Source: Malachius bipustulatus
Taxonomy: Eukaryota > Arthropoda > Insecta > Coleoptera > Melyridae
Assembly (NCBI GenBank): GCA_910589415.1
Contig: OU342634.1
Span: 4,650,001-4,714,000 of the forward strand
Length of the DNA: 64,000 nucleotides
Direction of reading: 5' to 3'
Shown here: piece after piece, positions 1 to 64,000 of the stretch
Layout of the letters: each line of letters begins with the position of its first letter
How positions within the stretch are numbered: position 1 is the stretch's first letter
The notes under the pieces: generated by a model
Told to the model about the DNA's origin: nothing
The model's database searches: none
What the model saw: only the letters and a program-made list of their open reading frames with translations
Made by a program: the position numbers and the translations under genes

Positions 1-1
1 C

Positions 2-640
2 GATGCCTTACTCTGGTATAGACCCCGAAAACACACATTGGTGGATTGGATGGACTTCAAGAGGAGGTTAAGGGATACGTTTCTACCTCCTGATTATGAG
101 ATCAATCTCATGGACGATATTCGGCGACGGACACAGGGTCAGGATGAAAAGCTGATCCTCTATGTGGCAAGAATGCAGGGAATGTTCGCGAAGCTCACAG
201 CTCCACCACCTGAGTGCGAACAAGTCCAGCTTATGCGGAGAAACCTTTTGCCCCACCTCCAGACTGCGTTGGCCTTGCAGGACATACGCACGATGGACGA
301 TTTAATTTCCGTTGGTCGGATCGTCGAGGAGTCGCAATGGAGAGCAAAGCAGTATTGCCCTCCAAAAACCGACGCGAACCTCCTACAAGAACCCAGCATG
401 GCATATCAGCCGTCTAGTAAACCACCCAAGAGGCTGGCCGCTGTCCAGAGTAGTCCCACTGTTGCAGAGATTCAAACTCAGAACAAGGCCGTCATCTGTT
501 GGGCATGTAAACAGCCTGGCCATATTAGAATGTCCTGCCCGCAAGCGACCACGTTAGCATGCTATAAGTGTGGTACCAAGGGGTATACCACACGTACTTG
601 TCCATCTTGTTCGGGAAACGGCAAACCGAGTCAACAGTAA
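2..640 (+). CDS. gag: Gag (3' part), Ty3/gypsy element A
   Basis: Structural polyprotein that packages element RNA. The frame is already open at base 2, so the gene starts before the window; the visible part begins inside the retrotransposon-gag capsid region (a LLWYR stretch followed by a W..FKRRL..F motif). Near the C-terminus are two zinc knuckles, CWACKQPGHIRMSC (CX2CX4HX4C) and a second, degenerate CYKCGTKGYTTRTC that lacks the His. It overlaps pol in the -1 frame, and a GGGAAAC heptamer lies at 613-619 just before its stop. It is related to the gag of element C at 56552-58201. No internal stop is seen. Family assignment is confident; the N-terminal half is outside the window. Confidence 0.88.
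   Translation, partial: DALLWYRPRKHTLVDWMDFKRRLRDTFLPPDYEINLMDDIRRRTQGQDEKLILYVARMQGMFAKLTAPPPECEQVQLMRRNLLPHLQTALALQDIRTMDDLISVGRIVEESQWRAKQYCPPKTDANLLQEPSMAYQPSSKPPKRLAAVQSSPTVAEIQTQNKAVICWACKQPGHIRMSCPQATTLACYKCGTKGYTTRTCPSCSGNGKPSQQ
613..619 (+). promoter_or_regulatory. -1 ribosomal frameshift slippery site GGGAAAC (element A)
   Basis: The heptamer has the X_XXY_YYZ form and sits in the gag phase as G_GGA_AAC. A -1 slip there continues directly into the open pol frame. The same heptamer in the same phase occurs at the gag ends of elements C and E. A short inverted repeat AGCCGG...CCGGCT about 20 nt downstream could form a stimulatory stem, but I have not folded it. Confidence 0.75.
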
Positions 641-3600
641 GCCGGCTGTGTGACTCTGGTTCGGCTAAACCGGCTAGTTCCAAAATAAATCATGTGCTGG
701 ATTATATTCTGTCCCATTCTAAGGAAGATTGTCGCCCCTATCTAGAGGTATCGATCTTCGGATGTAAGATGCTTGGTCTTTTGGATTCTGGTGCAACCGC
801 AACATTTGTCGGTCAGAAGGGGTATAATGTGCTCAAAGAGCTAGGGCTGAAGTTGCAGCCGAACTCTACAATGGTTACCGTAGCGAACGGCAGCTCGTGC
901 GTTTGTTTAGGAGTGGTTAGAGCTCCTGTTCGTTTGCTGGACCGTATTCACCTGATCGACATATTGGTCATACCGGAGTTGCCGCACACCATGATCCTAG
1001 GTATTGATTTTTGGATCGCAATGGATGTGGTGCCGGATCTCCGTAGTGATGTTTGGCAGTTTGGGAGCGGAGGAATCGGAAGACCGGCCATTTGTGGAAT
1101 CCAGGCGCATGCTAATCTTAGTCCCGAACAGGAGGAACAACTAACTCAACTCGTGGACGAAAAATTCTCAAAAATGGGCACTGGACTGGGATACACCAAT
1201 TTAGTGGAGCATGAAATTGTGACAGATGCTAAACCGATTAAGCAACGGTACTACCCAATGTCACCCATCAAACAGGCCATTGTAGATCAAGAGCTCAACA
1301 CGATGCTGGAGCTTGATGTCGTGGAGCCCTCGAAGAGTCCCTGGTCTTCACCGTTGCTTCTCATCCCTAAGAAGGACAAAAGTTATAGGGTATGCATAGA
1401 TTATAGGGCATTAAATGCAGTAACGAAGAAGGATGCTTACCCCATCCCGTATGTGTCCTCCATTCTTGAAAGGCTTCGCGGAGCCAAGTTTCTAAGTTCG
1501 ATGGACATCAGGAGCGCCTACTGGCAGGTTGGTGTTAAGGAGTCAAGCCGCGAATATACGGCCTTCACTGTCCCTGGGAGAGGCTTGTTCCAGTTTAAGC
1601 GTATGCCATTCGGGCTTACCAATGCTCCTGCAACCTGGTCCAGGCTCGTCGATGGTGTCCTTGGAGCGGATTTGGAGCCGCATGTCTTCGTCTATCTCGA
1701 TGACGTGATAATCATCAGCCCTGACTTTGAGACCCACTTGACAATCTTGGGTAAGGTGTTCGACCGCCTCACCGAAGCGGGTCTGACCGTTAAAAGAGAG
1801 AAGTGTAACTTCTGCAGACCCTCGCTCAAATATTTGGGCTATGTAGTCGATTCATCAGGACTGCACGTCGACCCAGAAAAGGTGGAAGCGATTCTCAATA
1901 TCGAGGTTCCAAAAACAGCGTCTCAGGTACGATCACTGCTTGGAGTCTGTGGTTGGTACCGCAAATTCGTACCAGACTTCTCTTCGCTTGTGGCGCCTCT
2001 AACGAGATTGACAAAGAAAAATGTTGGCTTTGCCTGGACAGATGAGTGCGAAGCGGCGTTTAGGGCGCTGAAGGACCGGCTGGTCTCGGCCCCGATATTG
2101 ACCTGTCCGGACTTTGGGCAGCCGTTTATTTTGCAAACGGATGCGTCGGCTTACGGGATAGGCGCCGTTTTGACTCAGTTGTTCGAGGGTGAGGAAAAGG
2201 TAATTTGTTATCTCTCGCGGTCCTTGACGAGGCAGGAGCAACGTTACACCACCACAGAGCGAGAGTGTCTTGCGGTCATCTGGGCCGTGGAAAAACTGCG
2301 ACACTATTTGGAAGGGGTGCACTTCACGATCATCACAGATCATTACTCGCTGGTTTGGCTGGATCGCCAAAAGGATCCTACGGGACGGATAGCACGCTGG
2401 GCTATTCGACTGCAACCCTACGATTATACAATCGTTCATCGGAAAGGGAAAGATCATATAGTACCGGATTACCTGTCCAGAAGTGTCCCTCAGATCGACC
2501 TCATCGACACAGCTGTTGAGACCTTTTCCAACGCCGATGATCAGTGGTACCAGAAACTGAAGGAAAAGGTAGAGACCAACCCTCGCAAGTATCCTCAGTT
2601 TCGTATCCAGCGGGGTGTACTTTATAAGTACGTGAAACTTCGGCAACCTGATGTCATGGGTACATCCGAGCATTGGAAAGTGGTAGTACCGAAACCGCAT
2701 AGGCGACAGCTCATCGCTCGACACCACGATGATGTCACCGCGGGACATCTAGGAATCTACAAAGTTTATTGGAGGCTCCATGAAAAGTATACGTGGCCCA
2801 AAATGCAGGCAGATGTGGCGAAGTATGTTCGTTCCTGCCAGACTTGCGCAGCACATAAGCCTGAACAGAAGGCTCCGGTTGGTCTGATGGGAGGCGGGCA
2901 TGATGTCGGTAGGCCCTGGCAGACGATAAGCCTGGATTTTGTCGGCCCATTGCCGCGTTCTTCTAAGATGAACACGCATCTCCTGGTAGTGAGCGACTAT
3001 TTCTCTAAATATGTTGTCTTGTTCCCTGTGAGAGCAGCGACCGCTGAGGTGCTATGCCGACATGTGGAAGCTGGAGTTTTTCTCGTTTATGGAGTGCCTC
3101 GTAACATTATCTGCGACAATGGTGTGCAGATGAGGAGCAGGGTTTTTAAGTCATTGTGCGACAGGTATCATGTAGAGATTTCATACACCCCACTCTACTA
3201 TCCTCGGGCTAACCCCTGCGAACGAGTCAACAAAACTGTCAAGACCATGATCTCGTGTTATGTCAAGGACAACCAGAGAAAATGGGATGACCAGCTACCG
3301 GCCATCAGTTGTGCCATTCGAACGGCACGAAGTGAAGTGACCGGCTATTCCCCATTCTTCATCAATTTTGGTAGGCCTTATGTTGGCGACGGACGGGAGC
3401 ACCAGGACCCCGGAGGAAACTTGAATGACCCGCCTACTCTAGAATCCTTAATGGAAAAGCGTCGATTGGGCTATCAGCGGATGTTCAACGAGGTGAAACA
3501 GCGTCTTATCGTAGCTCATGAGCGTTATAGGAAAGTTTATAATTTGCGACGACGGTCAGTTCATTTCCAAGAGGGCGACAGAGTGTGGAAGAGAAGCAAG

Positions 3601-3789
3601 ATCCTTTCTGATGCCTCCCAGGCTATTAATGCCAAACTTGCGCCAAAGTACCAAGGGCCCTACAACATAAAAACAAAATTAGGGAGATGGACATATGAAC
3701 TGACAGACGATACAGGGCAGAGCAAAGGGGTTTGGAATGTCCAAGACCTTAAGCCGTACTGTGACGGAGAGACGATTGACCCAGGGTAG
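613..3789 (+). CDS. pol: Pol polyprotein (PR-RT-RNase H-integrase), Ty3/gypsy element A
   Basis: Enzyme polyprotein for reverse transcription and integration. The frame is open from 568, so no own start is needed if Gag-Pol is made by -1 frameshift. Order, numbered from 568: aspartic protease DSGA (about 73-76); RT with MPFGLTNAP and YLDD (about 376-380); RNase H with TDASAYGIGAVL (about 523); integrase HHCC finger (about 718-765); DDE residues in LDFVGPL, CDNGVQ and CERVNK (about 790, 850, 885); a C-terminal GPY-type module ending in DLKPY. No stop or frameshift is visible across about 1070 residues, so this copy may be intact. It is followed at once by a polypurine tract and LTR, leaving no room for the kinase and zinc-knuckle ORFs found in elements B and D. 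Confidence 0.93.
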   Translation, partial: GKRQTESTVSRLCDSGSAKPASSKINHVLDYILSHSKEDCRPYLEVSIFGCKMLGLLDSGATATFVGQKGYNVLKELGLKLQPNSTMVTVANGSSCVCLGVVRAPVRLLDRIHLIDILVIPELPHTMILGIDFWIAMDVVPDLRSDVWQFGSGGIGRPAICGIQAHANLSPEQEEQLTQLVDEKFSKMGTGLGYTNLVEHEIVTDAKPIKQRYYPMSPIKQAIVDQELNTMLELDVVEPSKSPWSSPLLLIPKKDKSYRVCIDYRALNAVTKKDAYPIPYVSSILERLRGAKFLSSMDIRSAYWQVGVKESSREYTAFTVPGRGLFQFKRMPFGLTNAPATWSRLVDGVLGADLEPHVFVYLDDVIIISPDFETHLTILGKVFDRLTEAGLTVKREKCNFCRPSLKYLGYVVDSSGLHVDPEKVEAILNIEVPKTASQVRSLLGVCGWYRKFVPDFSSLVAPLTRLTKKNVGFAWTDECEAAFRALKDRLVSAPILTCPDFGQPFILQTDASAYGIGAVLTQLFEGEEKVICYLSRSLTRQEQRYTTTERECLAVIWAVEKLRHYLEGVHFTIITDHYSLVWLDRQKDPTGRIARWAIRLQPYDYTIVHRKGKDHIVPDYLSRSVPQIDLIDTAVETFSNADDQWYQKLKEKVETNPRKYPQFRIQRGVLYKYVKLRQPDVMGTSEHWKVVVPKPHRRQLIARHHDDVTAGHLGIYKVYWRLHEKYTWPKMQADVAKYVRSCQTCAAHKPEQKAPVGLMGGGHDVGRPWQTISLDFVGPLPRSSKMNTHLLVVSDYFSKYVVLFPVRAATAEVLCRHVEAGVFLVYGVPRNIICDNGVQMRSRVFKSLCDRYHVEISYTPLYYPRANPCERVNKTVKTMISCYVKDNQRKWDDQLPAISCAIRTARSEVTGYSPFFINFGRPYVGDGREHQDPGGNLNDPPTLESLMEKRRLGYQRMFNEVKQRLIVAHERYRKVYNLRRRSVHFQEGDRVWKRSKILSDASQAINAKLAPKYQGPYNIKTKLGRWTYELTDDTGQSKGVWNVQDLKPYCDGETIDPG

Positions 3790-3835
3790 TCTGTCATCAT
3801 GACAGGTCTCCGAGGTCACAACCTTTTGTTGCCTC

Positions 3836-3850
3836 GAAGGAAGGGGAGGG
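3836..3850 (+). promoter_or_regulatory. Polypurine tract of element A
   Basis: A purine run (GAAGGAAGGGGAGGG) lies 47 bp after the pol stop and directly before TGTGACGG, which has the TG start expected of an LTR. This is the plus-strand primer site for reverse transcription and marks the internal/LTR boundary. Confidence 0.75.
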
Positions 3851-5244
3851 TGTGACGGTTATATTTTGTCACCTTCTAATAATGGTTACGGTGGTTATTA
3901 TTTATTTTATTTATTGTAAATAAAAACAATGGGGTTATGTTATTTGTTTATATTTTGTTTATTATTTCTGATTTATTTATTTTAGTGGCTGTTATTCTGT
4001 GGTCTTGTCTTGTCAGTGTTGTTTGTCATTGTCATTATTAATGGTGGGAACTGAATGTTCTTTTTATTTTTGCAAGAGGAATCTTGATCCTGCTGACCGG
4101 AGACTATCAGTTTTTTTTTATCAAAAAAGTTCGAACTATCTAATCACCCTGATTAAAAGTAAAAAAAAAAAAAGGAAACTAAGAGGAAAAATTCAACAAA
4201 AATTACAATTTAATTATTAAAATAAAAATCCCCTCAGAGGAGAACTTTAAAACCTTTTCTGGTCGTTAATAATTATTGAAACCCAGCTTCACATTAAACT
4301 CGTAGGGAGTTTCAACGTGTGTTGGAGTAGGAGAAGCTGGATTTCGCTAGGCCGACCGTGCAGGGTACTGGTGGTACGGTCATTCTTCTTAGAAGGATAA
4401 AAATTTATTACGGCAAGAAAACTCTCCAAGGATTGTTCCTTAAACGCCCTCCTTCTACATCGGAGGGTTGTTCGTCCAGGGTATTTGTTCATCCACGGTA
4501 ACTTTTCGGACGTGGTAACTGTCGATTTACTGATGTTGAAAACTGATGATTTACTTTTGCGGCACGGAGTCACCAGAGTAGAGTCTCCATCTTGTCTTTG
4601 GCACCGGCTGTCCCTGCCTGACCGAGCCCGACGCACAGTCGTTGGTGAGCGCAACCCGGCCCGCACAGGTATTTACTAATTGTCAATTACCTCCACTGCC
4701 ACAGGAGCCCCATTGGCACCGAGTCCAGGACTTCACCAGTGTTTTATTTCATATTTTAGTTACTAATAGTGTGAACCAACAGCAGCTGCTCGCGGGGTAG
4801 ATTATTATTAGGGACTTAGCGTAGACTAGAAATTAGTCTTTGTAATATTACCTTCGTGATATATGCCGATACGTACCTGGAAGGGTCGATGTAGCTTGTT
4901 TCAAGTTATAATATAAACTAGGCACTCCCGTGGAGCTGATTGTTTTATTACTATCTATTCTGGCCAACCTTAAACAACCCCTGTTAGGCAGAAAACCCTG
5001 CGGCCGTGTTTGCATTAGAAAATAACCATCTATTTGACCCATTGTTCGCTGGCAACCGTGGTGGTAACTATTTATATTTACTTGATTTTTCATCATAATA
5101 GTCATAAATACAAGATACAATAACACAATAATAGTAAAAAAATTATAAGCAACGCCACCGCCACCAGAAGTATTCTTTTATTATAATTAATCGGACTCGA
5201 CAGGTGGCGTCGACAGCTAGGTGACAACTCGCCCCCTGAGCTAG
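3851..5244 (+). repeat. 3' LTR of element A (start at 3851, end not fixed) and unassigned sequence
   Basis: The LTR start is fixed by the polypurine tract. The first 22 bp can fold as GTGAC...GTCAC. The 5' LTR lies outside the window, so the LTR end and target duplication cannot be read; a candidate end is near CCGCACA at about 4668. The remainder to 5244 is AT-rich with no recognisable coding sequence and separates element A from the kinase gene of element B. Confidence 0.5.
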
Positions 5245-5319
5245 CCGTTTTCGCCTAATCCACGCTCAGGCTCACGGTTCCGTGTGGCAAATTCTCTCGT
5301 GAAAGCAATAAACCAAGAC

Positions 5320-6122
5320 ATGAAAGCCTTAGAGCTTAAGGTCACGACAGGCGAAATAATTGGAAGAGGGGGATTTGGGATAGTAAGAAGAGCCAAAATG
5401 AAGACAACGGGAGAACTGGTGGCGGTAAAAACGATAAACGGAGACATCGAATGGAGAATTCAGGAGGAAGAAGCTCTGAAGGGCCTTAGTCACCACCACG
5501 TACTAAGCCCATTAGAAGTGGTAGTGACGCCAATAGCCCATCATTTCATCCTACCTCTGATGGAGCAAAGTCTATGGGACATAATTAAAAAAGGAGGCCA
5601 ATTTAAAAATGATTTTTTTATAAAATCGCTAATAAGTCTAATGGACGGTCTAGCGTATATCCATTCAATGGAAATAATCCATAGGGATATAAAACCCCAC
5701 AGTATCTTGATAAAAGGGGAAATAATTAAAATAGCAGATTTCGAGGCATTCCACACTACATGGCACCTGAAATGTGGAAGAAGACAGGATATGGGCATCC
5801 ATTGGACGTGTGGGCGGCAGGAATTACTGCTCTACAAATGGGAGGAGCAAATCTCCCATTTGATGGAAACACCAAAGCAATCGGGACAAAGGTGCTTGAA
5901 GTTCAAGCAAAATACGACGGACCAGAGCTAGAAGCAATAGAAGAGAACATAAGAATAATCGTGGCGGCAATGCTAAACGTCTCCCCTGCCAAACGACCCA
6001 CCGCCTTACAGGCAAGGGATTTACTGATTAAAATAAATAAAGGACAATCAAGTAAAGAAAATGTGGAGAAAAACAAAGATATTGGTCTAAAAAAAAGAAT
6101 ACTGACGAACAGCATGGCGGCG
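5320..6122 (+). pseudogene. Protein Ser/Thr kinase of element B, internally deleted and interrupted
   Basis: Protein kinase fold with a glycine loop IGRGGFGIV (residues about 26-34 counted from the upstream in-frame GTG at 5284), VAVK lysine (about 49), HRDIKP (about 133-138), then DF of DFG (about 152), and, after a frame change near 5740-5760, YMAPE and DVWAAG. The text between DF and the P+1 region is missing: a deletion removed most of the activation segment and shifted the frame. The Asn expected in HRDxKPxxN is Ser. ATG 5320 is the first Met; the frame is open from 5245. The C-terminus is cut by a MITE at 6125. The gene is AT-rich like the zinc-knuckle ORF downstream at 7288. The matching gene in element D2 is at 42386-43458. 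It is probably not catalytic now. Confidence 0.82.
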
Positions 6123-6124
6123 TA

Positions 6125-7012
6125 TACAGGGTTATTCACGGTATACGCCACGGAAGATTATGGCCGTGTCTCTGGATTTTAGGATCTTTTTATTTTTGGA
6201 GTGGATAGAGACCCGACAGAGGTACGTTTTAAAATTATATTCATAATGTACAGGCTGTCCCAAAAGCATGAAACATATCAAAGTTATGTTTTTTTAAATG
6301 GAATGCTCCTATGTTATTGCATTTTTAGATTGCCTGGGAAGAAAAAAGAAGATTGGCTTTTACAGTTGGTGTTTAAATTCAGAAGTTTTTGAGTTATAAA
6401 CAAGAAGTGAAAATCGTCATTTTTCAAGTTCAAGGCCCTGTACAACGAAAACGGCTCAAGATAGAGAAAAACGGCTTACATGTCCCTATTTTAACTTTTC
6501 ATGTACTATCCTATGGTATAGAAACATTATTGTACTTTCTTTGATTTTTTTATTTGTCGACGCGTGGAGAAATCTCAGAATTTTTCAAATTTTTTATCAC
6601 CCTGTACAAACATTTCATCTACATCATAGGATAGTTCATGAAAAGTTAAAATAGGGACATGTAAGCCGTTTTTCTCTATCTTCAGCCGTTTTCGTTGTAC
6701 AGGGCATTGAACTTGAAAAATGACGATTTTCACTTGTTTATAACTCACAAGCTTCTGAATTTAAACACCAACTGTAAAAGCCAATCTTCTTTTTTCTTCC
6801 TAGGCAATCTCAAAATGCAATAACATAGGAGCATTCCATTTAAAAAAACATAACTTTGATATGTTTCATGTTTTTGGGACACCCTGTACATTATGAATAT
6901 AATTTTAAAACGTACCTCTGCCGGGTCTCTATCCACTCCAAAAATAAAAAGATCCTAAAATCCAGAGAAACGGCCATAAACTTCCGTGGCGTATACCGTG
7001 AATAACCCTGTA
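6125..7012. mobile_element. Palindromic MITE X1 (TACAGGG termini, TA target)
   Basis: The two halves are near-perfect reverse complements: the left half from 6125 and the right half ending at 7012 both begin TACAGGGTTATTCACGG and both encode the same chance 63-residue ORF. Flanking TA on each side fits a TA target duplication. The core (CAAGGCCCTGTAC...CGGCTCAAGATAGAG) recurs in copies X2 and X3 at 30176-33294 and 33590-34904, and in weaker form in Z at 50933. It sits in the 3' end of the element B kinase gene. No transposase is encoded, so it is non-autonomous. Confidence 0.85.
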
Positions 7013-7283
7013 TACGCGCCAACAAAGCATGTTGGTCACCAAATTTTAAAAAAAGGATGTTACCATTCGTGGGAGAAAAAAGATACGAAAAAAAAATACG
7101 AATAAGATTCGAATGCGAGAATGGGGAAAAAATTCGCATTCATATGCCACCAATATACGAATAATTTTTCTCATTGTCGTGCAAGAAGTAGGCACTATTA
7201 AAAGATTTTTTTTTAACATATGGGTGACTCCAGCAAGCAAGCAAGAAATGATTGGAGAAACTCAGCTAATTGTATATAATTTC

Positions 7284-7287
7284 AGTC
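7284..7287 (+). promoter_or_regulatory. Candidate 3' splice site before the element B zinc-knuckle ORF
   Basis: A pyrimidine-poor but AT-rich run ends in TATAATTTCAG (AG at 7284-7285) two bases before the ATG at 7288. Equivalent ORFs in D1 and D2 also start directly after a CAG, which supports expression from a spliced RNA. Confidence 0.5.
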
Positions 7288-7656
7288 ATGGAGTCTCCAG
7301 AAGACGTACTCATTCTACATTGCGACTGGGAAATTTCTGATGACCTGTCTATTGTAGAAAAACAATGGATTAAATCAAAAGAATCCAGGGAGGAATTTTC
7401 TTCGAAAAAAGAATCACCTTCAGTTCCAGAATACATCAAAATAGAGAAAAATCAGTGCTGGACATGTGGTAAAATAGGACATCATAGAACACAATGCAGT
7501 CAGCCAAGGAAAATTTTCTGTTCAAGATGTGGGAAAATTGGTGTATTAAGTTGCAAATGTTTATGCAAAACAGAATACATAAAGAAGATAAAAATGAAGA
7601 AAACGAAGATGAACATTTTAGAAAAAAAGTTGAAGTTGAAGTTAAAGTTCAAGTGA
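7288..7656 (+). CDS. Small zinc-knuckle protein (ORF3) of element B
   Basis: A 122-residue protein not recognised as a named family. It has one full zinc knuckle, CWTCGKIGHHRTQC (CX2CX4HX4C), followed by a second Cys cluster, FCSRCGKIGVLSCKC, then a Lys-rich tail. The same pair of clusters, including the FCSRC signature, ends the Gag of element C and the ORF3 proteins of D2 and C, so it looks like a free-standing copy of a Gag nucleocapsid region and probably binds nucleic acid. It lies downstream of the kinase (5320-6122) and 180 bp before the polypurine tract, in the position of a third retroviral ORF. ATG 7288 is chosen because it follows a splice-acceptor-like sequence. The frame is intact although the neighbouring kinase is broken. 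Confidence 0.7.
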   Translation: MESPEDVLILHCDWEISDDLSIVEKQWIKSKESREEFSSKKESPSVPEYIKIEKNQCWTCGKIGHHRTQCSQPRKIFCSRCGKIGVLSCKCLCKTEYIKKIKMKKTKMNILEKKLKLKLKFK

Positions 7657-7803
7657 AAGACATTGAAATGATAAAAGTGACTGTATTCAAAAACGCTTTG
7701 ACAGTGCAGTAGAATCAGTGTAGAGATAAATATTAGAATAGATTAGGTTAAGTATTGTAAATTGTAAATATGTTCATGCAAAATTAGGTGAGATTGATAG
7801 GAA

Positions 7804-7849
7804 AAAAAAAAGAATTTGAGATTCTTTTTTTTATTGGAAGTAAGGGGGG
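7804..7849 (+). promoter_or_regulatory. Hairpin plus polypurine tract of element B
   Basis: A 12-bp inverted repeat (arms 7804-7815 and 7821-7832, 5-nt loop) precedes the purine run GGAAGTAAGGGGGG at 7836-7849, which abuts the LTR start AGTATAACGAAG at 7850. Element C has the same order: hairpin, a GAAGTAGGGGGG-type tract, LTR. Confidence 0.65.
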
Positions 7850-8402
7850 AGTATAACGAAGTCTCTCGTTATAAAGAAATAGTTGTAAAGTTCATTACCA
7901 TTCACTTGACATTTTAGTATATCTCGAGCGTTATAGAGATTAGAGAAAATGATAGGGGAATGTAAGTAATATCATCATTTGATGGGTAATGGAATAAGGA
8001 TAATTTTGAAACCAAACATCATAATTAACAGATGTAAATTATAATTTTAATTGTAAATAGAAAAGTACATTCACGAGAACAACACAGCCTAGGTAGGTAT
8101 GCTTCCGGTGTTGTTTCGAGCGTCATCAAGATTATGAATAGAGATAGGGACTCAAAAACACTATCAGTAAATAGATTATTAATTAAGGAAAAGATTAAGC
8201 CTAAATAGCATAGCAATAAGTACTAGGATCTATTTTTAAATTACATTTCAAGTAATAAATATTTGGAAGGAAATATACAGTACGCTATAATGCGACTCGT
8301 CTGCTTCCGCGGACCGAGCCGAGTCGCGATAGCCGACCGACACGCCCCACCAATGACAAGGCGGCAGCGCAGTGCGCAACCATAGCAACCCTCTGTCTCG
8401 CC

Positions 8403-8409
8403 TATATAA
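8403..8409 (+). promoter_or_regulatory. TATA box of the element B LTR
   Basis: TATATAA in a GC-richer promoter-like stretch, about 60 bp before a consensus splice donor, as expected for a U3/R boundary. The actual start site is not known. Confidence 0.6.
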
Positions 8410-8468
8410 GTAGATGGAGCGAGATTATTACATGATTACGATTACAGCTCTCAGCTGAATACAAGCAA

Positions 8469-8475
8469 GGTAAGT
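8469..8475 (+). promoter_or_regulatory. 5' splice site in the element B LTR/leader
   Basis: CAAG followed by GTAAGT is a full consensus donor (GT at 8470) about 65 bp downstream of the TATA box. Such a leader donor would allow spliced RNAs that reach ORF3-type acceptors. Confidence 0.5.
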
Positions 8476-8785
8476 TCCAGAGCGGGTCTGGCCAACCGTC
8501 CGATCCAGAAAGAGATGTTTTAGTTATTTGCTTGCCGCCCTTTTCCCGACACTTCATAGGTCGGGTGTCGGTTTCCTTTGTGGTGAGTGCGTTCTAAATA
8601 GAGGAAATCGGTGCTCGGGAAGATGGAAGTGAAGGACTCGAACTGGGCGGGAAAGTAATATAGTAGGAACGACTGCTTTCCTCGGGTACTTTCTTGTCGT
8701 CACGTGTGTTCCTTTTAGCGGAGTGATGTTCCCTAAGATGGAGGATGTGTGTCGGTGGGAGGGGAGCCCGACGAGGGTATCCCGT

Positions 8786-9387
8786 TGTTTGAGTGTACAA
8801 AAAATTATTATAAAAAAGAGGACAAGTAACTGGAAATTGAATTTATTGAATGATATAAAAAAAAAGGTGGACTGTATGTGTGAGTTTGTTATGGCGATTC
8901 TTCGTTATTGCTGCTTATGGGCGTTAATACTGCAACAAGGACAATAATTCGAATATTAGAAGGGAAGACAATAATTATGGAAGGATTAGACAGACTTACA
9001 ATAACTTATCACTGTTAATGGGCGACGTCCCGACAGGATGGTGCGATATCGGCCCTTGGCACTGCACTTCACTGGTGTTGGTGTAGGTAGGTACGGCCAC
9101 TTCTGCTTAGCTTCGATGACGACGACAGTACGAAACGAAGAGTCAACGATATGACTCCAGCAATGGTCAACGATCGAATGTGAATAAAATGAATGTGTAG
9201 GTATTTCTTGGCCCACGAGGTTGGGACGGTCCATGCTTCCCTTTGTCCTACCGAGGGCTGCCGACTCCGGGTAGATGCTATTAGTCTGCTAATGTTTCTG
9301 GGAAGGGAAGGTAGTTTTGGTATAGGGAGAGGAGATATGAGGTTTTGGTTTAAATGTGGTGCAGTATTAACACGAGGGGACGAAACA
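8786..9387 (-). repeat. 3' LTR of the BEL/Pao element
   Basis: 602 bp, left copy. On the minus strand it is preceded by a weak purine tract (TTTTGGTGGGCGGTA) just above 9387. Its two visible differences from the other LTR are at about 9272 and 9336. Confidence 0.93.
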
Positions 9388-9612
9388 TACCGCCCACCAA
9401 AATGACTATGACAATAGGTATTTTAGCATGTTAACACAAGAATCTAAGGTTCTGCCAATTACTTTAAAATAATGGATAGTGGATTAACGAATAAACGGAA
9501 CAATACAAATACAAAATTAAAAGGAAAATAAAAAAAAGAAAGATGAAACAAAATAAACAAAATAAAGAAGTAAATTAAAATTAACCTAGTCTAAGCACCT
9601 TGCCACGGCAAA

Positions 9613-12438
9613 CTAATTATTTTGCGATGGCAAAGGATGTAGTTTAATAAGGGGGCGTTTGATCTCTCCTTGGACGGTCTTTACAGAGGCGACTCGGCAT
9701 ATGCCGTCTGGGCCAGGGAAAAGTTTAGTAATTCGTCCAAGTTTCCATTGAAGGGGAGGTGCCGAATCGTCCTTAATGAGAACAAGAGTGCCCACATCTT
9801 CCAGAGAGAGTGATTTATTGTGAGCCCATTTGCTTCTTTGATAATAATTATGCAAATATTCCGCCCGCCAGCGTTTCCAAAAACTCTGTTGCATATGTTG
9901 TATCAATTGCCAACGTGATAGTCTATTAATGTTAAGATGAGAGAGATTTTGATCGGGCACTGCGGTTAGCGGCTCAGTAGTTAAAAAATGACCTGGAGAC
10001 AAAGCGATTAGGTCATTAGGATCGTTACTCAGTGGACACAAGGGACGTGAATTCAACATCGCTTCAATCTGGGTCAAAAGCGTATATAATTCCTCATAAG
10101 TGAGAGTCTGAGTACCAATGACGCGACGCAAATGGGTCTTGACAGACTTGACCCCTGCTTCAAAAATACCTCCAAAATGAGGGCTGGAAGGGGGGTTGAA
10201 GTGCCAAGAGATAGCTTCTGTTTCAGCGACAGCCTGCATAATTTTCAACAATTCTCGATTGGCACCCACGAAATTAGTACCACAATCACTGTAGATGTGA
10301 GAGACGCGGCCCCGTCTTGACACAAATCGACGAAGAGCAGCCAAAAGGCAATCCGTTGTCAAATCAGAAGCCAATTCAAGATGAATTGCTCTGGTGGCTA
10401 AACATACAAAAAGGCACAAGTATGCCTTTGAAGTGCCGCTTCCACGGATTCGTTTATGGGAGATAGTGATAGGGCCAGCGTAATCAACGCCTACACAACT
10501 GAAGGGTTTGACATTGTTGACACGAACGGAGGGTAAATCACCCATTTGAGGCTCCAGGGGACGAGGATTGGTTCGAAAGCAACGATAACAATTCGATAGA
10601 TAATGCCGTACTGCACGGCGACTGGATAACACCCAAAAATTCTGTTGGAGTAAATAAATAGTGGTATTAACTCCCGGGTGCAAATTTTTGTCGTGAACTT
10701 GGCGGATAATCAGTTCAGTCAACCGATGATTGCGCGGCAACAGGGCTGGGTGTTTGGTAGCAAACGGTAGATCGCTATGCTCAAGCCGTCCTCCCACTCT
10801 CAAAATTCCTTCCGAATCAAGGAAAGGCGACAATTTTGAAAGCCATTTGGCACAGCGCTTATTAGAAGCTAACCGATGAATTTCTTGCGAGAACACCTCT
10901 CGTTGAACAAGTTTTACTAGAACTAATAACGCTTGATGAAGTTCCATTGCAGACAGCGGTCCTGAGCTCCGTTGACCCCTTCGACAATTGAATACGAATC
11001 TACGAACAAAGGCTATAACGCCCTGGATCTTACGAAGGGAGGAAAATCTATCCAATAGTCTCAATGGAAATTGCTGATCAACTTGAGCGACAAAAACATT
11101 CCTTCTTTCCTCGAGATCACATTCGGGGGGAATGGAAGGAATTCCAAAAGTTGGCCAATCGGAGGTAGGTTTCGAGAGCCAGACAGGTCCCGCCCACCAA
11201 AGCGACGATGAAAGAATCTCACTCGGGAGCATACCACGTGAGCCCAGGTCAGCGGGATTGTCAGCGGAACGAACATGGTGCCAACTTTCGGGAGGAATGT
11301 TGTCCTGAATTTGCGACACACGGTTTGCAACGAACGTCTTCCATTTGTGTGGGTAAGACCGTATCCATGAAAGAGCTACTGTAGAGTCGCTCCATGCAAC
11401 GACTCGTTCTATTGGGACCCTTCCGCTGAACGTTTCCAATACAAATGTAGTCAGCTTAGAGAGCAATACAGCCGCGCATAATTCTAAGCGCGGAATAGAA
11501 AGCCTTTTAACTGGTGCGACTTTGGATTTGGCGATAACAAAATGGGTGGATATTTCATTACGTGATGTAACGCATCTAAAGTAAATTACCGCTGCATAGC
11601 CTAGCTCAGAAGCATCACAGAAGGCGTGTAGCTGGCATGAAACAAGATTTCTAGGGAACAACAAGCGAGGAATTCTAATCGATTCGAGGAGCGTCAACTC
11701 GTTCTTATATCTCAACCATTTGGCGCTAACGTCGCTAGGAGGAGTTGCATCCCATTCGAGACCCAGAATCCAAAGATGCTGTATCAAATGTTTGGCAAAA
11801 AAGGTGATCGGACAAAGAAAACCAAGAGGATCGTAAATTCGAGCGACTTCCGATAATATAGATCTTTTGGTGCAGGGAGCATCTTTCGAGCGAACCTGGA
11901 ACGAAAAATTGTCCGAACTAAATTGCCATTGCAAACCAAGAATCTTCAGCGCTGAGTCAGATTCGTCGGCAAAAGTTAAATTGTTCGATTGACGATGGTC
12001 TCGGGGTATATCATCCAGCAAACTTGGGGTATTGCTGGCCCATTTTCGCAATTCCAAGCATCCCTTCCTAAGTAATGCTACCAATTGGGACTTCATGAGT
12101 TCAGCCTCGGTTAATGAGGTAGCACCACAAACAAAATCATCGACATATAGGGAATTTCTAATTAGCTCGGCTGCAATGGGAAACTGAGCTTCATATAGGT
12201 CCGCAAGATGCAACAAGGTACGAATCGCAAGAAAGGGTGCCGAGGAGACCCCGTACGTGATAGTATTCAATTGGAAGGTTTGAATTGGTTGAGATGGGGA
12301 GAAACGGAAGCGAATCAGCTGAAACTTACGATGCTCCGGGCTAACCAATATTTGGCGATACATCTGACGAATATCACAAGAAAATGCAATGGGTTTGGAA
12401 CGAAAATTGAGCAATAGCACGGTGAGATTCGATTGCAA
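9613..12438 (-). CDS. pol: BEL/Pao Pol: RT, RNase H, integrase (second part of polyprotein)
   Basis: About 940 residues. RT with CDIRQMYRQI and YVDDFVCGA (about 95-105), Pao-type RNase H with FCDASELGYAAV, integrase with an HX..CYRC zinc region (about 600-625), DDE core residues in GVDYAGPI (about 652), YSDCGTNF (about 715) and GGIFEAGVK (about 765), and a C-terminal WKRWRAEYL...LGRI region typical of BEL/Pao Pol. The annotated Met is internal: RT homology continues upstream in the same frame to about 12540, where it should join the gag-protease frame. The split is a single-base frame change near 12530-12550, next to a CCCC run. Confidence 0.93.
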   Translation of the reverse strand: MQSNLTVLLLNFRSKPIAFSCDIRQMYRQILVSPEHRKFQLIRFRFSPSQPIQTFQLNTITYGVSSAPFLAIRTLLHLADLYEAQFPIAAELIRNSLYVDDFVCGATSLTEAELMKSQLVALLRKGCLELRKWASNTPSLLDDIPRDHRQSNNLTFADESDSALKILGLQWQFSSDNFSFQVRSKDAPCTKRSILSEVARIYDPLGFLCPITFFAKHLIQHLWILGLEWDATPPSDVSAKWLRYKNELTLLESIRIPRLLFPRNLVSCQLHAFCDASELGYAAVIYFRCVTSRNEISTHFVIAKSKVAPVKRLSIPRLELCAAVLLSKLTTFVLETFSGRVPIERVVAWSDSTVALSWIRSYPHKWKTFVANRVSQIQDNIPPESWHHVRSADNPADLGSRGMLPSEILSSSLWWAGPVWLSKPTSDWPTFGIPSIPPECDLEERRNVFVAQVDQQFPLRLLDRFSSLRKIQGVIAFVRRFVFNCRRGQRSSGPLSAMELHQALLVLVKLVQREVFSQEIHRLASNKRCAKWLSKLSPFLDSEGILRVGGRLEHSDLPFATKHPALLPRNHRLTELIIRQVHDKNLHPGVNTTIYLLQQNFWVLSSRRAVRHYLSNCYRCFRTNPRPLEPQMGDLPSVRVNNVKPFSCVGVDYAGPITISHKRIRGSGTSKAYLCLFVCLATRAIHLELASDLTTDCLLAALRRFVSRRGRVSHIYSDCGTNFVGANRELLKIMQAVAETEAISWHFNPPSSPHFGGIFEAGVKSVKTHLRRVIGTQTLTYEELYTLLTQIEAMLNSRPLCPLSNDPNDLIALSPGHFLTTEPLTAVPDQNLSHLNINRLSRWQLIQHMQQSFWKRWRAEYLHNYYQRSKWAHNKSLSLEDVGTLVLIKDDSAPPLQWKLGRITKLFPGPDGICRVASVKTVQGEIKRPLIKLHPLPSQNN

Positions 12439-14813
12439 CTTAGGTCCAATAAGAGGAGTATCGTTAAGTGAAAGATCATTTCGATCCTTTGCGGAAGCAT
12501 CAAAGACGACTCGTATCTTCGAACTAGGGGAGCAGTCTTGAATATACCGTGATGGGGAATATAGTAAGCGTCGTGATTCTCGACATCTATCGATAATGGT
12601 GTCATATGCTTAGATTGTAAGTAATCTGTCATGAAGTCCATGTATAAATCGCGCAACGCCGTGTCGCGAGAAAGACGGCGCTCTAGAGCAAGTAGTCGTC
12701 GATCGGCAATGGCTCTCGAGCCTTCGAAAGACGGCTGTGACTCCTTAAAGGGAAGACTGACCCCAAAACGACCTTCGGGTAAGCGAAAAACTCCCTTCTT
12801 GAACGATTCTTCGGCGATGTTATCCTCATGAGAATTATCTGGAGGTCTCATAGGAGGCTCTTCAATTTCCCAAAATCGATGAAGAGACGACTCAATAGAT
12901 GATGGTGAAGTGGAAACAAAAAACGAACGAATAGCCGATGGCGGAATATCAATAGGACCTACAAGGATATAGCCAAAAATTGTTTGAATAACTGCGGGCT
13001 GACCACGGTCATTACCTGACGCATCTCTAACCAAAATAGATGGGTACAAATCTGCGCCGAGCAGCAAATCAATAGGACGAGGACGGTACCACTCTGGGTC
13101 AGCTAGAGGAGTCTCTGAAATATGCCGAACAGAGTCCGGATCAACGGGTACTCCGGGTAAACTCCCACATATTCGGGGAATCACGACGAATTCTGCTTCG
13201 AGTGAATGATTTGGTGAATAGCAAGAACGAATAGTAGCGACAGATGTGCCCTGAGATTCCGACGAGATTTGACCGAGACCCACGATAGGTATAGAAGTGC
13301 GCGAACGAGATAATGATAGGCGGGCTGCAAGTGAACCAACGATAAAGGAAGCTTGTGAGCCACTATCAATAAGTGCTCGAGCCTTATGAAAATTTCCAAA
13401 GCGATCCTGAATCTCGAGGACAACTGTAGCCAAAAGCACATGAGCACGGTGAGAATGGAGGACTCCTGCCGCGGAGGTAACGGGGGGCGACCGATTAGAA
13501 TGACCGTGTGATGGCATGTGGCTACCTGCTGCTATGTTTGGCGACTGCTGGTGTTGCGGAGTGTTAAACGACGTATTGGAAGCGATAGGAAAATGGACCA
13601 AGGTGTGATGACGCTTTTGGCATTGTTGACACGAGAAACGAGAGTTACAATTGCTGAGAAGGTGACCCGAGTTTAAACAATTGTTGCACAAATTTAAGCG
13701 CTTGACCACGTTAAAACGTTCATTAACCGAATGCTTAAGGAATTCTGGACACGAACTAATAAAATGTGAACCCGAACATAAATCACAAGTGTTTGAATAA
13801 GTTTGAAAGTTCGAACAAGGAGAAGTTTTTGCTACCATGCTCGTATGTGTAGAGGGGTTTCGCCAATTTGGCTGAGCAACTTTGGGTCTAGAAGAATGAC
13901 TATAAGTCGGTTTTGCGAGAGTGGATTGAGGAACTGAATCCAATACCCGACACTGTGATGTTAAGAATTCTTCTAGTAATTTGAAAGTTGGTATATTGTC
14001 CTTTAGGGACCGATTTTCCGCCTCAAACACCTTACGAGTCTCAGGGTCTAACTTGTCAAATAAAATATTAAAAAACAAAAAATCTTCGAGATTTTCCGCT
14101 AGCTCTAGCGCCTTGAGTGCCTCCATATTTTCCTTAAACGTAGAAATCAAAAATCGCAAATCCTTGACGGACTCCCTATTCAATTTAGCGAGATTTTTTA
14201 TGTTGCTCCAATATTCCGATGCAAGTTTCCGTTGGTCATTATATCGAGTGGTTAAAGCCTGATAAGCAATAGGATAGTTTGAATCGGTTAATTTCAACGT
14301 TTTTATTAGTTTAAGTGGTTCACCTGACAACGAATTCAGAAGATATTGAAATTTGTCTATGGGGGCCAAACTCGAGTTTTTATGAATGGCAGTGTCAAAA
14401 CATTGTATAAATGTAGTCCATTCACCGAAATCACCGCTGAACGTTTTCAAATTTATCTTCGGTAAGCGGATTGAACAATTAGAGGGCGGAGACTGAGACG
14501 AAGGACCGCCATCGGTGACTGGGTGCAACGAAAGATATGTCGCCTTCACTTGATAGTATTTTCGATCAAATTCTTTTCTAATATTATTCTCGGGTTCAAG
14601 TTCAGGAGTCGGTTGAGTACAAATATATGAAACGATAACCGAATGATGTTGTTCGAATTCCCCTTTGATTTGCTCGACATGTGCATAGCGCACTTCCAAA
14701 AGAGCTCTCATAGCAACCTGCCTTTCCGCTACCTCTGCGAGATCGGAGAGTTCTGTGATTCGGTCGACCGCGATGTGGCGTAAGCAGCGAGCACGTTTGC
14801 ATTCATTAGCCAT
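12315..14813 (-). CDS. gag: BEL/Pao Gag-protease (first part of polyprotein)
   Basis: About 830 residues, of which the last 75 or so are out of frame with Pol. Capsid-like region with LPKINLKTFSGDFGEW (about 115-130) and the following DKFQYL, the DUF1759-type Gag of BEL/Pao. Three Cys/His clusters follow, including CDLCSGSHFISSC and CNNCLNSGHLLSNC, then an aspartic protease with ALIDSGSQASF (about 478-488). The ATG at 14813 is the first in an open frame and lies about 570 bp from the 5' LTR. Most BEL/Pao elements make Gag-Pol as one ORF, so the frame break before RT is probably a mutation or a sequencing error. Confidence 0.92.
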   Translation of the reverse strand: MANECKRARCLRHIAVDRITELSDLAEVAERQVAMRALLEVRYAHVEQIKGEFEQHHSVIVSYICTQPTPELEPENNIRKEFDRKYYQVKATYLSLHPVTDGGPSSQSPPSNCSIRLPKINLKTFSGDFGEWTTFIQCFDTAIHKNSSLAPIDKFQYLLNSLSGEPLKLIKTLKLTDSNYPIAYQALTTRYNDQRKLASEYWSNIKNLAKLNRESVKDLRFLISTFKENMEALKALELAENLEDFLFFNILFDKLDPETRKVFEAENRSLKDNIPTFKLLEEFLTSQCRVLDSVPQSTLAKPTYSHSSRPKVAQPNWRNPSTHTSMVAKTSPCSNFQTYSNTCDLCSGSHFISSCPEFLKHSVNERFNVVKRLNLCNNCLNSGHLLSNCNSRFSCQQCQKRHHTLVHFPIASNTSFNTPQHQQSPNIAAGSHMPSHGHSNRSPPVTSAAGVLHSHRAHVLLATVVLEIQDRFGNFHKARALIDSGSQASFIVGSLAARLSLSRSRTSIPIVGLGQISSESQGTSVATIRSCYSPNHSLEAEFVVIPRICGSLPGVPVDPDSVRHISETPLADPEWYRPRPIDLLLGADLYPSILVRDASGNDRGQPAVIQTIFGYILVGPIDIPPSAIRSFFVSTSPSSIESSLHRFWEIEEPPMRPPDNSHEDNIAEESFKKGVFRLPEGRFGVSLPFKESQPSFEGSRAIADRRLLALERRLSRDTALRDLYMDFMTDYLQSKHMTPLSIDVENHDAYYIPHHGIFKTAPLVRRYESSLMLPQRIEMIFHLTILLLLDLSCNRISPCYCSIFVPNPLHFLVIFVRCIAKYWLARSIVSFS

Positions 14814-15380
14814 GTTACGAAAATTTACAAATAGTCAATTATTTAGCGTTGAGAAGAGAGCGATAGGCAAAGATAAAAGGAATGCGACGAATGTTCTAAA
14901 ATTGCGATAATTCAAACGACAATGAAAGCAGCGATATGTAAAAGATGCGAACAATGGAACGATAAACGACAAGTAAGTAGGTACCTATGTGGAATTGCAA
15001 ATATTTGCACGACAAAAGGGAAAACTTTATAAAAGAACAATTAGGTATAATAATAATTATTACAATAAAAGATGTCAAACGAGAAAAATGGACAATATCG
15101 AATATCACTCTGATTAGCAACCGTTAAAAGCAGCCACGACGATAGGTACTCATTTTACAATTCACTAAAAATGACGGAACAATAACGAAACAATAACAAA
15201 TAAAATCAATAATTTGGTAAAGGCAGTGTCTATACCAATGTGATAAATTAAAATGGAAATAAAATGAATCTAATTACTAATTGGCAGAACCGAATACCTA
15301 CGAAAAAAAATTAAAGCAGCAATAACGAAATCGAAAGAAAATCCACAGAGCTTTTCTTCATGTGGCAACGAAGGACCAAA
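14814..15380 (-). other. 5' untranslated leader and primer-binding region of the BEL/Pao element
   Basis: AT-rich, no ORF of note. Next to the 5' LTR the minus strand reads TTTGGTCCTTCGTTGCC; the TGG two bases from the LTR is the expected start of a tRNA primer site. I cannot assign the tRNA. Confidence 0.6.
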
Positions 15381-15982
15381 TGTTTGAGTGTACAAAAAAT
15401 TATTATAAAAAAGAGGACAAGTAACTGGAAATTGAATTTATTGAATGATATAAAAAAAAAGGTGGACTGTATGTGTGAGTTTGTTATGGCGATTCTTCGT
15501 TATTGCTGCTTATGGGCGTTAATACTGCAACAAGGACAATAATTCGAATATTAGAAGGGAAGACAATAATTATGGAAGGATTAGACAGACTTACAATAAC
15601 TTATCACTGTTAATGGGCGACGTCCCGACAGGATGGTGCGATATCGGCCCTTGGCACTGCACTTCACTGGTGTTGGTGTAGGTAGGTACGGCCACTTCTG
15701 CTTAGCTTCGATGACGACGACAGTACGAAACGAAGAGTCAACGATATGACTCCAGCAATGGTCAACGATCGAATGTGAATAAAATGAATGTGTAGGTATT
15801 TCTTGGCCCACGAGGTTGGGACGGTCCATGCTTCCCTTTGTCCTACCGAGGGCTGCCGACTCCGGGTGGATGCTATTAGTCTGCTAATGTTTCTGGGAAG
15901 GGAAGGTAGTTTTGGTATAGGGAGAGGAGGTATGAGGTTTTGGTTTAAATGTGGTGCAGTATTAACACGAGGGGACGAAACA
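15381..15982 (-). repeat. 5' LTR of the BEL/Pao element
   Basis: 602 bp, right copy, nearly identical to 8786-9387. It ends in ACA followed by the target duplication CCCGT. Confidence 0.93.
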
Positions 15983-15987
15983 CCCGT

Positions 15988-17394
15988 AACTACTTTGAAT
16001 TAATTTAAAATATCTAGGAACAATATCAGGCTGCACCCAAGGGAGGAAATTTTATATTAATTAATAGTGAAGCTTGCTTGTTTGGTATCTCGTTTGTTTA
16101 TTGTTGCCATAATTGCTATTTTGTTTGCATGGGGAATGCACAGGGAATCGTAATCACCTTTCACCTAACTCACCACTCATTTCGCTTGCATGAGCATAAT
16201 TAATTATTGTAGGGGCTAGATTTAGCACCAAATTAATGGAATGGACGTAAATAATAATAATAATAATTTTCATTTCACTACCGTTGCATTTCAGTTCTCA
16301 TCGCGGTAGTTTAGTAGCATGCAGTGTTGCACGATTGTATAATTTTTCTTAACTAATCACCTGTTTCGTTTATAAATGTACATACTGACTCAGAATGAGA
16401 ATTAAATTGTTTTCTAATTAAGATTACTGTTTTATCGTTGCCTAATAAATTATAAAGTTCTGCTACCACCTTTTAAATTAAGCGTTTTCTCCAGAATTAG
16501 TTGGAAAGTAATTAAAGCCTACTTCCCAACTAAAATTACGAATTAATAAACACATTGAATTCCTGGATTGAAATCTTCACTGAGTTATTGCGGGTAAAAG
16601 CATAAATGGAGATCCAGCAGATATCTCCTGCGGGGAACTGACCTCGTCACCTGTAGATACAGGGAAAATAAAGTTGGCGTCCGAGGGTTATTACGAGTAA
16701 TACAACACCCTGTATATCGCTAAATAATACGTCACCGGAATTTGTACCGTGACAGTACATGTAGGAATGAGAAATTGTTTCCTCCGATTATAATTCCAGG
16801 AGATTACCATTCGTTATTTAAGAAGGAAATTTAATTCCGTGATTTAGCTACTCACGTTTTCCTTTTAGAAGCCCAGGTTCTCCCGTCGTTGCTCTTGTTC
16901 CTGCACTCCTGCACTCTGGTAATGAGGGGGAGGGGGAGAAGATTGGATAATTAGGATAAGTGCAAGTGCTACAACAACCAAAAAACGGCCACCGATTCAA
17001 GGACCAACCCGCCGGTCACAACTAGGATTATTATATGTAATATATATTTTTAAACGCTTTATGTTCGTCACGAACCGATTGCACTCCTTTTCCGACGTAC
17101 TCGAAAGGTTTTCAAAAATGCAATGCCGCTTGTCACTCTCACTTTCTTCCGCCGGGTACCTACCACGGAGATGCCTTGTTGCCGCGATTATTCTCAATAA
17201 TGAATAAATTAAAACCGCACAAATACATATACCCCAGACCCTGAAAAACTGTTTTATTTTCAGCTTACATGGCCGTTAATTATAACACGCATCCCTTGAA
17301 AAATTATAACTCAGGATACAACAAAACCCCTAAGTACTCTCTAATTATAAATCTACCCATATCTAACATAACCCACAAAGAAAACAAAATTATT
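15988..17394 (+). other. Possible end of element B LTR, then unassigned AT-rich sequence
   Basis: The sequence directly continues the 8785 flank once the BEL element and its duplication are removed. Near 16673 it reads TGGCGTCCGAGG, similar to the TGGCGCCCGAG primer site of element C, which would place an LTR end around 16668 and give an LTR of about 1.6 kb. Beyond it to 17394 I see no gene. Confidence 0.3.
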
Positions 17395-17680
17395 CTAACC
17401 CAAATAAAACAACATTACCACTACTGAGTGGGTAAAGGACACAGTTTGACATTCCGCACAACTCCATTCTTTCCGGCATGTACGTCTGTCACCACCCCCC
17501 AACGGCCAATGTAACTGAGGAGCATTATCCGTTTTCAAGATGACAAGCGTGCCAATAGACACATTTGTCGACACTTCATTCCATTTTTGACGCATTTGTA
17601 AACTCGTCAAATATTCCAACTTCCACCTCTTCCAAAAATTTTGGATCATCCGGTCGATTAACTGAAATCTATACCGGGGC
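17395..17680 (-). pseudogene. BEL/Pao Pol C-terminal fragment
   Basis: About 60 residues match the C-terminal region of the BEL/Pao Pol at 9613: QNFWKRWKLEYL followed by GTLVILKTDNAPQLHWPLG, equivalent to QSFWKRWRAEYL and GTLVLIKDDSAPPLQWKLG. It is followed by a frame change. It belongs to a different, older BEL/Pao family. Confidence 0.75.
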
Positions 17681-17699
17681 TAAACAAAAAGTTTCTAGA

Positions 17700-18506
17700 G
17701 ATTAAAATAAAATTATACAGGGTGTCTCTAAAAGGTACCACCAACGTTCTACCACAGATTCCCGAGGAAAAAATATGCCGATTTAACCGAACTTATCCAT
17801 GTCCAAAGTTGTACCCTTTTCAAGATACAGCCCTTAAAAGGGGGTCAACTAAATACTCATTTTCCAGAATAAGTCAAAAATGGTTTAAACGAGAAACTTC
17901 AAAATTTCACCACCTACTACTATTGTTAAGACCAATAAACTGACGTAGTCTTACAAACATTGACGTACAGGATGTTCCTATTTTTGATGTCGCGTCTCAC
18001 GTTTGACCCCAGAACTTTTTTATCCGCACGCCACTGATTAATTTTGTATTTTTTATCTAAAGGTTGAAGTATTACTGAACTTTTTGCGCCCTTATAAAAA
18101 TTTTGTATCTTGCATGGTTTCCCCGTCATTAATTTTCAATGATACACCCACAATGCTGAAAACGTATTTGAAAAATGTAATTAAATAAATTATTTGAAAA
18201 ATATTCAAATTAGATTGCGTACAATGATAAGCAGAATCAAACAACCGATAAGACTTATCCTGATATTTAAAGTCATCTTTGTGAAATAAAATTTATTTAA
18301 TTTTAAGTAAAAATTACATTTTTCAAATACGTTTTCAGCATTGTGGGTGTAAAGATGAGATAAGTCATCTTTATACCGCTCGAGACATACTGAAATATAA
18401 TACGCTCTGCTTACGGAGACTTGTACGAGTTTAGTTATGTACATTTTTAGTTAGTTATAATGAACTATTTACAATTATTTCTTATAACGAAACACTTCGT
18501 TATACT
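17700..18506 (-). repeat. LTR fragment of element D1
   Basis: On the minus strand the LTR starts at 18506 with AGTATAACGAAG, as in element B, and the TATAACGA/TCGTTATA stem is kept while the loop differs (AGTGTT against AGTCTC). A TATA-like TTATAAAAAT lies near 18090. A plus-strand TACAGGGTGTC terminus at about 17715 suggests the far end was joined to a MITE. The end is not certain. Confidence 0.5.
18144..18350. repeat. 39-bp perfect inverted repeat
   Basis: Arms 18144-18182 and 18312-18350 are exact reverse complements over 39 bp, separated by a 129-bp AT-rich loop. They lie inside the D1 LTR fragment. They could be the ends of a small foldback element or a structural part of the LTR. Confidence 0.9.
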
Positions 18507-18679
18507 ATTGACGGCTGGGCGGGGCACCAGATTTTGCTGACGGTCTCCTTCGAGTGGCCGAGTACTCCGATAGTGGCCCACTTGACCTCAACGCCAACAT
18601 ACCACTGAGATTTTGACTAACGCGAGAGGCCGGACTCCCAAACCAGCTGGAAATTGGCTGCGTCGTCCGTGAGGCCTGC

Positions 18680-18826
18680 TTAAGGCCTCCGGTACTGCTG
18701 GGTGGTGGGTCTACTCGGGTCTATCATCGGCAATCCAGGTTCCGGTGACGGTGTATCCGCCCAGTTGTAACTGACGGAAGGGGGCTTGCTGAACCCATAG
18801 TCGAGCTCGAGCTCATCGGCGGACAT
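18680..18826 (-). pseudogene. ORF3 N-terminal fragment of element D1
   Basis: A 48-residue frame starting directly after CTGTTGCAG, a good 3' splice site (AG at 18827-18828). The start resembles the ORF3 of D2 and C: an acidic stretch, ELDYGFSKPPSVSY, then DTPSPEPG. It stops before any zinc knuckle, so the protein is truncated. No kinase gene is present between this and the integrase end at about 19299; that 470-bp gap holds nothing I recognise. Confidence 0.65.
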
Positions 18827-19298
18827 CTGCAACAGATTGAAGACAGGTTAATGACGGCTTTTCGTTGCCCCCTCTTCTCTAAGCACCCCGGCCCGATGTC
18901 AGGAAGGCGGTTCGTGGGAATCATGGATGTGGGTTCAAGGCGGGGAGGCGGATGTGCATCACACGCCCGGATTCGGTCTCTGTCTTGACGCACACCCGAC
19001 GGTCGGCTGTCCTTCCGGTCGGTTGCAATTGCTGCAAACAAGCGACCGCGGCTGTTGTTATAGGGACCGTCCTTCAGCACTCATCCATGCTGCGGCTGAT
19101 GACCACCCCTCGTCAGGCGGTTCGGTTGTAGATGACGGTCGTCGACAGCGAGGCGGTTGAGGCGGCGGCGGTTGTCTACATAGGGCTCACAGAAGCCGAG
19201 CGCTGTAGGAGGCAGATGAATGGGAAGCGGTGCCCAGTGGTTCCTCGGCGTCCGACGTTCACACGTTCGCCACGACGTCTGACCTGGAATGTCGGGAT

Positions 19299-20160
19299 TA
19301 ATTGGGGTTATCTGGTGGTTGGTCCGTAAATGGTTTCAGTTAATTGATGTGCACCCAACGGAACCGACGACCATATTCGTCCTTCAAATCGTAAACTACC
19401 GGTAAAACGACCTTAATAACGGTGTACGGCCCGGAAAATTTAGGCGCTAACTTCGCGGCGAACCCTTTTCCCCCAGCGGAAAGGTGGTGTTCTGCCTTCA
19501 TAACTTTATCCCCATTGCGACACTTCCAATCTTGAGGGCGGAGGTTGTGGTCTTTTTCTGGGAATTACTGGCTTGATTAAGGCGCAGCCGAACCAACTGG
19601 AAAATGCCGCGCAGTTCTTGCAGCCATCGCGTACGGGAGCCGCGGTCGCTTGGACTCGTGCTTGGAAGTATCTATACGTCATCGATAGTTTCGGAATACG
19701 GACGTCCCAGGTACGATGGTCGGCCCCGCAGAACAGGGCTATCATCGTCTTCAGGGTACGGTTCTGCCTCTCAACGGGATTGCACTGAAGCGAGTATACT
19801 GGGGTCAGACGATGTTTGATATCCCAGCTATCTAGGAAGTCTTCGAAGGCTCTGCTGACGAACTGACGGCCGTTGTCCGAGATAATGGTCTTTGGGCTTC
19901 CGAATTTCGTGATCACTGATTCCAAGAGCATATGAACGGATCGGACGTTGCAGCACGGATGGGGCGGCATTCCATCCATTTCGAGAATCATCTTGAACGA
20001 CCACGGCGTAGCTGTTTCCTTTTGCGGTGCGGGGCAATGGGTCAATCAGATCGATTGAGATGGTCTCCCACGGCTCACAGACGACGAATGGTTACATAGG
20101 GCCGGCGTTTTCTGTTGGGACGGTTTAAAGCGTTGTCAGTGTTGGCCTTCGAGGCCTCGC
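19299..20160 (-). pseudogene. Integrase of element D1 (frameshifted, with stop)
   Basis: DDE integrase catalytic part with ISDNGRQF and CNPVERQNRTLK (19700-19900), then a frame change, then the C-terminal GPY-type module KLAPKFSGPYTVIKV (about 19390-19450). A TAA interrupts the last block just before LKPFTD. It is closely related to the integrase of D2 at 43546-44235 and lies on the same strand as the RNase H fragment at 20075-20937. Confidence 0.82.
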
Positions 20161-20937
20161 GATATATTGCTGGCCAATAGTATCTAGTGTCGAGGCGTGC
20201 GCACGTCTTCGCCACGCCCAAGTGCCCGACGGTGGGCGCCTCGTGATTCTCCTCCAAGATGCGCTGGCGCAAACTGGCCGGCACACAGAGCTTCCACTGC
20301 TCATCCATCTCAGCCTCGAACGGTCGGCTCAAATCGGGGATGCGCCATTGTGGGCGATTGCCTCGGATACGAAAATCGGGGAACTTGCCCGGATTTTTCT
20401 CAACCTCCTCCAGTTTCTTCCGGTACCATGCGTCCAACTTTGAGCGGTCGGCGGTTCAGACGCGCAAATCTCTTCCTCAGTAGGCGGCGGAGAGGTTGCC
20501 AAATGGGACAAAAAAATCGGCCACCACATTCGACGACTCTTACGGTACACGACATCGAAATCGAAGGCCTGCAACCCCAAGGTCCACCTGGCGACCCGTC
20601 CGGCCAAGGTCTTAATCGAGTGAAGACAGCTCAGAGCTTGGTGGTCGGTTATATGATGGTGAATTTGTATCCCTCCAGGTAGGGACACATCTTCTTCACA
20701 CCCCACACGATCGCAAGACACTCCTTTTCGGAGACGGTGTAGTTACGTTTGGCTTTATTCAATTTCGGCTGGCGTATGTTATCACTTTCTCGCCGTCGTC
20801 GGTTTCCTGCGTGAGAGCGGCCCCAATTAATGGCCTACTGAAGTCAGGGCAAGTCAAGACGGAAGCCTCGGTCAGGCACCTCTTTAACGACGAGAACGCG
20901 GCGGTCTGGTCAGCTCTCCAGTTCCACCGGTGCGACT
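20075..20937 (-). pseudogene. RNase H and RNase H-integrase linker of element D1
   Basis: Pieces in several frames: FSSLKRCLTEASVLTCPDF (RT/RNase H connection), [17 protein letters not shown] (RNase H), then a linker with LDAWYRKK and LCVPASLRQRILEENHEAPTVGHLG leading into the integrase finger. The same sequence occurs in D3 (38640-39540), and the linker in element C. It ends abruptly at about 20937 against an opposite-strand gypsy fragment. Confidence 0.8.
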
Positions 20938-20939
20938 TT

Positions 20940-22106
20940 AATTCATATATGTATAAAGTACTGCCTTTCGGACTTACTACGGCTCTGTCAAGTTTCATTA
21001 GAGGTTTACAATTATTAGTTTTATGTAGTGAAGTTGAGACGTTTATACTATTCCATACGTAGACGATATCTTAATATTTTCTCCAAGTATAAGTAGTCAT
21101 TTCGTACATTTGGAAGTTATTTAAAAAAAACTTCTTGTTGCCGGAATGACGGTTAAGTTGAAAAAATCCCAATTTTGTAGGAAAGAAGTAGTATTTATCG
21201 GTCACGTACTGTCATGCAAAGGTGTCCGCGTTCGCGAAGCAAGAATACAGGGAATCAAATTATTCCCAACTCCTCATAATCTTAGGGAGTTGCGTGGTTT
21301 CCTAGGATTAATAAATTATGAGAGAGCGTGTATTCTGGGTTTAGCGGATATGCTAGTTACCATTACAGAATTTATTGAACACTAATGTTAAATGGAATTG
21401 GACACACGTCGAACAAAGCTATTTCGAGAAAGTAAAGGCATCCATTTCTCAGTCCATACTTTTAAGGCATCCCAACCCAAAGTTACCTTTTATTTTAAAT
21501 ACCGATGCATTGATTATTGCTCTAGGGGGGTGTTTGTCACAAATAGATCCCAAAACTTCCGGAAGGAGGATCCTAGGGTATTATAGTAGATCACTAATAA
21601 GAGGAGCAGAATTGAACTATGAGGTAAACGAAATAGAAGCTTTGGCAGTCATAGAATGTCTACGTCAATGGCAAGTTTTTATAATGGGATACTCCATTAC
21701 CATTGAAACAGATAATAAATCTTTGACTTTTCTAAAGTCTTGTAGACTATTGAATGCAAGACTGACCCGTTGGATATTGTTTTTAGGCCAATTTAATATG
21801 AAGGATATTCGTTATATTCCCGGTAATCAAAATCACGCTGACACTCTGTCTCGTAACCCACCAGACCGAGATATTGTTGAGAAACGGTTTGAACCAAAGC
21901 GACTCCCCTTGTATACGATTCAGGAAGATTCACGACTCACTAATGATCCACGAGCAGAGGAATTCTCTTCACAAGACAATGAACATATGGCGGTAAGGCG
22001 TCAAACTAAACTCGACGCTCGTAGGGTGTGTTTAAGCAGCCAACTGTCCGATATTATAATATTACTACAGCAGTCAGATGAATTATTCTATTCGGCCGTC
22101 TCGTGA
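20940..22106 (+). pseudogene. Ty3/gypsy RT-RNase H fragment (plus strand)
   Basis: Starts inside RT at VLPFGL; YVDD is at 21056-21067 in another frame; then KSQFC...VFIGHVLSCKGV, LRELRGFLGLINYER, and, from 21375, a 240-residue open stretch with RNase H features (LNTDALIIALGG, YYSRSLIRGAELNYEVNEIEALAV, IETDNKSLTFL, NHADTLSRNP). At least two frameshifts. No integrase follows. A possible polypurine tract (AAAGGGGGGTAA) with a TG start lies at 22297-22309. Confidence 0.82.
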
Positions 22107-22416
22107 TAAAGGTGATGACGATGAGTATTAAAAATAATTTAAATTAATAATTATTGCACTTATCTCTGTTCATTCAATGATTAATCGTTATAGTCAATAC
22201 AAGGTTTTGATTTTTTTTTGTTGATAAGAGTTTTGTTTTTAGTTAATATCAACACATCTCTTGTGTTTTCCTAAACCTGCAAGATGTGTTGCCATTAAAG
22301 GGGGGTAATGTAGTAAGGTAAGCTGAGGCAACTGGGCCCAGGGGGTAAGTGGGCCATGGGTCTGTAATTTTCTAATCTGCTGCCACGAACATATTCAAAC
22401 AGTTGGCTACGGTATT

Positions 22417-22713
22417 TGGGGTTTCCTTTTTACCCCAATTTTATTTTATTAATAACACTGCTAATTTTATTATATAACTTTATTAAACAAGTGTAAATTC
22501 AAGAGCTGAACTTATTCTCTCTTACAAATCTAACTAAAGTTATCAATCATCTGCCCTTTTTTTAGGAATGTGTCAGTCTTCTTCTTCTTTTCTTGCTGTC
22601 ATGTCACATGCCACAAAAATAATAATTATTCTTCTTTTCTTCCATCGCCTTCTTATTTTTACATTCAGTCACACGCAACTATGGTTACCTATTATCCTTG
22701 ATTGACCACCACA
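22417..22713 (-). repeat. 3' LTR of element E
   Basis: 297 bp. On the minus strand it is preceded by the purine tract CTAGGGAGGGAGTAA just above 22713. Confidence 0.9.
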
Positions 22714-22724
22714 TTACTCCCTCC

Positions 22725-25355
22725 CTAGTGAGCTGACGGCTGGAAGCGAACGATCTTAATTACAGGTGTGTGTACAGGAACCTGGGTGACGGTCGTCTTC
22801 GGCTTTTGCGAGCTTAGGGCGTACGAATGTTCTTCCTGAATGAAGTATTCGCTGGGGATAAACGCTGGTTTCAATCTGTCGATGCTGACTTTTTCTTGTT
22901 TACCTTTAACATCGATGACGTAGTATTTATTTTGGCGTTCCAGAACTCTGTACGGTCCTTCATATGGTGGAGTCAGCGGTGGCTTGATTGCATATGTGCG
23001 TATGAATACGTGGGATGTTTTCGACAAATCTGGATGTACAAATGATCTTACTGCTGCATGGTGGCTGGCTGGCATAGGTTTCAGCTTGTTCATTGCATTT
23101 CTAAATTTTTCTATAAATACCAACTCAGAAGTTGCTTGTTTATTGTCCACAAATAATTCGCCTGGTAGTCTCAATTGTGTTCCATAAACCAATTCGGTAG
23201 TGGAACATTGGAGATCTTCCTTTATGGTGCTTCTGAGAACTAGGAGGGTTAAAGGTAGCGCTTCTATCCAGTTGGCGGGGCTTGCTGCTCTGAGGGCTGC
23301 TTTTAATGTACGGTGGAATCGTTCGATCATTCCATTAGCCTGTGGATGATAGGCTGTAGTCCTAATATGGTTAATTCCAAGCAATTTTGACAATTGATCA
23401 AATAATTGTGCCTCGAATTGTCTTCCTCGATCTGTTGTCAACTTCATAGGTACACCAAACCTTGCCACCCAATTGGTAATGAAAACCTCAGCGACTGTTT
23501 CAGCAGATATGTCTTTCATCGGTATTGCTTCTGGCCATCTAGTGAAGCGATCTATAATTGTTAATAGATATTTATACTCGCCTATTTGCGGAAGTGGTCC
23601 GACAATATCCATATGGATGTGTGCGAATCTTTGATCGGGTGTATTTATTTTCTCTAAGGGTGAAATTGAGTGTCTTGTAATTTTTGATTTTTGACATGTG
23701 ATGCACTCTTTAGTCCACTTTGCTATGTCCTTTGTCATATTCATCCAAACGAACCTTTGTTGTATTAATTTCTGAGTTGCGGATTTTCCAGGATGAGTGA
23801 GTTGGTGGAATTTTTCAAATACTGCTCTTCGAAAATTATGCGGTATATACGGTCTTATACAGTTGTTCGTAACATCACAGTATAATTTACAATTTGTTTC
23901 TGGGAATGTCATATGTTGTAAATTGAGGTTTGAATTGGTTCTGTGCTCAACTATGCTTCGTAGCTCTTCGTCATTGTTTTGGTCGTTGGCAATTTTGTTG
24001 TAGTCAATTATGCGAGTTGAAATGGAATCGACACCGGGTCTTGATAAACAATCAGCGATTATGTTTGCTTGACCTTTAATGTGTTTGATATCGGTGGTGA
24101 ATTGACTGATATACCCAAGTTGCCTGGTTTGTCGTGGAGACTGTTTCTCTGGTTTTTGTTGGAATGCGTATATCAACGGTTTGTGGTCAGTATATAATGC
24201 AAATTGCCGACCTTCAAGAAAATGGCAGTTTTTGTGAATACCGTAAAATATAGCCAATAACTCTCTATCATAAGTGCTGTAACGTCTTTCTGTTGGTGAG
24301 AGCTTCCTTGAAAAAAATGAGATTGGTTGTGCGCTACCATCTTCTGTAATTTGATGTAATACGCCTCCAATTGCGACATCAGATGCATCAACTGCCAATG
24401 TTAATTTGGGATCATGGGTTGGATAGTGCAACTCGGTAGCTTGAGCAAGGAGTTCCTTCACTTTTGAAAAACTGGATTCTAGACGTTCCGACCATGTAAT
24501 TGGTTTGTTTCGCTTTCCTGCTCCCGATAAGGTATCTGTCAGTGGAATCAATTCCTGTGCAGCTTTTGGGATCCACTTGCGGTAAAAGTTGATCATTCCT
24601 AAAAATCTACTCAGTTGGTTCGTAGATTCTGGACGAGGAAAACTTCGTATTGCTTCAACTTTTTGTGGAAGTGGTTTAATTCCGTTCCTAGACACAGTTG
24701 TTCCCAAGAAATCTACTTCTGTGACACCAAACTTACACTTACTAGGGTTAATGGTGATTCTGTTCTCGCTACACTTTTCAAAAACTATTTTTACATGTTT
24801 CAAATGAGTGTCATAGTCTGGTGAAGCTATCAACAAGTCATCAATATATATATAGACAAATGGACAGTCTTTAAAAACTTGATCCAGGTAGCGTTGCATT
24901 GTCTGGGCTGCGTTTCTCAATCCAAATGGCATCGTGACGTACTGAAATAACCCAAACGGCGTTGTTATTGCTGTTTTCTGTTTATCCTCGGGATTTACTG
25001 GAATTTGATGATATGCTTTCGCCAGGTCTATAGTAGAAAATATGTTCTTGCCAGCTAGGTTCACACCGAAATCCTGTATATCGATAACAAAAGTCCATTT
25101 TAAGGATCTGCGCAGTCCGATGTCTAGCTCTAACTGCCTGGTACCAAATGTTCTAATTTTCGAGCCATTTGCTGAGAAAAAATACAGGTCAGAGTTGAAC
25201 TTTCCTTTGAACTGAGCTTGTGGCAATATGCTAATTTCTGCGCCTGTGTCCACAAGGAATTGCACTCTGCTGTTTTTATCGTACATAAAAAGTCGGCGTG
25301 CTGTGTTCGGCCCCTCAACTCCTGCCGCCTGGAGTGAGTGGCTAGTTAGTTTCCC
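22725..25355 (-). CDS. pol: Pol of element E (PR, truncated RT, RNase H, integrase)
   Basis: Open from the slippery site at 25349-25355. Protease with [12 protein letters not shown] (about 10-21 from the Met at 25286), RT with [10 protein letters not shown] and [11 protein letters not shown] (about 140-150), RNase H with [11 protein letters not shown] (about 300), integrase HHCC finger (about 495-535), and DDE residues in MDIVGPL, TDRGRQF and GMIERFHR (about 560, 618, 657). The stretch [17 protein letters not shown] runs from protease straight into RT motif 2, so the end of protease and the first RT motif are missing without loss of frame. Reverse transcriptase is therefore probably inactive although the ORF is open. 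Confidence 0.9.
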
Positions 25356-26164
25356 GGATTATTGTTATTGAAATTACATGGTTCCCTGCATTTGGTAGAT
25401 TGAGTGCCAAAACGGTTATGGTACCAGCAATTTCCATTATTTCTGTTTCTGGATGTTGACCTGCTTCTGTATCCTCTTCTTTGCGATGTTGACCTGGGTC
25501 GTGTTCTCAATTCGTTGATAGCGGTAGTCAGTTGGGATATTTGGGTCTCGAGCCTATTCATGCGGTCTGCTGTTTGGTTAGAAATCATATCCGGTATGTT
25601 TACTGCCGCAACTTCTGGCGAAGTGAATTCCATTATCTTGTCAGCCATGCTGGCTAGATTATCCAGCCTGTCTCCGCTAGAAATAAGCACGGATCTGACG
25701 CTGTTGGGTAGTCTTTGTATGAACATTGTTCGCAGGAATTCGTCCTTGACGTTTGAGCCGGCTAATGATCGCATTTCCCGCAATAACTGAGAGGGTTTCT
25801 TACTCCCCAGTTCAAGTTCGGTTAGCAACTTATTCACTTTCCTGCCTTGTGATTCTTCAAATTCAGTTACCAACCTTTCCATCAAATCGGTGTAAGGAGT
25901 TGTTGACCGTGGTTTCAGAAGGTGATCGGACACAAGCTCTGCAACATCCGGGTCCAAAACTGCCAGGACATGATTGTACTTGGTTTTTTCTGCAGTGATG
26001 TTCGTCGCTTCAAATTGGGCTTCGACTTGCAATTGCCATATTTTGACATTTTTACGCCAAATCGGCGGTAGTTTGAGTGCGACTCCCGCTACTTGTGGCG
26101 TGGTTACACTGGCGGAATTTCCGGAAGGTGCGTTGGTTTCCTCGGAGTCGGGGTTATCGTGCAT
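25346..26164 (-). CDS. gag: Gag of element E
   Basis: 272 residues. Capsid region with [20 protein letters not shown] (about 33-52) and [10 protein letters not shown]. The C-terminus carries CWYHNRFG...KCREPC, the CHCC arrangement of CsRn1-group Gag rather than a classical knuckle. The last two codons before the stop are GGA AAC, part of the slippery heptamer. A second copy of this gag, broken, is at 40045-41838. Confidence 0.9.
25349..25355 (-). promoter_or_regulatory. -1 frameshift slippery site GGGAAAC (element E)
   Basis: On the minus strand it reads G_GGA_AAC in gag phase, immediately before the gag TAA. The -1 frame is open from here through Pol. Confidence 0.75.
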
Positions 26165-26265
26165 GTTGGTTAAATTGACTCGTTCGGTTCGGGCTTCTTG
26201 ATGTTTTCACAAATTTTCTTTGTCTTGCCTTGCACGTTTTCTTCAACTTTCAATTTTTTTGTCGA

Positions 26266-26283
26266 ATCACGTCGGGGTCACCA
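26266..26283 (-). promoter_or_regulatory. tRNA-Trp primer-binding site of element E
   Basis: The minus strand reads TGGTGACCCCGACGTGAT, three bases inside the 5' LTR. This complements the 3' end of insect tRNA-Trp as I know it, the primer used by the CsRn1/Kabuki group. Confidence 0.8.
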
Positions 26284-26286
26284 GTT

Positions 26287-26583
26287 TGGGGTTTCCTTTT
26301 TACCCCAATTTTATTTTATTAATAACACTGCTAATTTTATTATATAACTTTATTAAACAAGTGTAATTTCAAGAGCTGAACTTATTCTCTCTTACAAATC
26401 TAACTAAAGTTATTAATCATCTGCCCTTTTTTTAGGAATGTGTCAGTCTTCTTCTTCTTTTCTTGCTGTCATGTCACATGCCACAATAATAATAATTCTT
26501 CTTCTTTTCTTCCATCGCCTTCTTATTTTTACATTCAGTCACACGCAACTATGGTTACCTATTATCCTTGATTGACCACCACA
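26287..26583 (-). repeat. 5' LTR of element E
   Basis: 297 bp, same family as 22417-22713. It differs from the other LTR mainly in the AT-rich microsatellite-like part near 26485. Confidence 0.9.
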
Positions 26584-27024
26584 GGTATTATATCAGCCTG
26601 TTAACTTGCCAGAACAATGAATATCAACATTGCAACACCTCTAAGTAGAGTAAATTGAAACAAAATCTGAAAACTTTGACATGGTACCAAATATAGACAC
26701 AGGCCAAAAACGGCCCAGATACCTCAGATTGAATTCAATTATCTTGCCTACAAAATAGACAAAGCAGGTCCAGTTGCCCTACTCTACTGAGGTAACTCGA
26801 CCCAGGAGCGCAAAAAAAATAAAAAAATTATTTTAATTATTTTACTTATTACCATATTGCATTATAAATTTAAGGTACGCGTATCTCTTACAGGTAGACT
26901 TGTTTAAGATCCCTACACATTCAGAAGTTCATTTTAACAAGTCTCGTTCGAATTAAATAAGTTCAAATTCATCAACCACATCAGCTGTTGTAAAATCATG
27001 ACCCAGTTACCCCAGCTTACCTTA

Positions 27025-27514
27025 TGTCGAAATATTAATTTTATAATAATGGTTCATTTATCAATTATTACCGAAACAATGGAGACAATTAGATCACCAT
27101 CGGTAATAGTTGAAACGATTTTTAAGAGAGGAAAAACGTCAAATTAATGAGAATATGTCATTCTACCCACAACGATAGGGTTGTTAGGGGTAGAGAAAGA
27201 TCTTTTTGGTTTTCTTTTGAGAACTACTACTAGTATACTGAGGTGGACCCTAATCGAAGATATATATACCACTCTTAGTCTCAAGTAATTATTATTATCA
27301 AGAAATTCGTCAGAATTAAACATCATCGTCACCGCCACAGTATCAACTCAGTGGGGTGGATAAGGATATTGAAGGTTTTTTGTATTGTGTGGTCTCTAAT
27401 CAAAATCAGAGTCACTAATAAGTATTTATGTTTTCTTTCAGGGAAGCAGAGTTGGCCAACCTATTGTCTCTGCTGTTGTATTAGCATAATTGTTTATCAT
27501 TTTATCATTATCAT
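27025..27514. other. Unassigned AT-rich sequence before a LINE
   Basis: No gene recognised. It contains a TATA-like run (GATATATATACCAC, about 27260) and AT-rich simple sequence. It could be the rest of the LTR whose start is suspected at 22309, but there is no second boundary to prove it. Confidence 0.3.
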
Positions 27515-29591
27515 TAGATCTGCTAAATGGGAAGAACTCAGAGAGTATTATCGAGATTTTCCATGGAGGAGTGTTTGTTTCGGCTCTAATGATCCATCTG
27601 TTTGTGTTAGGGAAGTTGCTCAAGTCATCCTAACAGGCAAGGAAGCTGTCGCCTCCAAACAACTGGCTTTTCGCCAATGGCGAGAGATCCCCGACGGCAT
27701 AAACCACCACAATTACATCCTTGCTCGAAACAGATGCAAAGAAATAATAGATCAAACCAAGGAAACTCACAACCAAAGAATTAGGAACAAACTTCTCTCC
27801 TGCCCTAACGGTTCGAAATCTTTTTGGTCTGTAACTAAGGCAGTCAGCCAGAACTTCACCAGATCCACGATTCCACCACTTACACGGACAGATGGGACTA
27901 TCGCATCCACGACTACTGAGAAGGCGAACTTGTTGGCGGGAGTCTTTTCTTCATACTCTTCCGTCGACTTTCATGGAAGAACTCCGCCAATAATCCCTTC
28001 CGTGGAGCCCAAAATGTCAGACATTGTTTTCCGACAGCGTGTCTTAAAAAGCATTATGTTAGCCTTAGACCCAAACAAAGCTTCTGGGCCCGATGACGTA
28101 CCTGTTATCGTACTAAAAAAATGCACCACTGAGCTGTCATCTGTTTTCTGCCGACTTTTCAACTTGTCGTATAAAAAGGGAATATTTCATTCTTGCTGGA
28201 AATGTGCACGGATCCAACCTATTCCCAAGAAAGGCAAAAAGACTATACCAAGTGACTGTCGACCAGTGGCAATGCTTTCAGTAAAATCCAAGATTATGGA
28301 GAAAGCTATTAACAAACATCTTTTAAAATATTGGAAGGAGCTAATATAATCAGCGACCGCCAATACGGATTCCGCAAACAGAGGTTAACTGGTGACCTCC
28401 TCACTTACGTCACCGAGCTGCGGAACAGCGCATTCGAGCACCATGGGGAGTCTCGAGGGGTTGCGCTTGATATTTCTAGAGCTTTCGACCGTGTTTGGCA
28501 TGATGGACTGTTGGCAAAACTGCAGGCCTATGGCATGCCCGAGAAATTCTGCTTGTGGCTTGCTAATTATCTCGGAGATCGTTCATTGCAGGTGGCAGTC
28601 GATGGAGTTCTTTCTGAGACCTTTTCCATCAATGCCGGTGTGCCTCAGGGATCCATTTTATATCCGACTCTCTTTCTAATATTTATAAACGACTTGCTTG
28701 AAGCAACAAAAAATCCAATATACAGTTTTGCCGACGACAGTACCCTCATATCTTCTTATACGTTAGATGCGCGAACATCTGCCATCGACGCAGAGACTCG
28801 CAGGGAGCAAGAAGTTGCCATACTTAACAATGACTTGCAAGACATTCTAACTTGGGGCGATAGAAACCAAGTCCAATTTAATGCTGGAAAAACCCAAGCA
28901 GCCATCTTCTCCAAAAAGACCAACGTTTTGGAGCCAGATATGATGATGGCGGGACACACTCTTACCCCAGCGTCATCTCTTCGTTTACTTGGAGTGAGCC
29001 TTGGAGCGAACATGTCTTGGCATGATCATGTTGCAGGTCTGGCGAAGAGTGCTTCTCAAAAACTTGGAACACTCTTCAGTACGAAGAAATTTTATACACC
29101 ACAACAGCTTCTCTTATACAAGGCTCAAATCCGACCATCCCTGGAGTACTGCTCACATATTTGGAGCTCAGCTCCTAAACATACGCTGAGACTACTCGAC
29201 CCAGATTTGACAAAAAATTTAGACACTCTCGAACATCGAAGAAGAGTAGCTGACCTGAGTCTGTTTTACAGATATTTTAATGGAAAGTGTTCAAAAGACG
29301 TGGCCCGCTTGATCCCACCAAGATCAAGACGGGACAGAAATACACGCCGAGCCGCAGACGCTCATCCGTATCAGGTTCAGCTCGTTACACCTCGTACCAC
29401 CCTATTTCAGACTTCTTTTATGTATAGAACCGCATCACTTTGGAATACCATTCCAAAGGGCGTGTTTCCCGAAATATACAACCTACAGAGATTCAAGGCC
29501 AACGTGAATCGATATCTCCGCTCATGCACCGCTCCCAGAGCGTCATAGGGATTTCCCTGCAGTGCATGTGCATTTTCAAAAAAAAAAAAAA
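27515..29591 (+). pseudogene. 5'-truncated LINE (non-LTR retrotransposon) RT
   Basis: Begins in the endonuclease-RT linker (WEELREYYRDFPW), so the endonuclease is missing. RT motifs: NKASGPDDVP, IPKKGK...CRPVAMLSV (27351 frame), then a one-base frame change near 28330, then YGFRKQRLTGDLL, ALDISRAFDRVWH, GVPQGSIL, FADDSTL. The C-terminal region LLYKAQIRPSLEYCSHIW...RRRVADLSLFYRY matches the jockey/X-like insect RT group; about 11 residues seem lost in frame near 29200. The stop is at 29546-29548, followed by an A-run at 29578-29591 marking the LINE 3' end. Clade assignment is tentative. Confidence 0.85.
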
Positions 29592-30175
29592 TCATTACAT
29601 AAGTTAGCAAGAGTGTTCTTTTTCTACTTACCAAACAGCACTATTACTGGGGTAGTAGATATCAATATTTTTCTTTTTAAATAGAAAAGGTTTATTTTCA
29701 AATCATATAAGTAGACACGCATTACTTTAGTTTGCAAAATTCTTAAATGGGCATCCACACGCTGGCCCAACTATTTGGCGAAACATTCACCGAATCATTC
29801 ACCGAATCATTCACCGAATCATTCGTGTACAAACTTGCCGTCCACACGTTGACGATTGCAGTTGGCTTGAGGCTTGGTCGAACTACAGGCGAACGACCAT
29901 AGGGAATTCATAATCACAGATAACGACAGTGGCGGCGTTATGTGTCTTGAATTTCCACGGGAATTGAAAATGTAAAATTGTTTTGCCATATTTATGCAAG
30001 CTCAGCTCTGATAATTTTTCTTTTTCTAATTAATAATTATTGTTCTTTATATCTCACTAGTGCGGTAATAGACTTAGCGTACTAGTGCGGTAATATGGAT
30101 TCTTATCCAAAGTAACTTAGATGGGTGGGATGATAAGCTCTTTATTTAATGATTGTAGATAAATATACAGGGTGG
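29592..30175. other. Intergenic; short tandem repeat and CCACACGTTGG repeat
   Basis: No gene seen. A 12-bp unit CATTCACCGAAT is repeated about 3.4 times from 29784. Around it the motif TCCACACGTTGG or a variant occurs twice (about 29755 and 29846); the same motif recurs in both orientations at 35460-35690, suggesting a degenerate MITE family. Confidence 0.5.
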
Positions 30176-33100
30176 GGCGCGACGAACGCCTCGGTCTGTG
30201 TAGCCTAAATCGTGCACAATTAAAAAAAAAATAAATTGAGTCTTATACAGGGTCGTAGTGCCTATAACTTAAAATTATTTTTTACTATACAGCATGTCCC
30301 ATATGACAGTGGCATAAAGTTATGTTTTTTTAAACAGAATGCTCCTAACTATGTTATCGCATTTTTAGATTATCTGAGAAGAAAGAATAAGATTGGTTTT
30401 TACAGTTGGTGTTGATGTAAATTGAAAAGTTTCTGAGTTATAAACAAGTGAAAATCGCAATTTTCGAAGTTCAAGGCCCTGTACAACTAAAACGGCTCAA
30501 GATAGAGAAAAACGGCTTACATGTCCCTGTTTTAACTTTTTATTTACTGTCCTATGGTACAGAAACATTTGTACGTTCTTTGTTTCTTCTTATTTGGCGA
30601 CGCGTGGAGAAATCTCAGATTTTTTCCAATTTTTTAATCACCCTGTATAAACATTTTATCTACATCGTAGGATAGTACACTGTGACAGGCCGCCCTGGGG
30701 CTTGGGGAAAACTTACGGGTGTCGGCGGAAATTCTTCTCGGGCGCCAGATTTTTCTAAGGGTTTACTCCCTGGGGAAAGTTCTCGCAGCGTTTTCCCTGT
30801 GCCTGATGCACAATGGTACTTTCTTAGTACCCTCGTCCCTAGGGTAGCTCGTGGAGAAAGATAAATGCCAGGGGTCGGCTAAAGTTATCACCAGATTAAA
30901 AGAACTAGTCAGGGCGATGTTCTTTACGCACCTACCTGGTAGACTGGCACGTTCACGGAGCTAAGCTGTCGGCGAGATAACGGGGAAATGACATAGGATA
31001 CGACTCAAAATATGAACAAGTTTATTCTTAGTAATTACTAACAAAAATAAAATACAATGCAATTCCTTTGTGGTGATTAAACAACTTGGGGATTAATTAA
31101 ACAAATTAATTGAAAAATAATTAAATCGGATGTGATGATGATTAAACAACGTGATTAATTGAACAAATTAATTGAAAAAATAATTAAATCGGAAGTGAGG
31201 ATGATTAAACAAACCATAAACTGGTAGGTACTTACGTGGATAGATTAATGCACATTTTATTCAAATTAAAGAAATAATCACAATCATAACTCAAAAAAAT
31301 AAATCAATCAAACTTAGATAGGTACTTACGTGATCAAGGGTAATCTTATGATATTATACAAATTACATACGGGTCATGGGGGTATAAATAAAACACAAGT
31401 CAGTCTTTATTACTGCCAGTAAAAATAATACGATCAAAATAAAATAACTCAATGAGCGAAATAAATGAAGTAGGTACCTACCAGAATAAAATCGGAACGA
31501 GCGACGGTAAACTCCCCGAGCGGCGGCGGTACGTCGAATTAAGAACGGGAAACGAGTCGGAAAAGCCGGTGGGCCGTGCGTGCGTGTATTGGCGTGTGTT
31601 CTATGTATGCCTGAATCCGCGGCCAGGCTCCTGAAACGCCGAACCACTTCCGTGTGCAACGGGCTAGGGTTAACTTCCCACCGAGCGTCCGGGGCCGGAT
31701 AATCACCGCACCCAAGCAAAGAACGGTGGGTAGGAAACCACAACTCCCCCAGAAGGTCGTTGTACAAGAACCGGCCACCAGAGAGAGGACTTTCAAATTC
31801 AAGTGTCTCGTAGTAGGTGAATTTGGGGTGAAAGGCTCGGCTTTATTATAATTATGAACGTACCTTGTTTTGCGAAGCGGGTGGTGTCGGTGCGGAATCA
31901 ACGGACTGGGAACGTCGCGGTCTGGGCACTCGGCGAAGCACGGCGGACGGTGAAGTAAGAGTAGGTACACACGACAAAAGAACTGTCCACGGGCCCTAAC
32001 AAAATCACTCCAGAATTCTACTATCTGATCTACGAACTTCCTACCACTATGCTGACCACTAGTACAGGATTCCAGACGGGCGCGAACTAACGGGTAGCTT
32101 CCGGGGAAAACTCAAAGCACGGCTCGACAGAGTCGAAAAAATACGATTCACTAACTTCATGAAGAAGGAACGGTCCAGAAGACGGTCAGAAAAATTATCT
32201 TAATCACAACGGGTTGAAAACAATCGAACAGGTCGGAAAGAATTGAGCCCTCCGCTTGGGTTCCGCTACCTTTTATAATAAATGATGACGGCATCCATCG
32301 TCAAATCAGTAATCGGCGTAATTTCATTGGTCGGTGCCGGCAGAGCACGCCGGTCGCAAAAACGCATTTCGGAGAAAAATGATTTCTAGAAATTATCATA
32401 AACGTCGATACGAAGTCGGCTTTTTGCGGGATGATAGGAACTGCAATCGCCTGATTTTTATTAAAATTTACCTCTGGTCTGTATTTATTTCTCTTATTTA
32501 CGGACAACAAAATTGTTGGATGAAAATTCCCATCGCTTCTAAATAATAAAACTGATGCTCGACTGAATTAAATAAAATCCGAAAACAGAAATGTTATTAT
32601 TATGAATTTAATAAATCCGGCCGCGATTTCACGGCGTAGGTAGGTAGGCAGGTAACCGGCTATCGCAAGCGATAAGTTCACGACGCCCGGCCAGCGGGGT
32701 TCCTGGAAATGCAACGACCGGATAAAACCCTTCCTATTCGACATTTATTTATTAAATAATCTATCGCCGGATTTTACTCAGGATAAAGTTTAGAAATAGT
32801 GACAAGAAATTACAATCATTCTGGACCTAAAATTATTCATCTCTTATTAATTTGAAAAGGGGAAAATCATAATCGTGCCTATTAAAACGGGGCAATTTCC
32901 ATTGCTTCGTTACAACACAAAAAGTTAAAATAGGGACATGTAAGCCGTTTTTCTCTATCTTGACCCGTTTTCGTGGTACAGGGCCTTGAACTTCAAAAAC
33001 GACGATTTTCACTTGTTTATAACTCACAAACTTCTGAATTTAAACACCAACTGTAAAAGCCAATCTTATTTTCTCTTTTCAGACAATCTAAAAATGCAAT

Positions 33101-33294
33101 AACATAGGAGCATTCCATTTAAAAAAACATAACTTTGATATGCCACTCTCATATGGGACATGCTGTATACTTCAAAATAATTTTAAGTTGTGGGCACTAC
33201 GACCCTGTATAAAATTAGACCCAATTCATTTTTTTTCAAATTGTGCACGATTTAGGATACACAGACCGAGGCGTTCAACGCGCCCCACCCTGTA
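30176..33294. mobile_element. Palindromic MITE X2, split by a solo LTR
   Basis: Left half 30176-30680 and right half 32915-33294 are reverse complements, ending in TACAGGGTGGGGCGCG; TA flanks both ends. It has the same core as X1 and X3. It was interrupted by the solo LTR at 30681-32914 with a 4-bp duplication. Confidence 0.82.
30681..32914 (-). repeat. Solo LTR (2.23 kb), related to the element C LTR
   Basis: TGTGACAG...CGTTACA bounded by the duplication ACAC (30677-30680 and 32915-32918), with no internal region. On the minus strand it starts TGTAACGAAG, like element C (TGTAATGAAG), and a TATA box (TTATAAAAGG) lies near 32267-32277 in that orientation. Blocks near its plus-strand start match the C LTR: TCGGGCGCCAGATTTTT, the hairpin GGTACT...AGTACC, and CCAGGGGTCGG. 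It arose by LTR-LTR recombination. Confidence 0.85.
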
Positions 33295-33589
33295 TAATTT
33301 TATATTTTTATATTTTATTTAATTAAAGCCTTATAATTAGTTTTTTCACATTTCTTTCTAGCGATTTTGATTTTATTCATCGATTTCTACGTATGTATTG
33401 AAAAAAAATCGATTTTATTTTCGACAATACCATAATACAGTTTTTTATCGCTGGCGCCCGAACTGATTTTTTTTTTAATGAAACTGATTACCTATGCCAT
33501 TCCATGGTCCTATATCAAGTACACAAATCCTCAAAGTTTCAGTTTAAAATTAAGCTCTATATAGGGGGTGGACACTAGTGTTGGGACAC
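33295..33589. other. AT-rich spacer between MITE copies
   Basis: No gene or clear repeat unit recognised; it ends at a MITE-like boundary near 33577 (ACACCCGGTACAGGG). Confidence 0.5.
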
Positions 33590-34904
33590 CCGGTACAGGG
33601 CCTTGAACTTGAAAAATGGCGATTTTCACTTGTTTCTCACAAACATCTCAATTTAAACACAAACTGAAAAAGCCAATCTTTTTTTTTCTTCGCGATCAAT
33701 CTAAAAATACAATAACATAGGAGTATTCCATTTAAAAAATAAACATAATTTTAATATAACGATCTCATATGAGACATGTTATACAGGGTGCACCATGTAT
33801 CCTTCTCTATATTGCTATCTCCTAACGCTAACAGATACAGGGTTGGTTAAACAAGTCCAAAGAAGTGCAATTTTGTGGCCATCTTGATTCCGTCGAGACA
33901 TACAAGATATCTGTGACCGTTCCTGAAATATCCTGAAAAAACTGAAAAATCGAGATTTCTTATTTTTTCCATATCTCTTTTATTATTGGAGATTAATGAA
34001 TAATTTTTTGTGGGCTTACATAAGTCGTCAAGAGCTACCCATCTGACATTTCAAAAATTTTCAAAGCCGACTAGATCCCAGAGTTTTCATAGTCAACTTT
34101 CGGTTTTGTTATAGCCACCATATTGTTTTTTTATGTTGTTCGATATAAAAAAAATCATAAAAACTAAAAATTGTTAAACTTCAGAAAAAAAATTTAAAAA
34201 AAAAATATTCTTCTTTTTTATTTACAAAAAATACACATTTTTAGACCGAATTTCATAGATAAATTAAAAAACCATAAGGCAAGCACTATTTCGGCGTATT
34301 TTACAAATGTCGACGTTTTTAGACGTTTTTTTTTAGGTTTTTCTTTGAAAAAAGAAAAATTAAAATTGAAGAAAAATTTTTGAAGTTTATTAATTTTTGG
34401 TTTCCATTATTTTTTTTATATCGAACGACATAAAAAAATAATATGGCGGCCATAAGAAAAACGAAAGTTGACTGTGAAAACTCTTGGATCTAGTAGGCTT
34501 TGAAAATTTTTGAAATGTCAGATGGATAGCTCTTAACGGCTTATGTAAGTCTACAAAAAATTATTTATTAACTTCCACTAATAAAAAAGATATGACGAAA
34601 ATAAGAAATCTCTATTTTTCAGTTTTTTCAGGATATTTCAGGAACGGTCACAGATATCTTGCATGTCTTGACGGATTCGAGATAGCCACAAAACTGCGCA
34701 TCTTTTCTTTAATTTAACCGATCCTGTATCTCTTAGCGTTTAGGAGATAGCAATATAGAGAAGGATACATGGTGCACCCTGTATAGTCCAAAATAATTTT
34801 AAGTTGTAGACACTACGACCCTGTATAAGACCCAATTTAATTTTTTTTTATCGTGCACGATTTAGGCTACACAGATCGAGGCGTTCGTCGCGCCCCACCC
34901 TGTA
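33590..34904. mobile_element. Palindromic MITE X3, left end lost, hosting MITE Y
   Basis: The outer parts (33590-33779 and 34786-34904) match X2, including the right terminus CGCGCCCCACCCTGTA. The left terminus is absent. MITE Y is inserted at a TA in the middle. Confidence 0.75.
33782..34783. mobile_element. Palindromic MITE Y (nested)
   Basis: Ends TACAGGGTGCACCATG...CATGGTGCACCCTGTA, flanked by TA. The two halves are long imperfect reverse complements (for example AGCAATATAGAGAAGG on both arms). It is a different subfamily from X but has the same TACAGGGTG terminus. No ORF. Confidence 0.85.
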
Positions 34905-36668
34905 TAAGTATATTTTACTTTGTAAGGCAAACTAATCATTTTAATTTTGAAATTTCATAATAAAATAATGTATTTTTTTTCTTTTTGCTCATTACGTAAA
35001 ACGCACAAGGCTTTCGTTGGTGCATATTGGTATTTTACAACTAGCATTGGTTCTAACAACATACATATTTAAAAATCATAATCAAAATTACATTTTCCAA
35101 GGAATGGCCTTTTTTCATGTGTAATAATTATTAGATTGGGCCGAGGCTATTTTTTTCTTACCTATATTTCATAAAAAAAGAGTTATGAGAACTTTTTTTG
35201 GTAATTACTAATTTTAGTGTTGATCCTACTCATAAAAAATAAATTTAGTAAGTAGCCGTATGTTATTATTCAGGAACCTTGTTCTTATCTTTATGAAATT
35301 TATTTTTCGGGTCTCATATCATTGGTTCACTTTGATAACGTTCGAGAAACTGGAAAACTCTTTCGTCATTCCAGGTTGTCATTGTTGTTGTATTTATTTT
35401 AATTTCAGTTATTACCGTAAATACACTGCACTGTGCAGTGAATAGTCGAGCGTAAATGACAAGATCGAACGAGCCAACGTGTGGGCAGCGTCAAATAGAG
35501 CGAAGTTGACGATAGCCGACTCTCTTTGAATTCGTGCATTTGCCGACAGCGAGGCGAACGCAGACAAACTTCGCTCACTTGGCCGAATGTTTGGGCAATC
35601 GAGACGAACTTACCGTCCACACGTTGGTGTTGCCGTTGATTTGCCGGCGATGCGCCAACGTGTGGAGCCGGCATAAGAATCTACGACCCTATTCCGACTG
35701 AACGAGTTTCGAAATATAACAATTATTATTAGACCAAACTCGATTCAGTAGGTACATAAATGGGTTTCTTTTTTTTTAACAGCATAACAATTTATTAATC
35801 GATTATATAGGAAAATAAATTTGAAGAAGTTATAACAATAACATTTTTCGAGTATCACAGTACATAATTACAAAAAATATACACCTTACTAAAAAATATT
35901 AGATTTGTTTTGGCTGTAGGTAATTATAAAATATTGATATTCTTTTTTATTGAGATTCTTTAGCTCTTCGTCAGGGGTAAGAAATTGAGTAAAAATTGAA
36001 GATGTTACAATGTTAATCATTTTCATGGACAAGTAGAAGATAAAAACATACTATGAACCAATAAACTAAATAAAAATTAAATAACATAGGTAAGTTAATT
36101 CCAAAAAAGGTTTAAAATAATTTAGAAGTTTTTACATTTTTTATGAATAATTTTAATTTAAATTTTTTGAAAGATTAAAAATATAAAATATACATTATAA
36201 AAAATATACATTTAATGACACATTTACCCTAATTAATGCACTATACTATATCACTAGAAATGATAAATTCAAAAATAATTTCTTATGCTAAATTACATGA
36301 GAATACTTCTAAAAAAAATAATAGTAATTGAATACGTTTCCATTTTCTTATAAAAGTGGAAAAAATAGCTCTTTTTTACACAAACTACATTATTAATTAA
36401 CTTACATGTTAATCCTATTAAATGTTGAGCTTGGTTATTTGTATTATGTTTTATGTTGTTGGTTTCAATTAATTAATTAATTTTGAGCTTCCTAAGATGA
36501 ATATTAACTACAGAGTACAGACAGTGAAAATAAGCGCATAGAGAATCGAGGCAATGTACACACAAACATTTAAACTAAACAAAACACATAAATGAATTAA
36601 AGAGGAAATGGGACATTTAGCTTTGAGATGAAAGACTCGGGCAGGATTTTTCTTGGGCTAGGAAATTA
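34905..36668. other. AT-rich intergenic sequence
   Basis: No gene recognised. It holds a perfect 17-bp palindrome CACTGCACTGTGCAGTG at 35424-35440 and, at 35460-35690, several copies of CCACACGTTGG in both orientations. The rest is poly-A/T-rich. Confidence 0.6.
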
Positions 36669-37093
36669 TCAGACATTGTCTGTATAAATGAGCACTAGTT
36701 CAGTACTGTAGAAATAAATAAAGTAAACCAAAGGTGTTGTTCTTGCTCTAATAGTAAAAGTAAAAAAGTAAAAAAACGCGTTGGTGTCGTCGTCTGAAGA
36801 CGACCCCACAACGAGAACAAGTTGTGGGGGGTACGGCCTCGCCGTGTAGTCGGCCGGAGACAGTCCTGCTGAGACCAGTGGGGCCTGGGGCATCTGCGCC
36901 GTTGTGGGCGCCCCGGTGCCGTCAGCTGGAGACAATCGCTGAATCACCGACACTCGTTGAGCAGCTGGTGTTCGTAGCAGCGGCGACCTCGACCGGGACC
37001 TGGCTCGGACAACGGTTGGCTGAGGCGGTGTTGAGGTGCCTGCCTCGCCTTCTAAATATTTTATACAATAAACCTGCTAAAATTGGCTTATGT
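36669..37093. other. GC-richer unassigned sequence
   Basis: Open frames exist on both strands (for example 36669-36953 minus) but none resembles a known protein. It lies beside a decayed BEL/Pao gag and may be part of that element. Confidence 0.3.
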
Positions 37094-37252
37094 CCGTATT
37101 CATCAAACTTCAAAATATAACTCTGGGGTTATATTTTGAATTTTCTGACAGCTGATTGGTCTAATGCTCAAACCCTACGAACGCTACGAATTTTAAACCA
37201 ATGATATGTTCTAAAATATAACCCCAGGGGTTATATTTATTGATGAATACGG
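37094..37252. mobile_element. Small MITE, 13-bp TIR CCGTATTCATCAA
   Basis: 159 bp with inverted ends CCGTATTCATCAA and a subterminal ATAACCCC/GGGGTTAT on each arm. A TTA on either side may be the target duplication. No ORF. Confidence 0.6.
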
Positions 37253-37259
37253 GCCTTAA

Positions 37260-37900
37260 TAATAAAAAGCGCCTGCATTGGTATATTTTGTGATGCTGAT
37301 CGCTGCAATAATGACACACCGAACTAGTTGCAACAAACTCCCTATAATTTCTTTGATCACATCTGGGATTATTCATAGGTCTGTTGAAGTGTTTATCCGA
37401 CGATTGATTTGAGAAATTATTTACAGGTTTTGATTTTATAGCCGATGTATTTTCAAGTAACTGAGCTCTATCTGATATAATGGAAAATAAATCATTTAAA
37501 TTGCTGGTACGAAATTTTCCCAATCCAGCCGCGTTTCATTATCTAGTTTTCTTTGTATAAGAAAAATGTCAGAATCTTCTGTTTTTTGTCTTAGTGAGTA
37601 GCCAAACCTCTATTTATTGGAGGGTAATCTAACAAGGCGTTTATATGGCTAGTGATAATATTTGTGCTATTTTCAAACCGCTCCCTTAGTAATTCCCATG
37701 CAATAAAATAATTATTATTTGTCGTTTCAAATTCTATATAATTAATTCCGCTTCGCATTTCAAACAATATTTAAGGTACGTTAGTTTTTGTACATTTGGC
37801 AACATCGGATTTCCATTGATTAACGATTCGAATGTAGCGCGAAAAGACCACCTATCGTCTGAGGCACCGCTAAATGAGGGTAAATTACCGGTAACTGTAC
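37260..37900 (-). pseudogene. BEL/Pao Gag fragment
   Basis: Minus-strand pieces: LPSFSGASDDRWSFRATFESLI with KLTYLKYCL (37734-37880), the DUF1759-type capsid start, and a Cys/His cluster CHYCSDQHHKIYQC (about 37300). The middle is frameshifted. It is a different family from the element at 8786. Confidence 0.75.
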
Positions 37901-38129
37901 CTGAGTCATGTATGGATACGGAGTCATGTATGGACCACACCGACCTTGTGGCAATGAGTCAATGCCGCCATCAACTGGACCCCGGCTTGACCGAGTTCGT
38001 CGTCTTTCGGCGCCCCCCTGGCGGTGATCATGCCATCGAGGTCCGTATCCGCCAACTCGAACGCCAGAAATGTCACGCGCTCGTAAATCAAGCAGCTCGA
38101 GAGCCGGACTAGGCTCGAGAAAGGAAGAA

Positions 38130-38537
38130 TAAAAACTGAGAGAAATCCATTGCAATATCCTCTCAGGATTGAGACAATTTAGGGAGCTCCTCGGAAATAT
38201 TAACCGAGAAAGGTCGAGAAAACTCCTAACCCTCAACAAAGTAAGTCTCAGAATGCTAACAGGATTCCTAACAGGTCATTTTGCAAGCTCAATGAATACC
38301 TGAGGAAACTTGGCATAGGAAAAGATGGCGTTTGCAGATTCTGCAAGGAAAACGAGGAAAACGAGACGCCTCATCACCTATTGATGAACTGCGAAGCACT
38401 AGAACGCGAAAGAAGCGATGTTCTGGGCCAACACCAGCTCAACGGGGCGGGGGGGGGGGGGGGCTCTGCCCGGCCGTGATCCCCTTCAAATCCTGAAATT
38501 CCTTAGGGAAGCGGAATTGGAGAGGCTGCTGCAATGA
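38130..38537 (+). pseudogene. LINE ORF2 C-terminal fragment (RNase H end and CCHC)
   Basis: RNase H-side motif SLRMLTGFLTGHF, a frame change, then LNEYLRKLGIGKDG and CRFCKENEENETPHHLLMNC (a CX2C...HX4C finger), ending LQILKFLREAELERLL and TGA at 38535. This is the usual C-terminus of insect LINEs that carry RNase H (I/LOA-like). A run of 15 G at 38449-38463 interrupts it. Confidence 0.75.
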
Positions 38538-38639
38538 AGGGAATATACACCAAAGAAGCAGAGAAGAGGGGGCACAATAGATCTGTAATACGTCGCAGCG
38601 CATCTGACACCCTCATTATCAATATCAATGGGGGATGCG

Positions 38640-39540
38640 CCAATGTAGGCGATCGCCTGGGATTCGAAAATCGGGGAACGCGCCCCGGATTTTTCTCAAC
38701 CTCCTTCAGTTTTTTCCGCTACCATGCGTCCAACTTTGAGCGGTCGGCGGTTTAGACGCGCAAATCGCTTCCTCAGTAGGCGGCGGAGAGGTCGCCAAAT
38801 GGCAAAAAAATCGGCCACCACATTCGACGACCCCTTACGGTACACGACATCGAAATCGAAGACCTGTAACCCCAAGGTTCACCTGGCGACCCGTCCGGCC
38901 AAGGTCTTAATCGAGTGACGACAGCGCAGGCTTGGTGGTCGGTTATGATGGTGAATTTGTATCCCTCCAGGTAGGAACGCATCTTCTTCACACCCCACAC
39001 GATCGCAAGACACTCTTTTTCGGAGACGGTGTAGTTTCGTTTGGCTTTATTCAATTTCGGCTGGCGTATGTTATCACTTTCTCGCCGTCGTCGGTTTCCT
39101 GCGTGAGAGCGGCCCCAATTAATGGCCTACTGAAGTCAGGGCAAGTCAAGACGGAAGCCTCGATCAGGCACCTCTTTAACGACGAGAACGCGGCGGTCTG
39201 GTCAGTCTCCAGTTCCACCGGTGCGACTTTTTTAACAGTCTGGTTAACGGAGTCGCGATCTGGGCGAAGTTGGGGATGAAACGGCGGTACCAGCCTGCCA
39301 TGCCAAAAAAGCTTCGGAGCTGGCGACTCGTCTGGGGAGCTGGCACATCTCGAATTCATTGCACCTTGTCTGGGTCGGTTGCAATGCCGCTTGACGTGAC
39401 CACATGTCCCAAGTACTTCAGTGCGCGGAGGCAAAAGTTACATTTCTATGGATTTATCTGTAGGTTCGCACGTTTTAGGCAACGGAAGACCTCACGGAGG
39501 GTGTCGAGGTGTTCGTCGAATGTCTTTCCCAGTACTATGA
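38640..39540 (-). pseudogene. Element D3: RT end and RNase H fragment
   Basis: Minus-strand Ty3/gypsy Pol in several frames: FDEHLDTLREVF, FCLRALKYLGHVV (RT C-terminal part), [55 protein letters not shown] (RNase H). It closely matches D1 at 20400-20937. It is cut at 39540 by the LTR of fragment F. Confidence 0.82.
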
Positions 39541-40014
39541 TGTAAAGATTTTATGGTTTTCTTTTTCTTCTGGTTTGTTAAAATATTTCTTGTAAACGCA
39601 ATAATGAAATAATCAAGATTGCAATTATTGCTATTATGAACCATGTAATTAAATTAGAAATGAGATTATGTTTGTTAAAGTTTAAATTTAAATATTTTAG
39701 TTTTTCAAGATTTATATGGGATATATTTGCGGCGATCACCTTCAAGCCAACATCAGCGCTATGCCTAAATGAACGATGTGGATGTACCATGGCAGAAAAA
39801 AAAGAAGAATCTTCAGAAAATAATAATAGTAATGATATTATTAAGATTCAGAGTTAATCCAAAAAAGTAAAATCTAGGTCCTGAGAACGAATAATACGAA
39901 TAAATAATCATAAAGTTGTTGAAGTAATAAAATATTGTTCAAATTCTGCAAGTCATTTCTGTATCTTTCCTGAAATAAAATAAAATAGGCCTCAACCTTG
40001 AAACCAAGTGGCCA
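39541..40014 (+). repeat. 5' LTR of CsRn1-type fragment F
   Basis: 474 bp from TGTAAAG to GGCCA, followed three bases later by a tRNA-Trp primer site and the gag start. It is inserted in D3. Confidence 0.7.
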
Positions 40015-40017
40015 AAC

Positions 40018-40035
40018 TGGTGACCCCGACGTGAT
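40018..40035 (+). promoter_or_regulatory. tRNA-Trp primer-binding site of fragment F
   Basis: TGGTGACCCCGACGTGAT, identical to the site of element E. Confidence 0.8.
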
Positions 40036-40195
40036 CAGGAAACAATGAGTGAAGAAAACGCGAATCAAAGAGAGGGAGAAGGAGCACGAGTAACTTTGAA
40101 ACTACCACCTATCTGGCGTCGAAATGTTCGGATATGGCAGATGCAAGTAGAAGCACAATTTGAAAACTCTCAAATTACCGCCGAGAAAACCAAGT

Positions 40196-41563
40196 TGTGA
40201 CGTCTCTCCTTTTTTTGGAGAGAACGTCTTAATTATTGGGTTAATTTATTTCTTAACCAATGCCTTCAGACGGGATATTTGGGTGGATTTACACAAATAA
40301 TACACGACATTTCAAAAAATAACGTAAATTTATTGTTTCCTTAAACTGCGATAAACGTAAAATAATTAGTCGATTTGTTCAGCATGCTGGGTGAACGCCC
40401 GGTATATCTTCCCGGCCCAGCACCCGGTAAAAAGCAGTGCCCTGGCTGCCGCTCGACGGTCGGACTACGCCAGTAGGTCGAGGAGGACAAGTTTTTCTGC
40501 GGAGTTCAGTCAACTGGAAAATAAAATGTTAGTGGTGCAATATGAGACGAGAACGGAATGATTTTACTATTATTTTTATCGCGTTGATAAAAGAATGAGA
40601 AATGAACTGAATAAAACTCTCGATTAATATTATTTACATGAAATCTATTATGGTCTCAATTTATGAAAAATTCCCTTTTATTTAAATGAATAATTTAATT
40701 AATAAATTAGGCCGGGGGAAAATTCTATTTACATGAAATGACCACGGGTTTTATCATTTGATGAGTGATTGGGCTCGTCTTCGATTGCGTAACGGTCAAT
40801 TCTCGTTCGCAATCGAAGGTTGACCTTCTACGTGCCTGGCTAACTCGTCGAGTCAATTCTTCGACTCGTTAGGAAGTCACTGGGGGAATTATACGCTTTC
40901 TCAGTAATTAGACCAGGGACGCGAATCAATTCTTCGCTTCACCTGGGTCCACGTTCGAGACTGATAAGCTTTAGGGGGTGACGAAAGAGTATCAATTCTA
41001 CTCTCTCGTGATATCCCAACTTGACTCCTGGTCAGTACCCAGGCTTCGCATTGGGGTAGGTTAAGGTGTGAGCTTGGAAGAGTCAATTCTTCTTCTTCGC
41101 TCTAGGAGAAGTCCCGATCAGTACTCGGGCCTCTGGGCAAGGGGGTGAGCTATAGATGGCGGACCGGCTATCCTAGATCAGTTCTCTAGGAAGGCCAGCT
41201 GCGATCTGCTACCGTTCCTTCCATCTCGGTCCCTTTATATAGGTACCGGACGTAAACAACAACAACTTCTTATCTTGTTTTCCTATCGGCTTCGCATTTA
41301 TTCGCTTGGATTTAATATTTTAATATTTCTCGCTGAATTAAATGTTGTTTCCGTTCCTTCCTAGAGGCACTTTCTGTAAACAACAACTGATACCAATATA
41401 AAAAACCTCCCTTATCTTGTTGTCGCCGATTTATCTGCTTGGATTTTAATAATTTACTACTTGAATAATTCCTACATGATTTCTTCTCGTTTTCCGTGGG
41501 AATAATATTTTGTTCAAATTATGGCGTCGCTTTCCAGCGTCGCGACGTTACTGTAACGTCACA
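40196..41563 (+). repeat. Solo LTR G (1.37 kb) with hairpin array
   Basis: TGTGACGT...ACGTCACA with the 4-bp duplication AAGT on each side (40192-40195 and 41564-41567) inside the gag of fragment F. The first 31 bp fold as GACGT-CTCTCC-T7-GGAGAG-ACGTC. A TATA box (TTTATATAGG) at about 41232 gives plus orientation. It has no internal region. The U3 part holds the eight-hairpin array described separately. Confidence 0.9.
40782..41190 (+). repeat. Array of eight hairpins sharing a TCARTWC loop
   Basis: Loops at 40796-40802, 40853-40859, 40926-40932, 40992-40998 and 41083-41089 (all TCAATTC), 41032-41038 and 41118-41124 (both TCAGTAC), and 41178-41184 (TCAGTTC). Each is enclosed by a different 5-12 bp stem, for example GCGAA/TTCGC, AGAGTA/TACTCT, CCTGG/CCAGG, CCCGA/TCGGG, CCTAGA/TCTAGG. 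The stems do not resemble each other; only the loop is conserved. The array ends about 40 bp upstream of the TATA box. Confidence 0.88.
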
Positions 41564-41852
41564 AAGTTCAACCATGTACTCGCAATTCTAGACCCTGATG
41601 TTGCAGAACTAATCTCTGACTTTTTAATCAAACCAAGAACTGCAACTCCATACACGGACCTAATGAACCGTCTGACTATCGAATTCGAAGAATCAGAAGG
41701 ACGAAAGGTGAAAAACTTTTGACAGAAATAGAGCTGGGCAATAAAAAAAACATCGCAACTATTAAGAGAGATGAAGTCACTCGCCGGTACCAATGTCAAA
41801 GATGATTTCCTACGAACAATGTTTATTCAACATTTACGTTGAATATTATTAT

Positions 41853-42287
41853 TCAACGCGCCTCAGGGAGTCTCGGCGAGCGGTCGGTCCGGGCCATCTC
41901 TGGTGTCGGGGACTCCTCGCGACGCCTGGGCTTCCCGGTAGTCGCGGCGCAGGGGCAGTCCCGCGACAACACATCCGCGCGCCCGCATCGCGAGCAAAAT
42001 AGCCTTGCCACCCCCGTAAAGGCGCTCCGATAGTGCCCCACTACCCCGCAGCGCGAGCAGAGGATGGTAGCGCGACCGGGCCCGCGAGTTGTAGTGCGGT
42101 CCCTGCGGCGTGGAGGCGCGAGCTCTGGAGATGACGAACACGCCCTCGCGGTCGTCGTCAGCGGTGCCTTTGGTAGTGAGTAGCCCACCGGCGGTCCGGG
42201 TTCGGGGGACGGAGTGTCAGTAAAAGTATAACTGATGGAGGGCGGGGTGCTAAACTCGTATGTTAGTTCGAATTCGGAATCTGACAT
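41853..42287 (-). CDS. Small zinc-knuckle protein (ORF3) of element D2
   Basis: 144 residues. An N-terminal acidic stretch is followed by FSTPPSISYTFTDTPSPEPGPP, which recurs almost unchanged in D1 and C; a Ser/Pro/Arg-rich linker; a zinc knuckle CSRCGVVGHYRSAF in which the last Cys is Phe; and LFCSRCGRADVLSRDCPC. The start is placed at 42287 because TTTTGTTTTCAG, a strong 3' splice site, immediately precedes it. It lies 98 bp downstream of the kinase ORF, in the same order as in element B. No function is known; nucleic-acid binding is likely from the Cys clusters. Confidence 0.72.
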   Translation of the reverse strand: MSDSEFELTYEFSTPPSISYTFTDTPSPEPGPPVGYSLPKAPLTTTARACSSSPELAPPRRRDRTTTRGPGRATILCSRCGVVGHYRSAFTGVARLFCSRCGRADVLSRDCPCAATTGKPRRREESPTPEMARTDRSPRLPEAR

Positions 42288-42299
42288 CTGAAAACAAAA
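42288..42299 (-). promoter_or_regulatory. 3' splice site before ORF3 of element D2
   Basis: The minus strand reads TTTTGTTTTCAG directly before the ATG, a textbook polypyrimidine tract and AG. A GTAAGT donor on the same strand lies at about 43462-43467, just upstream of the kinase ATG, so an intron spanning the kinase is possible. Confidence 0.6.
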
Positions 42300-42385
42300 C
42301 ATTCGGTCAGTTTCGACTTATTAGCAAATGGCGGTTACGGTCCCGCCTTACGGACCTCACTCGTCGGCGGGGATTCGGAGGCGAA

Positions 42386-43458
42386 TCATGCGTCCTGTTT
42401 CGGTCCGACGCGTGCCTTGACTACCACGTCCGTTCGGGCACCAGCGGGGCGGAGTCCCCGGATGCGGTCGCGGACCCGCCGAGGGCGTGGTGTGATTTCC
42501 CACATTTCCTCTAGGCTCCGGCTCATCACCGGCAAGTCGCACGGTAGACTAGGAACCATCGGTGTCTCAGCTGGTGGCGCCTGGGAGCTGTTGGGAGTCG
42601 CGGCTGGAGTTGGAGGGCGGACTGCTCGTTGATCGCCAGGCATCGGGACGTCGACGACGGTACCTGGACGGCGAGACGGATCGTCCGTCAGCATTTCACG
42701 GATCCATCGCAAAACTCTTCCTCTGGGGTTCTGTTCGGATGTCCATCGGTAGCCCACCCCCACACGGTCCAATACGGAGGCCGTGTGAAACCGGCGACAA
42801 TCTTCCCGACGGTGGCGGCGTACAGCGCGGTAGCCCCGCAGGACCAGACGTCCACCCGGTGGTCGTACGGTCGCCTTCCCACCAGTTCAGGCGCTGCGAA
42901 GCCCGGGGTCCTGGCGGGGCCGTGCCATTTGGACGGGGTTGGCCTGGCGATAATTGCTTGTCCGAAGTCCGCCAATTTGACCCCCATATTGGGCCCCGTA
43001 CCGCGCACCAAGACGTTTCCCGGTTTTACGTCTCGGTGGATGAAGCTCCGGCCGTGGCAATGCTGTACGGCCCGCATCAGGCTCACCGCGACCCGCCCTA
43101 GCTCTTCCGCGTCCATGGCACCTCGTGCTGCGACGCGGTGGTGTAGGTCCGCCTCCGCCAGCTCCATCACCATAAAGACGGCTTGGTGATGGACCTGGGC
43201 GTCAATCAGCTGGGTGATATTCGGGTGCTCCAGGGATATCCCGGCCAGATGCTCGGTCAACACCGCGTGCTCGGTTTCAGGGAGGCGCCGGACCATTTTG
43301 ACGGCGACTGTCGTACCGTGTGTGCGTCGGACGCATTCGCGGACGCAGCTGAAAGTTCCCTCGCTCAGCAAGGGACCCGCGGAATAGTGTCTGGCGAACG
43401 GTGGAGCCCGCCATTCGGGGTCGGTGTACAGGGAAGCCCTCGGGAGACCGCTCTCCAT
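42386..43458 (-). CDS. Protein Ser/Thr kinase carried by element D2 (one frameshift)
   Basis: Phosphotransferase with the catalytic signature complete in the first frame (43458-42688): glycine-loop region SEGTFSCV (32-39), VAVK Lys54, HRDVKPGNVL with Asp143 and Asn148, DFG 164-166, APE at 189-191 and DVWSCG (204-209). The frame ends early; the kinase subdomain XI text (IREMLTDDPSRRP) continues one frame over at about 42700-42660 and then a Pro/Ser-rich tail runs to 42386. So one small indel splits the gene near 42700-42740. It lies between the integrase stop (43546) and the ORF3 acceptor, on the same strand and with the same high GC, so it is part of the element rather than a chance neighbour. 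The closest cellular kinase family is not clear to me. Confidence 0.85.
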
Positions 43459-43545
43459 GGTTACTTACGGGACGTGAAACATACTATATGGGTCGTTCAT
43501 GTGGGCCAAACCGCCGCCGAGATGGAAGGGGGACAAATACGGGTT

Positions 43546-44235
43546 TTACTCGGGATGCCTCGGTGCGAAATCGGTATACGGTTTGAGATCCTTGACGTGT
43601 ATCCTAAGCAGGCGGCCAGCCTCGTCCTCCAGATCGTAAACCACGGGAGATCTTACCTTTATAACGGTGTACGGGCCGGAAAATTTGGGCGCGAGCTTCG
43701 CGGCAAAACCTTTTTCCCCCGACGAGAGATGATGCTCCACTCGCATAACCTTATTCCCCACATGACATCTCCAATCGCGGCGCCTAAGGTCGTAATGTCT
43801 CTTCTGGTCGTTGCTTGCCTGGTTCTGATATAGCCGGACTAACTGATAGAGATCATGCAACTCCTGCAGTCGGCGCAGACGTGGGGCGAGGTCGCAATTG
43901 TCCTGGTCGTCGGCAACGTTGTCAGCGGACGGGAAAACCATGCTTGGCACTCGTAGCTCTCTACCCATGTTCAAAAATGCGGGAGTGTACCCGGTGGACT
44001 CGTTCTTCGACGTATTGTACGCCATGGACAGCTCGGGAATGCGCACGTCCCATTTGCGGTGGTCGGCCCCGCAGAATTGAGCGATCATGGTTTTTAACGT
44101 CCGGTTCTGGCGTTCGACGGGGTTACACTGCGGCGAATATACACTGGGGTTAGCCGGTGCTTGATATCTCAGTCTTCCAGGAACTCTTCGAAGGTCTTCC
44201 CGATGAACTGGCGCCCGTTGTCTGAAATCACGGTT
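43546..44235 (-). pseudogene. Integrase C-terminal half of element D2
   Basis: CNPVERQNRTLKTMI with the catalytic Glu, then ELSMAYNTSKNESTGYTPAF, a long helix-rich region, VGNKVMRVEHHL and the GPY-type module KLAPKFSGPYTVIKV, ending in a normal stop at 43546. Upstream of about 44140 the frame shifts (the ISDNGRQF region is out of frame), and at about 44235 homology ends against the tandem repeat array. It is the same lineage as D1. Confidence 0.85.
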
Positions 44236-44260
44236 CTCATTCTCATTCTCAGAGGCGGAC

Positions 44261-44950
44261 AACATTAATGGATGGCATGTTGTCTGACAACATGTCATTC
44301 ATCTTTTGTCTAGCAACGCCTAGTAGGGGCTTTACCTACTTCATGCACACCGGGAGGCACTGCACTCATTTTTGGCATGCATTATGGCTGTCTGGGGTGT
44401 ATCCTATGGCGCAAGCCGAACCCACCGTGCCTTTTATTTTATTTTTATTTCATTGCATTCTGCTCACGGTTTAGATCACGGGATCCGTGATCTAAACTGT
44501 GCTGTGTGTTGGTAGATACATTGTACTGAAGTGTCCCAAACAGGACGAAACACGTGTCTACAATTTCCGCCTCTGCTCACAGCACAACATTAATGGATGG
44601 CATGTTGTCTGACAACATGTCATTCATCTTTTGTCTAGCAACGCCTAGTAGGGGCTTTACCTACTTCATGCACACCGGGAGGCACTGCACTCATTTTTGG
44701 CATGCATTATGGCTGTCTGGGGTGTATCCTATGGCGCAAGCCGAACCCACCGTGCCTTTTATTTTATTTTTATTTCATTGCATTCTGCTCACGGGATCCG
44801 TGATCTAAACTGTGCTGTGAGTTGGTAGATACATTGTACTGAAGAGTCCCAAACAGGACGAAACACGTGTCTACAATTTCCGCCTCTGCTCACAGCACAA
44901 CATTAATGGATGGCATGTTGTCTGACAACATGTCATTCATCTTTTGTCTT
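44261..44950. repeat. Tandem repeat, about 2.2 copies of a 313-325 bp unit
   Basis: Units start at 44261, 44586 and 44899 (the last is about 52 bp). Each unit begins with the palindrome CATGTTGTCTGACAACATG. Unit 1 has 12 extra bases that complete a 12-bp hairpin, GTTTAGATCACG/CGTGATCTAAAC. The 68- and 84-residue ORFs inside are copies of each other and are probably not genes. Confidence 0.9.
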
Positions 44951-45848
44951 TATAAACTTTGTTTATAATGGTAACCACAACATCTCGGCAACTGGATCGT
45001 TTATTTGTTATCCTGCTTGCTCTTGTACTTTATCACCATCTTTTACGTTTCTCTTTGTAAAATTGTACTGCGAATTTTTTTGGACTGTATAATTTTTATT
45101 TGTACCTCGATATAATTAAAGGGTCCTTAATATCATAAATAATTTAGAATTTCAAAATGTAATTTTTTGTTAGCTTTTTTCTAAAAATAATTTTTTTTTC
45201 TTAAAAACAACATGTAAAGTGACACATTAGTCGATCCTTGATGAAATACGAACGATTATTCTGTATGACACTGCTGTTTGATTAATTTATTCGAAATTTT
45301 CTTCAGCCCTGTGTCATGGCGTCTACAGAAATGTATAAAAAATATGGCGGCTGTACCTATAAGACGTCAGAGGCCATCGTGAAACCATTATGTATCTGTT
45401 AGTGTCCCTACAACTGTTTCTAAACCCTTATATAAATTTTAGGATATATTCGGAGCTAAAGTGATGTTATATAAATTTTTACGGTGTTCACAGTAACTAA
45501 AAGTGACGGTATATAACTTACGGTGTTCATAGTTACTAAAAGTGACGCTATATAACATTCAGTAACTCTCGTTACTATAAGCCATCATAATCACCTAAAG
45601 GTAGAAGCAACCACTGCAACGCCACTTACCTCGTTGCCAGATCTGGTGAATTGGCTTTGTTTATAATGCGTTCGTTTCAGAACAATTTTTAATTAATAAT
45701 TATTACCCTGGTATGAGTTTATTAATATGTTAATAATCATAGAAGAAATGAATATAGATACATCTACCTACATATTTTACAAAAATAATATACTTGTACA
45801 TATTGGTTTTTGGAACCAAAATAAATTAAAGCATCAACTTCTTGGCTA
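44951..45848. other. AT-rich intergenic sequence
   Basis: No gene recognised. GGTGTTCA.AGT(A)ACT-type short repeats occur around 45485-45560. Confidence 0.5.
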
Positions 45849-45904
45849 ATAATTTAAGGAACAAACGACTTACCTTAAGGAAGTTCGTTCCGAATTATAT
45901 GAAT

Positions 45905-46038
45905 ATAACTCGTCCAATCAGATATTACACAGGTAGTCACACTGCGTTGCCTTGTCGAGCACTTTTTTAAAGTAAAATTAATCATTTCTGCCGTCGTTAT
46001 CAGCCGTCTCATACCTACTCATCCTTCATTACACTGTT
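45905..46038. repeat. Left inverted terminal repeat of the DIRS element
   Basis: 134 bp, reverse complement of 50450-50583. The left end extends a further 55 bp (45849-45904) that is not in the right repeat but is present in the internal complementary region. Confidence 0.92.
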
Positions 46039-46111
46039 TGCGTAGAAGGAGAAAAATAGATTATCAATAAGGGAGGGTACATGAGAATCCTTGCGGGTAG
46101 ACGTTGGGCGG

Positions 46112-46230
46112 GCCATATCTGATTGGACGAGTTATATTCATATAATTCGGAACGAACTTCCTTAAGGTAAGTCGTTTGTTCCTTAAATTATATTTCAATA
46201 ACTCGTCCAATCAGATATTACACAGGTAGA
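46112..46230. repeat. Internal complementary region (ICR) of the DIRS element
   Basis: 46117-46191 complements the left end and 46184-46230 the right end; the two overlap by a few bases (AATTA/TAAT). In DIRS replication this region is thought to template joining of the two ends of the circular DNA. Confidence 0.85.
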
Positions 46231-46559
46231 TGTTTAAAGACTTACAATCTATTTTTCATCTATTTTGTATTTAAGTGTAGTGTAAACAATATTTTAATTT
46301 AACAACATTGAAACGTATTACCTACATAATAATTCATTATAATAATTTAATTTAACAATAACAATAATTGAAACGTATTTACATGATAATTCATAATATA
46401 ACTTTTATGCTTTTATGCAATACCAAACTCAACAAGTGCAATTTACATTTTTGTGCACCGACAGAAACAAACTCAAACATAATATTTGACAAAACTCTTT
46501 AATTTTTGAAACAGTATTTCTAGACCTATATTATAGTTCATTATTATTTTGAAAATTCA

Positions 46560-47542
46560 TTTACCTAATGCAATTTCTATTAAATTTAGGTCTTGTTGTA
46601 AGGGGCGATTGTAAAATTTTGCAAAAACTTCTCAATTTTTGCTCCAACCTACAGTGTTTTTTATCTGTTCAACATTTACACCTGACCTGATCGCCGCTGA
46701 AGTTGAAGCATGCCTTACGCTATGACTTTTAAATATTTCTGTATTAATGCCACTCTTGGCAAGAACTTAACCAAGCGGCTGATTGTTTGAGTGGAAGCCC
46801 TATGAAAAGGTTTTTTATGAGTTAGTATTAGGTACTCCTCATTCTTCCTAAAGCTCCTTGAAACTGCTAAATATTTTATTAAGGTCTTAGCGACACACAG
46901 TTCAGGTTTTTTACTGAAATAATTAAATTTTAATATTGGTTGATCTCAATTAGGATGCGATGTCTTTAAGATATCAGTAATAGTTATGATAATTCCATCC
47001 TCTGTCTGAGAAATGTTTTTTAAATTAATTTTTGAAATAGTTTGAACTCTTTGTCCGGATGCAAGAAGTAGTAACATGACTAATTTTTTAGCCAGTTTTT
47101 CTAGTGGTAGCTGATCTAAGGGATGCCATAATTCTAGGTAATCGAGCACCACTTTTGGATCCCAAGTTGTAGCATAACGAGGAAAATTTGGTTTTATTTT
47201 AAAAATACCTTTTAGATATCGTTTAATTAATATTTCATCGCTGCTAGAAATATTTAAAATCAATGTTAAGGCTGATTTGTGTGCATTTATAGTTGAGTAA
47301 GTCAGATTGTTCATTTCAAATAATTCATTCAGGAAAAGTAAGATACCTCCAAGATCACAATTAAACATACTTAATTTATTCTTTTTTGTGTATTCCCACC
47401 ATTTCTTAACTGTGCTGGAATACTGTCTAATTGTAGCAGGACTAAGCGATTTAAGCATTACAGGAATTGCTGTGGCTGGGACTCCTTTCATCAAAAAAGA
47501 CTGCCTGATAATTTCGACGCCGCCAGGGAAAGTCGCATCCAC
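46560..47542 (-). pseudogene. Tyrosine recombinase of the DIRS element
   Basis: SPATIRQYSSTVKKWWEY (core-binding part), then ASGQRVQTISKINL with the first catalytic Arg. The frame stops at 46946 (TGA where the family reading would continue, consistent with a CGA to TGA change). Beyond it, in mixed frames, lie KSHSVRHAS (the HxxR box, about 46710) and the KFYNRP region with the nucleophile-type Tyr (about 46610). So all catalytic positions can be traced but the gene is broken by one stop and at least one frameshift. Confidence 0.85.
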
Positions 47543-48441
47543 AGAGGGTGACTGGTCCTAAATGGGGACAAAATTAAATCTCTATTAGCTTCAAAAATTT
47601 TTGGTGCTCCTGTGGACAATCTTAAAAATAATGGGTACCAAGGTTGATTTGGCCAATACGGGACGACCACAATGGCTTCCGCTTTGTCGTTTATAATTTT
47701 GTTCAAAACCCTACCTATAAGCGGAAAAGGGGGAAAAGCGTAATTTAGACTCCCTCCCCAGTTTATTGTAAAAGCATCAACTGTAAAAGCTCCAGGATCT
47801 TTAAGCCAGGATACATATATTTTACATTTAGTATTTATTTTTGTAGCAAATAAGTCTATAGCTGGTCGGCCGAAAAATGAAACAATTGTTTCAAACACTT
47901 TTTCGTTTAAAGAATACTCTGTATCGATTGATAATTTTCTAGATTCTTTATCTGCTGCGCTATTTTCTCTAGAGGGTATATATGAGGCATGCAAATATAA
48001 ATTCCTTTCCTCACACCACTGCCATATTTTTCTGGTCAATTGATTCAATACCTCAGACTTAGTACCTCCCATTTTATTGACATATGCCATTGCTGTTTTA
48101 TTATCAACTCTAATTAAAATGTTACAATCTTTCTTCTCTCTCCCGAAACATTCTAGACCATAATATATCGCCAGTAATTCTAAATAATTTATATGAAATT
48201 TAATTTCCTGTTCGTTCCAAAACCCGTGCGTGATTTCAGATCCGCACACTGCTCCCCAACCTGTCCTAGATGAGTCCGTAAATATTTCTATTTCAAAATT
48301 TGTGAAATGTAATTCGCTACAGCATTTTTTGATATTCTGATCCCACCATTTTAATTCGTCTTTAATATCGTTTGTGATTGACATATTATCATTATAATTA
48401 CCCTTCGACTTACAAAGTGCAAGTAATTTTTTACATTCCAA
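47491..48441 (-). CDS. RNase H part of DIRS Pol
   Basis: About 316 residues with EIFTDSSRTGWGAV, INYLELLAIYYGL, RVDNKTAMAYVNKMGG and SRENSAADKESR (RNase H residues), then a DLFATKINTKC region typical of DIRS Pol. It begins in the frame left by a break after RT at 48446 and overlaps the recombinase frame at 47491-47542. Confidence 0.85.
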   Translation of the reverse strand: MECKKLLALCKSKGNYNDNMSITNDIKDELKWWDQNIKKCCSELHFTNFEIEIFTDSSRTGWGAVCGSEITHGFWNEQEIKFHINYLELLAIYYGLECFGREKKDCNILIRVDNKTAMAYVNKMGGTKSEVLNQLTRKIWQWCEERNLYLHASYIPSRENSAADKESRKLSIDTEYSLNEKVFETIVSFFGRPAIDLFATKINTKCKIYVSWLKDPGAFTVDAFTINWGGSLNYAFPPFPLIGRVLNKIINDKAEAIVVVPYWPNQPWYPLFLRLSTGAPKIFEANRDLILSPFRTSHPLWMRLSLAASKLSGSLF

Positions 48442-48445
48442 AGAC

Positions 48446-49207
48446 TTAGTATTTAACAGCTGGGCAAGCTGCTATGAGGACTCTAACCATTTTTGCATAA
48501 TCTCTAATTTTGCATATACTTTTAGTTCTAAATTTCCTTACTAACTGTTGGATTTTAATCTCTTTCTCATCGGCCAGATGCAGGGTGAGAGTTTTACTGT
48601 TATAAATGAAACCCAAATATTTACAAGATTGTGATGGATCTAGCCTAGATTTATTATAGTTGATAAAAAATCCAAGTTTCTCTAAAGTGGATAAAATAAA
48701 TTTTACATTTATTGCAACCTCGTATGCTGTATGACCTAGAATTAAAATATCATCTAAGTAAATTACGCACATAATATTTCTTTCCCTAAAGAATTTCAAA
48801 ACAGGCTTTAATAGTTTAGTAAACATATACGGGGCTGATGATAATCCATTTGGTAAACAATTAAACTCAAATAATTTTTTATTAAATTTAAATCTGAGGT
48901 ATTTCTTGTAATTATTATCAATAGCCACCATATAATGGGCGTCCTTAAGATCAATAGTTGCCATGAAAATGTCTTTAGTTATTAAATCTTTAACAGTTTT
49001 AAAATTTTCCATTTTAAAATGAGGAACTGATATAAATTTATTTAGCTGTTTCAAATTCAGAATAAAACGATAACTGTTGTATGATTTCGTTATCAGAAAA
49101 AATGAGGAAATAAATTGACCTTCAGACGATTTACATTCTGATATCACATTTTTCTTTAGCAGTTCATTTATACATGAAGTAAGTTTATAAATTTCATCTT
49201 TTGCCAT
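48446..49207 (-). CDS. Reverse transcriptase of the DIRS element
   Basis: About 254 residues: SSFFLITKSYNSYRFILNLK, MATIDLKDAHYMVAI, CLPNGLSSAPYMFTKL, VIYLDDILILG (active site YLDD near 48755), CKYLGFIYNS. The RT stops at 48446; RNase H resumes almost at once in another frame, so either a small indel or a separate ORF. Confidence 0.88.
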   Translation of the reverse strand: MAKDEIYKLTSCINELLKKNVISECKSSEGQFISSFFLITKSYNSYRFILNLKQLNKFISVPHFKMENFKTVKDLITKDIFMATIDLKDAHYMVAIDNNYKKYLRFKFNKKLFEFNCLPNGLSSAPYMFTKLLKPVLKFFRERNIMCVIYLDDILILGHTAYEVAINVKFILSTLEKLGFFINYNKSRLDPSQSCKYLGFIYNSKTLTLHLADEKEIKIQQLVRKFRTKSICKIRDYAKMVRVLIAACPAVKY

Positions 49208-49364
49208 CTTGTGGCACTCTGATAAGATAAGTAATACTGGACAGGAGTTTTATTAAATGGAATTTTATACCCTTCTACCCATGACAGAATACGAATATCA
49301 TGAGTGATTATTTTCCACTGGTTGGAAAATTTTTGGAGTCTAGCAGCATATTGTTTACTTACAT

Positions 49365-50403
49365 TTACTTTTTGTAAGCAATTTTCTTCCGGGGAAATTC
49401 CATTTTCCCTTGGCTTTGCTGTCTCCACTCTCTCATTCTGGACCTTGGATACGTGGTCCTGAAGTTTAAAGACTGCGACGAATGGCTTCTTTGACTTCTG
49501 TAATTCGATGTGGATGATGGTCTTGCAAAAGGCTTAGTTGAGGCTGCGGTAGATTTCATTTCTTTACCCGTACGCCACTGATTTTTCATTTCCTTAAATT
49601 TCTCGGCCCAATCCCATTTGTGCTTGCACTGCAGCTATGTATTTATCGTCTTTCTTTGATAATTCACTCATTGACGCAATCAATTCAGGATTTAATTCGG
49701 GTGGTCGTAGCCGTGGGATATTTTTGGGAATGTAATATTTCTTAGTAATATCCTCTTGTTCAGGTTTCTCCAACCCTTGTGTTAAGTATTTATTCCACCG
49801 ATCTGCTACTACTGTGTGTATTTCCGGTCCAAATATCGGCTCTGAACCGGCGGGTTCTTCCCCAAATAATTTCATAATATCATCACTCAATTGAGGGTGA
49901 ATATATTTGTTTGTGTTATCTTGTTCCTGCCTTCCCTGGATACTGACACTGACGGCACTTGCTAACTCATCAACATCCGGTATTTCTACCATATCGGACT
50001 CCTGGTAATTTGGTCTACGAGTCTGATATCTGGAGACAGTTGATTCACCTAAAATATATTTTTCATTACTTACCCCATTGTTCTTTTGTTATTTTAAGTT
50101 TCAGGAATAATAATTATAGGTTGACAGTTTTACCTATATAAAGAATTTGGGGATTGAAAGTTTTGTTCCACACAATAGTTTTATACTTTTTTAATTTTAA
50201 TTTTTATAGCTGAATATTTTGCTATTATATTGTACAACAATGTACAGTATGGTTAGATAACTACCTGAGGAGCTACTGCTAGTACTCCGACGCTTTTGCT
50301 TTTGATCTAGTTTATCTAGTTGCTCTAGCTTCTTAATAAGTTTTCTTCGCTTCCTAGAAAGTTCTACATCACTATCTTCACTATTATTTCTGTAATATTT
50401 CGG
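49365..50403 (-). CDS. Gag-like protein of the DIRS element, with an intron
   Basis: Exon 1 from ATG 50405-50403 (MPKYYRNNSEDSDVELSRKR, then a Lys/Gln-rich coil and a Ser run) to a donor at 50264. Exon 2 starts at 50049 and reads ESTVSRYQTRRPNYQESD and on through DIMKLFGEEP to about 49600; the frame then shifts by one near 49605 and continues as KNQWRTGKEMKST to 49365. The function is presumed capsid-like. The join preserves the reading frame. Confidence 0.7.
50050..50264 (-). promoter_or_regulatory. Spliceosomal intron in the DIRS gag
   Basis: 215 bp. The donor on the minus strand is TCAG|GTAGTT (50265/50264); the acceptor is ATATATTTTAG|GTGAATC (50050/50049). Removal joins the two Gag exons in frame; unspliced RNA would stop inside the intron. 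Confidence 0.65.
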
Positions 50404-50449
50404 CATTTTGGTCGGAACAATTCTTGCCGCTACTGCTCGATCGAAGCAC

Positions 50450-50583
50450 AACAGTGTAATGAAGGATGAGTAGGTATGAGACGGCTGATAACGACGGCAG
50501 AAATGATTAATTTTACTTTAAAAAAGTGCTCGACAAGGCAACGCAGTGTGACTACCTGTGTAATATCTGATTGGACGAGTTAT
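50450..50583. repeat. Right inverted terminal repeat of the DIRS element
   Basis: 134 bp, reverse complement of 45905-46038; on the minus strand it lies just upstream of the gag ATG and so probably contains the promoter. Confidence 0.92.
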
Positions 50584-50594
50584 TGAAATATAAT

Positions 50595-50932
50595 AAAAGA
50601 TATGACGGTATACATATTATATATTAGTTACTTTACGAGGTAATACTTATACTTACATACACGTAGGTACTTTAATTTAATTTAGAATTATTACTTTTTC
50701 TCAAAAATAACTTTAGAACTGTGCTAAAAAAATTATCAGCGATTATTTGTAAAGGCTGACAAGTTAATGGGCAGTTTTCTGTGACTGTTTCTGAAGAAAG
50801 GATCGACTGCAGGTGGAAAATTCAGTACTTCAAGTTTCATCTTGACATTATTATTATAAATTATTAATTTCTAATAATTTCTAATAAGTAGGTACTTACC
50901 GTAAATATAATAAATACGAGTATACAGCGTGT
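50595..50932. other. AT-rich spacer
   Basis: No gene or repeat recognised between the DIRS element and the palindrome. Confidence 0.6.
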
Positions 50933-51781
50933 TCAGTTAAGGGTACGGAGCGGCCATATCTCGGTAACTATTGGTCCTAGAGCCTCAAATTAAAAATTTT
51001 CCAGACAGAAGTGACCATGAGAAATTCATAGAAAATATTTTCAAGATGGCCGCACTTTCGGAAATACCGGAAGTAGACACCTAGTTCGTTATTTTAACGG
51101 AAACATCCTGTAAAATATTATATTTTTTAAATGTCTGAAGAAATCGAATACAGGTGGTTTTCACCACTGGAATTTAGATTGAGCGGTTTATGAGTTATAA
51201 ACAAGTGAAAATCGAAAATTTTCAACTTCAAAGCAGTCTAGAACTAGAACGGCTCAAGATATCTAAAAACGGTTTACATGTCCCTATCCTAACTTTTCAC
51301 ATTGTATCCTACTATGTGGAGTAAATTTTAATACAGGGTGATGAAAATTATCCGATTTTTCATCACCCTGTATTAAAATTTAAACCACATAGTAGGATAC
51401 AATGTGAAAAGTTAGGATAGGGACATGTAAACCGTTTTTAGATATCTTGAGCCGTTCTAGTTCTAGACTGCTTTGAAGTTGAAAATTTTCGATTTTCACT
51501 TGTTTATAACTCATAAACCGCTCAATCTAAATTCCAGTGGTGAAAACCACCTGTATTCGATTTCTTCAGACATTTAAAAAATATAATATTTTACAGGGTG
51601 TTTCCGTTAAAATAACGAACTAGGTGTCTACTTCCGGTATTTCCGAAAGTGCGGCCATCTTGAAAATATCTTCTATGAATTTCTCGTGGTCACTTATGTC
51701 TGGAAAATTTTTAATTTGAGGCTCTAGGACCAATAGTTACCGAGATATGGCCGCTCCGTACCCTTAACTGAACACGCTGTA
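50933..51781. mobile_element. Near-perfect 849-bp palindrome (MITE Z)
   Basis: Ends TACAGCGTGTTCAGTTAAG and its reverse complement, flanked by TA; the arms meet at about 51357 with a loop of fewer than 10 nt and only a few mismatches. Internal blocks (AACAAGTGAAAATCG, CGGCTCAAGATA, TTTACATGTCCCTAT) link it to MITE family X. No ORF of note. Confidence 0.9.
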
Positions 51782-52063
51782 TATTATAAAGTCCTAATAC
51801 CTATTCTAAAAATCTAAATATTTCGCGGTGTTAAATTAAAATAACGAAGAATAAATCTGGAGATTTATTACTCCGGGCTCTGACAACACTGGCTACTTCT
51901 GTACATGCTCAGCGTTCCCGTCAATTTTCAGGTCTTCCTTCATCACTTCACTTCTATTCTATTCTATTGGTATTGACACTATTGACCTACTTCACAGTTT
52001 GCAGTGTTAATTATAATAAGTGTTTATATAACCTATAATCTAGTAGCCGGGTCTACTCTGCTG
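51782..52063. other. Unassigned sequence upstream of a possible host gene
   Basis: No coding sequence recognised; it could contain the promoter of the gene that starts near 52088. Confidence 0.3.
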
Positions 52064-52129
52064 ATATCCTTTTTAAAACTTTCAAAATGTCTTTTGATAT
52101 CCTTTTTAAAACTTTTAAAATGTCTTTTA
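52064..52129 (+). repeat. 33-bp direct duplication at a start codon
   Basis: GATATCCTTTTTAAAACTTT with the following AAAATGTCTTTT occurs twice in a row, one base differing. It creates two in-frame ATGs (52088 and 52121). Confidence 0.85.
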
Positions 52130-52350
52130 AAATTGTCCAGACAAGAGGGCTGGACGTAAGCTTCCCATGTTAAGTGTAGTGCCAACAGCTTGGGAAGATA
52201 ATGGTATTCTACACTGCCCAAGATCCACTGCACCAGCCGTCAGCAAGCAAATGCGAGATGCATTTTCTTTACCTCAGGAAGGATGGAAATCTCTTCAATG
52301 TGTTAAAAAACGGGATAACTTCTTAACATATGATGCAGATGTAGCGATAG
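52088..52350 (+). pseudogene. First exon of a possible host-type gene (tentative)
   Basis: Starts MSFKIVQTR; one frame over (from 52168) comes LSVVPTAWEDNGILHCPR, then EGWKSLQCVKKR and LTYDAD. The VVPxxW...WP/CP...TYDxA pattern resembles the N-terminus of arthropod proteins grouped with DUF4806, but I hold this loosely. The frame change between the two parts and the stop after VAIG suggest decay or a missed splice. Exons at 52576-52692 and 60382-60459 follow in the same direction. Confidence 0.4.
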
Positions 52351-52575
52351 GATAGCGAGATGGATCAAACTGACGAGATAATACCAACTGACCAGAGAAC
52401 ATTCAGAAGTACTATTGGCATAAAAAATAGAAAATAAATTGGACGGTCACCCCAAAAATCTTTTAATTCACTACTGGATCGGCAATAAAAGTGAGTAATT
52501 GATTGCTTATTTTTGTGTAATGCACATAATATCTCTTTATACATCTCTGTTCATGAACAATTATTATAGATACAG

Positions 52576-52692
52576 AAATTAGAAAGTCATCCATCCAATA
52601 ATAAGAATACGTCTAATATTTTGAGACAACGACCTGATGCAGCAAATAAGCTACAAGTTCAACAGAAAATCACATTAGCTGATGATCATGAC
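52576..52692 (+). CDS. Internal exon of a plus-strand gene, left of element C
   Basis: 117 bp (39 codons, phase 0 at both ends) between an acceptor TAGATACAG (AG 52574-52575) and a strong donor GAC|GTAAGTATT (GT 52693-52694). It encodes a polar, low-complexity segment (SHPSNNKNTSNIL...). Alone it is weak evidence, but the next exon-like block, in compatible phase, lies exactly on the other side of element C. Confidence 0.45.
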
Positions 52693-52730
52693 GTAAGTAT
52701 TCCAGTAGTAGTCAATTTCACAGTTAGGCT

Positions 52731-54561
52731 TGTAACTACGACTCCGCCTGAGAGTCGTCCGTGGCGTTTCGCTGGTCCGGAATCGCCTGGAGATCGGACG
52801 GATTCCTCGGGCGCCAGATTTTTACTGAGGGCTTACTCCCTTGGGAAGATGTTCTCGCCAAATCTTCCCACTTACCTGAGTCGTAATTACAATGGTACTG
52901 CTATAGTACCCTTGTCCCAGGGGTAGCTCTGTGGAGAAACGGAAAGTGCCAGGGGTCGGTTGAGGTTACCACCCTAAAAGAATTGTGTTCGGCAAAGCGG
53001 GCTTTAATCGCTTTCCGAAAGCATTGGCACCTCCGAGGAGCCAAGCTGTAGCGAGTGATTGTCGGTTTAAAGGATACTTAATTAATTAATGCAGAACGGA
53101 TGAACATTAACACCACAGAATGCAACTTAACAATTTTTATTATTAATTTATCGGAGTAGGTACACAATGAGCAATAATAATGAATCGGTATGAATGAATA
53201 AATAATAACAAATCGGTCACGGGGCACAGCGGTACGTGAGGGGCGGTTGCGACTAATAAGTAGGTAGGTATACACGTCGGAATGACGAACGGGCGGTTAA
53301 AAACGGCCTGGATCGGTTTTGACAAAAAAGGAATAACTAGGCGGGCTGTTCTCGGCGGTTATGTGAGTAGTGCGGCCACGGTGATCTCAACTACGCATTC
53401 GGAGGGGAATCGGCACAATTTTGGCGGGATACGCTGTTCCGCGAGCACCAGACGCCACCCCCAGCCCACTGATCCACCCTTGCTATGCCAGGCGATGGAC
53501 CGCGTACTAGGAGCGAAGCCTTTGTTGCCCACAACGGAGAGATGAAGGGGTATTGAAGGAGCCCGTTGTTCCGCGGGTACCAGACACCACTCCCGGCGCA
53601 CTGATCCACCCTTGCTATGCCAGGCGATGGACCGTGAACTAAGAGCGAGGCCTTTGTTACCCACAACGGAGAAGGTGGGGGTTATCGGAGAAACCCGTTG
53701 TTCCGCTGGCACCAGACACCACTCCCGGCGCACTGATCCACCCTTGCTACGCCAGGCGATGGACCGTGAACTAGGAGCTAAGTCTTTGTTTACCAACAAC
53801 GGAAGGAGGAGACGGTTCTGATGAAGGCTGGAGCGATGGGAGTGAGAGGAGAAAAAAATATCGACCGCAGCAGAAATATAAATTGCAACAGCACCTACCT
53901 TTGACTATTCTTCGGCAACGGGTCTAGATAGAGATCTTCTATTAATTCAGACGCACTACTAACAACGACCCCAGGTACTTCCCGGTAAAAAGGATAAAAA
54001 TTAAAATAACTATAATTATTGCACGCGGACTTCCCGGTAAACTGAGGCGGCTGACTACCTAACGCACTTCTTCACGATCGGAGATCAGAATACCTAATTT
54101 TTTTTCAAATCACGGCCCCGGTTTATATAGCGACCACTATCGGTTCCTGGTGAGATAGAAATTTTCGAGAACATTTTCTCCGTAAAAAAAGGTTAATTTA
54201 AACTGCTATCTGCGGCCCGGTGCATTTCGGCGTTTTTATAATGCGATAGTGGTCGATAACTTGCTTGAATTTGAAGCCAACTGCCTCGATTTAGTTACCT
54301 TAAAAATTAGCCTGTTCATAAAAAATTAATGAAATTAAATGAAATCATGAAAATTATTAGTACTTTGCTGATTCAAGGTACCTACCTACCAAACCCTATT
54401 TCTGTACTATTCGTAAAAACTTAACTGAATTAATAATAACTTAAACGGGGTGGTCCTACCTATCTACCTATGTCGTTGGAATGATCTTTATTTATTGAAA
54501 AGAATAGAAAAATAGAAATAAGATAAAATAGATGGAGTCGGGGTAACACGACTTCATTACA
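52731..54561 (-). repeat. 3' LTR of element C
   Basis: 1831 bp. On the minus strand it starts TGTAATGAAG; a TATA box (CTATATAAAC) lies at about 54121-54131. It contains three tandem 132-bp units (53434-53820). Near its plus-strand start it has hairpins GGGAAGAT/ATCTTCCC and GGTACT/AGTACC, shared with the solo LTR at 30681. Confidence 0.93.
53434..53820. repeat. Three tandem 132-bp units in the element C LTR
   Basis: The unit (CAGAC.CCAC at 53449, 53581, 53713) is exactly 132 bp, so a minus-strand frame stays open through all three units. The same array is present in the other LTR (about 59193-59580). Confidence 0.88.
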
Positions 54562-54600
54562 CCCCCCCTACTTCGGTAGACAAAAGCCCCGGCTTTTGTC
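54562..54600 (-). promoter_or_regulatory. Polypurine tract and preceding hairpin of element C
   Basis: The minus strand reads GACAAAAGCC-GG-GGCTTTTGTC (54600-54579, 10-bp stem), then CGAAGTAGGGGGGG directly before TGTAATGAAG. Same order as in element B. Confidence 0.75.
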
Positions 54601-55010
54601 CCCCCTGGCTCCCAGAAAAAGAACGCCCTCGTTCGCCACTCCTTCGCAACAAACAATAAAACAGAAACGCGTGTACGCTGTGCCTCGCTTACAACAGAAA
54701 CAAACAAACTTTCGGTATCTTAAACTCCTGGTATACAAAAATTAATTTCCCTATCTATATATAAAAATAATTCCCTATCTATTTACATTATATTTACAGC
54801 CCCTAAATTAACTCCCTAAATAAAAATCGCACAAGTCAATCCCCACCTATTTACAAGTCCATCCCCAAAATAACAAATCCCCAAAAATGAAACCAACACT
54901 TTATACAACACTCTCTAGTATGGTCCTAACGGGAGGATTCACTGACCGCGGCACAATAAACTCACCCATCCTGATCGAGCGTCACGGTCCACCGTCGCCC
55001 CTCCGCCCGG

Positions 55011-56576
55011 TCACTCTCTCCGTGACCTGGACGTTCGCCGAGGCTGCCGGATGTAGAACCGGCGGCGGCGCAGTTCTCCCCTGCGAGCCTGGGCGTCCGG
55101 CGAGCGGGTGGGTGCGAGTGGCGCAACCAGCAGCTCGCACTGGATGGCCTTCTCTGCCGTCGTCCTTGGCTGGGTGGCGAGACCTTCTCGACGCGGCGGC
55201 TCCTCGCGCCGGTCCACTTCTCGAGGACGCCGGCGCTTGGGTCCCAGGGGTCCGCCCCGGCATGGGCAGTCACGGGACAAAATCTCCGGCCGGTTGCAGC
55301 GTGAGCAGAACAGCCGCGGCGCCCCCCTGCACTGGCTCCGGTAATGGCCCGTCTCGCCACACCGCCAGCACAAAACGGGAATTCCGGCAGGCTCGGGAGT
55401 GGTCGGGCGGCGTCCCAACCGACGGAAGATCGGTCTCTTCGGTGACGGCGATCTTCGCTGTGCTTCAGCGGCGGACGCCTCTGCGGATGACGCCTCCGTC
55501 GGCGTTGCGTGGCGTATCGGTGGCCCGGGCTCCGGTGACGGGGTTTCGGTGAAGGTATAACTTATTGACGGCGGTGCACTAGCCCCGTAGTCCAACTCAG
55601 ACTCACCTTTGGACATCACTTTGGGGCTACGGTTTGCGGTAATTGCGCCGCCGTTCCCCTCTAAGACACGGTGACGCAGACTTGCCGGGACGCACAGCTT
55701 ACACCGCTCTTCGGTCCCCTTCTCGAACGGACGGTTACTATCCGGGACCCGCCGCTGCGGGCGGTCGTCACGGATACGGACATCGGGGCATGCGGCCGGG
55801 TTCTTCTCGACGGTGTCACATTTCTCTCGGTACCAGGCGTCAAGTTTCTCGCGATCCGCGGTTTCGGTCGCGCAAACTTCGCCTTCGGCGGGTGGCGGGG
55901 CTGTCGGGGCGTCGCATGTCACTAACGGTTGACTCTGGCGCCGTCCTGGGCGCGCGCGACGTTTCCTGGGGCATCGGCGGCGCTGACGAGGGACTTTCAT
56001 GGCGCCAGTCTTTTCCATCAGCCCGGTTTCGGCCCGGCGTGGTCGCTCGCCGTCGCTCTCCTTCCGCTGGGTGCGAGCCTGACCGCTTCGGTCGTCGGTG
56101 TGTCCCGGTTCTGCCACCGGGGCTCGGAGAGGGTACCTTCGGCCCTTGATGCACACCTCGCGCCTGTGCATGTCCAACGAGAAATGGTCGTCCCCAAGGA
56201 AATCCATTCCCAGCACCATATCGACGGGTAAATTCAGCAAGAACAAGCAGGCCGCCTTCAATTTGTCGGCGCCAAGGCAGACGTCGAGCAGGAAGGTGGT
56301 CCGGATCGGTACGGTCGTGCCGTCGGCGATCCGCGCGGACGTCCCCTTATATCGTCGAATACGGACGCCCTGTTTCTCGCAATGGCTGGCCACTTCGGCG
56401 CCCACAAACGAACGGGTTGCCCCCGTGTCTACGAGGGCCTCGAACGTCCTCCCCTCGATAGTGACGGTGAGGAACGGTCGTGTGTCCGGGTCCAAGTCGG
56501 CTAGGCGGCAGTTACGGTTGCTCGGGGCGGGTATCCGGTTTTCCGGCGTCTTTACCCGCCCCGCGTCTCGTTTCCC
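55011..56576 (-). CDS. Protease-ORF3 fusion ORF of element C
   Basis: One open frame reached by -1 slip at 56570-56576. Aspartic protease with ALVDTGATRSFVG (about 15-27 from the Met at 56495) and VDMVLGMDF; a Lys/Arg-rich stretch; the RNase H-integrase linker LDAWYREK...LCVPASLRHRVLEGN; then, after the deletion point near 55620, the ORF3 sequence (PPSISYTFTETPSPEPGPP), a zinc knuckle CWRCGETGHYRSQC, FCSRCNRPEILSRDC and an Arg-rich tail. RT, RNase H, integrase and kinase have been removed in at least two deletions, yet the frame is preserved for 494 residues. The splice acceptor normally before ORF3 is absent here. Confidence 0.85.
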   Translation of the reverse strand, partial: GKRDAGRVKTPENRIPAPSNRNCRLADLDPDTRPFLTVTIEGRTFEALVDTGATRSFVGAEVASHCEKQGVRIRRYKGTSARIADGTTVPIRTTFLLDVCLGADKLKAACLFLLNLPVDMVLGMDFLGDDHFSLDMHRREVCIKGRRYPLRAPVAEPGHTDDRSGQARTQRKESDGERPRRAETGLMEKTGAMKVPRQRRRCPRKRRARPGRRQSQPLVTCDAPTAPPPAEGEVCATETADREKLDAWYREKCDTVEKNPAACPDVRIRDDRPQRRVPDSNRPFEKGTEERCKLCVPASLRHRVLEGNGGAITANRSPKVMSKGESELDYGASAPPSISYTFTETPSPEPGPPIRHATPTEASSAEASAAEAQRRSPSPKRPIFRRLGRRPTTPEPAGIPVLCWRCGETGHYRSQCRGAPRLFCSRCNRPEILSRDCPCRGGPLGPKRRRPREVDRREEPPRREGLATQPRTTAEKAIQCELLVAPLAPTRSPDAQARRGELRRRRFYIRQPRRTSRSRRE

Positions 56577-58201
56577 GGACGCTGACAGTCGCAGTCTCGC
56601 GACATTACACCCGGACGCTCACAACGCGAGCAAAAGAGTTTCGGCTGCCCGGAACACTGGCTGCGGAGATGTCCCGTCTCCCCACAACGCCAACAGACGG
56701 CTCGGGCGTTGTCTCGTGCAGGTGGAGAGAACCTGGCAGTTTTTGGCACCGCCTGTTCGGCCATGGTATCGCCAGCTTCGATCGCCCTCCGGGGTGGCGA
56801 CGCACTTCGGCTCGGTTGTCGATGTGACTGCCATTCTGTCCTTCTCGGCGGCAGTGGACTGGAGGGTGCGGAGGGCATGGTGGACGGACGTAGCAGTCTT
56901 GCTTCGGGTCCCGGAAATCTTCGGACGGTTCGGAGTTCGGCCAGCACATCCTGGGCCGCCTTGGCGTCGGCCATCAACGAGCTTACGTCATCGTAGCTGC
57001 GGCTCCAGAGTATTTGTTTCATTTCGGGTCGAAGGTTTCTCTGCATCCAGTCCAACTGTCGGTGTGGCGGTATCGAGCCGTGACGCCTGAACAGCGTCTG
57101 CATCGCGGTGATATACCGGAGCACGTCCTCGCCTGGCGCCTGCACTCGCCGACTGATCTCTGCCTCCAAGTCGAAGAAATAATCAGCGTGGAGGAAGTAT
57201 TTTCGGAACGCCGTCTGGAAGTCGGGCCACGTCGTCATGTAGGCAGAATTATTTCGGTACCATGCTAGGCACTCTCCTTCCAGTAGGAGTGGCATGGCGC
57301 GGAGCATCCTTTCCTGGCTCACTCCGTATATCTCCCGGAGCTCCTCCAGACGCTCCAGGAAATCGACTGCACTGGTTCGCCCGTCGTACCGCAGATTCCA
57401 AGCGGATACATTGGGCGGTCCCATCGGTTCGGTCGGTCTAGACGGGACCATTGGGGCAAAGGCGTACGGTATATAACTCGGGGCCGTTGGCGTTGGCAGA
57501 TGCCACGGTGGCGGTGCGGTCTGAGGCGTCGGTGTCGGGACGGTTGTAGCGGTCGGGGGGCAAGACGTCCATGTAGTCGCAGTGGTGCATGCGGGTAGTG
57601 CGGAAGACACCACTGTTGTCGTCATAACGGTCGATGAGGCGAGCGTCGTGACGGCGGTCTTGCTGTCCGACGCCAAACCAGGGAGGGACTTGATCCTGGC
57701 CGACAATATTCTTCGCTTCTCCTCCACTGTTGATGGGCATGACAGTCCTAGTCTGGCCAGTTCGGCGTCCAACTCGTCCTTCTTTAATTTGTAGATCCAG
57801 GACGTGCGGGGTTCATCTTGCAGAGGTAGGCCGCCAAAGGAGGCGGCGGAGTGGTCCGTGGACGGTCCTGTAGACCCGGACGCCGCTGCTCCCTGCTCGA
57901 GATCGTCAGCGCCCATTCTGACCCAGTCAGCACCGAGCATGCGCGGCGGTCGGGGGGGGGGGAGGTTACTGACGGCACTGAAAAGGTCGGTGGTGAGGTC
58001 CCCAGGGGAGAGCAAAAAATTCCAGTCGGATCGGACCAACGGTTCAACTTCTGCGGGGTTTTGGCCGATTTTGGGACTCTTGCAATGGAGTCTTGGAAGT
58101 TCTGCGGGGCTCAAGCGGTCGGCTCGGTCCCTCTGGATGCAATAGCGAAAGAAAATCTGACCTAGCAAACCAAAGGCCAAAAACTCCAAATGACCGCCCA
58201 A
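56552..58201 (-). CDS. gag: Gag of element C
   Basis: 549 residues, intact. A segment LKKDELDAELARLGL...TVEEKRRIL (about 140-165) looks like a SAP-type helix-hinge-helix, which often binds DNA. Then a Thr/Pro-rich linker, the capsid region (LEGECLAWYRNN, FRKYFLHADYF, LDWMQRNLRPEMK), and C-terminal zinc knuckles CWRCGETGHLRSQC and FCSRCERPGVMSRDC. The start Met 58201 is the first in frame, about 290 bp from the 5' LTR. The FCSRC tail is nearly the same as in the ORF3 proteins. Confidence 0.9.
   Translation of the reverse strand: MGGHLEFLAFGLLGQIFFRYCIQRDRADRLSPAELPRLHCKSPKIGQNPAEVEPLVRSDWNFLLSPGDLTTDLFSAVSNLPPPRPPRMLGADWVRMGADDLEQGAAASGSTGPSTDHSAASFGGLPLQDEPRTSWIYKLKKDELDAELARLGLSCPSTVEEKRRILSARIKSLPGLASDSKTAVTTLASSTVMTTTVVSSALPACTTATTWTSCPPTATTVPTPTPQTAPPPWHLPTPTAPSYIPYAFAPMVPSRPTEPMGPPNVSAWNLRYDGRTSAVDFLERLEELREIYGVSQERMLRAMPLLLEGECLAWYRNNSAYMTTWPDFQTAFRKYFLHADYFFDLEAEISRRVQAPGEDVLRYITAMQTLFRRHGSIPPHRQLDWMQRNLRPEMKQILWSRSYDDVSSLMADAKAAQDVLAELRTVRRFPGPEARLLRPSTMPSAPSSPLPPRRTEWQSHRQPSRSASPPRRAIEAGDTMAEQAVPKTARFSPPARDNARAVCWRCGETGHLRSQCSGQPKLFCSRCERPGVMSRDCDCQRPGNETRGG
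56570..56576 (-). promoter_or_regulatory. -1 frameshift slippery site GGGAAAC (element C)
   Basis: Minus-strand G_GGA_AAC in gag phase, five codons before the gag stop; the -1 frame is open from here into the protease. Confidence 0.75.
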
Positions 58202-58467
58202 AATTTTCGATGGTTCGGATTCCTCGGATATGCTTTCCCTTCGGTTTCGGCCTTTTTAAAAATTTCGTCCTTTTTGCCGTCAGACGCCGGGAAGTGCCTC
58301 AAAATCGCACTTTTAGGTTACGGTCGGGTCGGTTTCGGATTTCGGTCCTGGTACGGATTTTTGTCGACACTTGGCAACGCTGCGGGGTACTACGGTGGTC
58401 GTGAGTGCTTCTTTCGGGAATGTCTATTATTTTCTATCTACAGCGGGAAGAATGGAACTTCAATAGG

Positions 58468-58485
58468 GTCCCTGCTCGGGCGCCA
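58468..58485 (-). promoter_or_regulatory. tRNA-Lys-type primer-binding site of element C
   Basis: The minus strand reads TGGCGCCCGAGCAGGGAC, four bases inside the 5' LTR. It matches the known tRNA-Lys primer site pattern at 17 of 18 positions. Confidence 0.8.
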
Positions 58486-58489
58486 CTTT

Positions 58490-60319
58490 TGTAACTACGA
58501 CTCCGCCTGAGAGTCGTCCGTGGCGTTTCGCTGGTCCGGAATCGCCTGGAGATCGGACGGATTCCTCGGGCGCCAGATTTTTACTGAGGGTTTACTCCCT
58601 TGGGAAGATGTTCTCGCCAAATCTTCCCACTTACCTGAGTCGTAATTACAATGGTACTGCTACAGTACCCTTGTCCCAGGGGTAGCTCTGTGGAGAAACG
58701 GAAAGTCCCAGGGGTCGGTTGAGGTTACCACCCTAAAAGAATTGTGTTCGGCAAAGCGGGCTTTAATCGCTTTCCGAAAGCATTGGCACCTCCGAGGAGC
58801 CAAGCTGTAGCGAGTGATTGTCGGTTTAAAGGATACTTAATTAATTAATGCAGAACGGATGAACATTAACACCACAGAATTCAACTTAACAATTTTTATT
58901 ATTAATTTATCGGAGTAGGTACACAATGAGCAATAATAATGAATCGGTATGAATGAATAAATAATAACAAATCGGTCACGGGGCACAGCGGTACGTGAGG
59001 GGCGGTTGCGACTAATAAGTAGGTAGATATACACGTCGGAATGACGAACGGGCGGTTAAAAACGGCCTGGATCGGTTTTGACAAAAAAGGAATAACTAGG
59101 CGGGCTGTTCTCGGCGGTTATGTGAGTAGTGCGGCCACGGTGATCTCAACTACGCATTCGGAGGGGAATCGGCACAATTTTGGCGGGATACGCTGTTCCG
59201 CGAGCACCAGACGCCACCCCCAGCCCACTGATCCACCCTTGCTATGCCAGGCGATGGACCGCGTACTAGGAGCGAAGCCTTTGTTGCCCACAACGGAGAG
59301 ATGAAGGGGTATTGAAGGAGCCCGTTGTTCCGCGGGTACCAGACACCACTCCCGGCGCACTGATCCACCCTTGCTATGCCAGGCGATGGACCGTGAACTA
59401 AGAGCGAGGCCTTTGTTACCCACAACGGAGAAGGTGGGGGTTATCGGAGGAACCCGTTGTTCCGCTGGCACCAGACACCACTCCCGGCGCACTGATCCAC
59501 CCTTGCTATGCCAGGCGATGGACCGTGAACTAGGAGCGAAGTCTTTGTTACCAACAACGGAAGGAGGAGACGGTTCTGATGAAGGCTGGAGCGATGGGAG
59601 TGAGAGGAGAAAAAAATATCGACCGCAGCAGAAATATAAATTGCAACAGCACCTACCTTTGACTATTCTTCGGCAACGGGTCTAGATAGAGATCTTCTAT
59701 TAATTCAGACGCACTACTAACAACGACCCCAGGTACTTCCCGGTAAAAAGGATAAAAATTAAAATAACTATAATTATTGCACGCGGACTTCCCGGTAAAC
59801 TGAGGCGGCTGACTACCTAACGCACTTCTTCACGATCGGAGATCAGAATACCTAATTTTTTTTCAAATCACGGCCCCGGTTTATATAGCGACCACTATCG
59901 GTTCCTGGTGAGATAGACATTTTCGAGAACATTTTCTCCGTAAAAAAAGGTTAATTTAAACTGCTATCTGCGGCCCGGTGCATTTCGGCGTTTTTATAAT
60001 GCGATAGTGGTCGATAACTTGCTTGAATTTGAAACCAACTGCCTCGATTTAGTTACCTTAAAAATTAGCCTGTTCATAAAAAATTAATGAAATTAAATGA
60101 AATCATGAAAATTATTAGTACTTTGCTGATTCAAGGTACCTACCTACCAAACCCTATTTCTGTACTATTCGTAAAAACTTAACTGAATTAATAATAACTT
60201 AAACGGGGTGGTCCTACCTATCTACTTATGTCGTTGGAATGACCTTTATTTATTGAAAAGAATAGAAAAATAGAAATAAGATAAAATAGATGGAGTCGGG
60301 GTAACACGACTTCATTACA
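58490..60319 (-). repeat. 5' LTR of element C
   Basis: 1830 bp, about 99.3% identical to the other LTR by eye. It contains the same three 132-bp units and TATA box (about 59880). Confidence 0.93.
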
Positions 60320-60381
60320 GGCTTATTGCATCGCGACCCTTCACGATTCAAAAAATATGCAAATATTCTTTATTATTACAG

Positions 60382-60459
60382 ACGAGTACATCAAATGATG
60401 AATCTCCTAAGATTATCTCCCAACACATACTTCAATATAGTCAACCTAACATCTTGATG
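60382..60459 (+). CDS. Next exon of the plus-strand gene, right of element C
   Basis: 78 bp (26 codons, phase 0) between an acceptor TATTATTACAG (AG 60380-60381) and a donor ATG|GTAAGAG (60460). It encodes SNDESPKIISQHILQ and continues the polar, Ser/Asn-rich character of the exon at 52576-52692. With element C removed the two would be about 100 bp apart. No homology recognised. Confidence 0.45.
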
Positions 60460-62132
60460 GTAAGAGTAATATACAGGGTGGCCCAGCGAAAAGGTACCAG
60501 GCCTAATAACTCGAAAACTGAAGATGTACGCGAAAAACGCCGAAACAGGTCGATTTTGTTATCGAGGGGGACATATTTGCGTCACAAATTTAACCACCCA
60601 AATTCACCCCCTTGGCAGGGGTAGCTACCCCTTTGCTTATCATCATAGGGAACAGCTATTGAGTGATACACCATTTGAAAGCCACTCGAATTGTCTTTAC
60701 AACGATATCCAACATTTTGGGTTTCGCTTTATATTTTTATAATTTATATAGTGTAACGTCGTTAAGGTTTTGTCCTTTAATAAGCTCCATTTAAAATTAT
60801 TAAATGGGACCTCGTTATCCAAATCCTTGGTATTAAGGTATTCACCAAGCCACTTTTCTTGATTAAAACATGAGTTTCGAACTAGCATCGCCACCTGTTG
60901 CCGAGTGGTAAAACTAACTAAACTAGGCAAGTTCAAGATCCCTACCTTTTAGTACGACCTGTAATTTATTCTCATACCATCTTCCTTTCGATCAGCTAGA
61001 AACACAGATGTCCCTGTGATGTAGTTTCGAGAATTTAAATACAACAACCCTTCTTCGAGTTGCGCAGAACAGGTGCTACGGCATTTCTGGACAAGTTTGT
61101 TCGTCTTCCAATCTCGGTGCTCGAAGCGGCAAGTTGCGCCCCTATCTTATCTCTTTATTATCTAAAAGAACCTATATAAATAGGGTAAGTAAAGCGATCA
61201 AACTACCTAACACTTTCTCTAATAGAGTTTATATATTGTTATAGTTCTTTCTATCTACCCTATCAATCGGGGTACTATCTTATTTCATCGGAAAACCTAT
61301 CTACGGAGTTCAACCCCACCTGTCTTTGCTGACGCCATATTGATTTCCATATTTGCTACATCCGAATATCCGCTTTTATGGAAGGAATCTCGTACATTAT
61401 CTGAAGGTTTTGCTACTACCTGCCCATGAATACTGGATCCCAACATTCGGAGCCCCATATTTTCGAGTTTCATCTAACCTCGAAGGACGTTCACACTAGT
61501 CAGTGCTAGGCACGTGTTCCCACGGGACACGACACCATTCACCAGTCTTTCTGCCACCCCAGAGGGAGACCACGGTCTCCTATCCGGAGATTTCGTCCAG
61601 GGCCCCGCTCTCCAGTCTCGGCACGACATTCCAAGGAAGGCAAAATGTCGTATCAGTAAGCAAAGTGTGACATAACCTTTTATTGCTCAGAGTGATATCA
61701 GAGAAATCTGTTAGGAGTTTTGTGTATTTTTATTGCCTTATCTCGTCGAGAGATTGATGTTTTATTAATTAAAACTTATAATAATAATAACTTTGAAATA
61801 CCTGATATACAATTATTACCGTTATTATTCAAGTAATACTTGAAATGAATTTGTCACTTATTATGTGAAGGAAAGATAGATATCTATTTTCTCTACCAGT
61901 TAAACTGTTAAATGAGATATTTTACGATTAACTTCATGATCAATTAATTAGTAATTTCATAACCATAGAATTTCAACCATTTATTTTATAAACAGAATAA
62001 ATAAATATACTTTTCATTAAAAGATCAATTCTATTATTCAGTAGGTAGATACAGTAGTTAGAAATTATTAACATCTCATAACCTGAGTGAATTTTGATGC
62101 CTTTATAGTTCAGGTTACTTTAGATCTATTAT
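60460..62132. other. Unassigned sequence with one MITE terminus
   Basis: A TACAGGGTGGCCC terminus at about 60472 resembles the MITE ends seen elsewhere; no matching second end was found. 61430-61640 is GC-richer but has no recognisable ORF. The rest is AT-rich. Confidence 0.4.
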
Positions 62133-62389
62133 TCAAAAATCATAAGGCACTGGCATCCCACTATCTTTTATCTTAGAAGTAATTAAACAGTACCGCTTTA
62201 TGTTGCTGATGTCACTACAGTCGCACGAAATCTGAGTGAGATTTTGGTGCATCAATAAATTCTTCGGCCCAACGAAGGTAAGTCGGCAATTGTTTTTCAA
62301 CAACGATCGAATTTTAATTGGCCCAGAGCCTATTCTAATCAGCCCGACCGCAGCAATAGTGTGCTGAAAAGTCCAGTTGTACTTCTTCA

Positions 62390-63106
62390 CCTCGATTCTG
62401 TTTTGTTAACTTCGGATAATGTTCTGAAATACTACAAACACTTTCATTGTTATCAAATTTGGTATGTTCAATCAACCTCTTAGCAGCTTGAGAGAGTGGA
62501 TTTCTTGCATGTCTTAACATATTTTTAATAATATATAGTTTATTTTCGATGGATACGAACTGAAGGTAGGTAAAGTACCAAATAATCTAATCATCAACCA
62601 GGTGAACTAAATTGTGTACGTCACTTGTCACACATTCTTCTCCATAAATTTCTTTGTACTTCTCTACGTAGTGTTTAAGCATTTCAGCTGCGCCGTCCAA
62701 ATAATGTGAATAAAACGAAGAAGAACATATTGTAACAGCACAAAACAAAACTAGAAAATGTTCATATACATCGTAATTAGGTAGATAATTTTTTAATGCA
62801 ATAATGCCTATGTAGTGTAAAAATGATCGATATTCCAGGCCCTTCCAGTAAGATAGACAATCAAGACTCCTCACCGCACGATGTATTTCTGATGGCATTT
62901 TACAAGCATGTAAAAAATTTGAGAGGTTCAAAATATCGTTGGCTGACCATTTCATTCTAAAACTATGAAAATTACCATCTCTCCAGCCTAACAAACAGCG
63001 TTTCATGATGCCCAGGTGAAGTAAATGAAGCTCATCTGCCACAGGAAAAGCATTAATCATATCTATAGGAAGTTCTTCTAGTTTTGTATAGCATTTATGA
63101 TGTGAT
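62390..63106 (-). pseudogene. Transposase-domain gene fragment (at least two exons)
   Basis: The first block (62587-63106) has FPVADELHLLHLGIMKRCLLGW, a middle with LPSEI-like PSEIHRAVRSL and EYRSFLHYIG, and DVHNLVHLVDD at its end. This is the pattern of animal proteins annotated only as transposase-domain containing, in which D.MHL.YLGV and V..LVHL are conserved. An acceptor CTACCTTCAG (62560-62562) opens a second block, ENKLYIIKNMLRHARNPL, which is the usual continuation. The 5' end is interrupted by a LINE tail at 63107, so the Met at 63141 is not native. Confidence 0.65.
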
Positions 63107-64000
63107 AATAATAATAATAATAATAATAGTTTATTGCCCAACAGATTTACAACAAATTCAATAACAGGACAATATCTAAAGATTAGTAATAATATGTGCA
63201 GACAAAAACTTCATACCATTAAAATAGTTACACTATCTATTATAAAATATCTAACAATATAACAGTATAGAAAGCAAGTTATGGAACGAAGAAAATAAAG
63301 TTATACATAAACCTCACCCCACCACAAAAGCATGACAATATCTAAAAATTCAAATCAGCAACCCGCAATATATCAGTTAAGGAGCTGGCATTTAGGTCAC
63401 AAAAACTAGAGATGCGATTAAAGTAGGTTGACATAACGTACACCGGCGATTTTAGAAGTACATTTGACCTTGCTATGCGCAAGGCAAACGTTTTTACATT
63501 TCTAGAATTTGAGTGAGGGATATGAAAATTAAAAAGTTGAAGTATTGATGAGCAATCGATACGGTTATGGAAGAGACAGTATAAAAATTTAACAGCGACT
63601 AGCTTCCGCCTCTTCTCCAGTGACATGAAGTCGAATTGTTTCAGCAGCAAGTCATGATCAAAGCCTCTAATGGGAAACTCATTATGCACCCTATAACTGA
63701 GCATTTTCAAAAACCTCCTCTGAATACGCTCGACCTGACCAATGTGACATGTGTAGTAGGGTGACCACACAATACTGCAATAATCCAATTTGGATCTAAC
63801 GTAGGAGTAAAAAAGAATCTTCAATGAATTAATATTTCTAAAATCTCTACAGTTCCTACTTATGAATCCAAGCATTTTCATCGCAGATTTGGTAATACTA
63901 GAAATGTGCTCAGTAAAGGAAAGACCACTATCAAAAATGACCCCAAGATCCCTTATGGAGTTGGAACGGATAAAGCTGGTAGAATTAAAAGTGTAGCTGA
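63107..64000 (-). pseudogene. LINE RT C-terminal region and 3' tail, running off the window
   Basis: A minus-strand frame open from the window edge to a stop at 63342: SIRDLGVIFDSGLSFTEHI, KMLGFISRNC, LYSYVRSKLDYCSIVWSPYY-like text and VERIQRRFLKML, typical of the region after the RT of insect LINEs. After the stop come about 210 bp of 3' UTR and a (TAT)n tail at 63107-63129. The tail abuts the transposase-domain gene, marking the insertion point. Confidence 0.82.

Follow-up and report, generated by a model that had tools for sequence, protein, structure and literature searches.

Why does a protein kinase stand between the integrase and a zinc-knuckle ORF of a Ty3/gypsy element, and is it a gene of that element? 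The question arises from element D2, on the minus strand of the window (the whole stretch of 64,000 nucleotides that was analysed), and from element B in the same window, for which a preliminary description had reported the same order of kinase and zinc-knuckle ORF.

Kinase-bearing elements and their relatives in the window

The coordinates of D2 bear out the order described for it, with integrase, kinase and zinc-knuckle ORF following one another on one strand. The integrase C-terminal part (44298-43546) of this 5' truncated element is 34% identical to the polB integrase and 91% to the integrase of copy L010; its SH3_Tf2-1 match of 26.4 bits lies below the curated Pfam cut-off of 30. The kinase matches Pfam Pkinase with E=1.7e-41, and all four motifs of the reported catalytic signature were found (VAVK, HRDVKPGN, DFG, and APE), but the copy is frameshifted: when aligned to the L010 kinase, it extends over 43458-42360 in pieces at 43458-42715, 42745-42407, and 42407-42360. 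Since these lie in three reading frames, the D2 copy is broken. Its open part of 256 amino acids (43458-42688) represents only the first part of the protein, most relatives having about 360 to 420 residues and up to 524. The zinc-knuckle ORF (42302-41853, ORF4) is also decayed and has lost zinc-finger cysteines; a Pfam scan of this ORF returned no family, and it was recognised through its likeness to sequences of element E (50% identity to ORF4 and 56% to the gag zinc fingers). The splice-acceptor-like site noted ahead of it was confirmed as TTTTCAG|ATG, directly before the ORF, and recurs in relatives.

In element B, on the plus strand, the order of kinase (5293-7161, from about codon 42; 94-97% identical to the L029 kinase) and ORF4 (7270-7656; 94.8% identical to that of L029) was found as described, ORF4 having a zf-CCHC match of 19.7 bits, just under the Pfam cut-off of 20.8. 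The kinase itself, however, is frameshifted near 5740 and interrupted by a 0.9-kb palindromic insertion at 6115-7021, which leaves pieces at 5293-5742, 5739-6125, and 7012-7161, and the pol upstream of it is foreign. This pol (568-3789) was ruled out as part of the kinase's own element because it belongs to a nested Ty3/gypsy element without a kinase (1-5293, plus strand), together with a gag end at 2-640 and a 3' LTR from 3851 to about 5289-5293. The 5' LTR of the nested element lies outside the window, and its LTR repeats align over 1443 bp at 99.93%; it is inserted after about codon 40 of the B kinase, with a 4-bp duplication (AATT) read at the junctions. On the far side of the nested element, and upstream of the window, are the first 40 codons of the B kinase and the B integrase, the latter just past the boundary at C6:4646216-4646977 (98% identical to that of L029). 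The B-type copy L029 has a polypurine tract (PPT) and the LTR start TATAACGAAGT; this start occurs in the window at D1 too, near 18506.

The window holds three further relatives, all on the minus strand. D1 (20939-18524) is decayed, and similarity searches identified RNase H/integrase sequence at 20938-19307, a relic of the kinase C-terminus at 19112-18924, and an ORF4 relic at 18835-18524. A second relative (39541-37918) consists of RT/RNase H pieces at 39541-38631 and a downstream kinase fragment at 38112-37918 (63% identical to the L021 kinase). Element E (60319-52730) is bounded by LTRs of 1832 bp that are 99.3% identical (5' LTR 60319-58489 and 3' LTR 54561-52730), is flanked by a 4-bp target duplication (AGCC), and has lost the kinase but kept ORF4. 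Its primer-binding site (PBS), TGGCGCCCGAGCAGGGAC, stands just after the 5' LTR, gag occupies 58201-56552, and protease, an integrase remnant, and ORF4 share one frame at 56495-55011; a PPT is present.

A Ty3/gypsy family with a kinase downstream of the integrase

The D2 kinase is a member of a multi-copy family in the Malachius bipustulatus genome (544 Mb), whose elements follow the Ty3/gypsy plan gag, PR-RT-RH-INT, kinase, ORF4, LTR. Order and near-constant spacing recur among 20 kinase loci that were fetched: an integrase piece lay upstream in 18 and a gag-like piece in 17, and ORF4 followed downstream in 17; LTR-like repeat pairs were found in 10, nine of them at least 99.8% identical. The hallmarks of Ty3/gypsy LTR elements were observed, namely TG...CA LTRs, a PBS (the E-type sequence in all eight copies printed), a PPT in some copies, and a short target duplication, and the Pfam order in the L021 pol (protease, RVT_1, RT_RNaseH, Integrase_H2C2, and rve) is that of Ty3/gypsy elements (Metaviridae).

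Kinase copies scattered without a flanking integrase would not be expected of an element gene, and mostly this is not what was found. When 70 of 149 listed kinase places were compared with 78 of 152 listed integrase places, 47 of the kinase places had an integrase within 3 kb upstream on the same strand, 42 of these within 400 bp (median 142 bp). The other 23, without a sampled integrase upstream, include what appear to be host kinases as well as solitary ones (L019, for example). The kinase and integrase trees are congruent, with 16 of 19 splits in common for 22 copies. These results support the conclusion that the kinase belongs to LTR elements and that its copies do not form a host gene family.

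Loss, proposed expression, and possible targets of the kinase and ORF4

We hypothesize, and as a joint account consider it fairly probable, that a Ty3/gypsy lineage carries the kinase as an accessory gene that was captured once, was co-inherited with the integrase under selection, is spliced like env, and acts in trans. Most likely a shared ancestor of B-type and D2-type elements would have gained the kinase, jointly with ORF4 or beside it, ORF4 being a second zinc-knuckle gene that resembles the element's own nucleocapsid. From then on the kinase would have passed down with the integrase, preserved by purifying selection. It would be made, like retroviral env, from a spliced RNA and from a position between integrase and 3' LTR, and would be a trans-acting regulator of the particles or RNA of the element. 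A role in phosphorylating Gag/nucleocapsid or a host factor had been offered as a guess, and we treat it as one; we tentatively suggest that the targets, bound or phosphorylated, might be the nucleocapsid of Gag and the ORF4 protein, which is rich in Ser/Thr-Pro. Against this, the ORF4 of B-type elements lacks the Ser/Thr-Pro N-terminus, the part that would be a likely substrate.

The zinc fingers of ORF4 and those of gag had a mean identity of 64% (nine ORF4 and six gag sequences), and ORF4 zinc fingers among themselves 63%, so that they are no closer to one another than to gag. Within the same element, ORF4-gag identity was 59-73% (five elements), little more than the 64% seen across elements, and a recent private copy of the element's own gag zinc fingers was therefore rejected as the source of ORF4.

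In 17 of 21 copies the ORF4 ATG is immediately preceded by CAG, as it would be at a 3' splice site. For the kinase start, the acceptor score reached the 93rd percentile or higher among 374 control ATGs, the control used for ORF4 also, in 13 of 16 copies. Because acceptor-like sites precede ORF4 and most of the kinase starts scored, both genes may be expressed from spliced RNAs in the manner of env. Scanning the leader before gag in 11 copies, with a guessed leader start for three, gave no splice donor above the cut-off, while a 5' splice-site-like GGG|GTRAGY was present in the middle of gag in 10 of 11 copies scanned and absent from L024. This motif was not adopted as the donor because in the gag frame it encodes Gly-Val-Ser, as in the gag of E, and because the kinase acceptor and ATG are set apart by distances that do not hold one frame. 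Fusion of the kinase to pol by frameshifting or read-through was rejected as a general mode, since the kinase ATG stands in frame 0, 1, or 2 relative to the integrase stop, depending on the copy.

Two deletions, each of which leaves almost nothing of the kinase and at most a minor part of ORF4, have junctions at 9 and 13 places, and because both are repeated at many places, the kinase seems not to be needed in cis. Only the kinase or only ORF4 was lost in other copies (L013, L045, and E). There was no sampled kinase within 3 kb downstream of 31 of the 78 sampled integrase places, and in a sister family with about 70 copies listed, the two copies read (L033 and L034) contained no kinase; the lineage thus spreads well without it. 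Copies that lack both genes would either do without them or borrow them from complete copies. The kinase-less copies were considered as spliced cDNAs and this was rejected, as the breakpoints of L029 against L031 and L032 are not GT-AG-like. Copy L038 carries TPR sequence.

A possible but doubtful alternative is that the target of the kinase is a host protein, such as a small-RNA silencing, cell-cycle, or innate-defence factor, with ORF4 as a separate RNA-binding helper. The kinases of large DNA viruses act on host proteins, the kinase studied here is of a generic Ser/Thr type in which no substrate site specific to the element can be seen, and the spreading kinase-less copies may draw on complete ones that share their cell. 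Against this reading, the two deletions took kinase and ORF4 jointly, which hints at a joint role, although the three other copies named above lost just one of the two genes.

Origin and maintenance of the kinase

The preliminary description had taken B and D2 as two independent copies that argue against a single chance capture. Dozens of copies were indeed found, but a single capture behind both B and D2 is more likely than two, although the sequence comparisons do not support this strongly. The case for two captures of different host kinases, which we think unlikely, is that B-type and D2-type kinases are only 26-36% identical, that the support for a single kinase clade (80/91) is not decisive, and that a B-type query ranks its best host-like kinase (E=2.1e-18) above many D2-type copies. 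On the other side, D2-type kinases make up all of the 22 best non-B matches of that query (starting at E=2.4e-21), with several of the alignments extending to residue 381, into a C-terminal module that is common to D2 types and shared weakly by the B-type; both kinases also occupy the same position beside the same neighbour, ORF4, and the integrases form a clade (88/75). As for the host source, the scored candidates include seven kinases of this genome that appear to be host genes, to which the D2 kinase is 26-33% identical, and no close parent gene, as in a recent oncogene-type transduction, was found among these candidates or the 120 database matches listed. Viral contig scans with the D2 kinase, polB, the protease/ORF4 protein of E, and the L021 pol led nowhere. 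For pol, the nearest named matches were from ants, bees, and flies.

The kinase domain matches PF00069 at 123.9-176.3 bits (cut-off 31.7) in all five relatives scanned, and purifying selection among the copies is indicated by pairwise dN/dS values of 0.19-0.45 in 15 of 15 pairs, which overlap and represent few lineages. Catalytic residues are lost in places: GFS or GFG replaces DFG in the branch L013-L018, three of whose copies also lack the catalytic-loop Asn, and HRN replaces HRD in L036, which has an open frame of 532 amino acids. As the DFG Asp is lost in one branch and the HRD Asp in one copy, catalysis appears not always to be needed. That the kinase is mainly a docking module, pseudokinase-like and with catalysis secondary, would fit these copies, the more so as dN/dS is still 0.25-0.30 in the four pairs of L013-L018 with dS of 0.41-0.50; we nevertheless judge it improbable, because the other fetched branches keep the Lys, the HRD Asp, and the DFG Asp where covered. 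Loss of the DFG Asp, moreover, need not end activity, given the precedent of CASK, an active kinase without a standard DFG. A functionless passenger copied by a recent burst, an idea to which the spread of kinase-less derivatives lends something, is very hard to reconcile with frames that are open in several diverged subfamilies, dN/dS well under 1, and recurring acceptor-like sites. A host kinase family with retrotransposons adjacent by chance, for which one could cite the commonness of host kinase genes and the 23 kinase places without a sampled integrase, is ruled out for practical purposes by the recurrent integrase-kinase-ORF4 order and spacing, the enclosing LTR-like pairs, and the congruent trees.

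Several known systems resemble the kinase-bearing elements in part. Acutely transforming retroviruses (v-src, v-raf) are also reverse-transcribing elements with a host-derived kinase, but theirs are recent captures nearly identical to the host gene, whereas the D2 kinase shares 36% identity with its best-scoring database match and no more than 41% with any of the 120 matches listed. Maize Bs1 is likewise an LTR retrotransposon that captured a host gene; like further LTR elements that took up pieces of genes, it exists in one or few copies, unlike the gene described here, which is selected across a diversified lineage. Large DNA viruses similarly encode a Ser/Thr kinase of their own, VZV ORF47 being an example, which may regulate proteins of the virion or the host, but no DNA-virus genome is involved here. 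Insect endogenous retroviruses of the gypsy or errantivirus type have the same Ty3/gypsy backbone with an extra gene between pol and 3' LTR; there the third ORF is env-F, whereas here the kinase is third and ORF4 fourth. Besides Pkinase and zf-CCHC, five kinases and two ORF4 sequences matched no Pfam family at E<=0.05, and thus no envelope was found in the third ORF. One study indicates that env-F was lost several times in lineages that persist (PMC12992720). Accessory ORFs are also present in insect Ty3 elements of the mdg1 group (412, Mdg1, Stalker), where the small ORFs sORF1/sORF2 stand upstream of gag, one being a transmembrane fusogen-like protein and one having been tested as an infectivity factor (PMC11952523). 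The kinase differs in lying downstream of pol, and apart from gag no ATG-started ORF of at least 41 amino acids, and hence no sORF1/sORF2, was found in 700 nt of leader sequence in three elements (L020, L022, and L025).

In agreement with the preliminary description, no LTR retrotransposon with a kinase ORF in the env position was found among the matches listed for the literature searched, which included few subscription papers. Whether the elements represent a new lineage seems to us nearly an even question: virus-like Ty3 elements would carry a kinase and a nucleocapsid-like protein, spliced, in the env position, with coexisting kinase-less superspreaders, pseudokinase branches, and signalling shared in trans. 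LTR retrotransposons have few accessory genes, and the ones of known function considered here are concerned with entry (env, fusogens). A selected kinase in a lineage that spread recently, with natural kinase-less and pseudokinase branches in one genome, offers a ready comparison of what an element gains from its own signalling enzyme, and bears on the capture of such genes and on the reasons for their loss during proliferation. Annotated "kinase gene family expansions" may, in turn, be retrotransposons.

The kinase gene as part of a Ty3/gypsy element

The preliminary description had read an integrase, a kinase and a zinc-knuckle ORF in that order on one strand of element D2, and this order was confirmed on the minus strand, where the integrase C-terminus (44298-43546) is followed by a protein kinase in a single open frame (43458-42688; Pfam Pkinase, E=1.7e-41) and the zinc-knuckle ORF, ORF4 (42302-41853), which in this decayed copy gave no Pfam match. 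By sequence, the nearest solved structures to the D2 kinase are CaMKII kinases. The D2 copy is a fossil, because its pol is truncated upstream of the integrase, its kinase is spread over three frames (43458-42715, 42745-42407, and 42407-42360), and cysteines have been lost from its zinc finger. In the expected place of the upstream pol lie two copies of a 325-bp tandem unit (44259-44949), which seems to be the source of the odd N-terminus of the D2 integrase ORF.

Besides D2, the window holds four relatives. Element D1 retains RNase H/integrase pieces, an ORF4 relic, and a kinase C-terminal relic at 19112-18924, and in a further relative a kinase fragment at 38112-37918 accompanies RT/RNase H pieces. 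Element E (52730-60319), which has 1832-bp LTRs (99.3% identical) and is flanked by a 4-bp duplication, contains gag, protease, an integrase remnant, and ORF4 without a kinase. For element B, the kinase then zinc-knuckle order stood (kinase pieces within 5293-7161, ORF4 at 7270-7656), but the pol at 568-3789 was ruled out as its own, being part of a younger element nested in the kinase B gene after about codon 40. The LTRs of the nested element (C6:4647137-4648579 and C6:4653851-4655293, the latter window 3851-5293) are 99.93% identical over 1443 aligned bp. The integrase of B itself immediately precedes the nested element (L039:717-1478, in a fetched region reaching upstream of B) and shares 98% identity with its counterpart in L029, a genomic copy where integrase, a 385-aa kinase, and ORF4 follow one another. 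Kinase B also has a frameshift near 5740 and is interrupted by a 0.9-kb palindromic insertion; this palindrome (6115-7021) and another at 50921-51783, about 90% and 98% respectively, are foldback-like elements. Other repeats in the window are a BEL/Pao element (8786-15982) whose long open ORFs encode 941 and 832 aa and whose 602-bp terminal repeats are 99.7% identical, another Ty3-like element (22415-26583) that has ORFs of 853 and 272 aa and repeats of 299 bp at 98.7% identity, and a minus-strand set of adjoining ORFs (46946-49207) matching RT and, weakly and below curated cut-offs, an RNase H-like and a phage-integrase-SAM-like domain, a domain set as in DIRS-type elements.

Across the 544,256,285-base assembly containing the window, the D2 kinase query matched 149 places at E<=1e-3 (148 of 242 candidates scored), the weaker of which include host kinases (nine fetched, with a readable kinase frame in seven). 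When 20 of the best places were fetched with 10 kb around each, 18 had an integrase piece upstream of the kinase (all but L011 and L019, with L017 retaining no more than a 29-residue tail). Seventeen had a gag-like piece upstream (all but L011, L012, and L019), and 17 had an ORF4-like piece on the downstream side (all but L013, L018, and L019). LTR-like direct repeats surrounded the set in 10/20 loci, nine pairs being 99.8-100% identical over 262-1523 bases and the L014 pair 99.1%; these pairs are partial because the fetches start within the 5' LTR, and the L018 repeat is of another kind. The primer-binding site TGGCGCCCGAGCAGGGAC follows the 5' LTR in all eight copies printed, and a purine-rich run precedes the 3' LTR start TGTAAYGAAGTC in several. 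In a proximity count of 70 of the 149 kinase places (the best and some weaker ones) against 78 of at least 152 integrase places, 47 kinase places had a same-strand integrase within 3 kb upstream, 42 of them within 400 bases (median 142), while 23 had none of the 78 upstream. Conversely, 31 integrase places lacked any of the 70 kinase places in the 3 kb downstream, many of these belonging to kinase-less families. In this sample, kinase copies are mostly not scattered without an integrase nearby; the kinase gene is shown to be part of the element. A literature search found no kinase gene in an LTR retrotransposon among the matches listed. In protein databases, where the candidates sharing the most words with the query were scored, no close relative of the kinase was found (best-scoring match to the D2 kinase, 36%), and a ten-kinase profile returned only generic kinases among 120 matches listed.

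Descent and constraint of the kinase

Kinase and integrase trees largely agree: for 22 of 26 kinase rows (L014, L017, L019, and L035 had too little integrase), 16 of 19 splits were common to both. Two of the three kinase-only splits are weak (60/46 and 55/56), and the third, L020 with L024 at 98/82, may reflect recombination between near-identical copies. B-type and D2-type elements group together at 88/75 when the integrases of 53 database relatives (of 120) and 27 rows from this genome are placed in one 80-row tree, with a clade of unnamed database sequences as sister; named pol relatives among the best 120 matches come from ants, bees, and flies, pointing to an insect as the probable host. 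The two types also fall on one side (80/91) of a kinase-domain tree with seven host and 20 database kinases. A search with a B-type kinase ranked D2-type copies in the top 22 places once B-type matches were set aside, several of them aligning to residue 381; next came the best host-like kinase (E=2.1e-18), which outranks many other D2-type copies. The C-terminal module common to D2 kinases was weakly seen in the B type by profile (E=0.039 and 0.18). Together, these groupings, the query ranking, and the weak module suggest that a single capture of the kinase is likely for both types. In L038 (G000:C18:407500-409900), the family kinase continues straight into host-like TPR-protein sequence (TPR_1, E=5e-11), which may be a host message that the element picked up; a kinase place at C18:675430 resembles it.

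By Nei and Gojobori counting, kinase dN/dS was 0.19-0.45 in all 15 pairs, which overlap; the seven pairs with dS of 0.1-0.5 gave 0.19-0.30. These values are in keeping with purifying selection among copies and show that the gene is constrained. For pol, diverged pairs gave 0.10-0.13, and three near-identical pairs gave 0.11, 0.18, and 0.29; ORF4 was looser, at 0.2-0.7, with 0 in two near-identical pairs that have one or two differences in all. Among 30 kinase rows from 29 copies, partial ones counted, the Lys, HRD Asp, and DFG Asp were kept wherever covered, except in L013-L018 and L036. DFG became GFS or GFG in L013-L018, L018 also lacks the HRD Asp, L036 has HRN, and the catalytic-loop Asn is His in L014, L016, and L018. 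The L013-L018 branch is nevertheless constrained (dN/dS 0.25-0.30 in four pairs, dS 0.41-0.50), which suggests that in this branch docking by itself can be reason enough to retain the domain. L036 (G000:C6:1444300-1447300) has a 532-aa kinase frame with tandem Pro-rich repeats between the kinase domain and the C-terminal module.

Copies that multiplied without the kinase

Two deletions removed the kinase from copies that still multiplied. On the integrase side, L042 and L043 match L044 at 96-98%, but bases 790-2646 of L044, which comprise all of ORF4 and the kinase except its first codons, are missing from them. Likewise, L030, L031, and L032 match L029 at 95-98% without its bases 774-2381, the kinase and most of ORF4. 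The first junction occurs at nine genome places (98-100% identity; two copies read directly), and the second at 13 (93-100%; three read directly). The first 90 bases alone of the former match 12 places (89-97%), each with a kinase match close by, and only the first 69 bases of the latter are found at six B-type places. Since the two junctions sit at nine and 13 places, copying seems not to require the kinase in cis. Complete copies with the kinase are likewise young, as their LTR-like pairs of 99.8-100% identity indicate. Elsewhere, L045 lost 546 bases within the kinase, and L013 kept the kinase, with no ORF4 found. Env-less endogenous retroviruses are reportedly called genomic superspreaders, and the likeness of the kinase-less derivatives to them serves as a comparison rather than as a test. 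A young sister Ty3 family (about 70 listed places, 48-50% integrase identity) falls elsewhere in the 80-row tree; its two copies read, L033 and L034, have no kinase and carry a different small ORF of about 140 aa after the integrase.

Putative partners and expression

ORF4 has the same double zinc finger as Gag, with a mean identity between the two of 64% between elements and 59-73% within five elements, compared with 63% among nine ORF4 and 83% among six gags. Most D2-type ORF4 proteins have an acidic, Ser/Thr-Pro-rich N-terminus ahead of the zinc fingers. We hypothesize that the kinase acts in trans and that its partner or substrate would be the element's own RNA-binding proteins; a joint role of kinase and ORF4 fits the loss of both genes together in two families. 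Almost as likely, the target of the kinase is a host protein.

Fusion of the kinase to pol is disfavored because copies differ in the frame from integrase stop to kinase ATG (0, 1, or 2) and in the spacer, which measures 77-101 bases in the D2 type (ten copies) and 30-32 in the B type (two copies). Kinase and ORF4 may instead both be expressed from spliced RNAs, like retroviral env. The acceptor-like site noticed before the D2 zinc-knuckle ORF recurs: of 21 copies, 17 have CAG immediately before the ORF4 ATG, in many cases accompanied by a branch-like CTRAC and a run of pyrimidines, and the three B-type copies have it two bases upstream, L015 being the exception. The best-scoring acceptor was 16 bases upstream of the ORF4 ATG in L022 and L023, and no ORF4 start was obtained for L028. 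For the kinase, the best acceptor within 30 bases was scored in 16 copies, which represent fewer lineages, against 374 control ATGs; 13 copies reached the 93rd percentile or higher, L029, L035, and L037 were below it, and the L041 site is 28 bases upstream. In the leader before gag, no 5' splice donor above the cut-off was found in the scanned copies. A 5' splice-site-like GGG|GTRAGY occurs at a similar gag position in 10 of 11 scanned copies (L010, L013, L015, L016, L020-L023, L025, and L027; not L024).
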